From Bartonella sp. ML69XJBT (GTDB taxonomy: Bacteria > Pseudomonadota > Alphaproteobacteria > Rhizobiales > Rhizobiaceae), in NCBI RefSeq assembly GCF_028618515.1, contig NZ_JAQITB010000003.1, positions 89,965 to 153,964 of the forward strand: 64,000 nucleotides of DNA, given 5' to 3'. Positions 1-64,000 of this stretch are shown piece by piece (the first letter of the stretch is position 1; every line of letters begins with the position of its first letter). A program made the position numbers and the translations under genes. The notes beneath the pieces are model-generated. The model was not told where the DNA came from. It ran no database searches and was given only the letters and a program-made list of their open reading frames with translations.

Positions 1-139
1 TCGCATATTTATTGTTTTCAAAAATGAGAACAACATGATTAACATCTGATAGGTTTGCTTTTCCTAAGATATGCGTGTTTTCAGGGTAAGCATTTATTTT
101 TTCTTTAACGCGCTTTATTTTTTCGGTTGAAGTTTTCAA
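1..139 (-). CDS. phoH: PhoH-family ATPase, N-terminal end only (runs off the window)
   Basis: This is the 5' end of a gene that continues beyond base 1. The reading frame opens at a TTG (137-139) preceded by a GGGAG ribosome-binding site; an in-frame TAA just upstream leaves no ATG option. About 46 residues are visible, including the stretch HVVLIFENNKYA, which resembles the N-terminal segment of rhizobial PhoH-like proteins (FENN followed by a conserved Ala). PhoH proteins are P-loop NTPases linked to RNA metabolism. In rhizobia phoH lies directly downstream of miaB in the same orientation, as here. The identification rests on this short similarity plus gene order, since the Walker motifs lie outside the window. 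Confidence 0.6.
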   Translation of the reverse strand, partial: MKTSTEKIKRVKEKINAYPENTHILGKANLSDVNHVVLIFENNKYA

Positions 140-300
140 CCTATTCTCCCATATTTATATAAATTCTGCATACTTCCTGCAATAAACTTTATAGAAAACA
201 ATATATTTTTATAGAATGCATGGTTTAAATGTAATCATTTTCTTCAAAAATAAAAGAGCTTTTTAAAATCTCTGTTGTGAACGAGGCATGAAAGGCATAT

Positions 301-1677
301 TTACACATTTGCCATTTCACCAACAAAGCTGTTTGAACTTGTATTTTTAATATGAATTGCCACTACATCTCCTGTCATAGCGTCTGTATTCACGACAACG
401 GGCAAAAGCCAAGGTGAACGTCCTACCATTTGTCCTTCGTGACGCCCAGCTTTTTCGATGAGAACATCGGTTGTTTGACCAATTTTAGAACGCAAAAATG
501 CATCTTGTTGCTCAAGGAGCAGAACTTGTAAATGCTGGAGTCTCGCATCTTTTACAGTCTCATCAACATGATTCTTCATTGTTGCACCAACTGTTCCAGG
601 GCGGGGTGAATATTTAAAAGAATAAGCTGAACTATAGTGAACCTGTTTAACAAGTTTAATGGTTTCTTCAAAATCTTCGTCTGTTTCTCCTGGAAATCCT
701 ACAATAAAATCGCCTGAAAAAGCAATATCGGGTCGTGCGGTGCGAATTTTTTCGATAAGTTGAAGATAATCAATGCTTTTATGTTGGCGATTCATTGCTT
801 TTAAGATGCGATCCGAACCTGATTGAACAGGCAAATGGAGATAAGGCATCAATATGTCAAGATCTCGATGCGCGGCAATAAGGCTATCATCCATATCTCG
901 TGGGTGGCTGGTGGTGTAACGCAGACGTTTTAAACCATCTAGTTTGGCAAGATGATAGAGAAGATCACCAAGACGCCAAGTTTTACCATTTGCACTTTGT
1001 CCATGCCAACCATTTACATTTTGTCCAAGCAGCGTAATTTCTTTGACACCTGCTTCAATAAGTTGGCGTGCTTCTTCGGTAATTTGTTCGACAGGTCGTG
1101 ATATTTCGGCACCGCGTGTGTAAGGAACAACACAAAAAGTGCAAAATTTATCGCATCCTTCTTGTACTGTTAAAAATGCACTAACGCCCCGTTTTCTGAC
1201 AGCACGTTTATTATGCGGCGGTAAGTGAGCAAATTTATCTTCAACAGCATAGTCTGTTTCGATAATTTTTTTCCCCTGTTTTGCTTTTTCTAACAAATCT
1301 GGTAAGCGGTGATACATTTGTGGACCAATAACGAGATCCACGGTTGGAGCACGGCGTAAAATTTCACTCCCCTCAGCTTGAGCAACACAACCAGTCACAC
1401 CAATCATCAAGGGTTTATCGGGGCTCCGTTCTTGACGTATCACCCGCAAACGACCAAGATCCGAATAAAGTTTTTCTGCTGCTTTTTCGCGAATATGACA
1501 AGTATTAACAAGAATAAGATCAGCATCATTTGGCGTTTGTGTCGTAACATAACCTTGCGCACTGAGACTATCAGTCATTCGCTGGCTATCATAAACATTC
1601 ATTTGGCATCCATAGGTTTTGATAAAAACCTTTTTAGGAGGAACAGGAGGTATATTTTTAGGATCTGCTTTATTCAT
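301..1677 (-). CDS. miaB: tRNA-2-methylthio-N6-dimethylallyladenosine synthase MiaB
   Basis: Radical-SAM methylthiotransferase that adds the 2-methylthio group to i6A37 in tRNAs reading UNN codons. The 458-residue protein has the three domains of the family. The N-terminal UPF0004 domain supplies three cluster-binding cysteines (TYGCQMN near residue 24, NTCHIRE near 60, TGCVAQ near 97). The radical-SAM core carries CDKFCTFC near residue 176, and a C-terminal TRAM domain covers roughly 390-455. Length is normal for MiaB. It sits between phoH and rimI on the same strand, the usual rhizobial order, and is probably co-transcribed with rimI and tsaB upstream (gap of about 30 bp to rimI). Confidence 0.97.
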
Positions 1678-1708
1678 AGCATGTGTCTAAATGTTTTTGA
1701 TATAAATC

Positions 1709-2200
1709 TCAATCTGTTTGCTGAAAAGTTTTTTCCATAACGATTGCGTCCACTCGGCTATTTTTTGTTTGATAGTAAGCAGGGCGTTTAGAAATTTTTT
1801 GAAATTTAAAACGTTGGTAAAGGTTCAAAGCAGAAAGATTTGTTTCTTCTACTTCTAAGAAGAGTTTAAGAGCACGCGCATTATGCAGATGGTGAAGTGT
1901 GCGATCAATAAGCAAGGAACCAATACCGTGTCGATGAAAATCAGGGTGAACAGCAATTGTGATAATTTCTGCTTCATCAAGAATAAGACGGCAAAGGCAA
2001 AAGCCTACAATTTGTTCAGGTTTTTCAATGAGAGAGGCTTTGTATCCAAAGATAGAACAATCTGTTAAGAAATCATCAAAAGCTTGCTTTTCCCAAGCAG
2101 GAAAAAAACAAGAGTGATGGATTTGATGAAGAGAAGCACTATCATCAATTTGGAGTGGAGAAACCTCAAAAAGCTTTTTTAGCAATAAAAATTTAGACAT
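1709..2200 (-). CDS. rimI: Ribosomal-protein-alanine N-acetyltransferase RimI-like GNAT
   Basis: GNAT-fold acetyltransferase of 163 residues. The acetyl-CoA binding segment is visible as ITIAVHPDFHRHGIGSLLI (motif A, with the R/Q-x-x-G-x-G/A type loop), followed by a C-terminal LYQRFKFQ motif typical of RimI. RimI acetylates the N-terminal alanine of ribosomal protein S18 in E. coli; in other bacteria its substrates are less certain. The frame is open further upstream, but I place the start at the ATG (2198-2200) that begins MSKFLLLKK. That gives a short overlap of about 8 bp with tsaB and suggests translational coupling. The pairing tsaB-rimI is very common. Confidence 0.88.
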   Translation of the reverse strand: MSKFLLLKKLFEVSPLQIDDSASLHQIHHSCFFPAWEKQAFDDFLTDCSIFGYKASLIEKPEQIVGFCLCRLILDEAEIITIAVHPDFHRHGIGSLLIDRTLHHLHNARALKLFLEVEETNLSALNLYQRFKFQKISKRPAYYQTKNSRVDAIVMEKTFQQTD

Positions 2201-2885
2201 TATTTTTTCGTGGTAATGCAAAACCAGTTTGTTGTTTTGCATCGGCATTACGTAAATAGAGCGGGCGGGGTGGATCTTTTGGTTGTTTGTTTGCAGCAAG
2301 ATGGGCATAACTTACAATGTCTGCTGCCTCACAAAAGCTTTGGTCTCGTATGATTTTTTTATTTATCTTATTGTCTATAATACGCTGTGCAATAATATCA
2401 GTTGCTGGACCGGTTAATCTCGTTTGTTGTGGTAAACCTTCGATGATATCCTCAATTGTTTTTAATCCTGGTTCTCCTAAAGGTGTCAAATCTTCATTGA
2501 AGTTTTGATGGTAGAACATATCTCTTCCTGCTTCAATGACGACAGTGATTGCTGATGCAGTATTTGTACTGGTTTTTGTTTGTGCTGCTAATGCTTCCAG
2601 GGCACTTATTCCGACAGCTGGTATCTCAAGCGCTAACGCTAAAGCGCGTGCTGTGGAAACCCCCACACGCACACCAGTGAAAGATCCAGGTCCAATATTG
2701 ACAGCAATACGATCAACTTGATTAAGGGTCATGTTGGCTTGTATCATGACTTGTATAATATGTCCCATAAGCTTTTCTGCATGCCCCTTTTGCATGCGTT
2801 CATTGATATGCGCGATGATAGATTTATGACGAACGAGCGCAACGGCGCAATAAATTGAAGCAGTGTCTATAGCAAGAATAAGCAT
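2193..2885 (-). CDS. tsaB: tRNA threonylcarbamoyladenosine biosynthesis protein TsaB
   Basis: 230-residue member of the ASKHA/YeaZ family. TsaB is the non-catalytic partner of TsaD and TsaE in making t6A37 on ANN-decoding tRNAs. The N-terminus (LILAIDTASIYCAVAL) has the phosphate-1 motif of the fold, and GPGSFTGVRVGVSTA near residue 65 is the family hallmark. Length is usual. It is the first gene of the minus-strand tsaB-rimI-miaB run; the 500-bp region upstream presumably carries the promoter. TsaD is not in this window. Confidence 0.95.
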   Translation of the reverse strand: MLILAIDTASIYCAVALVRHKSIIAHINERMQKGHAEKLMGHIIQVMIQANMTLNQVDRIAVNIGPGSFTGVRVGVSTARALALALEIPAVGISALEALAAQTKTSTNTASAITVVIEAGRDMFYHQNFNEDLTPLGEPGLKTIEDIIEGLPQQTRLTGPATDIIAQRIIDNKINKKIIRDQSFCEAADIVSYAHLAANKQPKDPPRPLYLRNADAKQQTGFALPRKNNV

Positions 2886-3384
2886 AAATATACTTTAGTT
2901 GAATAAAATGATAAACAAAAGGTCTATCGTGCTTTTTAGTTTTTTCATTTTGTAATAATTGAAGAAGATTGCTAGTGCAAATAAGCAGCAATATCTTTTT
3001 TCTTGGATACGGATTTGATTGTCATTCACATCCTTTTGTAAATTATAGTGCGTAAAAGAAATTTGAAAGGAGAAATTTTGAAGTCACATTTGTTTTTCTC
3101 CGATAAGAACATAGTCTGTATTGAGATGAGAGTGATAAAATAAAAAAGTAATTTTTATACATTGTATATTTCTATACACTGTTTATGGCAAATAATTATG
3201 TGCTGTAAAGCAGTTTAACAGTTTGCTACGTATATCAAAAGTGCATTTCATTTTTATCTGAAATGATAAGAAAATTTTTATAATTTTTCACTTGGTTTAA
3301 TAGAAGAGCTTTCCAATATTGGTAAATCTACGGGATGATTGTATAGTAGGCTGAAAAAAGTAAAAATATTTGAGAACACATATT
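2886..3384. other. AT-rich intergenic region, no gene recognised
   Basis: About 500 bp between tsaB and the YeiH-type gene, both on the minus strand. I see no ORF with a ribosome-binding site and no strong hairpin terminator. It should contain the promoter for the tsaB-rimI-miaB run. Confidence 0.6.
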
Positions 3385-4413
3385 TCAAAATGTAATATGA
3401 CTTAAATCATTCAATTGTATCATGATAAGACTACAAATTCCAAGGATAAGTATGGAGCAGGTTGAAGCCAAGATGACACGCCATCCTGCTTTTTTTAAGG
3501 ATCGGATATCAACGCCTAGTCCCAAAGCTGCCATTGAAATGACAGTGAACAACTGAGCGATAAATCGTATGGGTATAAGAGCGCTTTCAGGAATAAGATC
3601 GCTGGAGCGGATCAACATCATAATAATAAAGCCAATGATAAACCATGGAACAAGAGTGTGTAGGCGCAAGCGGGTTTGGGCTGATCGGTGATAAATAATT
3701 GACAAGGCAAAAATAACAGGACCCAGCATGAGAACACGCACCAATTTAACAACTGTTGCAATTTGAACACTTATAAAAGAAACAGATGCTGTTGCTGCCA
3801 AAACTTGTGGTACGGCATATACCACCATGCCTGCAAGCACACCATATTGACTCAATGACAAATTGAGGAGAGGATGTAAAACAGGAAGAAGTAAAATAAT
3901 AAGGATTCCTAAAAGGGCGGTAAAAGCAATTGATGCAGCGACTTCTTCATGTTTTGCTTTAATGACAGGGGCAACGGCAACAATAGCGGAATTACCACAA
4001 ATAGCGTTACCACAAGCAACCAGCATTGCTAAATGTGAAGAAAGCCCGAAAATTCGGCCAATAAAAAAACTTATAAGAATAGTTACAAATATAACGAATA
4101 TGATGCTAGCAAGCAAACTCCAACCGGCTGAAAAAACGGCGTGTATGCTAATGCTTGCTCCTAGAAGAACAATAGCAAATTCAAGAAGTGTTTTTGCACA
4201 AAAGGTTATACCTTTTTGAAAATATGTTGGCAAAGTAAAACAACTACGGATAATCGATCCTAAAATAATTGCTAAAACCAGACTTTCGAGCCATGCTTGC
4301 CCAAAAAGCTGTTTTTCTACAACTTCTAGACCATATGCTAATGCTGATATGAGTAAACATATCAAGATACCAGGAAAAAAGTCGTTTAAAAGTGAGAGAT
4401 TTTTCTTTACCAA
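3385..4413 (-). CDS. YeiH/UPF0324 family putative sulfate exporter, membrane protein
   Basis: Polytopic inner-membrane protein of about 342 residues with around ten hydrophobic segments. It matches the UPF0324 (YeiH) family through CGNAICGNSAIVAVAPVIKA in the middle and the C-terminal region with LFTVISMAALGLGVDIRSLKKAGWR. The family is annotated as putative sulfate exporters, but the substrate is not well proven. The frame is open to a TTG at 4482. I prefer the TTG at 4413, which follows a GGGGG ribosome-binding site, because it gives the usual length (about 340-350) and removes an atypical N-terminal stretch. recR ends only 8 bp from the longest possible start, so recR and this gene may be co-transcribed. 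Confidence 0.82.
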   Translation of the reverse strand: MVKKNLSLLNDFFPGILICLLISALAYGLEVVEKQLFGQAWLESLVLAIILGSIIRSCFTLPTYFQKGITFCAKTLLEFAIVLLGASISIHAVFSAGWSLLASIIFVIFVTILISFFIGRIFGLSSHLAMLVACGNAICGNSAIVAVAPVIKAKHEEVAASIAFTALLGILIILLLPVLHPLLNLSLSQYGVLAGMVVYAVPQVLAATASVSFISVQIATVVKLVRVLMLGPVIFALSIIYHRSAQTRLRLHTLVPWFIIGFIIMMLIRSSDLIPESALIPIRFIAQLFTVISMAALGLGVDIRSLKKAGWRVILASTCSILILGICSLIMIQLNDLSHITF

Positions 4414-4489
4414 TTTAATATTTCCCCCAAAAAAGAACAATGAGCAATGATAGCAAATAGAAGAGACAACAGCTAAGAGCAAAAAGTTT

Positions 4490-5095
4490 TTAAAGATTTG
4501 TTCTTGCTTGTAAGGCTGCTGCTAAAGTTCCATCATCAAGATAATCAAGCTCACCTCCTACAGGCACTCCATGGGCAAGTCGGGTCACTTTAACTGAAAA
4601 GTTGGAAAGCTGATCTGTGATATAGTGCGCTGTCGTTTGTCCCTCAACAGTAGCATTGACAGCCAGAATAATCTCTATAATTGAATTTTGTACAACGCGT
4701 TGTATTAAAGAAGTGATATTAAGTTCATCAGGGCCTATTCCATCTAAGGGAGAAAGACGTCCACCTAGTACATGATAACGTGCGGCGAGAGTTTTTGCAC
4801 GCTCTAAAGCCCACAGATCAGCGATATCCTCAACAACAATAATTGTTGTATCATCACGGCGTGGATCTGTACAAATCGAACAAGGATCAATTGTATCTAC
4901 ATTTCCACAAATAGAACAAATGCAAACTTTATTTACAGTTTCCTGTATTGCTGCTCCCAAAGGTTCCAGCAGTGTTTCCTTTTTTTTGATAAGGTAAAGT
5001 GCTGCACGGCGGGCAGAGCGTGGACCAAGACCTGGTAACCGTGCTAAAAGTTGAATAAGACGCTCGATTTCAGGTCCTGCAATGTGTTTAGACAT
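4490..5095 (-). CDS. recR: Recombination mediator RecR
   Basis: 201-residue RecR, part of the RecFOR pathway that loads RecA onto gapped DNA. Visible features in order: N-terminal helix-hairpin-helix ([18 protein letters not shown]), a four-cysteine zinc finger around residues 57-73 ([16 protein letters not shown]), a Toprim domain ([14 protein letters not shown]), and the C-terminal Walker-B-like stretch [19 protein letters not shown]. Length is standard. It lies 36 bp downstream of ebfC, in the conserved dnaX-ebfC-recR order. Confidence 0.97.
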
Positions 5096-5131
5096 ATTGT
5101 TGTCCCATGGGATTAAATAAAATATGCTTCA

Positions 5132-5455
5132 TTAAAATGGTAGTTTGAAACCTGATGGAAGCGGTAATCCTGCTGTTATACTTTTGGTTTTTTCTGCTAC
5201 AATAGCTTCCATCTTTGCTTTGGCTTCATTATAGGCTGCCATAATGAGATCTTCAAGGACTTCAACTTCCTCAGGCGTAAGTAGTGAAGGATCAATGTGA
5301 ACCGCCGTTATAACATTTTGGCCGTTTAAAGTGATGTTGACAAGTCCTCCTCCAGCAGAACCCATGACTTCAATTTTTTTCAGTTCCTCCTGAATTGTTT
5401 GCATTTTTTCTTGCATTTCTTTGGCTTTTTTCATCATGCTCATCATGTCACGCAT
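5132..5455 (-). CDS. ebfC: YbaB/EbfC-family nucleoid-associated protein
   Basis: 107-residue small DNA-binding protein that forms a dimer with a tweezer-like shape. The Met-rich N-terminal helix ([18 protein letters not shown]), the [11 protein letters not shown] strand and the C-terminal [13 protein letters not shown] tail are typical of the family. It sits between dnaX (14 bp upstream) and recR, the order found in most bacteria, which is the strongest support for its name. Its role is nucleoid organisation and possibly gene regulation; the function in this organism is inferred. Confidence 0.95.
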
Positions 5456-5469
5456 AGAAATGGGTATCC

Positions 5470-7410
5470 TTATTCATCATTAGTTTCACGTTCATTTTCA
5501 AAAGTATCAATATTTCTAAAGCTATTAGATGGTAAATCAAGGTCATTTTCTTGTTTATTCAGGCGAATATCGACAATTTTCGCTTCTGGGAAATGGTTAA
5601 GTATTTTTGCGATATCAGGATCTGTTTCTGCATTGGAAAAAAGAGTCTTTTGGACAGCTATACTTTCTTCCTGTAAGGTTGGTCCTCCCCCTTCACTGAC
5701 AAAGGTTACAGTCCAGCGTTTTTTTGTCCATTGAAAAAGCATTTTTTCTATATCACAAGCAAGTGAATGTGGAGCGTCTTCAGAAAGCCTCAAGGTAATA
5801 TGCCCTGGTTTAAAGGAAACAGGATGCACAAATTCTTTAATAAGGAGTTTGAAAGGCATCTCATTATACTGTTCAGCTAATTTAACAATATCGTGCAAGG
5901 AATTGATAACAGTGGTTTGCGATACAGTAATTTCTTCTGCATTCCTCCTAGAGGAATGTGATAAATGCGTAATATCTTCAGAAAGCTTAACAGACTTTGA
6001 AGTTTCAAGAGTGTCTGTTATTTCAGGAGTGTTGGTACTTTCAAAAACTTGAGTTTTAGCTGTCTCTTTTTCTTGTAAGGAGTGGCTAAGTTGTTTGCCT
6101 ACGGATGGTTTGAAATCAGATTGATTAGCTGGCACGTTTGAAACGTTTTGGGAAGAATCGGCATATAGAGTTGTTACTTTTGTCGTATTATTTGCATTTG
6201 TGGACTCTTGATGAGATGCGTTTGGGACGATTGTGAGAGATGTTTTTTCTTGGCTAAGTTTTTTTAAGGCTTCATCAAGAGTAGGCAAATCAGCAGTGTG
6301 AGCAAGGCGAATAAGCAACATTTCAGTAGCTTGAAGTGGGTGCGCTGTCTGACTTACCTCTTGTAAGCCTTTGAGTAACATTTGCCAATTTCGAGATAAC
6401 ACAGGGACGGAAAGTTTTTGTGAAAAGCTTAAGCTTCTTAAGCGTTCCTCTTCGGTCAGTGAGAGATCTTCGGCTATCTCTGGAGTAAAACGGAGACGTG
6501 TGACCAGATGATTGAAATCGGCTAATTCTGTCAATATCGTGAGAGGATCAGCCCCTGCATCATATTGGCTACGTAATTCATGCAAGGCATTTACAACGTT
6601 GCCCTTCATGATGAATTCAAAGAGATCAATAATACGTGCTTGATCAGCTAGCCCTAGCATTGCACGCACTGCAACAGCACTAACATTCCCATTGCTATGA
6701 GCAATTGCTTGATCAAAAATGGATAATGCATCACGTACAGAGCCTTCTGCAGCACGAGCAATCATGGAGAGCGCTTGCTCTTCCACTTCTACCTTTTCAT
6801 ATTTTGCAATTTGGTACAAATGTGTACTCAAAACTTTTGCTTCAACACGTCGTAAGTCAAAACGCTGACAACGTGAAAGAATGGTAATAGGAACTTTGCG
6901 AATTTCTGTCGTTGCAAAAATAAATTTTACATGCGCTGGTGGTTCTTCAAGTGTTTTTAAGAGACCATTAAATGCCTGCGTTGAGAGCATATGCACTTCA
7001 TCAATAATATAAACTTTATAGCGAGCAGAAACAGGACGATAACGTATTTGTTCAATGATTTCACGAATATCATCAATACCCGTATGCGAAGCCGCATCCA
7101 TTTCTATAACATCGATATGGCGTCCTTCAATGATTTGTGTGCAATGTTCACCAAGTGTATTTAATACGGTTGTTGGTTGGTCAATATCTTTTGTTTTGTA
7201 ATTGAGTGCACGTGCCAAAATACGTGCTGTGGTTGTTTTGCCAACTCCACGAATTCCTGTTAGCATCCACGCTTGTGCAATGCGACCTGTTTCAAAGGCA
7301 TTTGTAAGGGTACGCACCATAGCTTCTTGACCAATAAGGTCAGAGAAATTTTGAGGCCGATATTTGCGAGCAAGAACACGATAGGTTGTTTCTACCGGCA
7401 TATTTTCCAT
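5470..7410 (-). CDS. dnaX: DNA polymerase III subunit tau/gamma (DnaX)
   Basis: Clamp-loader ATPase of 646 residues. The N-terminal AAA+ core has [16 protein letters not shown], Walker A in [18 protein letters not shown], Walker B in IIDEVHMLS and the sensor region [19 protein letters not shown]. The cysteine-rich zinc module of E. coli DnaX is reduced here to a single Cys (GEHCTQI), as I recall for alphaproteobacterial DnaX. Residues from about 385 to 520 are a poorly conserved linker, and the C-terminus should bind the polymerase. I choose the ATG at 7410 rather than the TTG at 7422. An A7 tract (6259-6265) at codons 383-384 could produce a gamma-like short form; see findings. It starts the dnaX-ebfC-recR run. 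Confidence 0.96.
6259..6265 (-). promoter_or_regulatory. Possible slippery tract in dnaX (A7, -1 frame stops at once)
   Basis: On the coding strand the frame reads TTA AAA AAA CTT AGC. A one-base backward slip on the A7 run reads ACT TAG, so the product would end one residue after the tract, at about residue 385. That is where the clamp-loader part (domains I-III) ends and the linker begins, as in gamma of E. coli. No upstream Shine-Dalgarno-like stimulator or convincing downstream stem-loop is visible, so this is suggestive only. Confidence 0.4.
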
Positions 7411-7645
7411 CAACGATTCCAACTTTGAAGCTCTTTATGCGTATAGTTCGATAATACAAAGGCACAGATTAATATCATAGTCTAATATAAAAGGATTTTT
7501 TCTCAATCAATTTATTTTTTGAAGGAATAGGACAATTTTCTTAAAGACAGCCCCAAACCTTTTATTGGCTTCTTGCACAACGCTGCTTTGAAAATTGAAA
7601 ACACTTCACGAAGAAACAAAAAAAACGTAATTTACAGAAAGAAGT

Positions 7646-7743
7646 AGGAGGCTGGTACAATGACCCGTACAAAAACCCGTTGGGGCTGCTTCTTTCCAGA
7701 CCTGACCCAGTTGGCGAGCAGTTCGTCCATCACCAACCTCCCA
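7646..7743 (-). ncRNA. ffs: Signal recognition particle RNA, small bacterial (4.5S) type
   Basis: On the minus strand the apical loop signature GGTCAGGTCTGGAAAGAAGC is present (near 7688-7712), matching the GGTCAGGTCCGGAAGGAAGC region of 4.5S RNA that binds Ffh. The ends pair: GGAGGTTGGT at the 5' end (near 7741) with ACCAGCCTCC at the 3' end (near 7648). Length is about 98 nt, a normal size for the Alu-less form. It lies upstream of dnaX on the same strand, as in many rhizobia. The exact ends are estimated from the closing stem. Confidence 0.93.
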
Positions 7744-7744
7744 T

Positions 7745-8209
7745 GCTCATATTGTCGATTTAAAATGAAAAATCAAGCTAAGAAACAAGAAATATGCTGC
7801 GAACAATGAAGAATTTTTCCTTTGTGCTTCATTCTGGTATTATGGGCGACAAGGGTGATGGAGATTCATCAATTTTTATGGGAAGAGCGCATTCTATTTG
7901 ATTTGCTATGAACAAGATGGTTATATTGTTCGACATTAAGGAGATGTTTATTGACTAAAGTTTCGTTAAAGGAGGAGGAATTTATTTTTTTGAATTTCTT
8001 TAAGCAAAGAAGCCTGTGCTTGTCGCAAGAGCTTCACAATTAAATCTTCTTATCCATTGCAACATGAACTGTTGGCACGTCTATGAAATTTTTAAATGGT
8101 TTGTTCTAAGAAGATTTAAGCAGCATTCAAAAAAATATTAGAATCAATGTATCAAGAATCTCTATGCGAATAGACACATGTTTGAAAATCTTATTTCAAA
8201 GCTTTATCT
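7745..8209. other. Intergenic region without a recognisable gene
   Basis: Both strands are interrupted by stops and no ORF has a convincing start. A few stretches (around 7800-7990) look mildly coding in short patches, which would fit an old decayed gene, but I cannot name a family. Confidence 0.5.
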
Positions 8210-8448
8210 AGTTATACTGTAAAACACTATCATTTAAGGTGAGGTGATATAAGGTATGTAAAACTTTACACATTAAGTATTTTAAAGCAATGGTGTGAAT
8301 ATTTAGGGCAGAGCTTGCACGTAGATTCTTGTAGAAATGAAATACATTGAGTGGTTAGCAGGTGGCAACCGTGAGATAAGAAGCTTGATTTTTTATAGAC
8401 GGATATGATTAGAAATCTTCGTCTTTTGAAGTGGGAGGAGGTAACCAA
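8210..8448 (+). repeat. Dispersed intergenic repeat family R2, copy 1
   Basis: About 235 bp that aligns along its length, with small indels, to 48981-49217 in the same orientation. Shared blocks include CTGTAAAACACT, GGTGATATAAGGTATGTAAA, CACATTAAGTATTTT and AGCAGGTGGC. Neither copy keeps a common open reading frame, so a non-coding or relic element is more likely than a gene. Confidence 0.7.
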
Positions 8449-8877
8449 TTTTACATTGCGTACCTTAAAAAGTTTAATAGAAATAGTAAGTTATACCTTA
8501 TGAAACTTGTTGTCATATTCTCTCAAGGCATGATAAAAAAATGCAGGAGCAAAAAGAAGTAGATAGGTGATTTAATAAGTTAAATTATAAAGAGAGTTTA
8601 TAGCATTTTAAGATGATCTTCATGGCAAGGATGAATGCAATATTCTCATTTTAAAATACTCTGATAATCAAAATACAAAATAATTCATTGGCAGCAAAAG
8701 GCGTTCACTATTCAGTTTTTTTATTTTATTTTTCTGAACAGCGTGATTTTACGAACCAAGCACAAAGTTTAATCTCCCTAAAAATCAAGCGTTGATAATG
8801 TACAACGCTTGATTTCAAAAAAGCTTACTCCAGCATTGTTATAAAATCATGCAAGCCCAGGTATTGTTAGAATATTA
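8449..8877. other. Intergenic region, nothing recognised
   Basis: AT-rich spacer. An imperfect hairpin around CAAGCGTTGATAATGTACAACGCTTG (8788-8813) could terminate transcription of the downstream minus-strand gene; on the minus strand it has no strong U-tract. No gene seen. Confidence 0.4.
8788..8820. terminator. Hairpin downstream of the secreted-protein gene
   Basis: The sequence CAAGCGTTG (8788-8796) pairs with CAACGCTTG (8805-8813) around an 8-nt loop, a perfect 9-bp stem. It lies 65 bp beyond the stop codon of the minus-strand gene at 8878 and is followed on the plus strand by ATTTC and an A-run. It may act as a terminator, but the U-tract is poor on both strands. Confidence 0.4.
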
Positions 8878-9288
8878 TTAATTGTAATCCCCTGTATCAC
8901 AGTCTATTCCAATAATTTTTTTCTTAGTAATATTTTTAAAAATATAATGTCCTGATGATGGAAAACTTATATGGAGAGATTTTATACCTTTGAGTGTAAA
9001 GAGCTTATGTTCTTTATCATGTTTTATTTTCTTTTCATCATCCGCAACAATTTTAAGTTTGTCCAAGTCAGAAGGGGAAGAGTACGATAAAGAAAAGGAT
9101 GCTTTTTTAGGTTTAAATGCTTTGCAAGCATATTCAACACCTTGATGCATTGTATTATCGGGCGTACCAATAGTAACACTTTCACTTGGCGCAAAATTCC
9201 ACGCTCTCTCACCAAATCCAGCAAATGCAACATTGGAGCACGCGAGAATATTGACGGCGAATAATCCTTGAGTGATAATTTTTTTCAT
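8878..9288 (-). CDS. Small secreted protein of unknown function
   Basis: 136-residue protein that I do not recognise. The N-terminus MKKIITQGLFAVNILACSNVAFA is a good Sec signal peptide with probable cleavage after AFA, so the mature part (about 113 residues, starting GFGERAWNF) should be exported to the periplasm or beyond. The mature part has two cysteines (YACKAF and GIDCDTG) that could form a disulfide, and it is rich in Lys and Ser. The open frame extends 22 codons upstream, but the ATG at 9288 that starts the signal peptide is preferred; it follows AAAAGGGA. The gene stands alone in a long non-coding region. Confidence 0.75.
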   Translation of the reverse strand: MKKIITQGLFAVNILACSNVAFAGFGERAWNFAPSESVTIGTPDNTMHQGVEYACKAFKPKKASFSLSYSSPSDLDKLKIVADDEKKIKHDKEHKLFTLKGIKSLHISFPSSGHYIFKNITKKKIIGIDCDTGDYN

Positions 9289-9797
9289 TATTTTTCCCTT
9301 TTGTTCTAAAATAGGGTTAATCATAAAGGAGTTTTCATCAATATAAAAGATCAAATTTTACTATGAAAAACAGGGCAAAATTGCAGTTTTTAGCTTTATA
9401 AAAATCGTTTTGATATTGCTTGAATTCAAGACAATTTAAATTATTCCTGTTTGATGTCTTCTAAAAGAAATTTCAATGGTTGTGTTAGCTTAGTTGGGAG
9501 ATTGGCGCGCATCCCTTTAAAATAAATTGCCATAGATGATACATATCTTTCCAAAGAGCTTTTTGTATGGGAGAAATAGGATTGCTAAGGCAAATTTTGC
9601 CTTTGTGCTTGTATTTTTTCTCCTGCCGAATTTATGTTCTTTTACTTATATATGTTATTCATGGAAAATATTATCCGGAAAATTGAAAATGTCCATGAAG
9701 TGGTGGGATAGCTCATTTTTTCAGTGTTTATGATAAAGTTATGTTAGCAAGAAAAGAGCCTGCCTTGTCTATGAAAAGTGATACAATTGAATTATTT
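9289..9797. other. Intergenic region with a possible 30-codon ORF
   Basis: About 500 bp between two minus-strand genes. A 30-codon minus-strand ORF (9441-9533, beginning MAIYFKGMRANL) has somewhat coding-like composition, but I see no clear ribosome-binding site and it could be the tail of a decayed gene. Nothing else stands out. Confidence 0.4.
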
Positions 9798-10658
9798 TCA
9801 TAGAGGTGTGCGATCGTTTTGAGCCGGATAAATGCCGATAATGCGAAGTTCAGCAGAGAAGAAAGATAGCTCTTCTAAAGCAAGTTGCATCATGGGATCT
9901 TCAGGATGTCCTTCGATGTCAACAAAAAATTGTGTTGCATTGAAATTTCCACCAATTTGATAGCTTTCTAATTTTGTCATATTGATGCCGTTTGTGGCAA
10001 ATCCTCCTAGAGCTTTATAAAGAGCAGCGGGCACATTGCGCACGCGAAAAAGAAGGCTAGTGATAATTTTTTCACCATTTTGTGGTTTAGGCACAGAGCG
10101 TTGAGAACGCGAAAGGATGACAAAACGAGTAATATTACGAGGATTATCTTCTACATTTCTTTCAAGAACATCAAGCCCATAGAGTTCTGCTGCGATGAGA
10201 GGAGCCAAAGCTGCTTGTGAACGCTTTGCATTTTGTTTAATAAATTTTGCAGCTCCAGCGGTATCAGGTGAAACAACAGGGAGCCAGCCATTTTTTCGTA
10301 TGATTTTCCGGCATTGTGCAAGGGCATGCGTATGGCTATGAACGGTTTTAATTTCATCATGCGTAACGCCAGGTAAAACCATGAGTTGAAAATGAATAGG
10401 CAAAAAATATTCATCAATAATATAGAGGGATGATTGTGGTAAAAGATGATGAATATCCGCAACACGGCCAGCAAGAGTATTTTCAATAGGGATCATAGCA
10501 AGATCAGCTTGCTCACTTTCCACTAAGTTAAGGGCCTCTTCAAATGTTGCTGAGGGTACAGCATCCATATCAGGGAACATATTGGAGCAAGCGATATGAG
10601 AATTGGCACCATATTCCCCTTGGAAAGAGATTTTATTGGTTTTCTTAAGTGCTTTCAT
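9798..10658 (-). CDS. pheA: Prephenate dehydratase
   Basis: 286-residue monofunctional prephenate dehydratase, converting prephenate to phenylpyruvate in phenylalanine synthesis. The N-terminal periplasmic-binding-like catalytic domain is recognisable ([28 protein letters not shown], the downstream NITRFVILS motif, which carries the key Thr). The C-terminal ACT domain (about 200-280; [25 protein letters not shown]) should mediate feedback control by phenylalanine. There is no chorismate mutase domain, as usual in alphaproteobacteria. Its start overlaps the kdsB stop by 4 bp, so the two are translationally coupled. Confidence 0.95.
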
Positions 10659-11386
10659 GCTAAAATCTTACGTACTCTTTCAAGGTCACTTTGTGTATCA
10701 ACGCTTAAGGGAATAGTGTCGATGATTTCTACATCGATACGCATATTATGCTCTAATGCGCGTAATTGTTCAAGTTTTTCACGTTGTTCAAGTGGAGAAG
10801 GTTTTAGCGCCACAAATTTCTCCAATGCTCCACGCCGATAAGCATATATCCCAATATGATGGTAAAGGGGACCATCTCCATAAGGCGCGGTTGCGCGGGT
10901 AAAGTAAAGAGCACGAAGGCGATTTTGAGAAAGTGGTGAACCAATAATTTTGACCACATTCGGATCTCTCTTTTCATTTTCTTCATTGATTTTAGCAGCC
11001 AAGGTTGCAATATCAGTGAAGCTATTTTCCAAAGGGCGCAAAGCACTGATAATTTCATAGGGCGTTATTGTTGGCAGATCACCTTGTACATTCAAAATGG
11101 TATTGTAGCGTTGTTCAGGATCAATATGCATTAAAGCTTCATAAATGCGATCAGAACCAGATTTATGATCGCCACATGTTATGATACATTCATGTCCATA
11201 AGCTGTAACGGCTTTGGCGATATCATTATGATCTGTTGCTACGAGAGTCCGTCCGATTGCAGCTTTTTTCGCTTGTTCAGCAACATGAACAATCATAGGC
11301 TTTCCAGAAATCTCAGCGAGAGCTTTTTGGGGTAGACGGGTTGAGCCCATACGGGCGGGAATAAGAATAATTGGTTCAAGCGTCAT
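10655..11386 (-). CDS. kdsB: 3-deoxy-manno-octulosonate cytidylyltransferase (CMP-KDO synthetase)
   Basis: 243-residue enzyme that activates KDO as CMP-KDO for lipopolysaccharide inner core synthesis. The N-terminal nucleotide-binding motif [24 protein letters not shown] is diagnostic; NVQGDLPTI contributes the metal-binding Asp; the AYRRGAL and [17 protein letters not shown] motifs near the C-terminus complete the family pattern. It is the first gene of a two-gene minus-strand operon with pheA. The product feeds WaaA, whose gene is at 56052-57359. Confidence 0.96.
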
Positions 11387-11489
11387 TACAAAGTTCCAAA
11401 TGCCATTGTGACGTATTTATAATGTTGTATGTTATAAGGAAAGAGCTTAAACTAGGAATGGTAATGAAAAGATGAACGTTTAAGTTTTT

Positions 11490-12062
11490 ATGAATCGCTC
11501 AACAGTTGTTTATTTTGTGGTTTCTTGCCTCTTTGTCTTGATTGTTTTGCTGGGAATTTCCACACTTAGCGATATAGTCTATGATAACTCTCCATCGGTT
11601 CAACATTCTTATACGGTAACAAAAATTGATACATCCAAGGGAAAACAACAGGTATCGAGTCCTTCTTTATCATTAAATGAGCGTCTTCAACGGGGTAATC
11701 TTGAAAATGGGCGTAAAATTTTTCGCCAATGTGCTATATGCCATATCTCGGGACGCAATGAAGCTGGTCGTGTTGGTCCAGTTCTTTGGGACATAGTGAA
11801 TCGTCCTTTAGCCGCGTCACCAAGCTTTGCTTATTCACGGGCATTGCGTGCAAATTCTCATCAAAGGTGGGATTTTACAAATTTAGATCGTTATCTACAA
11901 TCACCACGTAGAGCATTTCCAGGAACAACGATGTCTTTTCGTGGGATAAAAAATGATCAAGATCGTGCAGATCTTTTGCTTTATTTACGCAGTTTATCTG
12001 ATAACCCCATTCCTTTACCAATGGATAATAAAGAAGACAAACAAGATCAGACCAAAGATTAA
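11490..12062 (+). CDS. Membrane-anchored c-type cytochrome (CycM-like)
   Basis: 190-residue protein with an uncleaved N-terminal membrane anchor (about residues 7-30), a variable linker, and one class I cytochrome c domain. The heme-binding motif is CAICH near residue 80 (GRKIFRQCAICH), and the likely axial methionine is in FPGTTMSF near 150. In rhizobia such CycM-type proteins pass electrons from the bc1 complex to terminal oxidases. It is divergent from kdsB. The C-terminal tail is short, acidic and Lys-rich. Function is inferred from the domain pattern. Confidence 0.9.
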   Translation: MNRSTVVYFVVSCLFVLIVLLGISTLSDIVYDNSPSVQHSYTVTKIDTSKGKQQVSSPSLSLNERLQRGNLENGRKIFRQCAICHISGRNEAGRVGPVLWDIVNRPLAASPSFAYSRALRANSHQRWDFTNLDRYLQSPRRAFPGTTMSFRGIKNDQDRADLLLYLRSLSDNPIPLPMDNKEDKQDQTKD

Positions 12063-12346
12063 GCTATTTCAGAAGTAAATCATTTTAGAAAGAGACGTGA
12101 TTGATTTTTAGATTTTTATTTTTTTTGAGTATTCCGATGTGCTTTTAATCCACTCAATTCATCTGCCTTTATTGCATAGTGGAATCCGCTACATAAGAAT
12201 TATGCAGATATTTATCCTTAACGCATTGGTTTATTATTAGCATGCGATAGTTTTTTATTATAAAAATATTCCATTAATACTTTAAGATTTATGCGGTTAA
12301 TGATGCTGAAAAAAGCAATTTAATTTTTCAGATTACATCGTCTCGT

Positions 12347-12382
12347 TAACATGTTTTTATTCTTAAGAGTAAAAACATGTTA
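12347..12382. terminator. Perfect 13-bp hairpin, possible bidirectional terminator
   Basis: TAACATGTTTTTA (12347-12359) and its exact reverse complement (12370-12382) flank a 10-nt loop. It lies 285 bp after the cytochrome gene. The arms are AT-rich and there is no long T-run, so its role as a terminator is a guess. Confidence 0.4.
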
Positions 12383-12564
12383 CTTAAATTTTATCCATTA
12401 AAGAAGTGGGAGTGCATTGAATTTAATAGCACTTGGAAATTGGGCATGAGTGACAAATATTTTTCCATTTCCATTTCTTTTTCCTCTCTTGTTAGTAATA
12501 AAACAAAATATGCCCATAAGTGTGTTGGATAAAAATAATTAGCAAATTAGAAAACACAAACACT

Positions 12565-12590
12565 AAAAAACTCCCTTGAGAGTTTTTTTT
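12565..12590 (+). terminator. Candidate rho-independent terminator
   Basis: AAAAAACTC (12565-12573) pairs with GAGTTTTTT (12580-12588) around loop CCTTGA, followed by more T residues. It would separate upstream transcription from the microcin-like cluster. Confidence 0.5.
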
Positions 12591-12891
12591 GAAAACAAAA
12601 TTGATATCATCTCTATATTAGCCCCTATCAAAGGGAGTAAATAAATATTTTAAAGGGTAAATCATTTGAATTTTGTTAAAGTTAGCAATAAATTATTCTA
12701 GGAATAAAGCGTGATAAGAACACGTTTTGCTTATCTTTCGAATATAAAAGAGAGTTCTAATTATGTATTGTTTCTTTTCTATTTTTGAAGGAGTTTCATG
12801 AATATTTTATAAAATTATTCACTCTCTGTCATAAAAGTGTACTGACAATTAATATTTTTTTATAGACAATTGGAAAATAACAAAAGAGATT

Positions 12892-12900
12892 AAGGGGAGG
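12892..12900 (+). promoter_or_regulatory. Strong ribosome-binding site of mccA
   Basis: AAGGGGAGG, with 5 nt to the ATG at 12906. One of the strongest Shine-Dalgarno matches in the window, and the main reason to accept a seven-codon ORF as a real gene. Confidence 0.75.
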
Positions 12901-12905
12901 GTGTT

Positions 12906-12929
12906 ATGGATCATATATTTTGTAACTAA
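12906..12929 (+). CDS. mccA: Microcin C-like heptapeptide precursor MccA (MDHIFCN)
   Basis: Seven sense codons and TAA encode MDHIFCN. E. coli MccA (MRTGNAN) is also seven residues long and ends in Asn; MccB converts that C-terminal Asn and joins it to AMP through a nitrogen-phosphorus bond. Three observations support this as a gene: the ribosome-binding site AAGGGGAGG at ideal spacing, the C-terminal Asn, and its position 84 bp upstream of a convincing mccB. A short stem-loop lies between the two, as in the E. coli mcc operon. The expected product is a formyl-MDHIFC-aspartamide adenylate that, after uptake and proteolysis, would inhibit aspartyl-tRNA synthetase. The Cys next to the modified Asn is unusual. 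It is far below the length detected by ordinary gene finders, so it is probably unannotated. Confidence 0.82.
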   Translation: MDHIFCN

Positions 12930-12950
12930 TGAATAATTTAAAAGAATTCT

Positions 12951-12989
12951 TTTTCCTGTGACAATTTCTCAGGGAAGAGTTTGTTTTGA
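12951..12989 (+). terminator. Stem-loop between mccA and mccB (candidate attenuator)
   Basis: TTTTCCTG (12951-12958) pairs with CAGGGAAGA (12970-12978) with one bulged G, around an 11-nt loop, followed by the T-rich GTTTGTTTT. Partial termination here would give many short mccA transcripts and fewer mccABC transcripts, as reported for the E. coli microcin C operon. A 14-nt palindrome (AAAAGAATTCTTTT, 12940-12953) overlaps its left arm. Confidence 0.5.
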
Positions 12990-13013
12990 TGAGTACATGT
13001 GGGGGGAGAATGT

Positions 13014-14078
13014 ATGGAACAGCAATATATTTTGGGAAAATACACCCGTGTTGTTGTTCGTGAAGAGGATGCCATTTTTGGTGCGGGCTCAAAACAATTT
13101 ATTATCAAGGAGAGAAAATACTGGGAAAATTTAGTACTTATCGCAGCGCAGTGGATTGAGAAAAAGACGGTGGAAGAAGCTTACACTGCGCTATCATCCA
13201 TCATGTTGAGAGAAGACTTTAACCACGCATTTGACTTTCTTTTTTCTAACCACTTTCTTGTTTTGGCTAAGACATCGGACAACATCTTCAAGAATCGATA
13301 TTCAAGGAATCATCTCCATTATCAAAGTTATGGTATGGATCCAGAAACCATTCAATATACCCTTTCACAAAAAATGGTGGTCATTTTAGGGTGTGGTGGG
13401 ATTGGTAGTCATGTATCAGCGATACTTGCATCCTCTGGCGTGGGAAAATTAATTCTTGTCGACAATGATGTGATCGAAATAAGTAACCTTACCAGACAAA
13501 TTCTTTTTACTGAACAAGATGTTGGACTTCCTAAGACCACTGTTCTTCGGCGTGAATTATTGCAGAGAAACAGTGAGAGTGAAGTTACTGAGCTACAAAT
13601 GTCAATAATGGACAAAACGGATATCAACAAATTACCCAAAGCTGATTTATGGATTATTTCTGCTGACACACCTGATCAGTTGATGCCATGGGTAAATGAG
13701 TGGTGTGTAAAGAATCAACAAGCTTATATAAATTCTGGGTATGTCAATGATATAGCTGCGTTTGGACCTTTTTACATACCAGGAAAAACTGGTTGCTATG
13801 CATGTGGTTCATCCATAGGAAATCTTCCTCCAAAAAGTGACGGTTTACTCTATGAGGCTTGCGCTGCTATTAATCATAATTTTAAAGTTGCAACGTTTTC
13901 TCCCGTGAATGCTCTTTCAGCTGCTATGTGTGCTAACGATGCTCTTAAATTTTTAGGTAATTATGGTGATCTCCTTTCCACGGATCGTCGTATAGGAATA
14001 TGGAGTAGCAAGCTTTTCACAGAAGAGCGCTCCTTTAAAAAGATCCCCCACTGCAAAGTTTGTGGAACAAAACAATGA
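13014..14078 (+). CDS. mccB: Microcin C-type peptide adenylyltransferase MccB
   Basis: 354-residue E1/ThiF-type enzyme with the specific signature of MccB rather than MoeB or ThiF. Visible in order: an N-terminal peptide-clamp region (about 1-85, starting MEQQYILGKY, like MDYILGRY of E. coli MccB); NRYSRNHLHYQSYG (about 94-107), which I recall as nearly identical in E. coli MccB; the nucleotide-binding loop ILGCGGIGSHVS (124-135); VDNDVIEISNLTRQILF; the AYINSGYVNDIAAFGP segment; and two zinc-binding CxxC pairs (CYAC 261-264, CKVC 347-350). It should adenylate the C-terminal Asn of MDHIFCN through a succinimide intermediate. I use the ATG at 13014 after GGGGGGA; a GTG lies 15 bp upstream. It overlaps mccC by 4 bp. 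Confidence 0.93.
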   Translation: MEQQYILGKYTRVVVREEDAIFGAGSKQFIIKERKYWENLVLIAAQWIEKKTVEEAYTALSSIMLREDFNHAFDFLFSNHFLVLAKTSDNIFKNRYSRNHLHYQSYGMDPETIQYTLSQKMVVILGCGGIGSHVSAILASSGVGKLILVDNDVIEISNLTRQILFTEQDVGLPKTTVLRRELLQRNSESEVTELQMSIMDKTDINKLPKADLWIISADTPDQLMPWVNEWCVKNQQAYINSGYVNDIAAFGPFYIPGKTGCYACGSSIGNLPPKSDGLLYEACAAINHNFKVATFSPVNALSAAMCANDALKFLGNYGDLLSTDRRIGIWSSKLFTEERSFKKIPHCKVCGTKQ

Positions 14079-15310
14079 ACAGATCTCGAACGCTTGCAGT
14101 AACCTACGGATCTTATCACGCGGTACGGATGTTAATCGGTGTTTATCATGCTATTTTTCTCATGTCTATGGGGGTTACTCTATCCCAATTGGCTTTACTT
14201 CAAGTCGCCTTTTCGGTAACCGTTTTACTTCTTGATTTTCCTTGTGCTGTTTTCGCTGACAGATATCGGCGTAAATATTCAGTAACGGTTGGGTTTTTTA
14301 TGACGGGATTGTTTTATCTTCTCTGTCTTCAAGCCCCTAATATGATAGCGCTTATCATTGCACAAATCCTCTATGCAGCAGGAATTTGCCTCATTGCTAG
14401 CGCCATTGATGGATGGATTTATCATTTTCTAGGGCATCAACAAGATCGCTTTTCGTATTATGCACATCTCTCTCACCAGATAAACTCTTTCGGTAGCATT
14501 ATCAGTGGTATCATAGGAATTGCAACGATCTATTATTCTAGGCAATATTTTATGGGGTATATTATCTCAGGCATCATGATGGGGGTAATTTTCTTTATAT
14601 TTCTTATTGTTCCTGAAGAAAAAACATCTGTGAATGAAGGGACAAAAACAAAGACGATCTTGCAAAATGCTAAGGAAACGCTCTGGGTATTTAAAAACAC
14701 CGTGGGTGGAGCATGGTTTATTTTGCTAATGTGTCTGTTCAGTGCTGGTATTCAGATTATTTATCACTTCTGGCAGCCAATAATACTCTCTGGTGGAAAG
14801 ATTAGCCACCTCAACACTTCGCAAATGTTGACACTTATGTTTTGCCATATTGGAGCTTTCTCAGCGCAATATTTTTCTAATTTACTGATGTCTAAGTATC
14901 ACGTACTTGATAAAAAATATAAGGATTATATGAAATATTTTTCATTTTTCTCTGCCCTTATGTGTATTGCTCTTTATTTTTTTGTCCATAGCAATCAAAC
15001 CGTTCTAGCAATTATCGCCTTTTCTTTAATTCATGGATTTATTTGCACTGTACCGATAGGAGCAAAGAGTCTGTTTTTCTCAGAGCTTACCCAAAAACAA
15101 ACTGGGCATATTTCTGGTATTATTGGTGCTGTATCTTTCAGTGGAAGAATATTTTCAATAACGGTGTTAAGCGCTATTTCATTTCTTCCTGCAAAAATTT
15201 CACCGTCTTGTTATCTTGTACTACCGACTTTAACTTTTTTCCTATGTGGTTTGGTCACCATCAGGTGGATGTCGCTCTCTGGTAAATCTATTTTGAAAAA
15301 AACAATATGA
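14075..15310 (+). CDS. mccC: MFS exporter in the MccC position (peptide-nucleotide efflux and self-protection)
   Basis: 411-residue major facilitator superfamily protein with about twelve hydrophobic segments. The loop after the second segment carries DFPCAVFADRYRRKYSVTVG, the MFS motif A (D-x-x-x-D-R-x-x-R/K). Its ATG overlaps the mccB stop as ATGA, indicating translational coupling. In E. coli, mccC is an MFS pump of similar size (about 400 residues) that exports microcin C and contributes to immunity. Sequence alone shows only MFS; the MccC role is inferred from the operon. No terminator is obvious downstream. Confidence 0.85.
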   Translation: MNRSRTLAVTYGSYHAVRMLIGVYHAIFLMSMGVTLSQLALLQVAFSVTVLLLDFPCAVFADRYRRKYSVTVGFFMTGLFYLLCLQAPNMIALIIAQILYAAGICLIASAIDGWIYHFLGHQQDRFSYYAHLSHQINSFGSIISGIIGIATIYYSRQYFMGYIISGIMMGVIFFIFLIVPEEKTSVNEGTKTKTILQNAKETLWVFKNTVGGAWFILLMCLFSAGIQIIYHFWQPIILSGGKISHLNTSQMLTLMFCHIGAFSAQYFSNLLMSKYHVLDKKYKDYMKYFSFFSALMCIALYFFVHSNQTVLAIIAFSLIHGFICTVPIGAKSLFFSELTQKQTGHISGIIGAVSFSGRIFSITVLSAISFLPAKISPSCYLVLPTLTFFLCGLVTIRWMSLSGKSILKKTI

Positions 15311-15623
15311 CAAATACAGTTGAAAAATATTTGCTTCTGAAGTTTTGGAGATCAGAAAAATAATCAGGATTTATTTTACGAATGAAACAGGAAAATTTGT
15401 CGCCAGAAATTTTTCTATGATGTAAATTACTGAATACAGTGCACTGAAATCATATAGAATTCTGTATGGCTGAATTTGCTTTATTTCATCAAACACGGTT
15501 TCTAAGATTTCTCTAAAAAACTGCAACTTTACTTTCATTCTAGAGTATAGAGAAAAGAACTTTAACAGAAGTTGTGAGGATATGAAAAAAAAGAGATTAT
15601 TGATATATTGACGCTTTGCATGA
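15311..15623. other. Non-coding, probably the decayed front part of the ABC gene
   Basis: About 310 bp with stops in all frames. It lies where the N-terminal half (including Walker A) of the following ATPase should be, but I could not recognise any conserved motif in it. Confidence 0.4.
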
Positions 15624-16004
15624 GATTTACCTCGTTCTTTTTCTCTGCTATGTTATCCCCATGAGTTTTCTCGTAGACAGAGAAAGCGCATCGCTTTTAC
15701 ATATGCAGTTATCCTTAAACTACGTTTTATCATGCTTGATGAACCTACGGCTTCTCTTGATGTAAGTGTGCAGCACAGATTATTGACCTTTTGCGTCATC
15801 TACAACCAAAATATCATTTTTGGGTATCTGTTCATGAGTCGTGATTTGAAAGTCATTAAAGCGCTTTCACGTGAAGTGATTGTGAAGCGTAATGGAGAAA
15901 TGGTTGAATATGGTTCTGCTGATCGTATTTTTTCTTATCCCCAAAAATTTTTATACGAAAGTCTGATGACAGCAGCATTCTTTTTAGATTTTTGTTACCT
16001 ATAG
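15624..16004 (+). pseudogene. Remnant of a YejF-like oligopeptide ABC transporter ATPase
   Basis: Only the C-terminal third of an ABC ATPase is left. The frame reads CYPHEFSRRQRKRIAF, then FIMLDEPTASLDVSVQ, then FMSRDLKVIKALSREVIV and VEYGSADRIFSYPQ. The signature motif, normally FSGGQRQRIA, has become FSRRQRKRIA; the switch His of ISHDL has become Arg (MSRDL). Walker A and the whole first half are missing, so it cannot work. The closest family pattern is YejF, the fused ATPase of the YejABEF importer (DLKVIKAL and VEYG match rhizobial YejF from memory). YejABEF takes up microcin C in E. coli, so its presence next to mccABC may matter. A general DppF/OppF origin is the alternative. Confidence 0.72.
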
Positions 16005-16019
16005 GAATGAGTATTATAC

Positions 16020-16100
16020 GGACCATCCATTCTAGAAAAGATTTGTCTTAATCAATAATTCGCCAATATTTATGATCAGTTTAATAGCTTCTGTAGCGTT
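16020..16100 (-). pseudogene. Partial, diverged copy of the moeB 3' region
   Basis: About 80 bp aligns with 16265-16345 inside the adjacent moeB-like gene: CCATTCTAGAA against CCATTATAGAA, TTCGCCAATATTTATGATCAGTTTAAT against the same string with two changes, then AGCTTCTGTAGC. It corresponds to the EAIKLITNIGEPLVGK part of the protein but has an altered frame. It lies outside the intact gene, at the right end of the accessory segment with the microcin-like genes, and may mark a past insertion or duplication boundary. Confidence 0.6.
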
Positions 16101-16201
16101 TTGGTGATTTGCAGTAAAAGATTGGTGTTTTCGGCTTCAGGAGATTTTGTAAGAATGTTACAAGTTTGTGGATTAGAAAAGAGCACATTTTCCTAAAATT
16201 C

Positions 16202-16978
16202 TTAAGGCGCATGGATATTTTTATTAGAATTTGACCGTTTATAGGTAATGACATTAAATTGCGCTGATAATCCATTATAGAAGAGAATTTTACCTACTAA
16301 TGGTTCGCCAATATTTGTGATTAGTTTAATGGCTTCCATGGCTTGTAGTGTTCCGATCACTCCAGGTAAAATGCCGATGATTCCAATTTCAGCACATGTT
16401 GGGACAACACCAGGGGCGGGCGGACTGGGGAATAAGTCGCGATAGTGAGGATTATGGTCTTTATAAGGCATAAGGACTGTCAGTGAGCCGCTAAAACGTT
16501 CTACAGCACCACTTATTAAGGGTTTTTTACAGTGAGCAGCGTGATCAGCAAGCAAATAACGTGTGGTAAAATTATCACATCCATCAATAATAATGTGGTA
16601 GGCGTTGATCAGTTTATCCACATTACTTTTATCCAAGTGGATATTATGTTTTTCAACGCTAACATGGGGGTTTATGTCTTTGATAAAAGCAGTGGCGCTC
16701 TCCGTTTTACGTTGATGAATTGTGTTGGTTTTATGAATCACTTGGCGTTGTAAATTGGAAAGCGAAACGATATCATCATCAACAATTCCAAGAGTACCAA
16801 CGCCTGCGGCAGCTAAATAGGTTAAGATAGGGGAGCCAAGACCGCCAGCACCAACAACAAGAACACGTGCGGCTTTAAGCTTTTGTTGTCCCGCTCCACC
16901 AATTTCAGGCAGAATGATGTGACGTGCATAGCGTTCAATTTCTTCACTGCTTAATTTTGTGTCAGTGTCTTGTATCAT
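16202..16978 (-). CDS. moeB: HesA/MoeB/ThiF-family adenylyltransferase (MoeB-like)
   Basis: 258-residue E1-like enzyme that should adenylate the C-terminal Gly of a ubiquitin-like sulfur carrier (MoaD or ThiS). Motifs: ERYARHIILPEIGGAGQQKL at the start, nucleotide loop VVGAGGLGSPILTYLAAAGVG, VDDDIVSLSNLQRQVIH, DGCDNFTTRYLLAD, and PTCAEIGIIGILPGVIGTLQAMEAIKLI. The two CxxC zinc pairs of E. coli MoeB are absent, and there is no rhodanese domain; similar zinc-less short forms occur in alphaproteobacteria. MoeB and ThiF roles cannot be separated from sequence alone. It is divergent from gshB. Confidence 0.85.
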   Translation of the reverse strand: MIQDTDTKLSSEEIERYARHIILPEIGGAGQQKLKAARVLVVGAGGLGSPILTYLAAAGVGTLGIVDDDIVSLSNLQRQVIHKTNTIHQRKTESATAFIKDINPHVSVEKHNIHLDKSNVDKLINAYHIIIDGCDNFTTRYLLADHAAHCKKPLISGAVERFSGSLTVLMPYKDHNPHYRDLFPSPPAPGVVPTCAEIGIIGILPGVIGTLQAMEAIKLITNIGEPLVGKILFYNGLSAQFNVITYKRSNSNKNIHAP

Positions 16979-17063
16979 AGGCTTTCCCTCGTCATAGTTC
17001 TCTTTATGTACGGAATTTATAGCGCATAGACCAGTCTGTTTTTAGTATAAGGAGCTTTTATTT

Positions 17064-18002
17064 ATGAAAATCGCCATTCAGATGGATCATATTTCAACCA
17101 TTCAGATTCAAGGGGACACAACATTCGCACTTGCTTTAGCAGCGCAAGAACGCGGACACTCTCTTTTTCATTATACACCAGATCGTTTATCTATGCGCGA
17201 TGGTTGTGTGATTGCATGGCTGGAATCATTAATGGTACGTGATGAAGAAGGGAATCATTATCAATTAGGCAAGCCATGTCGTACGCAATTGAGCGATATG
17301 GATGTGATTCTTTTACGGCAGGATCCTCCCTTTGATCTTAATTATATTACGACAACGCATTTGTTAGAACGCATTCATCCTCAGACTCTTGTTGTGAATG
17401 ATCCAGCATGGGTGCGCAATAGTCCAGAAAAGATTTTTGTCACGGAATTTCCTGATTTGATGCCAGAAACTTTAATTACAAAAGATATTGAAGAAATAAT
17501 GACTTTTAGAGCCACATTTGGTGATATTATTGTGAAACCACTTTATGGTAATGGGGGGGCTGGTGTTTTTCATTTAAAACAGGATGATCGCAATTTAGCA
17601 TCGCTTTTGGAAATGTTTGCACAAATTTATCGCGAACCTTTTATTGTTCAGCGTTATTTAAATGCAGTGCGCAAAGGCGATAAACGAATTATTTTGCTTG
17701 AGGGTACCCCTGTTGGAGCGATCAATCGGATAGCTGCAGAAATGGATGTTCGCTCGAATATGCATGTTGGGGGGTGTGCAGAAAATATTGATTTAACAAA
17801 ACGTGATTATGAGATTTGTCAACGTATTGGTCCAGCTTTAAAGGAACGTGGTCTTTTTTTTGTGGGAATTGATGTGATTGGAGATAATATAACAGAAATC
17901 AATGTAACATCTCCTACTGGAATTCGTGAAATAAAACGCTTTGGTGGGACAGATATTGCTCATCTTTTTTGGGATGTTGTTGAGGAGAAATGTTCAAGTT
18001 AA
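17064..18002 (+). CDS. gshB: Glutathione synthetase
   Basis: 312-residue ATP-grasp enzyme that joins gamma-glutamylcysteine and glycine. Recognisable motifs: [24 protein letters not shown] at the N-terminus, [27 protein letters not shown] (ATP-grasp loop), RRGDKRI-type segment (here KGDKRIILL), and [25 protein letters not shown] (metal ligands) near the C-terminus. Length is normal. It has a good ribosome-binding site (AAGGAG, 17049-17054). Confidence 0.97.
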
Positions 18003-18027
18003 ATTTATTTGAACACAGAGTTCAAAC

Positions 18028-18050
18028 ATGATTTTTTCAGAAAAAATCAT
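18028..18050 (+). terminator. AT-rich hairpin after gshB
   Basis: ATGATTTTTT (18028-18037), loop CAG, and its exact complement AAAAAATCAT (18041-18050). It lies 26 bp after the gshB stop. The stem is almost all A-T and lacks a T-tract, so termination would be weak. Confidence 0.35.
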
Positions 18051-18101
18051 TAATGTTACTTTTTATATTTGTTCTGCTACAAATATGAACTAGAATTAAA
18101 A

Positions 18102-18118
18102 TTGTCATGTACTGCAAA
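18102..18118 (+). promoter_or_regulatory. Possible PhoB box upstream of pstS
   Basis: TTGTCATGTACTGCAAA, 35 bp before the pstS start, resembles a PhoB box (two CTGTCAT-like 7-mers about 11 bp apart): the first half fits well, the second poorly. Phosphate-starvation control of pst operons by PhoB is the rule in rhizobia; whether this site is used is uncertain. Confidence 0.4.
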
Positions 18119-18152
18119 AAAAAGAATTTGATTCACATTAAGGAGTTTATAG

Positions 18153-19199
18153 ATGAGCAAATTATTATCAGTTGGGGTGGGACTGATTTTCGCGATATTG
18201 TTATCAGTGAATGTTAGCAACGCACGTGATCAAATTCAGATGACAGGTTCATCGACAGTTTTACCTTATCAAAAGATCGTTGCTGAGGCATTTGGAGAAA
18301 TGTATCCTCATTTTAAAGTTCCTGTTATCGAATCGGGTGGAACAGGAGCTGGTATTAAGGAATTTTGTCGTGGCATTGGGGAGAATGCTATTGATATTGT
18401 GAATGCTTCTCGAGCAATGAAGTCTAGTGAATTAAAGTCTTGTTTTGATGCTGGCGTAAAAGATGTTGAAGAGATACGCATTGGATATGATGGCATTGTT
18501 TTTGCAACAGATATCAATGGTCCTGATTGGAAATTACAACCAGTAGATGTTTATAGGGCACTTGCTGCTCGAATTATGAAAGACGGAAAATTGCAACCCA
18601 ATAACGTTTTAAAATGGAGCGAAATCAATGGTGCTCTTCCTGATTGGGCAATAGCAGCTTATATCCCTGGAGAGAAGCATGGAACGCGTGAAGTTTTTGA
18701 AGAAAAACTATTAAAAGCGGGTTGTAAAGAGAGTGGAGCAGTGGATGTGATGAAGTCTTTGGGGATGGATGAGAAGGCAATACATGCTGCGTGTGTTGCT
18801 GTGCGTAAGGATGGTAAAGCTATTGATATTGATGGCGATTATTCTGAAACATTCGCGCGTCTCACTTCTAATAAATCAGGAGTTGGCGTTTTTGGTTTAT
18901 CTTTTTATCAAAATAATGCTGATAAGCTAAAAGTCGCAGATATTAATGGTGTTGCGCCAACCGTTGAAACAATTTCTAGTGGTCAATATCCCGTTTCTCG
19001 TCCCCTTTTTTTCTATGTTAAGAAAGCGCATTTAGGTATTATTCCAGGATTACGGGAATATATTGATTTTTTTCTTTCTGATCAAATGATTGGTCCAGAT
19101 AGTCCTTTAGCTGAATATGGTTTGATTGTGGCTTCTGAAAAGGAGCGTCAAGCGCAGCGTTCTGCTTTTTCTGCTGGTAGAGTGATGACATTGGAATAA
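18153..19199 (+). CDS. pstS: Phosphate ABC transporter, periplasmic phosphate-binding protein PstS
   Basis: 348-residue periplasmic protein with a Sec signal peptide (cleavage probably after VSNA, near residue 24). The mature part begins RDQIQMTGSSTVLPY, where TGSSTV forms part of the phosphate site; VIESGGTGAGIKEFCRG and IVNASRAMKSSE continue the type 2 binding-protein fold of the rhizobial PstS form. It heads the pstSCAB-phoU operon and has an AAGGAG ribosome-binding site. Confidence 0.96.
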   Translation: MSKLLSVGVGLIFAILLSVNVSNARDQIQMTGSSTVLPYQKIVAEAFGEMYPHFKVPVIESGGTGAGIKEFCRGIGENAIDIVNASRAMKSSELKSCFDAGVKDVEEIRIGYDGIVFATDINGPDWKLQPVDVYRALAARIMKDGKLQPNNVLKWSEINGALPDWAIAAYIPGEKHGTREVFEEKLLKAGCKESGAVDVMKSLGMDEKAIHAACVAVRKDGKAIDIDGDYSETFARLTSNKSGVGVFGLSFYQNNADKLKVADINGVAPTVETISSGQYPVSRPLFFYVKKAHLGIIPGLREYIDFFLSDQMIGPDSPLAEYGLIVASEKERQAQRSAFSAGRVMTLE

Positions 19200-19262
19200 T
19201 TTTTTGGATTTGCTAGTGTAGACGTTGTCTGTGCTGCTTTTTTACAAAAATTGAAAGACAAT

Positions 19263-20723
19263 ATGCACATTTCCGTTATTATTTTTCTGTTATTGCTTCT
19301 TGGTTTTTTTGGATTTTGTATTTCTTATATGCGGGCACGCACTTTGGAATATACGCAATGCAAGATGCATTCTCGTGTGTATTATTACGGTTGGTGGACG
19401 TTTTTAATGACGGTTATTCCACCGCTTGTTTTTTTACTTTTTTGGGAGAGTGGGAGTGCAATTTATTTAGAGTATAGTGCCTCTCGAGAGATTGGGACAT
19501 ATAGTGCGCATATAACAGGGCTTATAAATCACGACCTACTTTGGGGAACGCTTCGAAATTTGGTCAAAATGCTTCACCACTTTGAGGGAGATCTTGCTAA
19601 TACTTCATATGAAGAAGTGCGTGCACAATTATTAGTGAAAGGATTGATTTTACCTTATGAAGCATCAGATGATGTGTTAAGGATAGCACAGTCATGGATA
19701 TCTTCTTCTAGAAAGCTCCAGTTTATTGGTCATATTTTTCTTTTTGTCGTTGCATTCTTTGGTTTTATTTGCGGACTTATGCAAGTTGCTCCCCATCGGC
19801 GTGCGCGCAATAAGGTTGAATGTTTGATTGTTATGGGATTGGTTTGTGCATCTATTGTTGCGGTTTTGACGACAGTAGCCATTGCACTTTCTATGTTCTT
19901 TCAAACGATAAGCTTTTTTCAGTCTGTATCCTTTTCAAATTTCTTTTTTGGAACCGTTTGGGATCCGCGTTTTTCAGCGAGTGGTTCAGGGGATGGTGTG
20001 GGGCAATTTGGTTTAATACCATTGCTTGCTGGCACGCTTTATATAGCATTTGTAGCAATGCTTTTTGCTGTGCCAATAGGATTATTTTCAGCCCTCTATA
20101 TGGCCGAATATGCTTCGTCTCGCTTACGTTCAATAGTGAAACCATTGCTAGAAGTTCTTGCTGGTATTCCCACCATTGTTTATGGTTTTTTTGCTTTGAA
20201 GGTTGTTGGTCCATTTTTACGTGATCTTTCTATTTCTCTCTCTGATGGTTCTGGTTTTATTATGGCTCAAAGTGTTTTGACCGCTGGAGTTGTGATGGGA
20301 ATAATGTTGATACCTTTTGTTTCTTCCTTATCAGATGATGTTATTACAGCTGTTCCACGTATTTTGCGGGAAGGCTCTTATGGTTTAGGAGCAACGCAAT
20401 CGGAAACGATTAAAAAAGTCGTGATACCAGCAGCGCTTCCAGGAATAATGGGAGCAATTTTATTGACAGCATCCCGTGCCATTGGAGAAACGATGATTGT
20501 GGTTTTGGCGGCAGGTGTTGCAGCGAATTTAACACTGAATCCATTCCAAGCAATGACTACAATGACGGTAAAAATTGTAAATCAATTGACAGGTGATTTT
20601 GAGTTTAATTCCCCCCAAACTCTTGTTGCTTTTGCTTTAGGGATGACACTCTTTGTTATGACTCTTTTGATGAATATTCTTGCTCTTTATATCGTACGTA
20701 AATATCGGGAACAATATGAATGA
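19263..20723 (+). CDS. pstC: Phosphate ABC transporter permease PstC
   Basis: 486-residue inner-membrane permease. The C-terminal half has the MetI-like core with the EAA loop (EGSYGLGATQSETIKKVVIPAALPGI) and the end segment seen in PstC. The N-terminal 200 residues with extra membrane segments make it longer than E. coli PstC (319), as in other rhizobia. The frame is open from a TTG at 19251; the ATG at 19263 is preferred. It overlaps pstA by 4 bp. Confidence 0.95.
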   Translation: MHISVIIFLLLLLGFFGFCISYMRARTLEYTQCKMHSRVYYYGWWTFLMTVIPPLVFLLFWESGSAIYLEYSASREIGTYSAHITGLINHDLLWGTLRNLVKMLHHFEGDLANTSYEEVRAQLLVKGLILPYEASDDVLRIAQSWISSSRKLQFIGHIFLFVVAFFGFICGLMQVAPHRRARNKVECLIVMGLVCASIVAVLTTVAIALSMFFQTISFFQSVSFSNFFFGTVWDPRFSASGSGDGVGQFGLIPLLAGTLYIAFVAMLFAVPIGLFSALYMAEYASSRLRSIVKPLLEVLAGIPTIVYGFFALKVVGPFLRDLSISLSDGSGFIMAQSVLTAGVVMGIMLIPFVSSLSDDVITAVPRILREGSYGLGATQSETIKKVVIPAALPGIMGAILLTASRAIGETMIVVLAAGVAANLTLNPFQAMTTMTVKIVNQLTGDFEFNSPQTLVAFALGMTLFVMTLLMNILALYIVRKYREQYE

Positions 20724-22012
20724 ATGAAGATTTTCTTTTTCCTCGTCGCAATATTGGACTCAAACGTCGATATTGGGCTGAACGTCGTTTCCGCGCGTAT
20801 GGTATGATTGCTATTTTTATTGGTCTCTTTTTTTTATTTGCCCTTTTATGGTCTATCATCAGTCAGGGTTATACAGCTTTTTTTCACAGTGAAATGACAT
20901 TATCAATTTATTTGGATGAGAAGATTATTGATCCAAGTGGTTTGCGTGCAAAAAATCCGCAGGTTCTTATAACTGCCAATTATCCTCTTCTTGTACGCAA
21001 TGCTTTGGTAAAAAAGCTTGGTATAGATCAAAATGATCGAGCATCATTGCGGGATGTTAACCGGATGTTTTCAAGTGGTGTGCGTGTTCAACTGCGTGAA
21101 ATGGTGACCAAGAATCCAAAGCTCATTGGTACAATACAAAAAATCAAAGTCTTAGTGGCAGCGGATATTGACTCTGCTTATAAAGGGCAAATTAATTTAC
21201 ATGTCGCAGAAAAAAATCGCAAGGTTTCTAATCGCCAAGTACAATGGATGAAACGCTTAGCGCATGATGGCACACTTTATAAAACATTTAATTTTGGTTT
21301 TTTTACCTTTGGTGCTTCAAGTCGTCCTGAAACTGCGGGCTTAGGCGTTGCGATTATCGGCTCTTTTTACATGATAGCGATAGTTTTAGCGATTTCACTT
21401 CCCATAGGGATAGCAACTGCTGTTTATTTGGAAGAATATGCACGCAAAAATAAGTTTACAGATTTTATTGAAGTGAATATCAATAATCTTGCTGCGGTTC
21501 CTTCAATTGTTTTTGGTCTGTTAGGACTTGCGGTGTTTGTTAACTTTTTGGGGCTACCGCGTTCAGCCTCTTTGGTTGGTGGGCTTGTTTTAGCTCTTAT
21601 GACGCTTCCTACAATTATTATTGCAACACGTTCTGCTTTGCGTGCTGTTCCTCTTTCTATTCGCGCTGCCGCTTTAGGGTTAGGAGCATCAAAAACACAA
21701 GTGGTTTTTCATCATGTTGTTCCCTTAGCTGCTCCTGGTATTTTGACTGGTACGATTATTGGTGTAGCTCAGGCTTTAGGTGAGACAGCTCCATTACTTT
21801 TGATTGGTATGGTTGCTTTTGTGGTCAATATTCCTACCACCCCTATGGATCCGGCAACAGCTTTGCCTGTGCAGATTTTCATGTGGGCAGGTGAAGCAGA
21901 GCGTGCTTTTGTTGAAAAGACTTCTGGTGCTATTATCGTATTAATGACTTTTCTTGCGGTCATGAACATTTCGGCGTTTTTTTTACGTCGACGATTTGAA
22001 CGGCGCCAGTAA
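20720..22012 (+). CDS. pstA: Phosphate ABC transporter permease PstA
   Basis: 430-residue second permease of the phosphate importer. One N-terminal membrane segment (about residues 30-52) is followed by a periplasmic stretch of roughly 160 residues, then the MetI-like core with EEYARKN, VPSIVFGLLGLAVFVN and the EAA loop AAALGLGASKTQVVFHHVVPLAAPGI. The long periplasmic insert is typical of rhizobial PstA. The ATGA overlap with pstC indicates coupling. Confidence 0.95.
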   Translation: MNEDFLFPRRNIGLKRRYWAERRFRAYGMIAIFIGLFFLFALLWSIISQGYTAFFHSEMTLSIYLDEKIIDPSGLRAKNPQVLITANYPLLVRNALVKKLGIDQNDRASLRDVNRMFSSGVRVQLREMVTKNPKLIGTIQKIKVLVAADIDSAYKGQINLHVAEKNRKVSNRQVQWMKRLAHDGTLYKTFNFGFFTFGASSRPETAGLGVAIIGSFYMIAIVLAISLPIGIATAVYLEEYARKNKFTDFIEVNINNLAAVPSIVFGLLGLAVFVNFLGLPRSASLVGGLVLALMTLPTIIIATRSALRAVPLSIRAAALGLGASKTQVVFHHVVPLAAPGILTGTIIGVAQALGETAPLLLIGMVAFVVNIPTTPMDPATALPVQIFMWAGEAERAFVEKTSGAIIVLMTFLAVMNISAFFLRRRFERRQ

Positions 22013-22086
22013 TTTAGATAAAAGCTGATTTCGATAAAGCAGTAACAGAGATAGGATTTATATTTTAAACTAAGGTAAATTTTGTA

Positions 22087-22845
22087 ATGAAAATTAAGAT
22101 GCGTGGTCAAGATGTAAAGGTTTTTTATGGAGGAAAAGAGGCGCTTCATGGTATTACGCTTGATATTCCTGAACATCAAGTTACAGCTTTGATAGGGCCT
22201 TCAGGTTGCGGAAAGTCAACTTTTTTGCGTTGTTTTAATCGTATGAATGACACGATTGAAAGCGCTAAAATAACGGGTCTTATTACCTTAGATGGAGAAA
22301 ATATTTATGACTCACGGATTGATGTTGTAGAATTGCGCGCCCGTGTAGGGATGGTTTTTCAAAAACCTAGCCCTTTTCCCAAATCGATATTTGAGAATGT
22401 TGCCTATGGTCCACGCATTCACGGTTTAGTCAAATCGCGTGGCGAATTGCATGATGTGGTTGAAAAGAGTTTAAGGCAGGCGGGTTTATTTGAAGAAGTA
22501 AAAGATCGCCTTCATGAACTTGGAACAAGTTTATCAGGAGGACAGCAACAGCGTTTGTGTATTGCACGTGCCATTGCTGTTAGTCCTGAAGTTATTTTGA
22601 TGGATGAGCCCTGTTCGGCTCTTGATCCAATTGCGACAGCACGTATTGAAGAGCTCATCGATGCATTACGACAAAATTATACAATTGTTATTGTGACACA
22701 TTCGATGCAGCAGGCAGCACGTGTTTCTCAATATACAGCGATGTTTCATTTAGGGCATTTGGTAGAAGTTGGTGCAACTGAAATGATCTTCACTTCACCA
22801 AAAGAACAACGTACGCAAGATTATATCACGGGGCGTTTTGGATAG
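22087..22845 (+). CDS. pstB: Phosphate ABC transporter ATPase PstB
   Basis: 252-residue ABC ATPase with Walker [10 protein letters not shown] (about 38-46), Q-loop in [26 protein letters not shown], signature [16 protein letters not shown], Walker [17 protein letters not shown] and switch His in [12 protein letters not shown]. The FNRMNDTI and [10 protein letters not shown] stretches are specific to PstB. It lies 74 bp after pstA in the pst operon. Confidence 0.97.
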
Positions 22846-22866
22846 GTGAATTGAGGAGAATAAGAT

Positions 22867-23589
22867 ATGTCTATGAACCATACTGTCCGTTCTTATGATG
22901 CAGAACTCAAATATTTGAAAGCAAGGATTACAGAAATGGGGAATCATGCAGAAAACATGATCGAACGTTCTGTTGCATCGATTGTGTGTCGTGATCTTCA
23001 ACTTGCGACGGCAGTTATTGCTGATGATTTATTTTTGGATGAAGCAGAACGTGATATTGATGAGAAAGCGATTACCATTATTTGCAAACGCCAACCTATG
23101 GCTGTTGATCTGCGTGAAATTATTGGTGCCATTCGTATTTCTTCTGATCTTGAGCGGATTGGGGATATGGCCAAAAATGTTGCTAAGCGAACGGTTGCGC
23201 TTTCAGAAACGCGTCAACCTGCAGCTTTTTACCATGGGCTTGAAACGATTACAGCGTTAGCACTCAATCAGTTAAAAGAAGTGTTGAGTGCTTATAGGAG
23301 CCGTTTATTGGAACGTGTTGATGCCGTACGTGAGCGTGATGGTAAAATTGATGCTCTGTATACTTCTCTTTTTCGGGAGCTTCTGTCGTATATGATGGAA
23401 GATATGCGTAATATTACGGTTTGTACGCACTTACTTTTTTGTTTAAAAAATATTGAAAGAATTGGTGACCATGTTACCAATATTGCAGAGATGCTACATT
23501 ATATTATAACAGGTCATCATATGTCTTCTGAACGCCCTCGCGATGATCTTACCTATAAAGTTGGGGTAGGTGAGCAAAAGATAGATTAA
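22867..23589 (+). CDS. phoU: Phosphate signalling protein PhoU
   Basis: 240-residue all-helical protein with two PhoU repeats, each with the metal-binding E/D-x-x-x-D pattern (RISSDLERIGDMAKNVAKR in the first, CLKNIERIGDHVTNIAEM in the second). PhoU connects the Pst transporter to the PhoR-PhoB two-component system and restrains phosphate uptake. It is the last gene of the operon; phoB, which often follows phoU in rhizobia, is not here. Confidence 0.96.
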   Translation: MSMNHTVRSYDAELKYLKARITEMGNHAENMIERSVASIVCRDLQLATAVIADDLFLDEAERDIDEKAITIICKRQPMAVDLREIIGAIRISSDLERIGDMAKNVAKRTVALSETRQPAAFYHGLETITALALNQLKEVLSAYRSRLLERVDAVRERDGKIDALYTSLFRELLSYMMEDMRNITVCTHLLFCLKNIERIGDHVTNIAEMLHYIITGHHMSSERPRDDLTYKVGVGEQKID

Positions 23590-24124
23590 CATTTTTCTTG
23601 AAGATACGAAGTATTGATCGCCTTTTTACAATACAGTTGTAAGCGGAATATGCTAGAGAATATTATGGGTAACGACAAAGAAGCCGCTAAAAAGTTTTTC
23701 AAGCTAATATCACGGATTTTAAATTCTTAATTTGACAGATTTGGGTATTGGGTAGTATCATTGTCCTTAATTTAGCTGGAGGGGGTATTCGTGTTGTCTT
23801 TTCGATGTTAATATAGATAGTTTTAATATTCCAATCTTTCTTTTATGGAGAATTGTTGGAGAGTTTCCGATTGTGCATTATTTTATTGCGATTTTAAAGT
23901 GTAAGAATTGATACTGTGTGGTTATATTCATTTTATGAAGAACAGCAGTATTTATCTGTAAATTAAGTTTTTTTATTTTTTATTGAGCATAAATGCCTTT
24001 TAGTTACTCCTTGTATTAAAATTTTACTAAGTTGTAACAATTAACCGTATACTTTCTTTGAAGGTACATTTAGAACACATTCAGATTTTAAATACTTCAA
24101 AGAGTTGGGGATCTGTTGTATAAG
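23590..24124. other. Intergenic region with a doubtful 26-codon ORF
   Basis: About 530 bp. The only ORF with a recognisable ribosome-binding site is a 26-codon one at 23650-23730 (start MLENIMGNDKEAAKKFF), preceded by AGCGGA. It has no partner and no known family, so I leave it as unproven. Confidence 0.4.
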
Positions 24125-24970
24125 ATGAAAAAGAATTTTTTGACTGTTTTTTTTAGTTGTTTTTTAGCGCCGTTTGTTATTGTTGGGTGTGCTTCAAATC
24201 ATTTTAGTGTTGGAAATGTAAATGATGATAAGAAGACAGTAATGTATCCATTGACTGAGCGCCAATGTTTGATGCGTGCAATGTATTTTGAATCAAACCG
24301 TACCAGCCGAGAAGGAATGATTGCTGTTGGCACTGTTGTCATGAATCGTGTTAATTCAAGCGCTTATCCAAAAACGATTTGTGGTGTTGTTGGTCAGTAC
24401 AAGCAGTTTGCTCCTGGCGTTTTAACACGTCCTATGCTGGAGCCTTCATCTGTGAACCGTGTTAGAGAGGCAGCAGATGCTGTTTTGCGCGGCGAACGGG
24501 ATAAGAAACTTAAAAATGCTAAATTTTTTCATACCGCAGGTTTATCTTTTCCTTATAAAAACATGTACTATGTTCGTGTTGCAGGGGGAAATGCTTTTTA
24601 TGAAAAGCGTTCACGTGATGGATCTCTTCAAGTTCCTACGAATGATCGTCCCTATGATGTTGCTTATGCTTTTTCTCAAGAACGCTCAAGAAATACACCG
24701 AGTTCCATGGATGCAAGTTTAGCAAATAAAGGAATAAAAACAGAGAAAAAACAAAATACATCTCCTTTAGTAGAAGTAGCGCAAGCAAAAGAGGTGCATC
24801 CTACATCTTTTTTTGTCGTACAAGTTGATAAAGTTCCCATTCCCACATCAGCGCCTCATCGTATAGAGAAGGAAGATGAAAGCAAAACAATAGCGGCTTA
24901 TACTATGCCTTCATCGGATCAGTTAAATGCAATCGTTGCAATGTTAGAAAAACAGTACAGAATCCGGTAA
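24125..24970 (+). CDS. SleB-type cell wall hydrolase, predicted lipoprotein
   Basis: 281-residue protein with a lipoprotein signal (lipobox VIVGC, Cys at about residue 22), so it should be lipid-anchored. Residues about 45-160 form a Hydrolase_2 (SleB/CwlJ) domain: LTERQCLMRAMYFESNRTSREGMIAVGTVVMNRV contains the catalytic Glu, and the AKFFHT and YYVRVAGGNAFYE segments match the family. Such enzymes cut the glycan strand of peptidoglycan. The C-terminal 100 residues are low-complexity and probably disordered. A TTG is possible 9 bp upstream; the ATG at 24125 gives the clean signal peptide. Confidence 0.88.
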   Translation: MKKNFLTVFFSCFLAPFVIVGCASNHFSVGNVNDDKKTVMYPLTERQCLMRAMYFESNRTSREGMIAVGTVVMNRVNSSAYPKTICGVVGQYKQFAPGVLTRPMLEPSSVNRVREAADAVLRGERDKKLKNAKFFHTAGLSFPYKNMYYVRVAGGNAFYEKRSRDGSLQVPTNDRPYDVAYAFSQERSRNTPSSMDASLANKGIKTEKKQNTSPLVEVAQAKEVHPTSFFVVQVDKVPIPTSAPHRIEKEDESKTIAAYTMPSSDQLNAIVAMLEKQYRIR

Positions 24971-24998
24971 TTTTTTACAACTAAGAAGGGTATTGGTA

Positions 24999-26246
24999 AT
25001 GTACTTTGATATTCATGAGACAATCTCACCTGAAATGCTTAATCGTCTTGCAGAAGTTACGGTAAAAGTTGGGCTAAATTTACAAGAGGGACAAGATCTT
25101 ATTTTAACTGCTCCAGTTTCAGCATTACCTCTTGTTCGGCGTATCGCATATCATGCTTATAAGGTTGGTGCTGGTGTGATTACACCACTTTTTAGTGACG
25201 ATATGTTATCGCTGACACGTTTTGAAAATGCCCATACGGCTAGTTTTGATTGTGCACCTTCTTGGCTGTATGAGGGAATGGCGAAGGCTTTTGAAAATGG
25301 AGCAGCGCGTTTAGCGATTGTTGGTGATAATCCTTTGCTGCTTTCCAATCAAGATTTTGATAAGGTTGCACGTTTAAATAAAGCCACATCAATAGCGTAC
25401 CAGCCGGCTCTTAACCAAATATCAAATTTTGCTATGAATTGGTCCATTGTTTCTTATCCAACAACTGGGTGGGCTGAGGTGATGTTTCCCTCTCTGCCAC
25501 TCCATGAAGCGATTAAAAAATTAGCTGATGCAATTTTTTCTGCTTCACGCATTACAGAAGAAGACCCAATAGAGGCATGGGCTGTCCATAATGCAACTTT
25601 AAAGGAACGTTCATCTTGGCTTAATGGACAGCGTTTTTCTGCCTTGCACTTTACGGGACCAGGGACTGATTTAATGCTTGGTTTGGCGGATGATCATGAA
25701 TGGCAAGGTGGTGCATCCGTTGCTAAAAATGGTGTTGTCTGCAATCCTAATATTCCAACAGAAGAAGTATTCACCACTCCTCATGCTCATAGGGTTGAAG
25801 GTTTTGTTCGTTCAACGAAGCCTCTTTCTTATCAAGGAGCACTGATTGATAATATTGAAGTACGGTTTGAAGCAGGGCGTATTGTTGATGCACGTGCGTC
25901 AACAGGGCAGGAAGTTTTGCAACGGGTTTTACAAAGTGATGAGGGGGCAAGTCGATTGGGCGAAGTTGCTCTTGTTCCACATTCTTCCCCAATTTCCAAA
26001 AGCGATCTGCTTTTTTATAATACGTTATTTGATGAAAATGCTGCATGTCATATTGCTTTAGGGCAGTGTTATTCGAAGTGTTTTTTGGATGGAGCATCAT
26101 TGACGGCAGAGGAAATTGCGGCACGTGGTGGTAATAAAAGTGTCATTCATATTGACTGGATGATTGGATCTGGTGAAATTGACATTGATGGTATTACACA
26201 AGATGGTATAAGAGTTCCTGTATTTCGTAAGGGTGAATGGGCTTAA
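24999..26246 (+). CDS. M29-family aminopeptidase
   Basis: 415-residue metal-dependent aminopeptidase of family M29 (thermophilic aminopeptidase AmpS/PepS type). Visible motifs: NLQEGQDLILTAP near the N-terminus, the central HFTGPGTDLMLGLADDHEWQGG, NIPTEEVFTTPHAHRVEG (metal-ligand Glu and His), and LGEVALVPHSSPISKSDLLFYNTLFDENAACHIALGQCYSKC near the C-terminus. It likely removes N-terminal residues from peptides in the cytoplasm. The ATG at 24999 follows AGAAGGG. Confidence 0.93.
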   Translation: MYFDIHETISPEMLNRLAEVTVKVGLNLQEGQDLILTAPVSALPLVRRIAYHAYKVGAGVITPLFSDDMLSLTRFENAHTASFDCAPSWLYEGMAKAFENGAARLAIVGDNPLLLSNQDFDKVARLNKATSIAYQPALNQISNFAMNWSIVSYPTTGWAEVMFPSLPLHEAIKKLADAIFSASRITEEDPIEAWAVHNATLKERSSWLNGQRFSALHFTGPGTDLMLGLADDHEWQGGASVAKNGVVCNPNIPTEEVFTTPHAHRVEGFVRSTKPLSYQGALIDNIEVRFEAGRIVDARASTGQEVLQRVLQSDEGASRLGEVALVPHSSPISKSDLLFYNTLFDENAACHIALGQCYSKCFLDGASLTAEEIAARGGNKSVIHIDWMIGSGEIDIDGITQDGIRVPVFRKGEWA

Positions 26247-26298
26247 AATTTTATTTTTTCAATAGCATTGCTGGAAAATATATAATATTAAAAAATAA

Positions 26299-27174
26299 AT
26301 GCCTGAACTCCCTGAAGTAGAAACTGTTCGTCGTGGACTTGAGCCAGTTGTGACTGGCGCAAAGATACTATCTGTCACGCTTTATCGGAGAGATTTACGT
26401 TTTCCTTTCCCTGAGGCGTTTTCTGAGCGGCTTGTTGGTCAGACAATTATAGAGCTTGGCCGGCGTGCAAAATATTTATTGTTTTATCTTTCAAAAAATG
26501 AAACGATTTTAAGCCATTTAGGAATGTCAGGATCATGGCGCATAGAAGATGATCTTTTAAAAGAAGCATCTTCTACGATAAAGAAATTTGTTAAGCATGA
26601 TCACTTTGTTATGGATATTCAGGCAAAGGATGGCAAAATTTATCATCTTACTTATAATGATGTGCGTCGTTTTGGGTTTATGCTTTTAGTAGATACAAGT
26701 AAGCTTTACGAACATCCCCTTTTAAAAAAGTTAGGGATCGAGCCTATAAGTAATGCGTTTTCTGGTCGTTATCTACAAAAGGTTTTCGTTAATAAAAAAA
26801 TATCCCTTAAGGGAGTTTTGCTTGATCAGTCTATTATTGCGGGTCTTGGGAACATTTATGTTTGCGAAGCACTTTGGCGTAGTCGCTTGTCTCCACAACG
26901 CGGCGCATATACATTAGCGTTGAAAACGATACGTGCACGTGAATATGCAGATTCTTTAGCGCAGAATATACGGAATGTCATTTCTGAAGCCATTTTGTCT
27001 GGTGGATCTTCTTTACGTGATTATACGCATGTAGATGGCTCCCTTGGTTATTTTCAACATGCTTTTTCAGTTTATGGACGAGAAGGTAAGGAGTGTTTGC
27101 AATGTGGAGCACCTATTATGCGTATTTTACAGTTGGGGCGTTCAAGTTTTTATTGTTCACAGTGCCAAAAATGA
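26299..27174 (+). CDS. mutM: Formamidopyrimidine-DNA glycosylase (Fpg/MutM)
   Basis: 291-residue bifunctional DNA glycosylase/AP lyase that removes 8-oxoguanine. The N-terminus PELPEVETVRRGL provides the catalytic Pro after Met removal. The GRRAKYLLFYL segment has the conserved Lys, LDQSIIAGLGNIYVCEALW is the helix-two-turn-helix, and the C-terminal zinc finger is CLQCGAPIMRILQLGRSSFYCSQC. Length is normal for rhizobia. The last 30 bp and the following spacer are repeated at 28909-28985 as part of a tandem duplication. Confidence 0.97.
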   Translation: MPELPEVETVRRGLEPVVTGAKILSVTLYRRDLRFPFPEAFSERLVGQTIIELGRRAKYLLFYLSKNETILSHLGMSGSWRIEDDLLKEASSTIKKFVKHDHFVMDIQAKDGKIYHLTYNDVRRFGFMLLVDTSKLYEHPLLKKLGIEPISNAFSGRYLQKVFVNKKISLKGVLLDQSIIAGLGNIYVCEALWRSRLSPQRGAYTLALKTIRAREYADSLAQNIRNVISEAILSGGSSLRDYTHVDGSLGYFQHAFSVYGREGKECLQCGAPIMRILQLGRSSFYCSQCQK

Positions 27175-27246
27175 ATAAGATCCTTTGCAAAATTCTATAA
27201 GAGGATTAAAGTCGTACCTCTAATTATATGAGTTGGGAGGCTTTTT

Positions 27247-28641
27247 ATGTTGAATAAAGTATTAACACATCTTGATGAAAATATAGACAAAAGCCTTGAA
27301 CGCCTTTTTTCTTTTTTACGTTTTCAATCGATTTCAACAGATTCGGCTTATAAGGATGAATGTCGTCAAGCAGCTGATTGGTTAGTAGAGGATTTAAAAA
27401 GTATAGGGTTTGAGGCTTCACGGCGTGATACACCAGGTCATCCAATAGTTGTTGGGCACCATCCAGGACCTTCAGATGATTGCTTGCATGTATTATTTTA
27501 CGGACATTATGATGTTCAACCTGTTGACCCACTGAATTTATGGGAAGATGATCCATTTACACCTTCTTTAAAAGAGAGAGATGGAGAAAAAGTCATTTGT
27601 GCTCGTGGAGCTTCAGATGACAAAGGACAGCTCATGACGTTTATTGAAGCATGTCGTGCGTTTAAGAAAGAAACGGGACAGCTTCCTGTTAAAGTTACTA
27701 TTTTATGTGAAGGAGAAGAAGAAAGTTCTTCTCCTTCTCTTATTCCATTTTTGAAAGCAAATAAGGATGAGCTTAAGGCTGATTGCGCATTGGTTTGTGA
27801 CACGGCGATGTGGGATGCAGATACACCATCTGTTTGTATTGCTCTTCGCGGAATGATGTCAGAAGAGATTATTATCACGGCAGCTAATCGTGATTTGCAT
27901 TCTGGTGCTTTTGGGGGAGTAGCTGCTAATCCCATTCGTATTTTAGCTAAAATTTTAGCAGGACTTCATGATGAAAATAATAGGGTGTCACTCCCTGGTT
28001 TTTATGATGGGGTAGAAGAAACACCTCCACATCTTTTGCAAGCATGGGATGCACTAAATTGCACGGCTGAGAATGTTCTTGGTCCTATAGGACTTTCTAT
28101 TCCTTCTGGTGAAAAAGGGCGAAGCATTTTAGAGCTTATGTGGGCGCGTCCTACAGCAGAAATTAATGGTATTAGTGGAGGCTATGAGGGAGAAGGGATG
28201 AAAACGGTTATTGCTTCTCAAGCGAGCGCAAAAGTATCATGTCGTTTAGTCCATAAGCAAGATCCAGAGAAAATACGCCAAGCTTTACGTGATTATGTAC
28301 GCAGCTCAATTCCTGCTGACTGTACAGTTGAATTTAAGAATCATGGTTCTTCTTCGGCAATTCAACTCTCCTATGATTCTCCTTTTATCGAAGTAGCAAA
28401 GGGTGCGTTATCACAAGAGTGGGGATTACCTGCTGTATTAGCAGCTATGGGTGGTTCGATTCCAGTTGTAGCAGACTTTCAATCAATTCTTGATATGGAG
28501 ACTGTTTTGGTTGGTTTTGCACTGACTGAGGACCGTATGCATTCGCCTAATGAAAAATATAATCTCAAATCGTTTCATAAAGGGCAGCGGTCTTGGGCAC
28601 GTATTCTTGTCTCTTTAGCAAATAGGAGGGTAAATGGCTGA
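27247..28641 (+). CDS. M20-family dipeptidase/deacylase, copy 1
   Basis: 464-residue zinc peptidase of the M20 (ArgE/DapE/CPG2) family. Metal and catalytic motifs are present: FYGHYDVQPVDP (first metal His-x-Asp), ARGASDDKGQ (bridging Asp), CEGEEESSSPS (general-base Glu pair), CDTAMWD, and the C-terminal MHSPNEKYNLKSF (last metal His). The dimerisation domain lies at about 190-330. Substrate is likely a dipeptide or N-acyl amino acid. It overlaps the following rnd remnant by 8 bp. Copy 2 at 29012 is nearly identical, but this one differs in several short blocks (for example SVCIALRGMMSEE). Confidence 0.94.
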   Translation: MLNKVLTHLDENIDKSLERLFSFLRFQSISTDSAYKDECRQAADWLVEDLKSIGFEASRRDTPGHPIVVGHHPGPSDDCLHVLFYGHYDVQPVDPLNLWEDDPFTPSLKERDGEKVICARGASDDKGQLMTFIEACRAFKKETGQLPVKVTILCEGEEESSSPSLIPFLKANKDELKADCALVCDTAMWDADTPSVCIALRGMMSEEIIITAANRDLHSGAFGGVAANPIRILAKILAGLHDENNRVSLPGFYDGVEETPPHLLQAWDALNCTAENVLGPIGLSIPSGEKGRSILELMWARPTAEINGISGGYEGEGMKTVIASQASAKVSCRLVHKQDPEKIRQALRDYVRSSIPADCTVEFKNHGSSSAIQLSYDSPFIEVAKGALSQEWGLPAVLAAMGGSIPVVADFQSILDMETVLVGFALTEDRMHSPNEKYNLKSFHKGQRSWARILVSLANRRVNG

Positions 28642-28905
28642 GATTCGCGTTCATCAAGGTGATTTACCAAACTTAGACAATTATCAGATTAATGCCGTTG
28701 CCATTGATACTGAGACTTTAGGACTACAACCATATCATAATCGTTTATGTGTTATTCACTTTTCTTCGGGGGATGGTACTGCTGATAAAAGATATATTTG
28801 AAAAACGCTTACTGTGTGAAGAACGAGAATATATTGCGAAGGCATGCTTTCAATTTCTGTCTATAAGGGCTGGACTTGATTTTTTGAGATTGCAGAGGGT
28901 GAGAT
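28634..28905 (+). pseudogene. Truncated ribonuclease D (internal deletion)
   Basis: The first 50 codons match the intact rnd at 30399 (MAEIRVHQGDLPNLDNYQ onward), up to GDGTAD. About 370 bp is then missing and the frame runs into TGA at 28799-28801 after KRYI. The end of the gene (IFEKRLLCEEREYIAKACFQF) survives out of frame up to about 28905. The deletion removes the exonuclease motifs II and III, so it is not functional. It forms the end of duplication unit 1 and is joined to a copy of the mutM 3' end. Confidence 0.93.
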
Positions 28906-28908
28906 CTT

Positions 28909-31000
28909 CTTTTTATTGTTCATAGTGCTAAAAATGAATAAGATCCCTTGCAAAATCCTGCAAGAGGCTTAAAGTCATGTCTTAATTATATAAGGATTGG
29001 GAGGCTTTTTTATGTTGAATAAAGTATTAACACATCTTGATGAAAATATAGACAAAAGCCTTGAACGCCTTTTTTCTTTTTTACGTTTTCAATCGATTTC
29101 AACAGATTCGGCTTATAAGGATGAATGTCGTCAAGCAGCTGATTGGTTAGTAGAGGATTTAAAAAGTATAGGGTTTGAGGCTTCACGGCGTGATACACCA
29201 GGTCATCCAATAGTTGTTGGACACCATCCAGGACCTTCAGATGATTGCTTGCATGTATTATTTTATGGACATTATGATGTTCAACCTGTTGACCCACTGA
29301 ATTTATGGGAAGATGATCCATTTACACCTTCTTTAAAAGAGAGAGATGGAGAGAAAGTCATTTGTGCTCGTGGAGCTTCGGATGACAAAGGACAGCTCAT
29401 GACGTTTATTGAAGCATGTCGTGCGTTTAAGAAAGAAACGGGACAGCTTCCTGTTAAAGTTACTATTTTATGTGAAGGAGAAGAAGAAACAGCCTCCCCT
29501 TCTCTTGTTCCATTTTTGAAAGCAAATAAGGATGAGCTTAAGGCTGATTGCGCATTGGTTTGCGACACATCTATGTGGGATGTCAATACACCATCTATTG
29601 CCCTTTCTCTTCGGGGAATTATGGCGGAAGAAATTATTATCACAGCAGCTAATCGTGATTTGCATTCTGGTTATTTTGGGGGAGTAGCAGCCAATCCCAT
29701 TCGTATCTTAGCTAAAATTTTAGCAGGACTTCATGATGAAAATAATAGGGTGACACTTCCTCGTTTTTATGATGGGGTAGAAGAAACATCTCCACATCTT
29801 TTGCAAGCATGGAATGCACTAAATTGCACGGCTGAAAATTTTCTTGGTCCTGTAGGCCTTTCTATTCCTTCTGGTGAAAAAGGGCGGAGTATTTTAGAAC
29901 TTATGTGGGCGCGTCCTACAGCAGAAATTAATGGTATTAGTGGAGGCTATGAGGGAGAAGGGATGAAAACGGTTATTGCTTCTCAAGCGAGCGCAAAAGT
30001 ATCATGTCGTTTAGTCCATAAGCAAGATCCAGAGAAAATACGCCAAGCTTTACGTGATTATGTACGCAGTTCAATTCCTGCTGACTGTACAGTTGAATTT
30101 AAGGATCATGGTTCTTCTCCGGCTCTTCAGCTTTCCGATGATTCGTCTTTTATCCAGGCAGCAAAGGATGCGTTATCACAAGAGTGGGAATTTCCTACTG
30201 TATTAGCAGCTATGGGTGGTTCGATTCCAATTGTAGCAGACTTTCAATCAATTCTTGATATGGAGACTGTTTTGGTTGGTTTTGCACTGGCAGATGACTG
30301 TATTCATTCACCTAATGAAAAATATAATCTCAAATCGTTTCATAAAGGGCAGCGGTCTTGGGCGCGTATTCTTGCAACTTTAGCAAATAGGAGGGTAAAT
30401 GGCTGAGATTCGTGTTCATCAAGGTGATTTACCAAACTTAGACAATTATCAGATTAATGCCGTTGCTATTGATACTGAGACTTTAGGACTACAACCATAT
30501 CGTGATCGTTTATGTGTCGTTCAGCTTTCTTCGGGGGATGGTACTGCTGATGTGATACAGATTGCTAAGGGGCAAAAGAGCGCGCCTAATTTGGTTAAGT
30601 TGCTTGAAGATAAGGCAATTACAAAAATATTTCATTTCGGTCGTTTTGATCTTTCTATTTTAGCACATACATTTGGCGTAATGCCAGATGTCGTTTTTTG
30701 TACAAAAATTGCTTCAAAACTCACGCGTACTTATACAGATCGTCATGGATTAAAGGAAATTTGTGGTGAATTGCTGAATGTAAATATTTCTAAACAACAG
30801 CAATCTTCGGATTGGGCTGCTGAGACTTTATCACGTGCGCAAATTGAATATGCAGCCTCAGATGTTTTATATTTGCATCGTTTAAAAGATATATTTGAAG
30901 AACGCTTAAAGCGTGAAGAACGAGAACATGTTGCAAAGGCGTGTTTTGAATTTTTGCCTATGAGAGCAAAACTTGATCTTTTGGGATGGGCGGAGGTTGA
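28909..31000 (+). repeat. Tandem duplication, unit 2 (M20 peptidase plus intact rnd)
   Basis: Starts with a relic of the mutM 3' end (28909-28938: TTATTGTTCATAGTGC and so on against 27151-27174), then the mutM-peptidase spacer, the second peptidase gene and the full rnd. Homologous to 27148-28908. Confidence 0.88.
29012..30406 (+). CDS. M20-family dipeptidase/deacylase, copy 2
   Basis: 464 residues, with the same zinc and catalytic motifs as copy 1 (FYGHYDVQPVDP, ARGASDDKGQ, CEGEEETASPS, CDTSMWD, IHSPNEKYNLKSF). The first 150 codons are almost identical to copy 1 at the DNA level; differences concentrate in two patches (SIALSLRGIMAEE and LQLSDDSSFIQAAKDAL). One change, MHSPNEK to IHSPNEK, lies next to the last metal ligand but keeps the His. 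The ATG at 29012 follows GGGAGG. It overlaps the intact rnd by 8 bp. Confidence 0.94.
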   Translation: MLNKVLTHLDENIDKSLERLFSFLRFQSISTDSAYKDECRQAADWLVEDLKSIGFEASRRDTPGHPIVVGHHPGPSDDCLHVLFYGHYDVQPVDPLNLWEDDPFTPSLKERDGEKVICARGASDDKGQLMTFIEACRAFKKETGQLPVKVTILCEGEEETASPSLVPFLKANKDELKADCALVCDTSMWDVNTPSIALSLRGIMAEEIIITAANRDLHSGYFGGVAANPIRILAKILAGLHDENNRVTLPRFYDGVEETSPHLLQAWNALNCTAENFLGPVGLSIPSGEKGRSILELMWARPTAEINGISGGYEGEGMKTVIASQASAKVSCRLVHKQDPEKIRQALRDYVRSSIPADCTVEFKDHGSSPALQLSDDSSFIQAAKDALSQEWEFPTVLAAMGGSIPIVADFQSILDMETVLVGFALADDCIHSPNEKYNLKSFHKGQRSWARILATLANRRVNG

Positions 31001-31019
31001 TATTTTCGCGCATAGCTGA
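30399..31019 (+). CDS. rnd: Ribonuclease D, short form
   Basis: 206-residue DEDDy 3'-5' exonuclease that trims tRNA and other stable RNA 3' ends. Exo I is AVAIDTETLGLQPYRDRL, Exo II is KIFHFGRFDLSIL, and Exo III is EYAASDVLYLHRL (Asp and Tyr). There is no HRDC domain, so it is about half the length of E. coli RNase D; such short forms are common in alphaproteobacteria. Coupled to the M20 peptidase gene by an 8-bp overlap and followed by a strong terminator. Confidence 0.94.
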   Translation: MAEIRVHQGDLPNLDNYQINAVAIDTETLGLQPYRDRLCVVQLSSGDGTADVIQIAKGQKSAPNLVKLLEDKAITKIFHFGRFDLSILAHTFGVMPDVVFCTKIASKLTRTYTDRHGLKEICGELLNVNISKQQQSSDWAAETLSRAQIEYAASDVLYLHRLKDIFEERLKREEREHVAKACFEFLPMRAKLDLLGWAEVDIFAHS

Positions 31020-31070
31020 CTTTAAAATTACCTTTTAAAACCAAGGTAAGAAAAATGATTTAATACAGCA

Positions 31071-31111
31071 GAACAAAATACCCATGGTGTATGGGTATTT
31101 TGTTCTTTTTT
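31071..31111. terminator. Strong rho-independent terminator after rnd
   Basis: GAACAAAATACCCAT (31071-31085) and its exact complement (31091-31105) around loop GGTGT, followed by TTTTTT. A perfect 15-bp stem; the A-rich left side could make it work in both directions. Confidence 0.88.
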
Positions 31112-31318
31112 CTATTTTGATGAGAGTATTTAATGACAGAACTCTTAGTTTAGTGTGTGTGTTATTCAATTTAAAGATCGCAAAATAAATATTTATAAAG
31201 ATGTGCTTTTTTATATTTCTCACCGCTTTTATTTGCAAAAAACAGACAGTTTTTTAAGAAACTATCAGATAAGAGTGATAGGTTTACGGAAGAATTGCCA
31301 TATCATTGTTACTTCAAG
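31112..31318. other. Spacer, nothing recognised
   Basis: AT-rich and non-coding by eye; part of an 810-bp region without a gene between rnd and the small secreted protein gene. Confidence 0.4.
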
Positions 31319-31545
31319 ATATCGATTTATAAAGACAATTTATCTTTTTTCTTATTAAATGAGAGCTTTGAATAACGTAAGCTTTTCTCATTTCATACTT
31401 ATTTACGGTAAAAATGATGAAAATTATTCGCTTATGCTTCATCAGTATAGTTTTAAAACTATTGGAGAAAGAAGTGAACATGCTTCTTATGAGTTCTTTC
31501 AAGTTCCAAGAGCTGAGATAATGTTTTAAGCCAGCAAATAGAATG
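31319..31545 (-). repeat. Dispersed intergenic repeat family R1, copy A
   Basis: On the minus strand this aligns with copies B, C and D. Shared blocks: ATTTGCTGGC near the start, AGCTCTTGGAAC, CTCATAAGAA, AAGCGAATAATTTTCATC, GAAATGAGA, CTTACGTTATTC, and the conserved end TTATAAATCGATAT. No shared ORF. Identity is moderate, so these are old copies. Confidence 0.7.
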
Positions 31546-31829
31546 ATTTTGCCATCGTGCTATTATATATTGATTACCTTGAGCGATAGAGGATAAGGCA
31601 AATCTCTGCTAGAGAAGTGAAAGCGTAAACAGTTGTGTCGTTGATTTTATACCTAAGAGTGCATTATGTTTTTATTTATTAAAAAGTAAGTGATTTTTAT
31701 GTCAGCATAGTTTACCAATTTCTATTTATTTTAAAATCACAGTATTCAAAACCTCATTTTTCTATGGAAATTTGCAATGAAGGCACTATGTAAAATCCAT
31801 TATGGATATTATTTATATGAAAAGGATCT
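31546..31829. other. Spacer upstream of the 105-residue secreted protein
   Basis: No gene seen. Presumably contains the promoter of the following gene; the motif shared by the hbp promoters is not present here. Confidence 0.4.
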
Positions 31830-32147
31830 ATGAACATGAAATATTTTATTACAGCTTTGGCCACTTTTTTTTCAATCTCTATAGCACAGGGAGCGAGTTT
31901 GTTAACTTCGCAACTAGGACAGGGAATATCTTCCACTGTTTCTCCTGAAAATCTTTTTTTGCAGAAACAACCGAACGGTATGTTATCTAAACTTTCGCAA
32001 ACAAAATTTTCTCATTTTAATGATAACCAACGGGAAGCAGTTGTTGAATTGGTAGCTGTATCATCTTCTGGTAAAAGAAGAGGACGTTGGCCCAAACACC
32101 CAAGACCGCGTCCACGTCTATTTAATGGTCCTATGAGTTATAAATAA
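31830..32147 (+). CDS. Small secreted protein with basic Pro/Arg-rich tail, unknown function
   Basis: 105 residues. A Sec signal peptide (MNMKYFITALATFFSISIAQG, cleavage near residue 21) leads to a mature part of about 84 residues. Its C-terminus is strongly basic and Pro-rich (GKRRGRWPKHPRPRPRLFN). I do not recognise a family. Its signal sequence resembles those of the neighbouring Hbp proteins (MN-K-I/L-T), but the body is unrelated. It has an AAAGGA ribosome-binding site. The tail resembles cationic or nucleic-acid- or heparin-binding segments, but this is only a property, not a function. Confidence 0.72.
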   Translation: MNMKYFITALATFFSISIAQGASLLTSQLGQGISSTVSPENLFLQKQPNGMLSKLSQTKFSHFNDNQREAVVELVAVSSSGKRRGRWPKHPRPRPRLFNGPMSYK

Positions 32148-32463
32148 GTGCAGCAATAACGTTAAGATAAGAGATGTGTTGGCGAAGTCTAGAGAGGGGC
32201 TAGACAAAGGGGACTGAAAGCAGTGATTGTTGTCCGTGCAGTTGTCATGCCGATTTCTAAAAGCACAAATCGCTGCAGAGAGTCATGCGATAAAGCGAAG
32301 GAGAGTATTTATACCTTTAAAAGGATTATACCAAATGTGTGTTTACATAGTATAAAATAAAGAAGAGCACTGAATTTGGTAAGAGAAATATTCTGACGTT
32401 GCCAGAGCTTACATTCCATATCAAATGACTAAGGGGAAGAGAATTTTGTTTTTTTTATGAGTG
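32148..32463. other. Spacer between the small secreted protein and the first hbp gene
   Basis: About 300 bp, locally richer in G+C (32180-32290) than other spacers and with short open frames but no good start. It could hold a decayed gene or a leader; I cannot identify it. Confidence 0.35.
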
Positions 32464-32482
32464 TATCATTTTTACTACAGAT
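32464..32482 (+). promoter_or_regulatory. Shared hbp promoter motif, copy 1
   Basis: TATCATTTTTACTACAGAT, ending 61 bp before the ATG. The core TTTTTACTACAGAT recurs upstream of all five hbp genes at 53-61 bp. It may correspond to the H-box described for B. quintana hbp promoters, linked to Irr-dependent control by heme and iron; I cannot recall the published consensus. Confidence 0.65.
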
Positions 32483-32543
32483 ATCCAGAGTTGGGGCTCT
32501 ATATGAGACAAGGTGTTCAAATATTCAGCTATGGAGAGAAATT

Positions 32544-33377
32544 ATGAATATGAAATGGTTAATAACAGCCTCTGCTTTCGCCTTTGTTTCAGTTTCAGCG
32601 GCGCATGCAGCAGATGTTGTTATGCCCCCCAGTCCTACACCTGTTGCACCAGTTATTGTAAATCCATCTTTTTCTTGGACAGGTTTTTATATTGGTGGTC
32701 AGATTGGCGGCTTTTCAAGTAAAACGAAGATGGACATCCTTACTAATGGAAAAACTATTCCTGTACATGACGACTATTTGCCTAAACTCTCTGGGTTTAT
32801 GGGTGGTCTTTATGCAGGTTCGAATGTCGATCTCGGCAATGGCCTTATTTTAGGTGTGGATACAGATATCATTTGGACTGATAAAAATGATACGAAGACC
32901 ATACAAGCATACGATATTGTTCCAAATCACGTGGCTTATGTTAATAAGATAGTGAAAGATGCTGGTATTAATATTGGTGAGAATAAAATTGAGGCTGGTG
33001 ATAAGCGATCTCATAGTTTCACTTTTAAAGAAAAGTGGGCTGGTGCTACGCGAGTACGGATTGGTTTTGCTGCTGAACGTATTATGCCTTATGTTGCTGG
33101 TGGGATTGCCTATACACAGCTGCAAGATATCGCGTCGATATCAATAACCAAAAAGGGTTCAGGAAAAGTAATAGGTTCTGGTAACTTCTCTGATGAAACA
33201 AAGACGATGGTTGGTTATACTCTTGGCGCTGGTGTTGATTTTGCAATGACCAATAATGTTATCGTCCGTGCGGAATATCGTTATTCAGATTTTGGTAAAA
33301 AGAAATTCTCAAACGATGAGTATGAAACTTCTTACAAAACCAATGATTTCCGTGTTGGTGTCGCTTACAAATTTTAA
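32544..33377 (+). CDS. Pap31/Hbp-family hemin-binding outer membrane protein, paralogue 1
   Basis: 277-residue eight-stranded beta-barrel outer membrane protein of the Omp25/Omp31 type, matching B. henselae Pap31 (HbpA). Signal peptide to AHA (near residue 22), then ADVVMPPSPTPVAPV, FSWTGFYIGGQIGGFSS, the barrel strand GATRVRIGFAAERIMPYVAGGIAYTQLQ, TMVGYTLGAGVDFAMTNNVIVRAEYRYSDFGKKKF, and the C-terminal TNDFRVGVAYKF ending in Phe. Members bind hemin and extracellular matrix in Bartonella. The variable loops (residues about 60-160) differ between paralogues. I use the ATG at 32544 after GGAGAGA. It is the most diverged of the five in its N-terminus. Confidence 0.92.
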   Translation: MNMKWLITASAFAFVSVSAAHAADVVMPPSPTPVAPVIVNPSFSWTGFYIGGQIGGFSSKTKMDILTNGKTIPVHDDYLPKLSGFMGGLYAGSNVDLGNGLILGVDTDIIWTDKNDTKTIQAYDIVPNHVAYVNKIVKDAGINIGENKIEAGDKRSHSFTFKEKWAGATRVRIGFAAERIMPYVAGGIAYTQLQDIASISITKKGSGKVIGSGNFSDETKTMVGYTLGAGVDFAMTNNVIVRAEYRYSDFGKKKFSNDEYETSYKTNDFRVGVAYKF

Positions 33378-33634
33378 CCTATCGGTAAGCGAAGTCACTA
33401 AAAGACATAGGTTAATACCATAGTCTCATAGAGAAATTCTGTTTTTAGTTATGATTTGGTAATTTTACTGTGTTTATATTGTCACATTCCACATATTATT
33501 TGTATATGTGGAATGTTGATACATGCAGAGCATAGTAAACGGAAATTCATCAACAACAGATGATGATTTACTTATAGTATCAATGGGTTATAGTGATATG
33601 TAACATGCCATTTTCACGTAAAATCAAGTTATGA

Positions 33635-33668
33635 AGAGGTCTCGTTTTTTAACGGGACCTCTATTTTG
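33635..33668 (+). terminator. Terminator between hbp paralogues 1 and 2
   Basis: AGAGGTC (33635-33641) pairs with GACCTCT (33656-33662), extended by inner CGTT/AACG, then ATTTTGT. It lies 257 bp past the stop of paralogue 1. Confidence 0.75.
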
Positions 33669-33677
33669 TATAGCTGT

Positions 33678-33695
33678 GTTATTTTTACTACAGAT
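33678..33695 (+). promoter_or_regulatory. Shared hbp promoter motif, copy 2
   Basis: GTTATTTTTACTACAGAT, ending 54 bp before the ATG of paralogue 2. About 18 bp downstream is TATAGC, a possible -10 box. Confidence 0.65.
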
Positions 33696-33749
33696 TTTTT
33701 TTTCAGAGGCGTATAGCATTGCGACATAAATAAATATGGAGCAAAATTT

Positions 33750-34580
33750 ATGAATATAAAATCTTTAGTAACGACCTCTGTCGTCGCGTTAATTTCAGCT
33801 TCTGCGGTACAGGCTGCTGATGTTATCATCCCTCACGAAACTGCACCTGTTATCAGTGCCCCAACTTTTTCTTGGACAGGTTTTTATCTTGGGGCTCAGA
33901 TAGGTGGGCGTTCAATGAAATCTGACAAAGATTCCGGTCATTTTTCAAAAAACAATCTTAAGCTTTCCGGTATGCTCGGTGGCCTATACACAGGTTACAA
34001 TGTTGATCTCGGCAATGGTGTGATCTTCGGCTTGGATACAGATGTTACTTTTGTTGGTAAAAAAGACACAATTGATTCCGGTAAAATGGTTGTTGGAGGA
34101 GGAACTGCTAAAAGTCTTCAGGAAATTAATAAAATCCTTACAGAAGCTAAGATCCCACTGAAAGATGGTCTAACAGTTGCAGGTATGGATGAATACACCG
34201 AAAGTATTACTATGAAAGAAAAGTGGTCTGGTGCTACACGCGTTCGCATTGGTTTTGCTACTGATCGTATTATGCCTTATATCGCTGGTGGTGTTGCTTA
34301 TACGCAGATGCAAGGCATTTCCGCAATTGAAGTGAAAAAAGATGCTAATGCTGGTAATGATGCTAATAAGGTTATTGCTTCTGGTACCGTACATGATGAA
34401 ACAAAGACTCTTGTTGGTTACACCCTTGGTGCTGGTGTTGACTTTGCAATGACAGATAATGTTCTGTTGCGTGCAGAATACCGTTACTCAGACTACGGTA
34501 AAAAGAAGTACTTTAAAGACACAGCTGAACTTCAATACAGAACCAATGATTTCCGTGTTGGTGTCGCATACAAGTTCTAA
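33750..34580 (+). CDS. Pap31/Hbp-family hemin-binding outer membrane protein, paralogue 2
   Basis: 276 residues. Signal peptide MNIKSLVTTSVVALISASAV to AVQA, then the family pattern TFSWTGFYLGAQIGGRS, LSGMLGGLYTGYNVDLGNG, KEKWSGATRVRIGFATDRIMPYIAGGVAYTQMQ, VGYTLGAGVDFAMTDNVLLRAEYRYSDYGKKK and RTNDFRVGVAYKF. The first 20 codons are nearly identical in DNA to paralogues 3 and 4. Predicted surface loops carry a distinct Lys/Asp-rich sequence. It has its own promoter motif and terminator, so it is probably transcribed alone. Confidence 0.94.
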   Translation: MNIKSLVTTSVVALISASAVQAADVIIPHETAPVISAPTFSWTGFYLGAQIGGRSMKSDKDSGHFSKNNLKLSGMLGGLYTGYNVDLGNGVIFGLDTDVTFVGKKDTIDSGKMVVGGGTAKSLQEINKILTEAKIPLKDGLTVAGMDEYTESITMKEKWSGATRVRIGFATDRIMPYIAGGVAYTQMQGISAIEVKKDANAGNDANKVIASGTVHDETKTLVGYTLGAGVDFAMTDNVLLRAEYRYSDYGKKKYFKDTAELQYRTNDFRVGVAYKF

Positions 34581-34620
34581 TTTTGTAAAAACGAAATTAT
34601 TCGGATAAAATAAATTACTA

Positions 34621-34655
34621 AGAAGCTCCGTCTTTGACGGAGTTTCTATTTTTCT
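34621..34655 (+). terminator. Terminator after hbp paralogue 2
   Basis: AGAAGCTCCGTC (34621-34632) pairs with GACGGAGTTTCT (34636-34647) around TTT, followed by ATTTTTCTG. Twelve base pairs including one wobble. Confidence 0.85.
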
Positions 34656-34848
34656 GTTACTATATTATCACATAACTAATATTATTGTAGTATTGTGCAT
34701 TAATTGTAGTAAAAGTATTTTATAAATAACAAACATAAATTATAACTATAGTATCAATAGGTTATGTATAAATTTAATTTGTAAGCTATTGTACAAAACA
34801 GAATTATTCAAAGGCTCTATTTTAAACAATTTTTATTTTTGTCATTGT

Positions 34849-34866
34849 GTTATTTTTACTACAGAT
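34849..34866 (+). promoter_or_regulatory. Shared hbp promoter motif, copy 3
   Basis: GTTATTTTTACTACAGAT, ending 53 bp before the ATG of paralogue 3; followed by GCGTATAGTATT with a -10-like TATAGT. Confidence 0.65.
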
Positions 34867-34919
34867 TTTTTTTGCATAGGCGTATAGTATTGCGACATAA
34901 ATAAGTATGGAGCAAATTT

Positions 34920-35834
34920 ATGAATATAAAATCTTTAATAACGACTTCTGTCGTTGCGTTGATTTCAGCTTCTGCGGTACAGGCTGCTGATGTTGTCATC
35001 CCTCACGAATCTACCCCTGTTATCACTGCCCCTACCTTTTCTTGGACAGGCTTCTATATTGGGGGCCAAGTTGGCAATTTTTCAAGTACAACGAAGATAA
35101 CTGTTCCAGGAACAGATACAAGAATTTTTACTAAAGATGAGACACCAAAGCCTTCAGGTTTCATGGGGGGTATTTATGCAGGTTCCAATATAGATCTTGG
35201 AAGTGGTCTGATTTTAGGTGTTGAAACCGATGCTGTGTGGGCTGGTCGTGAAGAAACAAAAAAAGCTGCTGGTGTCGATATAAGTTCTGCTCGCGCTACA
35301 GAATTGAATACAGCTCTTAAACTAGATCCAAATGCAGATAAGACCGGAGAGGATCATAAAGGTGAAAAACCTTTTAAAGAAGGTGCTACAGCAGGAGCTT
35401 TTAGAGGAAACGATAACGTAGTAGAAAGCTATGCTTACAAAGAAAAATGGTCTGGTGCTACACGTGTTCGTATCGGTTTTGCTGCTGCTGATCGTGTCAT
35501 GCCTTATGTTGCTGGTGGTATTGCTTATGCACAAGTGCAAGGTGTTCAGTCGGTTTCAGGAACAGGACAAAGAGCTAAAGATAAAGGTGATGGGACAATA
35601 GAGGCAGGAAAACACGTTTCAGTAGCTTTACCTACTGGTACTTTGTTTGATGAAACAAAGACAATGGTTGGTTTCACCATTGGTGGAGGTATTGATTTCG
35701 CTATGACTGATAACGTGCTGTTGCGTGCGGAATACCGTTATTCAGATTTTGGTAAAAAGAAATTTGCAAATAATACACAGGAATTTAGCTATAAAACCAA
35801 TGATTTTCGTGTTGGTGTGGCTTACAAATTCTAA
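34920..35834 (+). CDS. Pap31/Hbp-family hemin-binding outer membrane protein, paralogue 3
   Basis: 304 residues, the longest of the ordinary paralogues. The signal peptide and first strand (to FSWTGFYIGG) are almost identical in DNA to paralogue 4. Extra length is in two predicted surface loops: about 115-165 (charged, with Asp/Lys-rich GEDHKGEKPFKEG) and 215-245. The GATRVRIGFAAADRVMPYVAGGIAYAQVQG and TNDFRVGVAYKF motifs are intact. Own promoter motif and terminator. Confidence 0.94.
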   Translation: MNIKSLITTSVVALISASAVQAADVVIPHESTPVITAPTFSWTGFYIGGQVGNFSSTTKITVPGTDTRIFTKDETPKPSGFMGGIYAGSNIDLGSGLILGVETDAVWAGREETKKAAGVDISSARATELNTALKLDPNADKTGEDHKGEKPFKEGATAGAFRGNDNVVESYAYKEKWSGATRVRIGFAAADRVMPYVAGGIAYAQVQGVQSVSGTGQRAKDKGDGTIEAGKHVSVALPTGTLFDETKTMVGFTIGGGIDFAMTDNVLLRAEYRYSDFGKKKFANNTQEFSYKTNDFRVGVAYKF

Positions 35835-35874
35835 TTTTGTAAAAACGAAATTGTTCGTATAAAATAAATTGCTA

Positions 35875-35912
35875 AGAAGCTCCGTCAAAGACGGGGTTTC
35901 TGTTTTTTTTCT
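35875..35912 (+). terminator. Terminator after hbp paralogue 3
   Basis: AGAAGCTCCGTC (35875-35886) pairs with GACGGGGTTTCT (35890-35901) around AAA, followed by GTTTTTTTT. Close relative of the one at 34621. Confidence 0.88.
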
Positions 35913-36115
35913 GTTACTATATTATCACATGACTTATATTATTTTGCATACAGAATATCATGACACATTGGTTTTAATAAAAGAAGTTTGTAAATAACAA
36001 ACATAAATTAGCCCATAATATCAACGTGTTATCTATAAATTTAATTTGTAAGCTATTGTACAAAACAGAATTATTCAAAGGCTCTCTTTTAAATAATTTT
36101 TATTTTTATAATTGT

Positions 36116-36133
36116 GTCATTTTTACTACAGAT
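36116..36133 (+). promoter_or_regulatory. Shared hbp promoter motif, copy 4
   Basis: GTCATTTTTACTACAGAT, ending 54 bp before the ATG of paralogue 4; TATAGC follows 17 bp downstream. Confidence 0.65.
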
Positions 36134-36187
36134 TTTTTTTCATAGGCGTATAGCATTACAACATAAATAAATTATGGAGCAAAATTT

Positions 36188-37024
36188 ATGAATATAAAAT
36201 CTTTAATAACGACTTCTGTCGTTGCGTTGATTTCAGCTTCTGCGGTACAGGCTGCTGATGTTGTCATCCCTCACGAAGCTACCCCTGTTATCACTGCCCC
36301 TACCTTTTCTTGGACAGGTTTCTATATTGGGGGTCAGATTGGTGGTTTTTCAAGTAAATTTAAGGTAACGAATCCAGATACAAAAGAGAGAATTTTTACT
36401 AAAGATGGGGCACCTAAGCCTTCAGGTTTCATGGGAGGAATTTATGTAGGTTCTAATATAGATCTTGGTCATGGTCTCGTCTTAGGTATCGAGACAGATG
36501 CTATTTGGGCTGATCGAGGAGATACGAAAAGCTCTTCTTCAGAGACTCTTAATGCTGATGGCGCTATAGAACTTAATCAGGATCTTAAAGAAGCCGGTAT
36601 TGAGTTGGGGGAGGCAGAGAAATTTGTAGCGGGTGACACGAGAGCGTACGGAGCCACTTTAAAAGAAAAATGGTCTGGTGCTACGCGAGTGCGGATTGGT
36701 TTTGCAGTTGTTGATCGCATTATGCCGTATATTTCTGGTGGTATTACCTATGCACAGATGCAAGGAATTGATTGGGTTTCAGGAATAAAAAAATCGGAGA
36801 ATAATAAGCTAGGTAAGACGATCTCTGCTAATACATTTGATAAAACAAAAATGTTTGTTGGTTATACCCTTGGTGGTGGCATTGATTTTGCGATGACAGA
36901 TAATGTTCTATTCCGTGCAGAATATCGTTATTCAGATTATGGTAAAAAGAAATTCGATAAGGATGGAAACGAATGTAGCTATAAAACCAATGACCTTCGT
37001 GTTGGTGTAGCGTATAAATTCTAA
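36188..37024 (+). CDS. Pap31/Hbp-family hemin-binding outer membrane protein, paralogue 4
   Basis: 278 residues. Signal peptide and N-terminus identical to paralogue 3 apart from single changes (HEAT for HEST), then FSWTGFYIGGQIGGFSSKFKV. Loop 2 carries a unique acidic insert (EAGIELGEAEKFVAGD). The C-terminal third has small departures from the family (CSYKTNDLRVGVAYKF, with one unpaired Cys). The upstream spacer is a diverged copy of that before paralogue 3, so genes and spacers were duplicated together. Confidence 0.94.
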   Translation: MNIKSLITTSVVALISASAVQAADVVIPHEATPVITAPTFSWTGFYIGGQIGGFSSKFKVTNPDTKERIFTKDGAPKPSGFMGGIYVGSNIDLGHGLVLGIETDAIWADRGDTKSSSSETLNADGAIELNQDLKEAGIELGEAEKFVAGDTRAYGATLKEKWSGATRVRIGFAVVDRIMPYISGGITYAQMQGIDWVSGIKKSENNKLGKTISANTFDKTKMFVGYTLGGGIDFAMTDNVLFRAEYRYSDYGKKKFDKDGNECSYKTNDLRVGVAYKF

Positions 37025-37067
37025 TTGCTCTAAAAACAAAGCTAACTAAATTAAAAATAAATTATGA

Positions 37068-37108
37068 AGAGGTTCTGTCTTTGACGGGACCTCTATTTTT
37101 TTTATTTT
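37068..37108 (+). terminator. Terminator after hbp paralogue 4
   Basis: AGAGGTTCTGTC (37068-37079) pairs with GACGGGACCTCT (37083-37094) with wobbles around TTT, then ATTTTTTTTATTTTTTT. Confidence 0.85.
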
Positions 37109-37117
37109 TTTGTGAAT

Positions 37118-37137
37118 GTGATATTTTTGCTACAGAT
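37118..37137 (+). promoter_or_regulatory. Shared hbp promoter motif, copy 5
   Basis: GTGATATTTTTGCTACAGAT, ending 54 bp before the ATG of paralogue 5; one change (GCTACAG for ACTACAG) within the core. Confidence 0.6.
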
Positions 37138-37191
37138 ATTTTACAATAGATGCACTATATACACTCCGTTTTGGATATTTGGAGACATTTT

Positions 37192-39093
37192 ATGAATACG
37201 AAACGTTTAATAACGACATCTATTTTCGCTTTGATTTCAGCTTCAACAGTACAGGCAGCTGATGTGGTGATTCCTCATCAACCTACACCAGTTACTTCAT
37301 CATCTTTTGTGGCGCCTACTTTTACGTGGGAAGGATTTTACTTTGGAGGAGAAGGTGGTGGTTTTTCAAGTAAAACTGATATGAGTATTGTTGGTAAGCA
37401 CAAAACTGTACCACTGAGTAAAGATTTATCTCCTAAACTGTCAGGTTTTGAAGGCGGTTTGTACGCAGGTTCTAATATTGATCTTGGCGATAACTTTATT
37501 TTAAGTATTGATACGGATTTTATTTGGTCTGGACAAAAACACACAAAGACCATTACCATAGGTGCACCTGGAAACAGTGCAGTAGACAATTTGTTATCAA
37601 GAGCTCGCAAATCAACAGAATCAGTATCTTCAGCAACAAAAACTGATTCTTTAGTGCCAGCATTCTCAGAGGGGATGCCCAAACAGGAGTCAGCCAAAGT
37701 ACAAAGAGTAGAGCAAAACGGAACATTACAACCAGCAATACCAGGACAACCAGAATCAAAGAGCTTGCAGGGAAGTGGAGTAGTATTAGTGTCCGCACCA
37801 GGAACAGCGGTAACATTATCAGGAGTGAACTCAACAAAAGCGAGCTCAGCAAGGGGATCGGGCACATTAGAATTGGGCAGATCAGAGGCGAACTCAACAG
37901 GATCGAGATCATCCGGAGCAACAAACTCATTGGGATCATCAACTTCTGCAACAGCCCCTGCAACAGGAGTGAGCTCATCAGGAGGAGCAGGCCCATTGAG
38001 ATCATCAATTTCTGCACCCCCCTCTGCAACAGGAGCGAGATCATCAGGAGGGGCTGGCTCATCGGGATCATCAACTTCTGCAGCAATTCGTACAACAAGA
38101 GTGAACACATTGGGAACATCAGTAGGAGCAAGCGCATCAGGATTGGGCTCAACAGGAGTGGGCAGATCAGGGGCGAGCTTAACAGGATCGAGCAGATCAA
38201 CAGGAGTGAGTGTACTAAGAAGCGCCTCTACAGAGGAGGGCTCAGCAAGAGTAGTAGAAGCGCTATCAGCAACACCAAAATCAACAGAAGCACCAGCAGC
38301 GCCAAAGCCACCAGCAGCGCCAGAAACAGCAGCGCCAAAGCCACCAGCAGCGCCAGAAACAGCAGCGCCAAAGCCATTAGCAGCGCCAGAAACAGCAGCA
38401 GTGTCAAATTTACGGGAAACAACCGTACCGAAAAAACCACTGCTACTGGCGAGATCAGGGTCGTCTAGATCAGAAGTAAATGCTGCTAATGGTGGGGGAA
38501 ATCATGCTCAGGGGCATGGTACCGGTACTAATCCGCATGGTTCAAGTGCTCGTCAACATGCTGGGGGTAATAATCCACACTCTCCTAATCCCCATGGTGT
38601 ACAGAGTACAGCTGGACGTAGTGTGCAAGGTGCACAGGAGGAGCAGAATGCTTCTAATATGTATGGTATAGAGCAAATAAAAGAGATAGTTTCTGAACTT
38701 GGTCTTGAGGACAATGGTGCTGTTGGAACTTTAAGCCATACTTTGAAGCAAAATTGGGCAGGTGCCACACGGGTGCGTATCGGTTTTGCTGCTGATCGCT
38801 TTATGCCTTATGTTGCTGGGGGGGTTGCTTATACCCAGCTTCAAGACACTGTATCAGTATCATTTAAGAGAGATGATGGAACAGTAGTTGCTTCTAAGAA
38901 CTTAACCGATGAAACAAAGACAATGGTTGGTTATACTATTGGTGGTGGAGTTGACTTTGCAATGCTCGACAATGTTATTTTGCGCGCGGAATATCGTTAC
39001 TCCGATTTTGGTAAAAAGAAATTTGCAAAGGAAAAATTTGAAATTAAATACACCACCAATGATTTCCGTGTTGGCGTAGCTTATAAGTTTTAA
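37192..39093 (+). CDS. Pap31/Hbp-family outer membrane protein with a giant low-complexity insert, paralogue 5
   Basis: 633 residues, more than twice the family length. The N-terminus (signal peptide to VQA, FTWEGFYFGGEGGGFSSKTD, AGSNIDLGDNFILSIDTDFIWSGQKHTK) and the C-terminus (WAGATRVRIGFAADRFMPYVAGGVAYTQLQ to FRVGVAYKF) are ordinary Hbp barrel. Between them, about residues 125-515, lies an insert in a predicted surface loop. It has a Ser/Thr/Ala/Gly-rich part, three APKPPAAPETA-type units, and a Gly/Asn/His-rich part (NHAQGHGTGTNPHGSS, about 435-485). The frame stays open throughout, so the gene is probably intact. The insert would be exposed at the surface; His clusters might bind heme or metals. 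I use the ATG at 37192 (GGAGA upstream). Confidence 0.9.
   Translation: MNTKRLITTSIFALISASTVQAADVVIPHQPTPVTSSSFVAPTFTWEGFYFGGEGGGFSSKTDMSIVGKHKTVPLSKDLSPKLSGFEGGLYAGSNIDLGDNFILSIDTDFIWSGQKHTKTITIGAPGNSAVDNLLSRARKSTESVSSATKTDSLVPAFSEGMPKQESAKVQRVEQNGTLQPAIPGQPESKSLQGSGVVLVSAPGTAVTLSGVNSTKASSARGSGTLELGRSEANSTGSRSSGATNSLGSSTSATAPATGVSSSGGAGPLRSSISAPPSATGARSSGGAGSSGSSTSAAIRTTRVNTLGTSVGASASGLGSTGVGRSGASLTGSSRSTGVSVLRSASTEEGSARVVEALSATPKSTEAPAAPKPPAAPETAAPKPPAAPETAAPKPLAAPETAAVSNLRETTVPKKPLLLARSGSSRSEVNAANGGGNHAQGHGTGTNPHGSSARQHAGGNNPHSPNPHGVQSTAGRSVQGAQEEQNASNMYGIEQIKEIVSELGLEDNGAVGTLSHTLKQNWAGATRVRIGFAADRFMPYVAGGVAYTQLQDTVSVSFKRDDGTVVASKNLTDETKTMVGYTIGGGVDFAMLDNVILRAEYRYSDFGKKKFAKEKFEIKYTTNDFRVGVAYKF
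37560..38740 (+). repeat. Low-complexity insert within hbp paralogue 5
   Basis: About 1.2 kb with composition unlike the rest of the gene: rich in GCA, ACA, TCA and AGC codons and higher in G+C, so that long open frames also appear by chance on the opposite strand. Internally repetitive (SSGGAG, GSSTSA, TGVSS units). Confidence 0.8.
38299..38397 (+). repeat. Three 33-bp tandem repeats in hbp paralogue 5
   Basis: Units at 38299-38331, 38332-38364 and 38365-38397, each encoding APKPPAAPETA; the third has CCA changed to TTA (Pro to Leu). Copy number is likely to vary between strains. Confidence 0.92.
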
Positions 39094-39116
39094 TTTGTTT
39101 TCAAGAATAAATTTTT

Positions 39117-39153
39117 GAGAGGTCCCACCAAGCGTGGGGCTTTTATTTTTTGA
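39117..39153 (+). terminator. Terminator after hbp paralogue 5
   Basis: GAGGTCCCAC pairs with GTGGGGCTTTT around CAAGC (39118-39144), then ATTTTTT. It separates the hbp cluster from ileS. Confidence 0.75.
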
Positions 39154-39345
39154 GAAGATCATTTTTGGCTTTCTTTTCTTGATAGTTTCGTGATAAAGGC
39201 CATAGCGTGTGATGATATATCTTCTTGATCGCTGCTTAATACGAATGATAAGCTCGGCTTTCCCTATAGATCAAAAACCAGAGTTGCAGGGTTCAGGGAA
39301 GTTATGCACAAATAAATTCGTAAAAGTGGACAAGGATATTTCACA

Positions 39346-42261
39346 ATGACTGTGAAAAATGAAACAATAGATTATTCAAAAACGCTTTATCTGCCACAAA
39401 CAAATTTTCCTATGCGCGCAGGCTTGCCGCAAAAAGAGCTTGAATTGATGGTTCGCTGGGAAGATATGGGCCTTTATGCACAATTACGCCAACAAGCAAA
39501 AGATCGTCCACTTTATATTCTTCATGATGGTCCACCTTATGCAAATGGCCATATTCATATTGGTCATGCTTTAAATAAAGTTTTAAAGGATGTGATTGTG
39601 CGTTCATTTCAAATGCGCGGTTTTAACGCAAATTATGTTCCTGGTTGGGATTGTCATGGGCTTCCGATTGAATGGAAGATTGAAGAAAAATACCGTGCAG
39701 GGGGCAAAAATAAAGATGATGTACCCCTTAATGAATTTCGACAAGAATGTCGCGAATTTGCACAACATTGGATAACTGTTCAAAGTGAAGAATTTAAACG
39801 CCTTGGTGTTATAGGAGATTTTAAGACGCCCTATACCACAATGGCTTTTCATGCAGAAGCACGCATTGCTGCTGAATTGATGAAATTTGCTCTGTCAGAT
39901 CAGATTTACCGTGGTTCAAAACCTGTGATGTGGTCTGTTGTAGAGCGTACGGCTTTAGCAGAGGCAGAGGTTGAATATCACGATCATGAATCAGAGGTTA
40001 TATGGGTTAAGTTTCCTATTTTTGAAACAGATTCTCGTGATTTATATGGTGCGCATGTTGTGATTTGGACAACGACACCGTGGACAATTCCGGGGAATCG
40101 TGCAGTAAGTTATTCTTCGCAGATTACTTATGGTATGTATGAAGTTGAAAGCGCAGAAAATGATTTTGGTCCTCAAGTGGGAGAAAGACTTCTCTTTGCT
40201 GATGCGTTGGCTATGGGGTGTGCAGAAAAAGCAAAACTTGTTTTAAAGCGGTTACGTATTGTTTCTGCGGACGAGCTTAAGAGGCTTATTCTTTCTCATC
40301 CACTGAAAGGTTTTGCAGGAAGTTATCATTATAAAATTGCGCTGCTTGATGGTTCGCACGTAACAGAGAGTGCTGGTACTGGTTTTGTTCATACAGCACC
40401 AAGTCATGGGCGTGAGGACTTTGAAATTTGGAATGCTTATAAGCCTTTCTTAGAGCAGATGGGTATTGATTCATCTATACCGTTTCCTGTTGATGATGCT
40501 GGTTTTTATACCAAGGATGTTCCTGGTTTTGGTCCAGATCGTGAAGGGGGACCAGCGCGCATTATTGATGATAATGGCAAAATGGGTGATGCTAACAAAG
40601 AGGTTGTTAACGCTCTCATAGAAGCCGATAAATTATTTGCACGTGGTCGTCTAAAACATTCCTATCCTCATAGTTGGCGTTCAAAAAAGCCGGTCATTTT
40701 TCGTAATACACCACAATGGTTTATTTCAATGGATAAAGATTTGGGAGACGGTTCAACTTTACGCAGTCGTGCTTTAGAAGCTGTTTCGAAGACGCGTTTT
40801 GTTCCTTCTTCTGGTCAAAACCGTTTATCTTCTATGATAGCAGATCGTCCTGATTGGGTTCTTTCTCGACAGCGATCTTGGGGAGTTCCAATTTGTATCT
40901 TTGCCAATGAGGATGGTGTTGTTTTAAAAGATCAGCATGTAAATGAGCGTATTTTACAGGCTTTTGCAGCAGAAGGAGCAGATGCATGGTTTGCTGAAGG
41001 AGCACGTGAGCGTTTTTTAGGGGATCGTGCGCATGAACCTTGGCTTCAGGTTTATGATATTCTTGATGTTTGGTTTGATTCTGGAGCAAGCCATAGTTTT
41101 GTATTAGAAGATCGAGCTGATTTAAAATGGCCTGCCGATGTTTATTTTGAAGGATCTGATCAACATCGTGGGTGGTTTCAATCTTCTCTTTTAGAAAGTT
41201 GTGGTACGCGCACGCGTTCTCCTTATAAGACGGTCGTTACACACGGTTTTACTTTGGATGAAAATGGCAAGAAAATGTCTAAATCCTTAGGCAATACAGT
41301 AGTTCCCCAAGAGATCATAAAAACATCTGGAGCTGATATTTTTCGTCTCTGGGTCATGACGACAGATTATTGGGAAGATCAACGTTTAGGTAAGAAAATT
41401 CTTCAAACAAATGTGGATTCTTATCGTAAACTGCGCAATGCAATTCGTTGGATGCTTGGAACTTTAGCACATGATGAAGGAGAAGAAATACCTTATTGTG
41501 CACTACCAGACCTTGAAAAACTTATATTACATCGGCTTTTTGAACTCGATAAATTGATTAATCAAGCCTATGATGCGTTTGATTTTAAAAAGATTATGCG
41601 TGCCTTGTTGGATTTTTCAATCATTGAGTTATCGGCATTTTATTTTGATATACGCAAAGATTCCCTTTATTGTGATGCACCTTCATCGAAAAAACGGAAA
41701 GCTTCTTTGCAGGTTGTTCGTGAGACTTTTGAGAGAATGGTAATATGGCTTGCTCCAATGTTGCCATTCACCATGGAAGAAGCTTGGTTAGAGCGTTATC
41801 CACAAAGCCAATCGGTACATTTAGAACAGTTTCGCCCTGCACGAGAGGAATGGCAAAACGAATCTTTAGCTGAACGTTGGAAAAAAATTAAGCAAGTCCG
41901 TAAAGTTGTGACCGGCGCTTTAGAGCTTGAGCGGGCAGATAAGCGTATTGGCTCATCTTTAGAAGCCGCCCCCATTGTTTTTATTTCTAATCCCACTTTG
42001 CTGGAGGCATTAGAAAATTTAGATATGGCGGAAATTTGTATCACCAGTGCCTTAACAATTAAGCGGGATACACTACCTGCTGATGCCTTTACTCTAAGTG
42101 ATGTAGAAGGCGTTGCTGTGTATCCGGAGAAGGCGCAGGGAAAAAAATGTGCCAGGTCATGGCGTTATACACAAGATATTGGGAGTGATCCAGCTTATCC
42201 TGATGTATCTGCTCGCGATGCTGCTGCTTTGCGGGAATTACAGATGCTTGGAAAGATTTAA
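39346..42261 (+). CDS. ileS: Isoleucyl-tRNA synthetase
   Basis: 971-residue class I synthetase that charges tRNA-Ile and edits valine. HIGH motif in [17 protein letters not shown] (about 65-81), editing domain CP1 with [13 protein letters not shown] (about 244-256), [27 protein letters not shown], the KMSKS loop [13 protein letters not shown] (about 640-652), and an anticodon-binding C-terminal part. The C-terminal zinc knuckle of E. coli IleS is not evident, as in many alphaproteobacteria. About 250 bp separate it from the last hbp gene. Confidence 0.97.
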
Positions 42262-42282
42262 AACTTTAATGAGGAGGGTGAA

Positions 42283-42348
42283 ATGAGGGTTTATAAAGAG
42301 TATTATTACAGTTTAAACTCTGTCATTGATGCGTATAATCTTTTATGA
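42283..42348 (+). CDS. Possible 21-residue ORF with strong ribosome-binding site
   Basis: ATG at 42283 after GAGGAGGG (spacing 4); 21 codons rich in Tyr (MRVYKEYYYSLNS and on) to TGA at 42346. It lies 22 bp after ileS. No known family. The strong ribosome-binding site is the only support, and it could be the head of a decayed gene. Confidence 0.3.
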   Translation: MRVYKEYYYSLNSVIDAYNLL

Positions 42349-42459
42349 TAAAAGGAGATTTCGTTGTTTTTCCGTGGGGGGTAAGTTTGTATGTGGAACA
42401 GATCTCCAATAAATGCGGGAAGATCAATTAGCCATATACTTAGGAAAATGAGATAAGCA

Positions 42460-42957
42460 ATGAAAAAACGTGAAGTCAAAATATTGCCGGCAAGCATTTT
42501 GAGTATATGCTTTGTGTTAACAGGATGTGGTCTATCCGCTCCTACTTATGGGACAGATAAACCAGTTTCATTACAGTTTTTTGAAGATGTTGCTAACATT
42601 GCCTCACTAACACCGACAAATGATAATAGTCAGCTTGTCATGAAACCTCATCCAAAACTTGTGATGCCGAAGTCTGGTTCGCGCTTAGTTTTGCCAGTGC
42701 CGCAGCAAGATACAGCAGCATCGAAGCAATATTCTGGTAGTAGAAAAGTTTCTGTTCTTCCAAAAAAACAATTATCAGTTAATGAGTATACCAATGCTGC
42801 TGATTCAGACAATATTTCACAGTTGAGAGCGAAGCAACGGCAAGAATATTTACGCCGTCAAAGAGCACGCCTGGGAAGTGCGAAGCATCGTCGCTATCTC
42901 ACTGAGCCACCTTTGAGTTATCGTCAACCGGCAAAGATTGCACCTGTTGTTAGATAA
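42460..42957 (+). CDS. Predicted lipoprotein of unknown function
   Basis: 165 residues. The N-terminal signal ends in a lipobox (VLTGC, Cys near residue 23), so it should be lipidated and attached to the inner or outer membrane. The mature part is Pro/Ser-rich in the middle and very basic at the C-terminus (RAKQRQEYLRRQRARLGSAKHRRYL). I do not recognise a family. It is downstream of ileS on the same strand; rhizobia often have a small lipoprotein gene near ileS/lspA, but that is only a loose parallel. Confidence 0.72.
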   Translation: MKKREVKILPASILSICFVLTGCGLSAPTYGTDKPVSLQFFEDVANIASLTPTNDNSQLVMKPHPKLVMPKSGSRLVLPVPQQDTAASKQYSGSRKVSVLPKKQLSVNEYTNAADSDNISQLRAKQRQEYLRRQRARLGSAKHRRYLTEPPLSYRQPAKIAPVVR

Positions 42958-43086
42958 CAGTCGAAGGGTTACAAGGGTGTGAGAAAAATGCTCTGAAAAT
43001 GAATTTAGATAAAAAGAAGAGCTGTTATTTTTTTAGAGTTCTAATATTGTGAAGAGATAGGTGTTAGAAGTCCGGAGAGGAATTTT

Positions 43087-43533
43087 TTAACACCGTTTTT
43101 GTGCAAAAAAATCTTTAAGCAATTGGGATGCTTCTTTTTCTTTAAAACCAGAATAGATTTCTGGTTTATGATGACAGGTTGGCTGTTGATAAAAGCGTGG
43201 ACCATGTTCAATAGCGCCTCCTTTGGCGTCGTTTGTTGCATAGTAAAGGCGTCGTATGCGTGCAAATGAAATGGCTGCAGCACACATTGCACAAGGTTCA
43301 AGGGTTACATACAGATCGCAATCAGGCAGCCTTTCGCTTTGGAATGTTTCGCAAGCCATACGAATGACACGCATTTCTGCGTGTCCTGTAGGATCATATG
43401 CGGCTTTGGTGTAATTACCAGCACGTGCAATGATTGTTTTGCCGCGTGTAATAACGGCACCTACTGGGACTTCTTCTTTTTTTTTTGCCCATTGTGCTTC
43501 TAAGAGGGCTATTTCCATAGGAGTTAAAGTCAT
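43087..43533 (-). CDS. tadA: tRNA-specific adenosine deaminase TadA
   Basis: 148-residue zinc-dependent deaminase that converts A34 of tRNA-Arg(ACG) to inosine. Catalytic motif TGHAEMRVI (His and Glu) near residue 57 and zinc-binding PCAMCAAAI near residue 87. The VPVGAVITRGKTIIARAGN segment is usual for TadA. Length is normal. It faces the RluB-type gene across a 260-bp divergent spacer; the convergent partner is the lipoprotein gene. Confidence 0.94.
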   Translation of the reverse strand: MTLTPMEIALLEAQWAKKKEEVPVGAVITRGKTIIARAGNYTKAAYDPTGHAEMRVIRMACETFQSERLPDCDLYVTLEPCAMCAAAISFARIRRLYYATNDAKGGAIEHGPRFYQQPTCHHKPEIYSGFKEKEASQLLKDFFAQKRC

Positions 43534-43793
43534 AGAGTTCTTTCTGCTAAAAGTGTAGAAGTAACAAGATTCTCCACAGAGAACAGTACTAAATGTGTGA
43601 GTTATAATTCTTTTATAATGAATTGATATTATTTTTAAAATGTTTAAATCAACTTGTAAGGAAATGGGTACATTATTATTGCTAAAGGATAGAAAATGAT
43701 AAGTGGTTATGTTACTCCCCCTTATCAGGATAATCGGTATGGTGTGGGGTGACGATTTTTGAACGTATTGGAAGAGGTTGGTGTAAAGAGCAA

Positions 43794-45197
43794 ATGAATG
43801 AAAACAATGAGAGTGAGCGGATTGCTAAAAGATTAGCACGCGCAGGTATTGCTTCGCGTCGCGATGCAGAAATGATGATTGTTGCAGGTCGTATTGTTGT
43901 TAATGGTAAAGTTGTGACGACACCTGCTTTTAATGTTGCTTACTCTGATGTTATTAAAGTTGATGGTAAACCTTTGTCTCCTATAGAACGAACGCGGTTA
44001 TGGCTTTACCACAAGCCGGCGGGGCTTGTCACCACGAACCGTGATCCTGAAGGTAGACCCACAGTGTTTAGCAATTTGCCAAAAGGAATGCCTCGTGTTC
44101 TTTCGGTAGGAAGGTTGGACATTAATACAGAAGGGCTTTTGCTGTTAACCAATGATGGTGGTTTATCGCGCGTATTAGAGTTGCCTTTAACGGGGTGGGT
44201 GCGCAAATATAGGGTTCGTGCCCATGGACGAGTAAAACAGAGTGCACTTGATAACCTTAAAAATGGCATAGCTATTGATGGTATTTTCTATGGTGCGATT
44301 GAAGCATCAATTGAACGTGAACAAGGATCAAATATATGGCTTTCTGTAGCTTTACGTGAAGGAAAAAATCGTGAAATAAAAAAGGTTCTTGGTGCATTAG
44401 GATTATCAGTTAATCGTTTAATCCGTGTCTCTTATGGCCCGTTTCAGCTTGCTGATTTGGAAGAAGGAGGGGTGCGTGAGATAAAAGGTCGGATGTTACG
44501 TGAGCAATTAGGTGAACGTTTAATTATGCAAGCCAATGCAAATTTTGATGCTCCTATTCTGAAACCCTTTTCAAATTCTGTAGTTATTGCAGAAAAACGA
44601 AGCGATAAAGATTTTGTTCATAACAATGAAGGTTGGATTTTCTCAAGTGGGAAAGAAATACAGCGTAAAAAACAAGGTGGATCTGCAAAACATAATCAAT
44701 CACGATTAGGAATAACATCTGATGCAAAATTTATGCGCAAGGATAAGAATGAGGAAGGAAAAGGAGAGCGTTTTTTGCCTCGTTCGCGTCGTTCTAATGT
44801 TTGGATGGCTCCTGGCGCACGTCCACAGAGTACACTCAAAAAATCTTTCTATAGTGAAAAATCTTCTTATGAACATAAAAACAGTTTAGCAGATAAAAGA
44901 TCTTTCCGTAAATCGAAAGAAAAGCTTTCAGATGTTCCATTGCAGAAAGAAAGCGATACTCGTTTTGATCAAAAACATGGTAAAAAATCTTTTGCTGAAA
45001 TGCGTTCTGTTGGCAAGAAAGGGCGTTTTTTTAAGAAAAAAGAAAAGGTTATGGAAGGCAATAATGATAAACATTCTTTTGAGGATAAGAAAAGGGCTCA
45101 ATCATTTACTGGTTCCATGAACAAATCTAAAACATATAAGGGAGCGGCAAAAACAGTGAAGAGATCTGGAGGACGAGGTGCGGATCGTCGGCGGTAA
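43794..45197 (+). CDS. rluB: 23S rRNA pseudouridine synthase, RluB/RsuA family, with long basic tail
   Basis: 467 residues. An S4 RNA-binding domain ([31 protein letters not shown], about 5-50) precedes the RsuA-type catalytic domain with [19 protein letters not shown] (catalytic Asp) and [29 protein letters not shown]. From about residue 260 to the end is a Lys/Arg/Ser-rich, probably disordered tail of about 200 residues, which is common in alphaproteobacterial RluB and may aid RNA binding. I choose the ATG at 43794 after AAAGAG; the open frame begins 45 bp earlier. Overlaps rsmD by 20 bp. Confidence 0.92.
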
Positions 45198-45735
45198 ATT
45201 TGCTGGGCGTGTTTTGTGTGCACCCATGGGACAGTCAATTCGTCCAACAAGTGATCGTACGCGCGAAAGCCTTTTCAATATTCTTGCCAGCCGAGAAGAG
45301 CAATTTTGGACCAACAAACGTGTTTTAGATCTTTTTGCTGGTACTGGTGCTTTGGGCATAGAGGCTCTATCGCGGGGGGCAAAAGCTGCTGTTTTTGTTG
45401 AAAACTCTGTTGAGGGGCGTGCACTCATACAAAAAAATATTGAAGCTTTTGAATTGCAATCCATGGGGCGCATTTTGCGTCGTGATGCAACAAAACTTGG
45501 CAATATTGGCACGATGCTCCCATTTGATGTCGTTTTTGCAGATCCTCCCTATGGACATTGTTTAGGTGAGCGTGCTTTTGTAGAGGTGTTACAAGGGGGC
45601 TGGGCAAAAGTGCATGCACTCTTTGTGCTTGAAGAAAAAAAAGATGCAACGATTCATTTACCTGAGACTTTTTATCTCGATGATGAGCGTTTTTATGGTG
45701 AGACAGCAATGCGCCTTTATAAACTGCGATCATAG
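45178..45735 (+). CDS. rsmD: 16S rRNA (guanine(966)-N2)-methyltransferase RsmD
   Basis: 185-residue Rossmann-fold methyltransferase. [16 protein letters not shown] and [17 protein letters not shown] mark the family; [20 protein letters not shown] is the SAM-binding motif [12 protein letters not shown] is the catalytic DPPY. The start is GTG at 45178 with TGGAGG upstream, inside the end of rluB (20-bp overlap), so the two are translationally coupled as in other rhizobia. Confidence 0.96.
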
Positions 45736-45754
45736 ATTTAGGCTTGAGGAAGTC

Positions 45755-45790
45755 CTCACTTTTATCTGAGAGAGTGAGAAAAATTATTCT
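45755..45790 (+). terminator. Weak candidate terminator after rsmD
   Basis: CTCACT (45755-45760) pairs with AGTGAG (45773-45778) around a 12-nt loop, followed by AAAAATTATT. Weak; no T-tract. Confidence 0.3.
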
Positions 45791-46030
45791 ATATTACTTT
45801 TTATGAAATAATTGCTATTTTAGTCAACAGTGGCTTTTAAATTGTTCAAGAGATGCGAAAGCTTTATACTTCCTTATTTTATCACCCGTATATAATTAGA
45901 TATATTTTTCTATACGATGCAGCTAAAGATAGAGAACACGATATAAATGCTTTGACCAATACAAGATTTTAATGTCAGTCAAGTAATATCAAGAGAAAGT
46001 ATTATTACTCTTTGTTTTTGGCGGTCGAGA
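45791..46030. other. Spacer, nothing recognised
   Basis: Part of a non-coding stretch of almost 1 kb between rsmD and the transketolase pair; the middle of that stretch holds repeat R1 copy C. Confidence 0.4.
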
Positions 46031-46262
46031 TAATATATTGATTTATAATAATAAATAATCATTCATTCATAGTGAATAATAACTCTGAATACAGTAAATT
46101 GTTCTCATCTCAATCTCATATTGCATCAATGAAAATCACTTCCTTGCACCCTATAGCGGGGAAAGCGTGGGGATAAAAACACTTCAAGAGAAGAGTAAAA
46201 ATATCTTTTATGAACACTCTCAGGTGCCAAGAGCTATTGCGATATTGGGGGCAGGCAAATAA
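46031..46262 (-). repeat. Dispersed intergenic repeat family R1, copy C
   Basis: Read on the minus strand: ATTTGCCTGCCCCCAATATCG, AATAGCTCTTGG, CTGAGAGTG, GTGCAAGGAAGTGATTTTCATTGAT, TGTATTCAGAGTTATT, and the end ATTATAAATCAATATA. Clear similarity to copies B and D; the GTGCAAG-x-AAGTGATTTT-x-ATTGAT block is best preserved here and in D. Confidence 0.75.
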
Positions 46263-46709
46263 GCTTGATGGCGATAGTTTGCATCGTCATAAGCATAAAG
46301 AAATGATGCACGAAGGCTTTTCTTATACTATCATGAGCCTATTACGAAATGGGCTTGAGTAAATTGAGAAATATTGAAAAAAAGCGCATATCTTGGCAAG
46401 ACAATGGCATTTTGTCGCGTTCTGTTTTGCATAAGCGGCGTGTTTCCATGAAGAACGCGCTAAAAAATAACATGAAACAATGGATAATTTCTGTGAGATA
46501 AAACTCTTGATAAGATTATCTCAAGACGCAATCTTTAAAATTGAATGAGTTAATAATTCTATGTCTTTTCTCTCTGCACAAATTTTATCACATTTAAATC
46601 CTCTTTATCATGGGGTAATGATCTTACACGTTTAAAATAAAGATTAAGTAGTGTATAAAATCACAATTTGAGGTGGTTTTTATAAATCTTTTAAGGGGGG
46701 GGAGAAGAT
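46263..46709. other. Spacer upstream of the transketolase pair
   Basis: Mostly non-coding. 46270-46500 is slightly less AT-rich and may be gene debris, with no recognisable family. The promoter of the transketolase genes should be near 46600-46690. Confidence 0.4.
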
Positions 46710-47558
46710 ATGGCTTATGCAACCAATAAAGCAGATATTGATGATGCGATTTATGCTCTTCGTTTACGCCTTAAAATACTTGATCTTATTAGAAAAGCAA
46801 AATCTGGTCATACGGCTGGAAGCCTTTCCTGTATTGATTTTATTTATATCTTATACAAACATATTCTTCAAATAAATCCAAAGCGTATCCATGATCCCAA
46901 TCGCGATCGATATGTTCAAAGTAAGGGGCATGCGGTTGAAGCATTATATATTGTATTATCAGAAATGGGATATTTTGCCCCTCAACTTCTTGATACTTAT
47001 TTAAACTTTGGTTCAGATTTTATTGGTCATGTCACTAAAAAAGTCTCTGGTATAGAACAAAGCACAGGTTCTCTTGGGCATGGTTTATCTCTTGGTGCAG
47101 GAATGGCTCTTTCTGGACAGCTTAATTCTCAATCTTATCGTGTTTTTGTGCTTCTTGGTGATGGCGAAATGACAGAGGGTTCTGTTTGGGAAGCTGCACT
47201 TTTTTCAGCACATTATAAACTGAGCAATCTCATCGCCGTTGTTGATAGAAATCGGTTACAAATTACAGATAAAACGGATGTCTTAATGAAAACAGAGCCC
47301 TTAGCAGATAAATTTACAAGTTTTGGCTGGCATGTTGTAGAAATTGATGGTCACGATATGGCCCAATTGAAAACATCATTAAAATTACTTCCATTTCATC
47401 AGGATAAGCCAACAGCAATCATTATGAATACCATAAAGGGAAGTGGAATTTCCACTATGGAAAATGACATAATTTGGCACCATAAAGTTCCAACAGATGA
47501 GGAATATAATCTTGCTGTCAAAGAAATTGAAACAAAAATTCAATTAATGGGAATATGA
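46710..47558 (+). CDS. Transketolase, N-terminal (TPP-binding) subunit
   Basis: 282 residues that correspond to the first half of transketolase. The thiamine-diphosphate motif is LGDGEMTEGSVWEAALFSAHYKLSNLIAVVDRN (GDG...N) at about 150-182; SGHTAGSLSCIDFIYILY and STGSLGHGLSLGAGMA are also typical. It needs the C-terminal subunit encoded next (4-bp overlap). Split transketolases occur in many bacteria and archaea, often beside a normal tkt. Substrates here are probably pentose-pathway sugars, but related split enzymes serve other pathways. Ribosome-binding site AAGGGGGGGAG. Confidence 0.92.
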   Translation: MAYATNKADIDDAIYALRLRLKILDLIRKAKSGHTAGSLSCIDFIYILYKHILQINPKRIHDPNRDRYVQSKGHAVEALYIVLSEMGYFAPQLLDTYLNFGSDFIGHVTKKVSGIEQSTGSLGHGLSLGAGMALSGQLNSQSYRVFVLLGDGEMTEGSVWEAALFSAHYKLSNLIAVVDRNRLQITDKTDVLMKTEPLADKFTSFGWHVVEIDGHDMAQLKTSLKLLPFHQDKPTAIIMNTIKGSGISTMENDIIWHHKVPTDEEYNLAVKEIETKIQLMGI

Positions 47559-48520
47559 GTGTGGATCATCTTCATCAAAAAACACAAAATGCCGTGAAGT
47601 TTTCAAACCTCGAAATCTTAAATAAGACTCTTATAAAAATAGCGCAATTTGATAAAGATATTGTTGTTTTAACAGCTGATTCACGCTTATCTGGAAAGAT
47701 TGATCAATTTGCAAAGCTCTATCCAGAGCGTATTATAGAAGTTGGAATTGCTGAACAAAATTTAGTAGGTGTTGCTGCTGGTCTTGCTTCATGTGGCAAA
47801 AAGCCTTTTGTTGTTTCGCAGGCTTGTTTTTTGACAACGCGTGCCCTTGAACAAATAAAGGTAGATGTCGCTTATTGTGAAAATCCTGTTCGGTTAATTG
47901 GTATTAGTGCTGGTATTAGCTATGGGCCACTTGGGGCAACCCATCATGCTATTGCCGATTTTGCTTCGCTTCGTGCCATTCCCAACATACACATTATGGC
48001 TCCTGCCGATAATAAAGAAACAGAAGCTGCAATTCTTTCGACGTTAAGCAGTCCTATGCCTGCTTATATACGTTTAGGAAAGCGTGCTCTTACAAATATT
48101 CATAAAGATGCTGCAAAAATTGATATCAATAAAGCTTCTGTTGTAAAAAAAGGAAAAGATATTCTCTTACTTGCCACTGGTGAAGCGGTGCAGATTTGTC
48201 TTAAAGCGGCTGAAGAACTCAAAAAATATGAAATTATACCAACAGTTGTCAGTGTACCAACAATTCGCCCTTTAGATAACGCATCTGTATTAGAATTTTG
48301 TAAATCCCACCGTTCTGTCGTTGTTTGTGAAGAACATAGCATAAATGGAGGGCTTGGAGAAGCAATTGCGAGATTACTCATGGAACAGAACATTGTCTGT
48401 AAATTTGTTTCATTAGGAATACCAGATGAACCAATCTGTAATGGAAGTCAATTAGATGTTCTAGCACATTATGAAATCAGTAAAGATGGTATAACGAAAA
48501 AGGTACTAGCAATGATATAA
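47555..48520 (+). CDS. Transketolase, C-terminal (pyrimidine-binding) subunit
   Basis: 321 residues that correspond to the second half of transketolase. The conserved Glu that activates TPP is in VGIAEQNLVGVAAGLA (about 66-81). GISYGPLGATHHAIADFASLRAIPNIHIMAPAD is the pyrimidine-domain loop, and the C-terminal transketolase_C domain includes VVVCEEHSINGGLGEAIA. It starts within the stop of the N-terminal subunit gene (ATGA overlap). The pair is isolated between non-coding regions of about 1 kb, which may point to a transferred or relocated cassette. Confidence 0.92.
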   Translation: MSVDHLHQKTQNAVKFSNLEILNKTLIKIAQFDKDIVVLTADSRLSGKIDQFAKLYPERIIEVGIAEQNLVGVAAGLASCGKKPFVVSQACFLTTRALEQIKVDVAYCENPVRLIGISAGISYGPLGATHHAIADFASLRAIPNIHIMAPADNKETEAAILSTLSSPMPAYIRLGKRALTNIHKDAAKIDINKASVVKKGKDILLLATGEAVQICLKAAEELKKYEIIPTVVSVPTIRPLDNASVLEFCKSHRSVVVCEEHSINGGLGEAIARLLMEQNIVCKFVSLGIPDEPICNGSQLDVLAHYEISKDGITKKVLAMI

Positions 48521-48873
48521 TATACACAAAACATGAAACTTGCTTGCTCATGTGTTTTCCAGCTTAAACAATAACGTATTGAGAATGCAAAAAATGAGAT
48601 AAATAAGCATATTAAATTGCGCTTTTTTATTGCTTAAAAACGGATTTCACCAAAGCCATATCATATCCATAGAATATATGATTCAATAAATTCCACATAA
48701 ATTATAGCTCATAATAACACATATTATTTTTTAATAAAATTAGTTTATATGCATTAACAATTTAATTGTAAATTAAAATAACACTAAATAAAATTTATAA
48801 CTTTAATTTTTATAACAATATAAAAAAATGATTAAGATATTATTTTAAACGTTTTTATAAATAGGAGGGGAAA
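48521..48873. other. AT-rich spacer, nothing recognised
   Basis: Very AT-rich (48700-48850 is almost only A and T). It separates the transketolase pair from a possible small membrane peptide. No hairpin terminator obvious. Confidence 0.4.
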
Positions 48874-48957
48874 ATGCTCATAGCATTATTTATAAGGATT
48901 TTTTCTATATCAACAGTTATTATGACTTTAATAGCAGCGCTTGTTCATTATTATTAG
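48874..48957 (+). CDS. Possible 27-residue hydrophobic membrane peptide
   Basis: ATG at 48874 after AGGAGGGG (spacing 4) and 27 codons to TAG. The sequence begins MLIALFIRIFSIS and continues TVIMTLIAALVHYY, so nearly the whole peptide is one membrane-spanning segment with a single Arg. It resembles small membrane peptides such as type I toxins or transporter helpers, but no family match is known to me. It lies just before repeat R2 copy 2. Confidence 0.45.
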   Translation: MLIALFIRIFSISTVIMTLIAALVHYY

Positions 48958-48980
48958 GCTTTTGTCTTTCCTATTATCGT

Positions 48981-49217
48981 AGTTATGCTGTAAAACACTG
49001 TTATTTGAGGTGTGGTGATATAAGGTATGTAAAATTTTGCACATTAAGTATTTTTAGGTAATGTAATAAATGCTCAGAGCAGGATTTGTCCATAGAACCT
49101 CTGAAATGAATCATACAAATGGTCAGCAGGTGGCGTCTGCTAGACAAGAAACTGGATTATTTATAGACCTTGCACTGGTAGGAAGCTTCGTCATTTGAGA
49201 TGTGAAGAGGGGAACAA
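48981..49217 (+). repeat. Dispersed intergenic repeat family R2, copy 2
   Basis: Aligns with 8210-8448 in the same orientation: CTGTAAAACACTG, GGTGATATAAGGTATGTAAA, CACATTAAGTATTTTT, GGTCAGCAGGTGGC, TTATAGAC, GAAGCTTCGTCATTTGA, AGAGG. The last part of both copies is AG-rich. Overall identity is perhaps two thirds. Confidence 0.7.
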
Positions 49218-49366
49218 TATAGTTATGAGGCATTTTCTATCACTTTATAGAGAAGATTTTTGAGCTGTTCGCTTTAATGTTAGCTGTTAACATGTTTGTG
49301 AAATATACAAATATGCTTCTTTATAAAAAAGATTTTTTTCTTTTTAAGTAATAGAGGATATTGTTT

Positions 49367-50518
49367 TTATTGCTCAAAAACATATGAATTTGCCAAACTT
49401 TCGTGTGTAATATCTTTAACTGTGCGAGCACCGGTTAGTGTCATAGCGACCCGCATTTCATTTTCGAAAAGATCAAGCAGTTGAACAACACCTTTCTCAC
49501 CGGCTGCTGCAAGTGCATAAACAAAAGCTCGACCAATCATAACAGCATCCGCACCCTGTGCTATCATACGTACAACATCAAGACCAGAACGCACACCAGA
49601 ATCCGCTAAAATAGTCAAATCTCCCTTTACAGTTTCCGCAATTGTTGGCAATGCCCGTGCCGTTGATAAGACACCATCAAGTTGACGTCCTCCATGATTG
49701 GAAACAACAATACCATCAGCACCAAATTGTAATGCTTCTCGTGCATCTTCTGGATCAAGAATACCTTTCAAAATCATCTTTCCCTTCCAAAAGTCTCGAA
49801 TCCATTGCAAATCACGCCAACCAATTGAGGGATCAAAATTTTCTCCAAGCCAACCAACATAATCGTCCAATGCAATCTTTTTTTGCAAATAGGTAGAAAC
49901 ATTTCCAAGATCATGTGGACGTCCCATAATACCAACATTCCAAGCCCAATGTGGATGGGTAAAAGCTTGTAAAACACGGCGTAACCCAGCATAAGGACCA
50001 GACATTCCAGAATGCGCATCACGATAACGTGCACCAGGAACTGGCATATCAACTGTAAAAACCAAAGTGCGTATCCCAGATGCCCAAGATCGTTCTAATG
50101 CATCACGCATAAATCCGCGATCTTTGAGAACATAAAGTTGAAACCAAAATGCACTTCCAACAGCTTTTTGCACTTCTGCAATGGGGCAGACTGAAACTGA
50201 GGATAGAGTAAAAGGTATCCCTTTTGCAACGGCAGCGCGTGCAGCTTGTACCTCACCACGACGTGCATACATGCCAGTTAGTCCAACAGGTGCAAGTATA
50301 ATGGGTAAATGAAGTGTTTGATCAAAAAGCTTAAGTGAAAGATCAACTTTATCAATTTGCTTGAGAATCCTTTGGCGTAGTGCAAGCGCTTGAAGATCTG
50401 TAAAATTACGTCGCATCGTTTCTTCAGCATAAGCTCCACCATCGATATAGTGAAAAAGGAAAGGAGGAAGGCGGCGTTTTGCTGCTTTACGGTAATCAAC
50501 TGTTGAGGAAATAATCAT
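49367..50518 (-). CDS. lldD: FMN-dependent alpha-hydroxy-acid dehydrogenase, probable L-lactate dehydrogenase
   Basis: 383-residue flavoprotein of the L-lactate/glycolate oxidase family. FMN and substrate residues are seen in [31 protein letters not shown], the catalytic His in [15 protein letters not shown] (about 272-286), [30 protein letters not shown]. Length and the [20 protein letters not shown] start match LldD, which oxidises L-lactate and feeds the respiratory chain. No lldR or lldP is next to it. Start is uncertain: ATG at 50518 or GTG at 50530, with no good ribosome-binding site for either. Confidence 0.9.
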
Positions 50519-51420
50519 GAAGTGCACCACTGTTTTTGAATGAAAAGCGAAAACACTCTAAAGCGAATAAGAACCAATCCGCACGCCTCCAATGAGACGT
50601 CTTCCCCAATATTCTATTCAGTAGAGGTAGGCAATTAAGATTGCAACTCAAAAAAACACATTGATAACAACAACATCTTTATTGTTCTTTTCTAGATTAA
50701 AAATCTGATGGTGATACGTCTTCATCAATAACCTCCCAGAAATGTTGTTTTAGTCATTTATTTTCATTTTAAATTAGTATTTCTCTTAATAAACTATAAA
50801 AGTACCTCATATGACAGTTTATACAAGTCACATTGAGTATATATCAAAAAAAATCCCTCCTCTAAAGATAAAAAACGTATTCATAGAATGTCTGATAGGC
50901 AGCTAGAAATGCTTTTCTACAAGCGGACTGAATAATGCTAGCTGTTTTTCTAATTTAAATTTATCAAATCATAGATTTCTTGATTAATTTAAGGCACTTT
51001 AAAGAATTTTAAATAATAAATACATATAAAGAGAAAAATCTCATTTTCTTTAAAAATTTTCTACGTATACTATAAATTGATTATAGACAGAGAATACAAT
51101 TTATTGATTCTTATCAAAGTGAGCTTTGAACAACAGGTGAGCCATATCTAAAAAGTTATGAAGAATACTATATGGGAAAAATGTGTTACTGCTCTATCAA
51201 CAAAAACGTCTATTTTTATTTTTAACGATATTTTATAATAAAACAAAATGTATGATATTTTTTACAATTTGTAAAAGTGAAACGCGTAGTGGCAAGAGAC
51301 TTTACGCATTCAGTTGGAGGAATGCACAAAGTAAGAGCATATAATATATGGAAAAACTAAAGCTTTTCTTTTACTCTCATAGTTTTTTGCAAATATTTTA
51401 CCAAAGCTTGTGTTTTCACA
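50519..51420. other. Intergenic region of 900 bp, one possible leader ORF
   Basis: Contains a 25-codon ORF on the minus strand (listed separately) upstream of lldD, and otherwise AT-rich DNA with no gene. The part next to the dCTP deaminase gene (51100-51420) shows nothing I can identify. Confidence 0.45.
50648..50725 (-). CDS. Possible 25-residue leader ORF upstream of lldD
   Basis: ATG (50723-50725) preceded by GGGAGG at a spacing of 7; 25 codons beginning MKTYHHQIFNLEKNN and ending in VFF. It lies 130 bp upstream of lldD on the same strand. The ribosome-binding site is much better than that of lldD, so it may be a leader peptide; it could also be chance. Confidence 0.33.
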   Translation of the reverse strand: MKTYHHQIFNLEKNNKDVVVINVFF

Positions 51421-52509
51421 TCATTTAAAATGCTTGGATAATTTTAATCCCTGCGCTTGATAATGTGATCCAACCTCATGCCCATAAAGTGTTGATGGTC
51501 GATTAAGCATATGTTCATAGACGAGACGGCCAATAATTTGTCCATGCTCCAAGATAAACGGAACTTCGCGGCTACGTACTTCCAAAACCGCTTTTGCTCC
51601 TTTTCCACCTGTCTCCATATGTCCAAATCCTGGATCAAAAAAGCCTGCATAATGTACCCTAAATTCACCAACTAAAGGATCAAAAGGCGTCATTTCAGCG
51701 GCATAAAGTGGAGGAACATGGACAGATTCTCGAGAGACTAAAATATAAAACTCATCAGGATCAAGAATCAGTTCTTTTTGACCTCGGTCAAAAAGCGGTT
51801 CCCAAAAATCTAGAATGTCTGCAATAGCACGTTTATCGATATCAATAACACTTGTATGGCGTTTACCACGGTAGCCCACAAGCCCGTTTTCGCCCCCTTC
51901 CAAATTAATAGAAAGCCCAATGCCACCCACATTAATATTAGGTAAATCATCTGATATAAGCGTTTCTTGCCGATGCAAACTATGGAGCTCAAGTTCATTT
52001 AAAAAACTGTGTCCTTTGCGAAATCGAAGCTGAGACAAACGTGAACCAGTACGTACCAAAATGGGAAATGTGCGTGGACTAATTTCAAGATAAAGTGGAC
52101 CATGATAACCAGCACAAATCTTATCAAACTCCTGAGCATTGTCGGTAATCACACGGGTAAAAATATCTAATCGTCCGGTAGAACTTTTAGGATTAGTAGC
52201 TGCAGATAAAATTTCTGGTAAAGCCAAACTTTCTAAAAGAGGAACAACATAGACACAACCTGTTTCTAAGACCGCTCCATTTTGCAAATCAAATTCGTGC
52301 AACTTTAATCGTTCGAGTTTATCGAGAACTTTTACATGAGCTCCTGGCATAAAAGAAGCGCGGATACGATAAGCTTTGGTTCCTAAACGAAGATCAAGAC
52401 TTGCGGGTTGTATTTGGGTTACATCAAATGGCAACAGAGCCTTAAGAATATGATTATCAATTAAAGCTTGTATATCACTATCTGCCAAAATACCGCTTAC
52501 ACGCGCCAT
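51421..52509 (-). CDS. dcd: 2'-deoxycytidine 5'-triphosphate deaminase, long form
   Basis: 362 residues, about twice the length of E. coli Dcd (193), as in other rhizobia. The N-terminal half has LPEILSAATNPKSSTGRLDIFTRVITD, which fits the dUTPase/Dcd fold motif with the catalytic-site Ser and Arg. The C-terminal half repeats the fold (VHYAGFFDPGFGHMETGGKGAKAVLEVRSREVPFILEHGQIIGRLVYEHM). It converts dCTP to dUTP for thymidylate synthesis. The IQPASLDLRLG at the start is typical. Single gene with spacers on both sides. Confidence 0.92.
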   Translation of the reverse strand: MARVSGILADSDIQALIDNHILKALLPFDVTQIQPASLDLRLGTKAYRIRASFMPGAHVKVLDKLERLKLHEFDLQNGAVLETGCVYVVPLLESLALPEILSAATNPKSSTGRLDIFTRVITDNAQEFDKICAGYHGPLYLEISPRTFPILVRTGSRLSQLRFRKGHSFLNELELHSLHRQETLISDDLPNINVGGIGLSINLEGGENGLVGYRGKRHTSVIDIDKRAIADILDFWEPLFDRGQKELILDPDEFYILVSRESVHVPPLYAAEMTPFDPLVGEFRVHYAGFFDPGFGHMETGGKGAKAVLEVRSREVPFILEHGQIIGRLVYEHMLNRPSTLYGHEVGSHYQAQGLKLSKHFK

Positions 52510-52803
52510 ATGTTTTGCCTTCCATTTTTACGTTATTTCTTTTTGTCTCAGATGATTGATGAGTGCAAGACATTTTAGGAAAATAACAATGATTTGCTTC
52601 TCATTTTACCAATCAACTTTCTGCTGTAGTTAACCATAGAATGCCACAAACAATGAAATAACATTTGATACAATATTCCTTGAAAATAAATAAGTTTTTT
52701 GAGAATAACAGCTTTCAATATATTCTCATTCTTGAATGTTGCACAAATGATGTTATCATAATTCAAAACTTCTCTAGAATCCTTAGGAATCTTGTTAGAA
52801 TTT

Positions 52804-54645
52804 ATGATGATCATACGCCATCTCAGCGAAAATATTATTAATCAAATTGCAGCCGGTGAAGTTATTGAACGGCCTGCAAATGTTATCAAAGAACTTGTTG
52901 AAAATGCCATTGATGCGGGAGCAACGCGCATTGAAATTATTACCGCAAATGGTGGAAAAAACTTTATAAAGGTGAGCGATAACGGCTGTGGTATTTCTGC
53001 AGATCAGTTAACATTAGCCGTTTCTCGTCATTGTACCTCAAAAATTACCGATGATGTGCACAATATCTGCTTCCTAGGCTTTAGAGGAGAAGCCTTACCC
53101 TCTATTGGTTCTGTTGCTAAACTGAGACTCATTTCACGAACGCAGGATGCTGATAATGCTGCTGAAATTATTGTCACAGCGGGAAAAATTGTTGGACCAA
53201 AGCCAGCTGCTGCAAATCCTGGAACGATTGTTGAAGTACGTGATCTTTTTTTTGTTACTCCAGCACGGCTGAAATTTATGAAAACTGACCGTGCTGAAAC
53301 GAATGCGATTACCGATATGGTGAAACGCATCGCTATCGCATTTCCACATATTCGTTTTTCTCTTTCAGGCTCAGACAGAACTTCTCTCGAACTTCCTGCT
53401 ACAGAAAATAATACCCAAGGACAATTACAACGTATTACGCAAATTATGGGTACAGAATTTGCTCCCAACAGTATAGCACTCAATGCGGAACGTGAGTCAG
53501 TTCGTTTGACGGGGTTTGCTTGTTTGCCTACCTTTAGTCGTAGCAATAGCCTCCACCAATTTGCTTATGTTAATGGGCGTCCAGTACGCGATAAATTTCT
53601 TTTTGGAGCAATTCGAGGAGCCTATGCTGATGTCATGACGCGGGATCGTTATCCTGTATGCATTCTTTTTATTGACCTTCCTCCCGCTGATGTAGATGTC
53701 AACGTACACCCTGCCAAAGCAGATGTACGATTCCGTGATTCAGGTTTCATTCGCGGTTTAATCGTTGGAGCAATTCGTGAAGCATTGCATCAAACGGGTG
53801 TTCGCTCTACTTCAACGCGTTCTGAAGCCATGTTAAGTGCATTTCAAACACAACAACCATTGAAAAATTTTCACAATACACTTCCACCTTCTTCTTATAG
53901 ACCGCAGCCTCACCATTTGTCATCTGTATCAATGGTGCACAAACCATTGGATATGACCAGTTCTTTTTGTTTAAAAGAAGATACACCTCCTCTGATAGAG
54001 GGGTTAGATACACCAAGTGGTGATGCCTACATTTCAAATATTTCACCTTCACCAGAAGAATTGTCTTATCCGCTAGGAGCTGCCAGAGCACAAATTCATA
54101 AAAACTACATTATCTCTCAAACTCAAGATAGTTTGGTTATTGTCGATCAGCATGCTGCTCATGAACGATTGGTTTATGAAGCACTTAAGAATGCGCTTTA
54201 TTCCAAACCGCTTCCTTCACAATTATTGCTGATCCCTGAAATTGTAGAACTCTCTCAAGAAGACGCAGCGTGCCTTTTAGCGCACAAAGATGCTTTGCAG
54301 AAATTTGGTTTGGGTATAGAGCCATTTGGACCTGGTGCAATTGTTGTACGCGAAACCCCCTCTATGTTAGGAGAAATTAACGTACAAGCTCTCATTAAAG
54401 ATCTTGCGGACGAAGCCGCTGAATATGATACGACAAACAATTTAAAAGCAATGCTTGATTATATTGCTGCAACAATGGCTTGTCATGGCTCAATACGATC
54501 AGGACGTCTTTTGCGCCCTGAAGAAATGAATGCACTATTACGGCAAATAGAAGCAACTCCTCATACAGGAACATGTAATCACGGTCGTCCTACTTATATT
54601 GAACTTAAATTGGCTGATATAGAACGGCTTTTTGGTAGAAAATAA
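52804..54645 (+). CDS. mutL: DNA mismatch repair protein MutL
   Basis: 613 residues. GHKL ATPase motifs are complete: [32 protein letters not shown] (motif I), DNGCGI (motif II), [14 protein letters not shown] (motif III). The C-terminal dimerisation/endonuclease domain has [15 protein letters not shown], the DQHA-x2-E-x4-E nuclease motif, plus [15 protein letters not shown] and CNHGRPT. So it should nick DNA itself, as in bacteria without MutH. The open frame starts at a TTG (52792); I choose ATG 52804 (52807 is also possible). Confidence 0.95.
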
Positions 54646-54766
54646 ATGATTATTCACTGCTTTGGAAAGAAATATTTTTTCACAGTTTACTCTCGACTTT
54701 ATAAGGCATGTTATGGCACTTTACTTGCGTAATCTCTCATAACAATAGTAAAGGGAATATAAAAAA

Positions 54767-54994
54767 ATGTTTTCCAGTGGTGAACGCCAAGCAAAAATTC
54801 ATTATACTAATAATGGGTATAAAGTCATAGAATATGGAACCTATACGCTTTGTGCTGTTAGTGGACAAAAAATCCCAATAGACGATTTGAAATATTGGAA
54901 TCATCACCGCCAAGAAGCATATGCAAGTTGTGAAATTTCCTATCACCGCGAGCTTGAATGCAACCCGTATCTCAGCCAATTATTAAAAGATTAG
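54767..54994 (+). CDS. DUF2093 domain protein
   Basis: 75 residues. Matches the rhizobial DUF2093 family by AKIHYTNNGYKVIEYGTYTLCAVSGQKIPIDDLKYWNHHRQEAYASCE; the usual pattern is a GTYV-x-CAVTG-x-PIPLDELKYW-x4-QE-xY stretch. Function unknown. In rhizobia it lies between mutL and lpxK, as here. Two conserved cysteines (one in CAVSG) do not form a CxxC pair. Confidence 0.88.
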   Translation: MFSSGERQAKIHYTNNGYKVIEYGTYTLCAVSGQKIPIDDLKYWNHHRQEAYASCEISYHRELECNPYLSQLLKD

Positions 54995-55030
54995 AAAAAA
55001 TAACCAATGGAAAGCTATAAATTGAACTCT

Positions 55031-56050
55031 TTAAAGGGGATTTTTACGCTCTCTAAAGCGAGTTATGACCTCCTCAAGGAGCATACGACAAAAATCTTTT
55101 TGAGAAAAATCAACTTGGGTATCAAATATAATAATATTTTTTAAATCTTTTTGCATATTGCTTGTTTGTATACGTGCATAATCCTTAGCAGTTGTCGCCA
55201 GCCATAGATTTTGATTTTTAGCCTTTTGTGCAAGATTTTTTAAATCTGTATCGGTAAAAAAATAGTGGTCAGGATAAGAATAAGTTTGCACCACATGACC
55301 GGACAGTTCTTTAATAGATTTAAAAAATTTATCTGGATGGCCAATACCTGCAAAAGCCAAAAATGATTTGCCTGCAACCTCATCAGACGCGAAAGATTTA
55401 AGAGAGGCATGATGCAAAGGTTTTCCTGTACGTGTGACAAGAAAAGAAACCTTATCTTGCGCATTCGAATCACCAATCAATAAAACACTATCGGTTAAAG
55501 AAAGCTGTGTGTCTAATGGTGCACGCAAAGGTCCTGCTGGGAAAACCGCTCCATTACCGAAGCCACGCATCGCATCTACAACAAGCAATGCATAGTCCAT
55601 ATAAAGACGGCGGCTTTGAAACCCATCATCCATTAAAATTAAATTACATCCTGCTTGTTTAAGCAGCCTTACTGCAGCATAACGATCAACGGATATAGCA
55701 ACAAAAGCATGTCGTGCAAGTAAAAGTGCTTCATCTCCAACATCGTGCGCATTATCATATTTTTTATTGACAAGATGTGCTTTCTTAATCGCGCCACCAT
55801 AACCACGCGAGACAACACCAGGCACGAAACCAAGTTCTTTAGCTACTTTAGCAAAAGCAATGACAACGGGTGTTTTACCAGCACCACCACAGGTAAAATT
55901 ACCAATACACAAGACGGGAAGATCAATAATAGGAGGCTGTTTTGTCATATGCCGACGTGAAAAATAACCATATCCCCAAGAAATTGGAGCTAACAAAACA
56001 CGCAAAAAGCTTTTGTTTTTCCACCAAAAATGTGGTGTGCTAATGTGCAT
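55031..56050 (-). CDS. lpxK: Tetraacyldisaccharide 4'-kinase
   Basis: 339-residue membrane-associated kinase that phosphorylates the 4' position of the lipid A precursor. The P-loop is in [18 protein letters not shown] (about 55-66), followed by [21 protein letters not shown], and LMDDGFQ-type catalytic stretch ([12 protein letters not shown]). Downstream of waaA with a 1-bp gap. Its substrate is completed by WaaA, so the two genes work in consecutive steps. Confidence 0.95.
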
Positions 56051-56051
56051 G

Positions 56052-57359
56052 TCACCTCCGATGTTGACTTAACCCAGTTTGTATAACAAGGGGGTGCAAA
56101 AATGGCTCAAGAAGTTTTAATGTACGCTCAAGTGCACCCGCCATACCCGTTGCAATTTCATAGGCTTTATCAACCATTTCTTGTCGTAATGCTTCATTCG
56201 TTAAAAGCTTATACACTTGAATAGCAAGCTGTTTTGTATCTTGAATCATATAGGCTGCTTCACGCGCCAAGAATTGTTCGAACATCTCTTGAAAATTTGA
56301 GACATGAGGTCCCGTTAAAATAGCTGAACGAAAAAATGCTAATTCCAATGGATTATGTCCACCGTCTGCACATAATGACTTTCCAATGAAAGACACTTTT
56401 GATAAGCGAAGGAAAAGCCCCATTTCTCCAATCGTATCGCCCCATAAAATGTCTGTATTCGCCTCTGGAACAGCATTATGACTTCTACGAACAAAACGTA
56501 AATTTTTATTATTGCATTTCTCAATGAGGTCTTCTAAGCGTTCAGGATGACGAGGCACAATAATTGTCAACAAATCTGGCAAATAATCTTTAAGAATCCT
56601 ATGAACTTCAAAAGCGATTTCTTCTTCTCCCTCATGGGTTGAAAGAGCGGCCCAAACTGGACGATTACCGATAGCACTACGGTAATGTGTATGTAATACT
56701 TGATCTTCAACGGGTAGAACATCAGCCTTAAGATTACCAGAAAGCGCAACAGATTTTACCCCAAGCGCATGGTAATAAGCGACATCTCTTTCATTTTGAC
56801 CAAGAACGAGATCAATATGCTTAAAGATATGTTTAGCAAGAGCAGGGCGTTTTTGCCAAGCTTTAAAAGAACGTTCAGACATATGAGCATTAACCAAAAT
56901 CTGCGGAATATGCATTTTAGCAAGTTCTTTAATACGCAGAGGCCAAATTTCTGATTCACAAACCAATACGAGATCAGGTTTCCAATGATTGATAAAACGG
57001 CGCATTGCTACATCTAAATCCAAAGGAGCATACTGATGAATTAACCGATTACCAAACAGTTTTTTTACAAGAGAAGAAGATGTTACAGTACCTGTTGTTA
57101 ATAATACCTTGATTTTCAAGGATAAAATATAATTAATAAGCGGAACAAGAGCAAGTGTTTCTCCAACACTAGCTGCATGCAACCAAGTAAGAGGACTTTG
57201 AGGTCGTTCTTTATGGCTTTTTCCCAAACGCTCTTTTTGACGTCCTCGCTCTTCTTTTCCACGGACAGTACGAAGAAACAAATAAAAAGGGACAACAGGA
57301 CGTAAGCAAAAGCCAATCATCCGATAGATTAAAAAAGCTGTTTGTGCTTTTAGTTCCAT
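56052..57359 (-). CDS. waaA: 3-deoxy-D-manno-octulosonic acid transferase (KDO transferase)
   Basis: 435-residue inner-membrane glycosyltransferase that adds KDO from CMP-KDO to lipid IVA. N-terminal membrane anchor, then [69 protein letters not shown] (phosphate-binding region), and [23 protein letters not shown] at 57359 chosen (GAGGTG upstream); a GTG lies 12 bp before. Immediately upstream of lpxK; both depend on kdsB at 10655. Confidence 0.96.
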
Positions 57360-57689
57360 TATTAAAATCACCTCATATCATCTGTTTTGAGACGTCTGTA
57401 AACTTTTTTATTAAATGATGTATCACTCCTTTATGAGATCAATTTTTCTTCTTTCGAATAATGAAGTACGCCTCATATTTTAGGCAACAAAAACACCTTA
57501 GTCATGGGAATAATTTGGAAAAGTAGACACACAATTCTATACCATGTTTTCAAGAATCTTCTCCTATGAAAATGCATGCACACAGAGTATGATAGAACAG
57601 GTAAATAATTTAGCTAATAAAATAATCCTTTTTCTCATTTTACAGGCTTTATATCCACAATTATAATATTTTTTTCAGACCTAAAAATG
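57360..57689. other. Spacer upstream of waaA, nothing recognised
   Basis: About 330 bp without a gene; together with repeat R1 copy B and the following stretch it forms a 1-kb non-coding region inside what is usually a compact rhizobial gene cluster. Confidence 0.4.
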
Positions 57690-57941
57690 CATTTTGCCCA
57701 TGAAGAGCTCTCCTATCCATATGTCGCGATAGCTCTTGCATTCGAGAGCATTTATAAGAAACATTCGTCCTTGCTCAGACGTTTTATATCCACATGCTCA
57801 TCCCGCTTGTTATGTGCAAGCGAATAGTTTTAATTGATTCACCATGGGAGAGATCTGAAATGAGAGTACCTTACGATATTCAGAGTTTTTCTTTAATATG
57901 AACAAAGATAAATTATGATTATAAATCAATATATTTTATCC
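57690..57941 (+). repeat. Dispersed intergenic repeat family R1, copy B
   Basis: Blocks in order: CATTTTGCCC, ATGTCGCGATAGCTCTTGCA, GAGAGCATTTATAAGAAAC, TATATCCACATG...ATGTGCAAGCGAATAGTTTT, ATTGATTCA, TGAAATGAGAGTACCTTACG, ATATTCAGAG, AAGATAAATTATGATTATAAATC. The CACAT/ATGTG pair can form a hairpin, as can CACGTCA/TGACGTG at the same place in copy D. Confidence 0.77.
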
Positions 57942-58380
57942 ATATAAACACAAAGTATTTTTACACCGCCTTCTGAAATCATGCACAAACTTAAGTTTTC
58001 ACCTTTTTCCAAAGAGGGCATCTATTTAGTGAGTGAACAAAACAAAAATACGATAACAGCTTTTTCATTTTGAAAATAAAGAAAAGAGTTTACGATACAT
58101 CATTCATACAAAAAAGTGATAAGAAAGAGATTATAAACACCCTATCTTTTTATAATCTTATCTCAAACTTTCAATTATGATTATCCAATAAACAAAAAGC
58201 AATCTATCCACAGAACAAAAACGATCCAAAGAGTGTTTTCATTAGTAAGTATTGCTTTCTTCGCTAAAAATACCTTGCTTTTTTTCTGAGCTCTTTTACT
58301 CATCTTGCGATTAAATCTAAAGAATTCAATTTTTCTGCACTTGATGTCGCTGAACATAATAATAGAATACGCAAGTTTCA
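57942..58380. other. Spacer between repeat copy B and the DUF4170 gene
   Basis: AT-rich, with no gene and no strong hairpin. Confidence 0.4.
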
Positions 58381-58623
58381 TTATGCATCGTCTGTTTCAC
58401 TGTCAAGAATGTGCTGTAAATCTACAATGTAATAACGTTGTAATGCGTTGTCTACACTACTTTGTGCTTTTGCTTGCCACGCTTCTCGGGCGGACTGATA
58501 ATCAGAAAAAATACCAACAACATCTAAGTTATCAATATTCTTAAATTGATTACTATTAAGATTTTTTAACTCCCCGCCAAATACAAGGTGCAAGCATTGT
58601 TTTTTCTCAGTGGCTTCAGTCAT
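58381..58623 (-). CDS. DUF4170 domain protein
   Basis: 80 residues. Contains the DUF4170 pattern LHLVFGGELKNLNSNQFKNIDNLDVVGIFSDYQSAREAWQAKAQSSVDNALQRYYIVDLQHIL. This short protein is conserved in rhizobia between the pmbA/cysQ-like genes and waaA, exactly as here. Function unknown. I choose the ATG at 58623, which has GGAGG at a good distance; the ATG at 58635 would overlap that site. Confidence 0.9.
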   Translation of the reverse strand: MTEATEKKQCLHLVFGGELKNLNSNQFKNIDNLDVVGIFSDYQSAREAWQAKAQSSVDNALQRYYIVDLQHILDSETDDA

Positions 58624-58688
58624 ATGTGCCTCCATATCATAAAGAAATTTTAGTGTATTTTTTATGTGATGAAACTGATTTTATGTGA

Positions 58689-59492
58689 TTAAACTAACTT
58701 GGCTTGACGAACAACATCTATCATATCTTGGCAGCAATTATTTTTACCAGCAATTAAAAACCCATATTGATAAGATTCAATTCCGTAAGATATAAAAGGT
58801 GTATCAAGCGCTAAAAAACATCCCCCGCATTCCTGTAAAATAAGATCAGCCGCAGCAATATCCCATGCATGACAATTGGGACGAATCAACACAATATCAA
58901 TTTCATTTTGAGCCACAAGAACAATACGATAGGCAAGAGAAGGAATGTAGTGATAAAAATTGACTTTATTGCACAAATCATTCGGTAACTTTTGTACGAG
59001 TGATTTATCAAGTGAGACTGTATACTTCCTGTGGATCTGAGATACCAAAAGAGGAAGTTTTTTACCATTTAATGTTGCACCTCCACCAGTGACAGCAGCA
59101 TAAACATCTCCCTTAGCTGGACATTGCACAACACCCACAATAGGGCGCCCGCTCTCAATAATAGCAATCGAAATACACCAATAGGTGCTGCCTGAGAGAA
59201 AACCACGCGTTCCATCAATAGGGTCAACCACAAAATAGCGTTCATAAATTTTTTGTTTCCGATCATCTTTCGTTTCTTCTGAAATCCATCCATAACTTGG
59301 GCGGGCTCTAAGAAGTTTTTCTTTCAAAAAGTCATCAACGGCAAAATCTGCTTCACTGACTGGTGAATTTCCTTCTTTAATCCAAACATCCAACGTACAT
59401 CCAAAATACTTCATTGCTAAATCTCCTGCTTCTCGACAAACATCAAGCAAGAGGTTTAAGTCAGAAGAATGATGCGTGTTATTTTCCTGCAA
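58689..59492 (-). CDS. Inositol monophosphatase-family protein, CysQ-like 3'(2'),5'-bisphosphate nucleotidase
   Basis: 267-residue Mg-dependent phosphatase. Metal-binding motifs: WISEET (Glu) near residue 75, VDPIDGTRGFLSG near 95-107 and WDIAAADLILQECGG near 215-229. SPVSEADFAVDDFL is usual at the start. Candidates for the substrate are PAP (adenosine 3',5'-bisphosphate) or inositol phosphate. The gene overlaps pmbA by 14 bp (59479-59492), and this order is shared by other rhizobia. Confidence 0.9.
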   Translation of the reverse strand: MQENNTHHSSDLNLLLDVCREAGDLAMKYFGCTLDVWIKEGNSPVSEADFAVDDFLKEKLLRARPSYGWISEETKDDRKQKIYERYFVVDPIDGTRGFLSGSTYWCISIAIIESGRPIVGVVQCPAKGDVYAAVTGGGATLNGKKLPLLVSQIHRKYTVSLDKSLVQKLPNDLCNKVNFYHYIPSLAYRIVLVAQNEIDIVLIRPNCHAWDIAAADLILQECGGCFLALDTPFISYGIESYQYGFLIAGKNNCCQDMIDVVRQAKLV

Positions 59493-60813
59493 GTGTCATT
59501 CCTTCAATTAATAATGTTGGAGCTGCTGTACCATAACGCCGATCGATATCATTTGCAGGTGTTAAATGCGCTAACATATGAAGCAAATTGGAACCTAACG
59601 TTACTTCGCTTACAGGATAAGCAATTTCACCATTTTCGATCCAAAAACCAGATGCACCACGGCTGTATTGTCCTGTAACAAAATCAATACCATGCCCGAA
59701 TAGTTCTGTGACATAAAATCCACTTTGCAAACCTTTTATCATATCATGGGGTGATATGAGCCCTGGTTCAATAGCAAAGTTGGTACTTGCTGGCTTAACC
59801 AACGATGCTGAACGCACACCATGACCATTGGTTTTAAGTCCCAATTCACGTGCTGAAGATGATGAAAGAAGCCAGTTTTTTAAAATACCATTTTCAATAA
59901 TATTTAATGTTTGTCCCTCTACTCCTTCTCCATCGAAAGGGCGCGAAGCATTCCCACGCAGTCTCAAAGGCTGATCTGTCACATGAACATCTGGTTTCAT
60001 CACCGCTTTACCTAAGAGATTTTGTAAAAGACTTGTTTTACGTGCTACAGATGCTCCATTGACCATAGATGCAATATGTCCCGCGATGCCACGAGCCGTA
60101 CGTGGAGAAAAAATAACATCTACAGTTCCTGTGGCAGCACGAATTGCTCCTAAACGTCGAACAGCTCCAACACCAGCATTTCTTCCCACAATTTCTGCTG
60201 CTTCCAGATCAGAAAAATGTAAGGCCGTTGTATAATCATAATCCCGTTCCATCGCAGTACCCTCACCAGCAAGAGCACTGCAAGAACGTGAAAAACCACT
60301 GGATTGGTAGGCACCACAAAAACCATCACTGGTGACAAGAACAAATCCGCTATGACCATAAGCTGTCGCTGCTCCACCAGAATTGCTTACTCCTTTAACA
60401 TCGAGGGCTGCTGCTTCTATTTTTAAAGCATCTTCTGTGAGAAAATGACTGTGCGGAACAAAATCATCAAAAAGATCGAGATCTTTAGGATGTATCACCA
60501 AAGATTCTTTATCTGCCAAACCTTCGAATAAATTGTCTGGAGAAGCTTTGGCCATTGCAACAGCACGTTCTGCCAATTCTTGTGGATAAGCTGCTAAATT
60601 AGCAGAAACACTTGCCACTTTTTTTCCGACAAAAACCCTTAATGTAAAATCATTACTCTCTGAAGCTTCTGTTGATTCGACTTTTCCAAAACGAACCGAT
60701 ACACTGGTAGAATGTGTACGAACAATAATAGCATCAGCAGCATCTGCCCCAGAACGTTTTGCCGATTCAACCAATGAAGCAGCTTTATCAATCTGGTTTT
60801 TGTCAGTCATCAC
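59479..60813 (-). CDS. pmbA: TldD/PmbA-family metalloprotease subunit PmbA (TldE)
   Basis: 444 residues. PmbA forms a heterodimer with TldD and degrades unfolded peptides; in E. coli it also matures microcin B17 and degrades CcdA. The VRFGKVESTEASESNDFTLRVFVGKK start, VDVIFSPRTARGIAGHIASMVNGASV, NASRPFDGEGVEGQTLNIIENGILKNWLLSSSSARELGL and GLQSGFYVTELFGHGIDFVTGQYSRGASGFWIENGEI are characteristic. PmbA lacks the zinc HExxxH of TldD, consistent here. TldD is not in this window. Confidence 0.95.
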   Translation of the reverse strand: MMTDKNQIDKAASLVESAKRSGADAADAIIVRTHSTSVSVRFGKVESTEASESNDFTLRVFVGKKVASVSANLAAYPQELAERAVAMAKASPDNLFEGLADKESLVIHPKDLDLFDDFVPHSHFLTEDALKIEAAALDVKGVSNSGGAATAYGHSGFVLVTSDGFCGAYQSSGFSRSCSALAGEGTAMERDYDYTTALHFSDLEAAEIVGRNAGVGAVRRLGAIRAATGTVDVIFSPRTARGIAGHIASMVNGASVARKTSLLQNLLGKAVMKPDVHVTDQPLRLRGNASRPFDGEGVEGQTLNIIENGILKNWLLSSSSARELGLKTNGHGVRSASLVKPASTNFAIEPGLISPHDMIKGLQSGFYVTELFGHGIDFVTGQYSRGASGFWIENGEIAYPVSEVTLGSNLLHMLAHLTPANDIDRRYGTAAPTLLIEGMTLAGK

Positions 60814-61809
60814 GGACTCCCTTAAATTTAATTCCTCATATGGGGAAGCAATTGGGCAAATTTATACAAAAGGTGACTTTTGTATATTCATCGATAAAAA
60901 ATATGTATCATGGACGCATTTTTTTTCAACGAATTAAGCAATTTCCTTTTTAGCGTCTTTTCAAAAAGGTGCAATATATTATCAATTTTTTTAGGTTTCA
61001 ATTATTCCAATCCACGATATGTTATTACACAAATTAAAATTGCCTTTATCATCAAACCAATAGGAAGTTATGCGATAACACTTGGCTTCATTTCAATTTT
61101 TCAAGCATTCCAATAATTGGAAGATGTCCTAAATGATGTTTCCTTTTACCACGAAGCATTAAAGCGACTTTTACATTACTCTCCTATGGCATTCTTTAAT
61201 TCTCATGAAAACATGAGGAAATGCTCCTCTAATACTCCTTCTTTAACATTTATGAGCTTTCTCATCATAAATACAATAATAATGAAACACAAATCATAGA
61301 AAGTGTAAAAGATAAGTTCAGTCGTTATAATTTTATCAAGAACAGCAGTCATTATTTTGTTTAATATACATAATGTCAACACAGACTTTTTTCATATTTT
61401 AGCGAAATAAGTTATTATCATGACATTCGCTCTCGATGTCACCGGATATAAATGATAATATCGTGCCTTTCTTATGCATCATATTTAACCAGCTACGATG
61501 TTATTAAATAAAGCCTGAGTGTCTTATTAAATTCTGATAGAATAAAAACGATACCTTTTTAGTTTTCAACAAAAGAGATATTTTATGAGTCTTTTTGTGA
61601 TAAAGTAAAATTAAGTAATTTTTATAAAAGTTTTAGTATAGAAGCGGTTTTATACAATGATAAGCTTTAAATAAATAATCCCAAAATGCTCTGTGAATGG
61701 TTAGCTCATAAAATACCCATAATTCAAAGATTTAATTCTCACGTAGGCGACAACGTCTACATTATTTCTTTTTACAACAATATCGATTTTCTTTATAAAT
61801 GAGGCATAA
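60814..61809. other. 1-kb intergenic region, no supported gene
   Basis: Upstream of pmbA. A frame from 60910 to 61299 is open except for one TAA (61114-61116), giving two stretches of 68 and 60 residues, but there is no ribosome-binding site and no family resemblance, so I treat it as chance in AT-rich DNA. No repeat copy found here. Confidence 0.45.
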
Positions 61810-62259
61810 CTACGAGATAGTTTTATCTCCAGTAAGAGCGCGCCGACTCATTTCAGTCATTGCATAGCGGAGATGTTGCTTAATTTTTGTGCCAATAATC
61901 ATTCCAAAGAAAGGAGAAAGTAAGCCAGACATCGTTACCGTATGACGAATTTTATTTTTTGAAGAGTTTGAATCCGTTGAAATAATATACTCATGATTAA
62001 AATTCATGTGCGTAAAAGGAAGTCTAGTATAATCAGAAAAGCAAACATTTTTTATAACTTTATCAAGTGTGAAAGTTACTTTCGGTCCTTTTTTAGGTTT
62101 CATTTGCCCCGTTGCTCCTACTTTGAAAGCACCAGAGAGTTCTACCCACTCAAGTTCGTAATCCCAGCACGGCCAAGTTGTCACGTCTTCCCACATAGCC
62201 CAAATTTGCTCAGCACTTGCTTCTGTGTTAATTTCTTCACTATATGTCCATTTAAACAT
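61810..62259 (-). CDS. SRPBCC (polyketide cyclase-like) family protein
   Basis: 149 residues with the START/Bet v1-like helix-grip pattern: MFKWTYSEEINTEASAEQIWAMWEDVTTWPCWDYELEWVELSGAFKVGATGQMKPKKGPKVTFTL at the start (AEQIWAMWEDVTTWPCWD is the hallmark) and a long C-terminal helix. Members bind small hydrophobic ligands or act as simple enzymes; no function can be given here. Isolated gene. Confidence 0.85.
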   Translation of the reverse strand: MFKWTYSEEINTEASAEQIWAMWEDVTTWPCWDYELEWVELSGAFKVGATGQMKPKKGPKVTFTLDKVIKNVCFSDYTRLPFTHMNFNHEYIISTDSNSSKNKIRHTVTMSGLLSPFFGMIIGTKIKQHLRYAMTEMSRRALTGDKTIS

Positions 62260-62509
62260 GAGAGTCCCCTTTATATTACAAAAATTCTTATTCTAGTGAT
62301 GAAATACATAAATATTCAAGCTAAAAGCAATTCTGAAATTTAACATATGCCCTTCTCTTGCAGTTTAGTTTCAAAATAGGAGTATCGTGACAAAGGGTGA
62401 GTTGATACCAATCTATTATTTTAGACCATGCTTTAATTCAACAAAGATACTCAGTTATTTTAAATCAATATTCTTTAAATACTTGGAAACAACCAAAACA
62501 GTTAAACAA

Positions 62510-62929
62510 TTAGCCATCATAAATCCCCATTGCTTTGCGAATTTTGGCGGCATCAAAAGCGGTAATTTCAAAAAAACCCCGTCGCGCCAACACTCCCCAA
62601 TGAGGGTTTGTTAAAAATTCAAGACCCTGAATCTCTTTTAAAATAACAGGTTGTACTTGTTTGTGAAAAATAACATCTTTTCGAAAAGGGCTGAAATGAG
62701 GCATTTGCTCCACTTGATAAATATGATTATCCTTAAATATACACTGAAACTCTACTGTTTGCAGAATCTGTCCAGTACCCATTTTGCACCGTGGACAGTA
62801 AATGAATACTTCATCTCCTTTAGAGGTCTTTCGGAGTGGTCCAGCTTTACCGTGACAGACTTGAAGAAAGCCAAATTGTGCGGCAAGGCGTGCGTGCTCT
62901 CGAGAAATTACAGCTATCCAATGTTTCAT
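62510..62929 (-). CDS. EVE domain protein (UPF0310)
   Basis: 139 residues spanning one EVE domain: HWIAVISREHARLAAQFGFLQVCHGKAGPLRKTSKGDEVFIYCPR at the start, QMPHFSPFRKDVIFHKQVQPVILKEIQGLEF in the second half, then WGVLARRGFFEITAFDAAKI. EVE domains belong to the PUA-like fold and read modified bases in DNA or RNA; stand-alone forms like this are of unknown function. No restriction or defence gene is beside it, so a housekeeping role is likely. Confidence 0.9.
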   Translation of the reverse strand: MKHWIAVISREHARLAAQFGFLQVCHGKAGPLRKTSKGDEVFIYCPRCKMGTGQILQTVEFQCIFKDNHIYQVEQMPHFSPFRKDVIFHKQVQPVILKEIQGLEFLTNPHWGVLARRGFFEITAFDAAKIRKAMGIYDG

Positions 62930-63644
62930 TTATATTCATTCTTTCACAAAATGAGTAAGATTTTTATACTTAAAATATCTTTTTTAAAGTTATCTAGTAA
63001 CGAAGGTGATTTTTTCACATTGATAAAGATACAGATACAATTTGAGTAGCTTAAAATTGTAAATTTCTGCTAAGAAGTTAATAATATATTTTGTATGAAC
63101 AAAAAGAAATTAATCGTAAGAAGTCATCACAATGAGTATGGAATATGATTGCTTAGTAAGGAAAGCTCGTAAAAAATTATTGAGTTAAAAAACTTCAGGA
63201 TTTCTAAATTCTTTCAAATAAACTATTTTTTAGCGCATTCACGTTTAAAAGAAATTTGTTCCATTTCTACAAATCATCACATTACAATTGCTATCATTTA
63301 AAAACATAAGACAAAGAGAGTTCGATACAAGAAGCAAAAGAGTGTGAGAAAATAAATTTTATTTGGTTTTGTCATAAGTATTTGATAAAAAATGAAATTT
63401 ACGATTTTTCTATAGCTTTCACTTATGAATAAAAACAGCTTATATACAGATAATTTGCCAGGATCATACCTTCGAAATCATATAACATTTCAAATGACAG
63501 TTTTTTAAATCTCTGTTGAAGCAGCTTACAATTTTATATAGTATAAAACAAGATTCAAGCGTATGTCAAAAGGCGGGTCAGTTAAATAACTTATTATTTT
63601 CGCTTAAAAAAATAAAACGGTGCCCATGTCAGGCACCATTATTA
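62930..63644. other. Intergenic region, nothing but a terminator at its end
   Basis: AT-rich and without a gene. The hairpin at 63605-63637 is listed separately. Confidence 0.45.
63605..63637 (-). terminator. Rho-independent terminator on the minus strand
   Basis: Read on the minus strand, GGTGCC and GGCACC pair around a 7-nt loop (63619-63637), then GTTTTATTTTTTT. It probably ends the transcript of the methyltransferase-like gene that stops at 63864, with repeat R1 copy D in its 3' untranslated region. Confidence 0.82.
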
Positions 63645-63873
63645 CATTTGCCAGCCTCCAATGTTGTGACAGACCTTGCATTAAGACGGTTCATAAGAGC
63701 CATTTTTACTCTTATTATACAGTTTTATTCACACGTCAGCTCCGCTTTTGACGTGCAAGAAAGTGATTTTGATTGATTCAAGATAGACAGATTTGAAATA
63801 AGAGAATCTTACGATATTCGGGACACTCATTCAATATGAATAACGCTAAATTATCATTATAAATCAATGTGTC
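63645..63873 (+). repeat. Dispersed intergenic repeat family R1, copy D
   Basis: Blocks: ATTTGCCAGCCTCCAATG, GACAGACCTTGCATT, TTCATAAGAGCC, TTTATTCACACGTCAG...TGACGTGCAAGAAAGTGATTTT, GATTGATTCA, TGAAATAAGAGAATCTTACG, ATATTC, ATTCAATATGAATAACG, and the end ATTATAAATCAATGTG. Its right edge overlaps the stop codon of the minus-strand methyltransferase-like gene. Confidence 0.77.
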
Positions 63874-64000
63874 GTTGGTTCATGCAGACAGAGATAACCA
63901 CCAGCGGTGATGTGTTTCCAAAGCGTGGTAACAAATCGCACATCATCTGCGGGCGTTCCAGCATCAATCCAAGCAAAATCTATTGGTCCCCAAGATTTGA
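63864..64000 (-). CDS. C-terminal end of a probable SAM-dependent methyltransferase (partial)
   Basis: Only the last 45 codons are inside the window; the stop is at 63864-63866. The visible part, WGPIDFAWIDAGTPADDVRFV then TLWKHITAGGYLCLHEPTTH, resembles the second half of class I methyltransferases of the TylF/O-methyltransferase kind (IDFAWIDA strand with an acidic residue, GG-Y-L turn). The assignment is from a short fragment and could be wrong. Confidence 0.55.
   Translation of the reverse strand, partial: KSWGPIDFAWIDAGTPADDVRFVTTLWKHITAGGYLCLHEPTTH

What the first reader, a model, noticed from the sequence alone, without database searches (positions are those of the whole stretch)
12906..15310. 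Microcin C-like cluster with an undescribed heptapeptide precursor, MDHIFCN
Seen: a 7-codon ORF ending in Asn, with AAGGGGAGG at 5-nt spacing, 84 bp upstream of an MccB-type gene that itself overlaps an MFS exporter gene by 4 bp. MccB has the NRYSRN-LHYQSYG block, GCGGIG loop and two CxxC pairs. Known: E. coli microcin C is made from MRTGNAN; MccB joins the C-terminal Asn to AMP, MccC exports it, and processed product blocks aspartyl-tRNA synthetase. I recall that a Bartonella (B. washoensis) was among genomes predicted to carry such operons, so the system may be known in the genus, but this peptide sequence may not be. Inference: the cell makes formyl-MDHIFC-aspartamide adenylate. A Cys beside the modified residue is unusual, and a gut- or blood-borne intracellular parasite making a nucleotide-peptide antibiotic raises the question of its targets (competitors in arthropod vectors?).
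Basis: partly seen in the sequence, partly recalled or inferred. Interest (0 to 1): 0.95.

Follow-up and report, generated by a model that had tools for sequence, protein, structure and literature searches.

The report
Microcin operon replacing its own importer
A Bartonella chromosome carries a complete three-gene microcin C-type operon (precursor peptide MDHIFCN) in the very slot where related Bartonella carry the yejBEF peptide-importer genes, so the cell is predicted to make a peptide-nucleotide antibiotic and is likely immune to it because the entry route is gone.

Summary
mccA (MDHIFCN), mccB and mccC are intact; MccB matches E. coli MccB over its whole length (365 bits). A heptapeptide ending in Asn precedes mccB in 6 of the 7 Bartonella genomes with intact mccB; the exception, B. 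henselae, has MDYRNYNA. A covarying hairpin lies between mccA and mccB.

The larger finding is where the operon sits. In relatives the slot cycM...thiF holds yejB-yejE-yejF, orthologues of the transporter that takes up microcin C in E. coli. In the window and 12 relatives that slot holds mcc genes or remnants, then a stump of yejF. The unlinked YejA-like binding protein is in 5 of 5 importer-carrying genomes tested and in 0 of 5 importer-less ones. The exporter outlives the synthetase: 15 genomes keep mccC without intact mccB (dN/dS about 0.10; neighbouring mccB remnants 0.83).

Best reading: a minimal microcin C system whose producer is protected by lacking the importer, by export, and by an intact MccE homologue elsewhere. 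mcc operons in Bartonella were already predicted in print; the importer swap was not found in the papers searched. No activity was tested, and importer loss and mcc coincide in one lineage, so cause is inferred.

The parts
12892..12900 (+). Shine-Dalgarno AAGGGGAGG of mccA
   Evidence: read directly, 5 nt before the ATG
12906..12929 (+). mccA, precursor heptapeptide MDHIFCN
   Evidence: equivalent frames in relatives
12949..12979 (+). hairpin with following T-rich stretch between mccA and mccB (terminator-like; arms 12949-12958 and 12970-12979)
   Evidence: covariation on 21 loci, 7 of 13 pairs changed on both sides, 0 of 500 shuffles as high. Single-sequence energy only modest: -14.0 against a shuffled mean of -8.6, sd 2.5
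13014..14078 (+). mccB, ThiF-fold peptide adenylyltransferase
   Evidence: Pfam ThiF 8.5e-42; E. coli MccB structures 3h5n/6om4, 365 bits, residues 3-353; 47% identity to plasmid MccB
14075..15310 (+). mccC, MFS exporter
   Evidence: Pfam MFS_1 1.9e-20; 45% to E. coli MccC over 398 aa
12795..15341 (+). segment shared with mcc copies at the other genomic site (dapB-gpmA-mcc-omp): the unit that differs from its surroundings
   Evidence: blastn of window 12063-16205 against 8 site-B loci; 78-83% identity, widest extent given
15607..16004 (+). stump of yejF, the ATPase gene of the YejBEF importer; yejB, yejE and the first ~400 codons of yejF are absent
   Evidence: 77% nucleotide identity to the B. 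henselae yejF end; 65% protein identity to residues 421-532
11490..12062 (+). cytochrome c family gene (cycM-like), left border of the importer slot
   Evidence: same neighbour of yejB in B. henselae
16202..16978 (-). thiF/moeB-like gene, right border of the importer slot
   Evidence: same neighbour of yejF in B. henselae

Best explanation
The window holds an intact mccA-mccB-mccC operon in place of the yejBEF importer operon, and it is predicted to make the peptide-nucleotide formyl-MDHIFC-isoasparaginyl-AMP, with the producer likely immune because the matching importer is gone. How it would work: the ribosome translates the 7-codon mccA, much of it from a short RNA ended at the hairpin (inferred from the E. 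coli system); MccB joins AMP to the C-terminal Asn through an N-P bond (inferred from homology); MccC exports the product (inferred). A neighbour that still has YejBEF and its binding protein would import it, trim the peptide and have its aspartyl-tRNA synthetase blocked (known for E. coli microcin C, inferred here). Shown: gene content, conservation of the precursor, the hairpin, the occupied importer slot, the yejF stump, absence of YejB from this genome, and an intact mccE homologue elsewhere in it. Not shown: synthesis, export, killing, uptake by Bartonella YejBEF, immunity.
For: MccB/MccC identity. MccA conservation with intact mccB, 6 of 7. Hairpin covariation on all 21 placed loci, with a hairpin in the 74-nt mccA-mccB gap of an E. 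coli mcc plasmid too. dN/dS of the 7 intact mccB 0.098-0.158 over 21 pairs. Importer slot: of 46 loci surveyed, 13 have mcc genes or remnants plus a yejF stump and no yejB/yejE, 20 have only a yejF stump, 2 have nothing recognisable, 1 contig ends, 8 have yejBEF (two with a frameshift in yejB), 2 have decayed yejBEF. No YejB in the window's genome while 30 of 71 genus genomes have it full-length. YejA/YepA-like binding protein in 5 of 5 YejBEF genomes and 0 of 5 without, of the 10 given. Intact 589-aa MccE homologue at G000:C69, 42% to E. coli MccE, GNAT part matching PDB 3r95 with 168 bits. Literature: McC enters through YejABEF (PMC6495379, PMC9239234, passages); a yejB frameshift goes with McC resistance in E. 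coli isolates (PMC10926693, passage).
Against: Importer loss and mcc presence both track one lineage: within the 41-genome group YejB loss is no commoner with mcc than without (Fisher p 0.59 for intact mccC, 1.0 for any mcc trace), and all 4 genomes of that group without an mcc trace lack YejB too. B. henselae (G023) has intact mccB and mccC together with yejBEF, though its mccA is changed. G011 has near-intact yejBEF while its sister G018 is of the swapped type. MccC stays under selection in importer-less genomes without mccB, which importer-loss immunity does not explain. G031 (swapped type) sits beside G032 (not) in the tree, so the site has also moved sideways. Two different yej breakpoints in non-swapped genomes show that the importer can be lost without the swap.
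Confidence: 0.68

Rival explanations
1. The operon is a working microcin C system, but its place in the importer slot is a coincidence of a gene-poor, frequently rearranged spot; the importer was lost for other reasons in this lineage and immunity rests on export and MccE.
For: yejBEF is also missing where mcc sits at the other site (20 loci with a yejF stump, breakpoints near residues 341-367, 446, 453 and 472) and in 4 group genomes without any mcc trace. It decayed in G007, which has no mccB or mccC of this type. An intact mccE homologue exists.
Against: 13 of 13 swapped loci have mcc directly against a yejF stump, and the unlinked binding protein went too in the 5 tested. The only genome with intact mccB, mccC and yejBEF has lost the 7-codon mccA frame ending in Asn.
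Confidence: 0.27
2. The cluster is on its way to decay and makes little or nothing: a relic that happens to be unbroken in this strain.
For: mccB is broken in 30 of the 37 genus genomes with any trace; the close relative G052 (mccB part 98% identical) is already broken; the window's own second copy at the other site and its second mcc operon are decayed.
Against: All three genes, the Shine-Dalgarno and the hairpin are unbroken here; dN/dS of the 7 intact mccB is 0.098-0.158; the B. acomydis MccB at 92% identity is also full-length.
Confidence: 0.12
3. MccC is kept as a general exporter (another peptide, nucleotide or drug), and the mcc story explains only part of the locus.
For: 15 genomes keep a full mccC without intact mccB, with dN/dS 0.03-0.19, although most lack the importer.
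Against: 33 of 71 genus genomes have no MccC match at 1e-20, so the job is dispensable; where mccB is intact mccC stays coupled to it by a 4-nt overlap.
Confidence: 0.35
4. MccB is a different ThiF-type RiPP enzyme (pantocin or enterofaecin type) and the heptapeptide is not its substrate.
For: The ThiF fold is shared by several RiPP systems (PMC12250964, passages).
Against: Best PDB matches are the three MccB sequences at about 364-366 bits; PaaA (5ff5) scores 47.5. Heptapeptide ending in Asn plus hairpin plus MFS exporter match the E. coli order.
Confidence: 0.03

Closest known systems
E. coli microcin C (mccABCDEF, plasmid MccC7-H22, NC_010257.1)
   Same: 7-codon mccA ending in Asn with strong Shine-Dalgarno, hairpin, mccB (47%), mccC (45%) in the same order and spacing class
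   Different: No mccD, mccE or mccF in the operon; precursor MDHIFCN instead of MRTGNAN; chromosomal, in the slot of the importer; no S66/MccF-type peptidase in the genome
Predicted mcc operons of Bartonella (Bantysh et al. 2014; seen only as cited in PMC10949449)
   Different: I could not see that paper, so I cannot say which precursors it lists; the importer swap and the retention of mccC were not found
YejBEF-YepA peptide importer of Rhizobiales (PMC9790009, passages)
   Same: yejB, yejE and yejF of B. henselae are 49-54% identical to E. coli YejB/E/F and occupy the slot that mcc fills in the window
   Different: In the window only the end of yejF is left; in Agrobacterium the transporter recycles cell-wall fragments, so its loss is costly there
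Orphan or retained immunity genes of bacteriocin and contact-toxin systems (recalled, no call)
   Same: Protection gene outlasts the toxin gene
   Different: Here the retained gene is the exporter mccC, and the toxin operon physically replaces the uptake system

Membership tests
Microcin C-type peptide-nucleotide RiPP | Short precursor (7 aa in most), C-terminal Asn, strong Shine-Dalgarno, just upstream of mccB | tested here: met
   definition from PMC6495379 (first part and passages read)
Microcin C-type peptide-nucleotide RiPP | Full-length MccB (N-terminal peptide clamp plus ThiF adenylation domain) | tested here: met
   E. coli MccB 3h5n aligned over residues 3-353 with 365 bits; next family ThiF at 71 bits
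Microcin C-type peptide-nucleotide RiPP | Dedicated exporter in the operon | tested here: met
   MFS_1; 45% to E. coli MccC; export itself not tested
Microcin C-type peptide-nucleotide RiPP | MccB attaches a nucleotide to the C-terminal Asn through an N-P bond | not testable with these tools
   needs mass spectrometry; AMP rather than CMP is assumed from the E. coli-type MccB and 7-aa precursor
Microcin C-type peptide-nucleotide RiPP | Product enters through YejABEF and inhibits AspRS | not testable with these tools
   inferred from E. coli; orthologous importer found in relatives
Minimal three-gene mcc operon | Only mccA, mccB and an exporter gene | tested here: met
   next genes are the yejF stump and thiF; minimal operons are described in PMC9239234 (passage)
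E. coli-type six-gene mcc cluster | mccD, mccE, mccF in or beside the operon | tested here: not met
   none in the window; no S66 peptidase in the genome, 6 of 14 control genomes ring; a full mccE and a split mccD lie on another contig
Ribosome-controlled mccA-mccB terminator | Terminator hairpin between mccA and mccB | tested here: met
   covarying hairpin on 21 of 21 placed loci; termination itself not tested

The most novel reading that the evidence does not exclude
Gain of weapon by loss of door: a copy of mccABC landed in and deleted yejBEF, the gateway for its own product, so that arming and immunity came in one recombination; the whole importer system, binding protein included, then vanished from the lineage, and the exporter was kept by species that had stopped making the antibiotic because kin in shared rodents and fleas still make it.
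Probability: 0.4. Interest if true: 0.85.

Novelty: new variant of a known kind. Interest (0 to 1): 0.72.

Why it matters
Microcin C producers are known to protect themselves by export and by enzymes that destroy or acetylate the processed toxin. A producer lineage that instead lacks the uptake transporter, with the toxin operon sitting in the transporter's own locus, would be a different immunity logic and would predict who is hit: Bartonella and other gut or vector bacteria that still carry YejBEF. In Rhizobiales this transporter also recycles peptidoglycan fragments (PMC9790009), so the swap may have cost the cell that pathway. The long retention of mccC without mccB makes a question testable in the laboratory: does the exporter alone protect against kin-made antibiotic? 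The natural set of precursors (MDH + variable three + Asn) also shows which residues the MccB clamp tolerates.

Tried and rejected
Rejected: other ThiF-type RiPP enzymes; mccF/S66 immunity; YejA of E. coli as a probe of the window genome gave nothing and proved too distant a probe to rest on, so YejB and the SBP_bac_5 family were used instead. YejF hits in the window genome (34, best 41-46% in two separate ORFs at C35) look like an Opp/Dpp operon and not YejBEF: its permease is 25% to YejB. A plasmid search found only E. coli (27 records) and Salmonella (2 records) matches at 47%, so no mobile source was found; the nearest MccB outside Bartonella are P0007 (69%, unnamed source) and Pectobacterium odoriferum P0012 (64%). 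A family-wide search (394 genomes drawn from a larger family) found MccB only in the window's own genome; that draw held only 7 other Bartonella, none with mccB.

dN/dS through IQ-TREE codon models did not print an omega; the values given are Nei-Gojobori pairs. The protein tree of site flanks placed several genomes differently from the nucleotide tree; I rest only on well-supported splits of the latter. The hairpin was first counted on 16 hand-picked loci of 21; all 21 were then counted with the same result. G026 was first counted as having intact mccC (22 genomes); one search shows its frame changes near codon 28, so 21 stand, 15 of them without intact mccB (16). G036 is among the 15; its mccB has a single early stop. 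The sign test (1 against 16, p 2.7e-4) used the old count and treats related genomes as independent, so I do not rest on it. A type-2 cluster and MccC2 dN/dS 0.14-0.26 were noted but not pursued.
Full report
What is there. Of 85 seven-codon ATG frames in the window only this one ends in Asn and has a GGAG/GAGG Shine-Dalgarno. MccB matches E. coli MccB structures over residues 3-353 with 365 bits, and the next family only with 71; identity to the plasmid-borne E. coli MccB is 47% and of MccC 45%.

Conservation in the genus. MccB matches occur in 31 of 71 Bartonella genomes at E 1e-20. MccC matches occur in 38 of 71, one of them (G053) only a paralogue. Together 37 of 71 carry a trace of this operon. 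In an ORF census of 40 loci (37 genomes plus three second copies) mccB is intact in 7 genomes (window, G070, G009, G001, G064, G023, G032). In 21 loci I could place the mccB start and read upstream: 11 have a 7-codon frame ending in Asn. Among the 7 with intact mccB the precursors are MDHIFCN, MDHIGFN, MDHRGFN, MDHIGFN, MDHMGCN, MDYRNYNA and MDHLECN, so 6 of 7 end in Asn. The exception is B. henselae, which also has no clear Shine-Dalgarno. A review-level statement in PMC10949449 (passage) says production is inactivated in B. henselae and B. quintana, citing a paper I could not see. dN/dS of intact mccB is 0.098-0.158 over 21 pairs.

Hairpin. Between mccA and mccB all 21 placed loci can form the same 13-pair stem: 92.6% of cells pair, 7 pairs change on both sides, 0 of 500 shuffles reach this, and sliding the partner by 1 to 3 columns loses it. 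An E. coli mcc plasmid has a hairpin in the 74-nt gap at the same place, and PMC6495379 describes it as a terminator that yields a short mccA RNA (passages). The folding energy of the window hairpin alone is only about 2 standard deviations below shuffles.

The slot. In B. henselae (G023) the order is pheA-kdsB-cycM-yejB-yejE-yejF-thiF-gshB-pstS. In the window it is pheA-kdsB-cycM-mccA-mccB-mccC-(yejF stump)-thiF-gshB-pstS. The stump matches the end of B. henselae yejF at 77% nucleotide identity (window 15607-16091) and 65% protein identity to residues 421-532. I surveyed this slot in 46 loci. Thirteen have mcc genes or remnants followed by a yejF stump, with no yejB or yejE match: the window, G070, G009, G001, G022, G049, G052, G069, G031, G027, G018, G013 and G005. 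Twenty have a yejF stump alone, starting near residue 341-367 (15), 446 (3), 453 or 472. Two show nothing recognisable, one contig ends early, eight have yejBEF (G011 and G038 with a yejB frameshift) and two have it decayed. Among the 41 genomes with KdsB at least 85% identical to the window's, YejB is full-length in 3 (G023, G024, G039); outside that group in 27 of 30.

Not only a local deletion. The binding protein of this transporter is encoded elsewhere. Of 10 genomes searched for SBP_bac_5 proteins, the 605-aa YejA-like one (32% to E. coli YejA over its length) is in 5 of 5 with YejBEF and in 0 of 5 without; G064 keeps an 87-aa fragment with stops.

Two genomic sites. The other home of mcc is dapB-gpmA-mcc-omp. 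The window's own genome, G052 and G018 have a decayed copy there as well. The shared unit spans at most window 12795-15341. In the MccB tree the copies in the importer slot and those at the other site form two groups (support 55 and 89). In the tree of flanking genes the importer-keeping group around B. henselae splits off first (100; the rest together 93), with G011 and G031 as exceptions. The simplest history is one replacement after that split, followed by loss of one or the other copy; the exceptions mean that exchange also happened.

The exporter outlives the synthetase. mccC is full-length in 21 genomes (22 by ORF length, less G026, whose frame changes near codon 28); 15 of these lack an intact mccB. 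G036 is one of the 15, with a single early stop. The reverse occurs once (G009). dN/dS of mccC in the mccB-less genomes is 0.099 (16 genomes, 120 pairs) or 0.102 without G026 and G036 (91 pairs). In a set that shares an old mccB truncation, the remnants next door run at 0.58-1.22 (6 genomes, 15 pairs, median 0.83) and mccC at 0.05-0.10 (5 of those genomes, 10 pairs). So mccC is doing something useful without mccB. Protection against kin-made product is one reading; because most of these genomes also lack the importer, another cargo or another entry route must be considered (phazolicin, for example, enters by BacA as well as YejABEF: PMC10128002, listing only).

Further protection. The window's genome has no S66 peptidase of the MccF kind. 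It has an intact 589-aa homologue of MccE (42% to E. coli MccE over residues 1-587; acetyltransferase part 168 bits to PDB 3r95) in a second, decayed mcc operon whose mccD is split and whose mccC is a fragment. MccE homologues occur in 15 of 71 genomes; in G047 only the acetyltransferase part is left.

Mechanism and odds. I commit to a minimal microcin C-type antibiotic with importer loss, export and probably MccE as protection. Synthesis, transport, target and immunity are inferred from homology. The statistical link between mcc and importer loss is strong across the genus (any trace: 3 with and 34 without YejB, against 27 and 7; p 5e-10) but vanishes inside the group (p 1.0), so it rests on one lineage. 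The direct evidence for a link is physical: the operon lies where the importer was, 13 of 13 times next to its stump.

What is new. mcc operons in Bartonella were already predicted (PMC10949449, passage, citing Bantysh 2014). Five of the precursor strings are in no paper of the library (main texts only, supplements could not be read, and the table of PMC6495379 was not seen). Searches pairing Bartonella with microcin C, yejB, yejF or mccB and YejABEF with microcin C and self-immunity listed nothing, by title or the passages I opened, on mcc replacing yejBEF or on mccC kept without mccB; PMC3910550 names mccB only in a list of genes compared between B. florencae and B. tribocorum.

Noticed in passing
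L122 (G000:C69) 4777-8555: Second, decayed mcc operon in the window's genome: mccC fragment, split mccD (52% to E. coli), intact mccE; relatives keep mccE at 89-98% identity in 6 other genomes, 98% in G050.
   Followed up: partly
L158 4003-5218 (complement) and L159 4557-6889: A third type: a 371-376 aa ThiF-family protein about 30% identical to MccB directly followed by an MFS gene, in G001 and G039; precursor not sought.
   Followed up: no
L154 (G047) about 6200-6700: Only the acetyltransferase part of MccE remains in a genome that has YejBEF and no mccB, as if kept for resistance.
   Followed up: no
Genomes G017, G025 (L102, L101): Full mccC with no recognisable mccB at all; function unexplained.
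   Followed up: partly
Window genome G000:C35 about 44000-51200 (L123): Opp/Dpp-type peptide transporter with two binding proteins, a possible alternative peptide entry route.
   Followed up: no
L173 (G011) 2363-6225: Near-intact yejBEF (yejB frameshift) in the sister of a swapped genome: either retained or regained by exchange.
   Followed up: no
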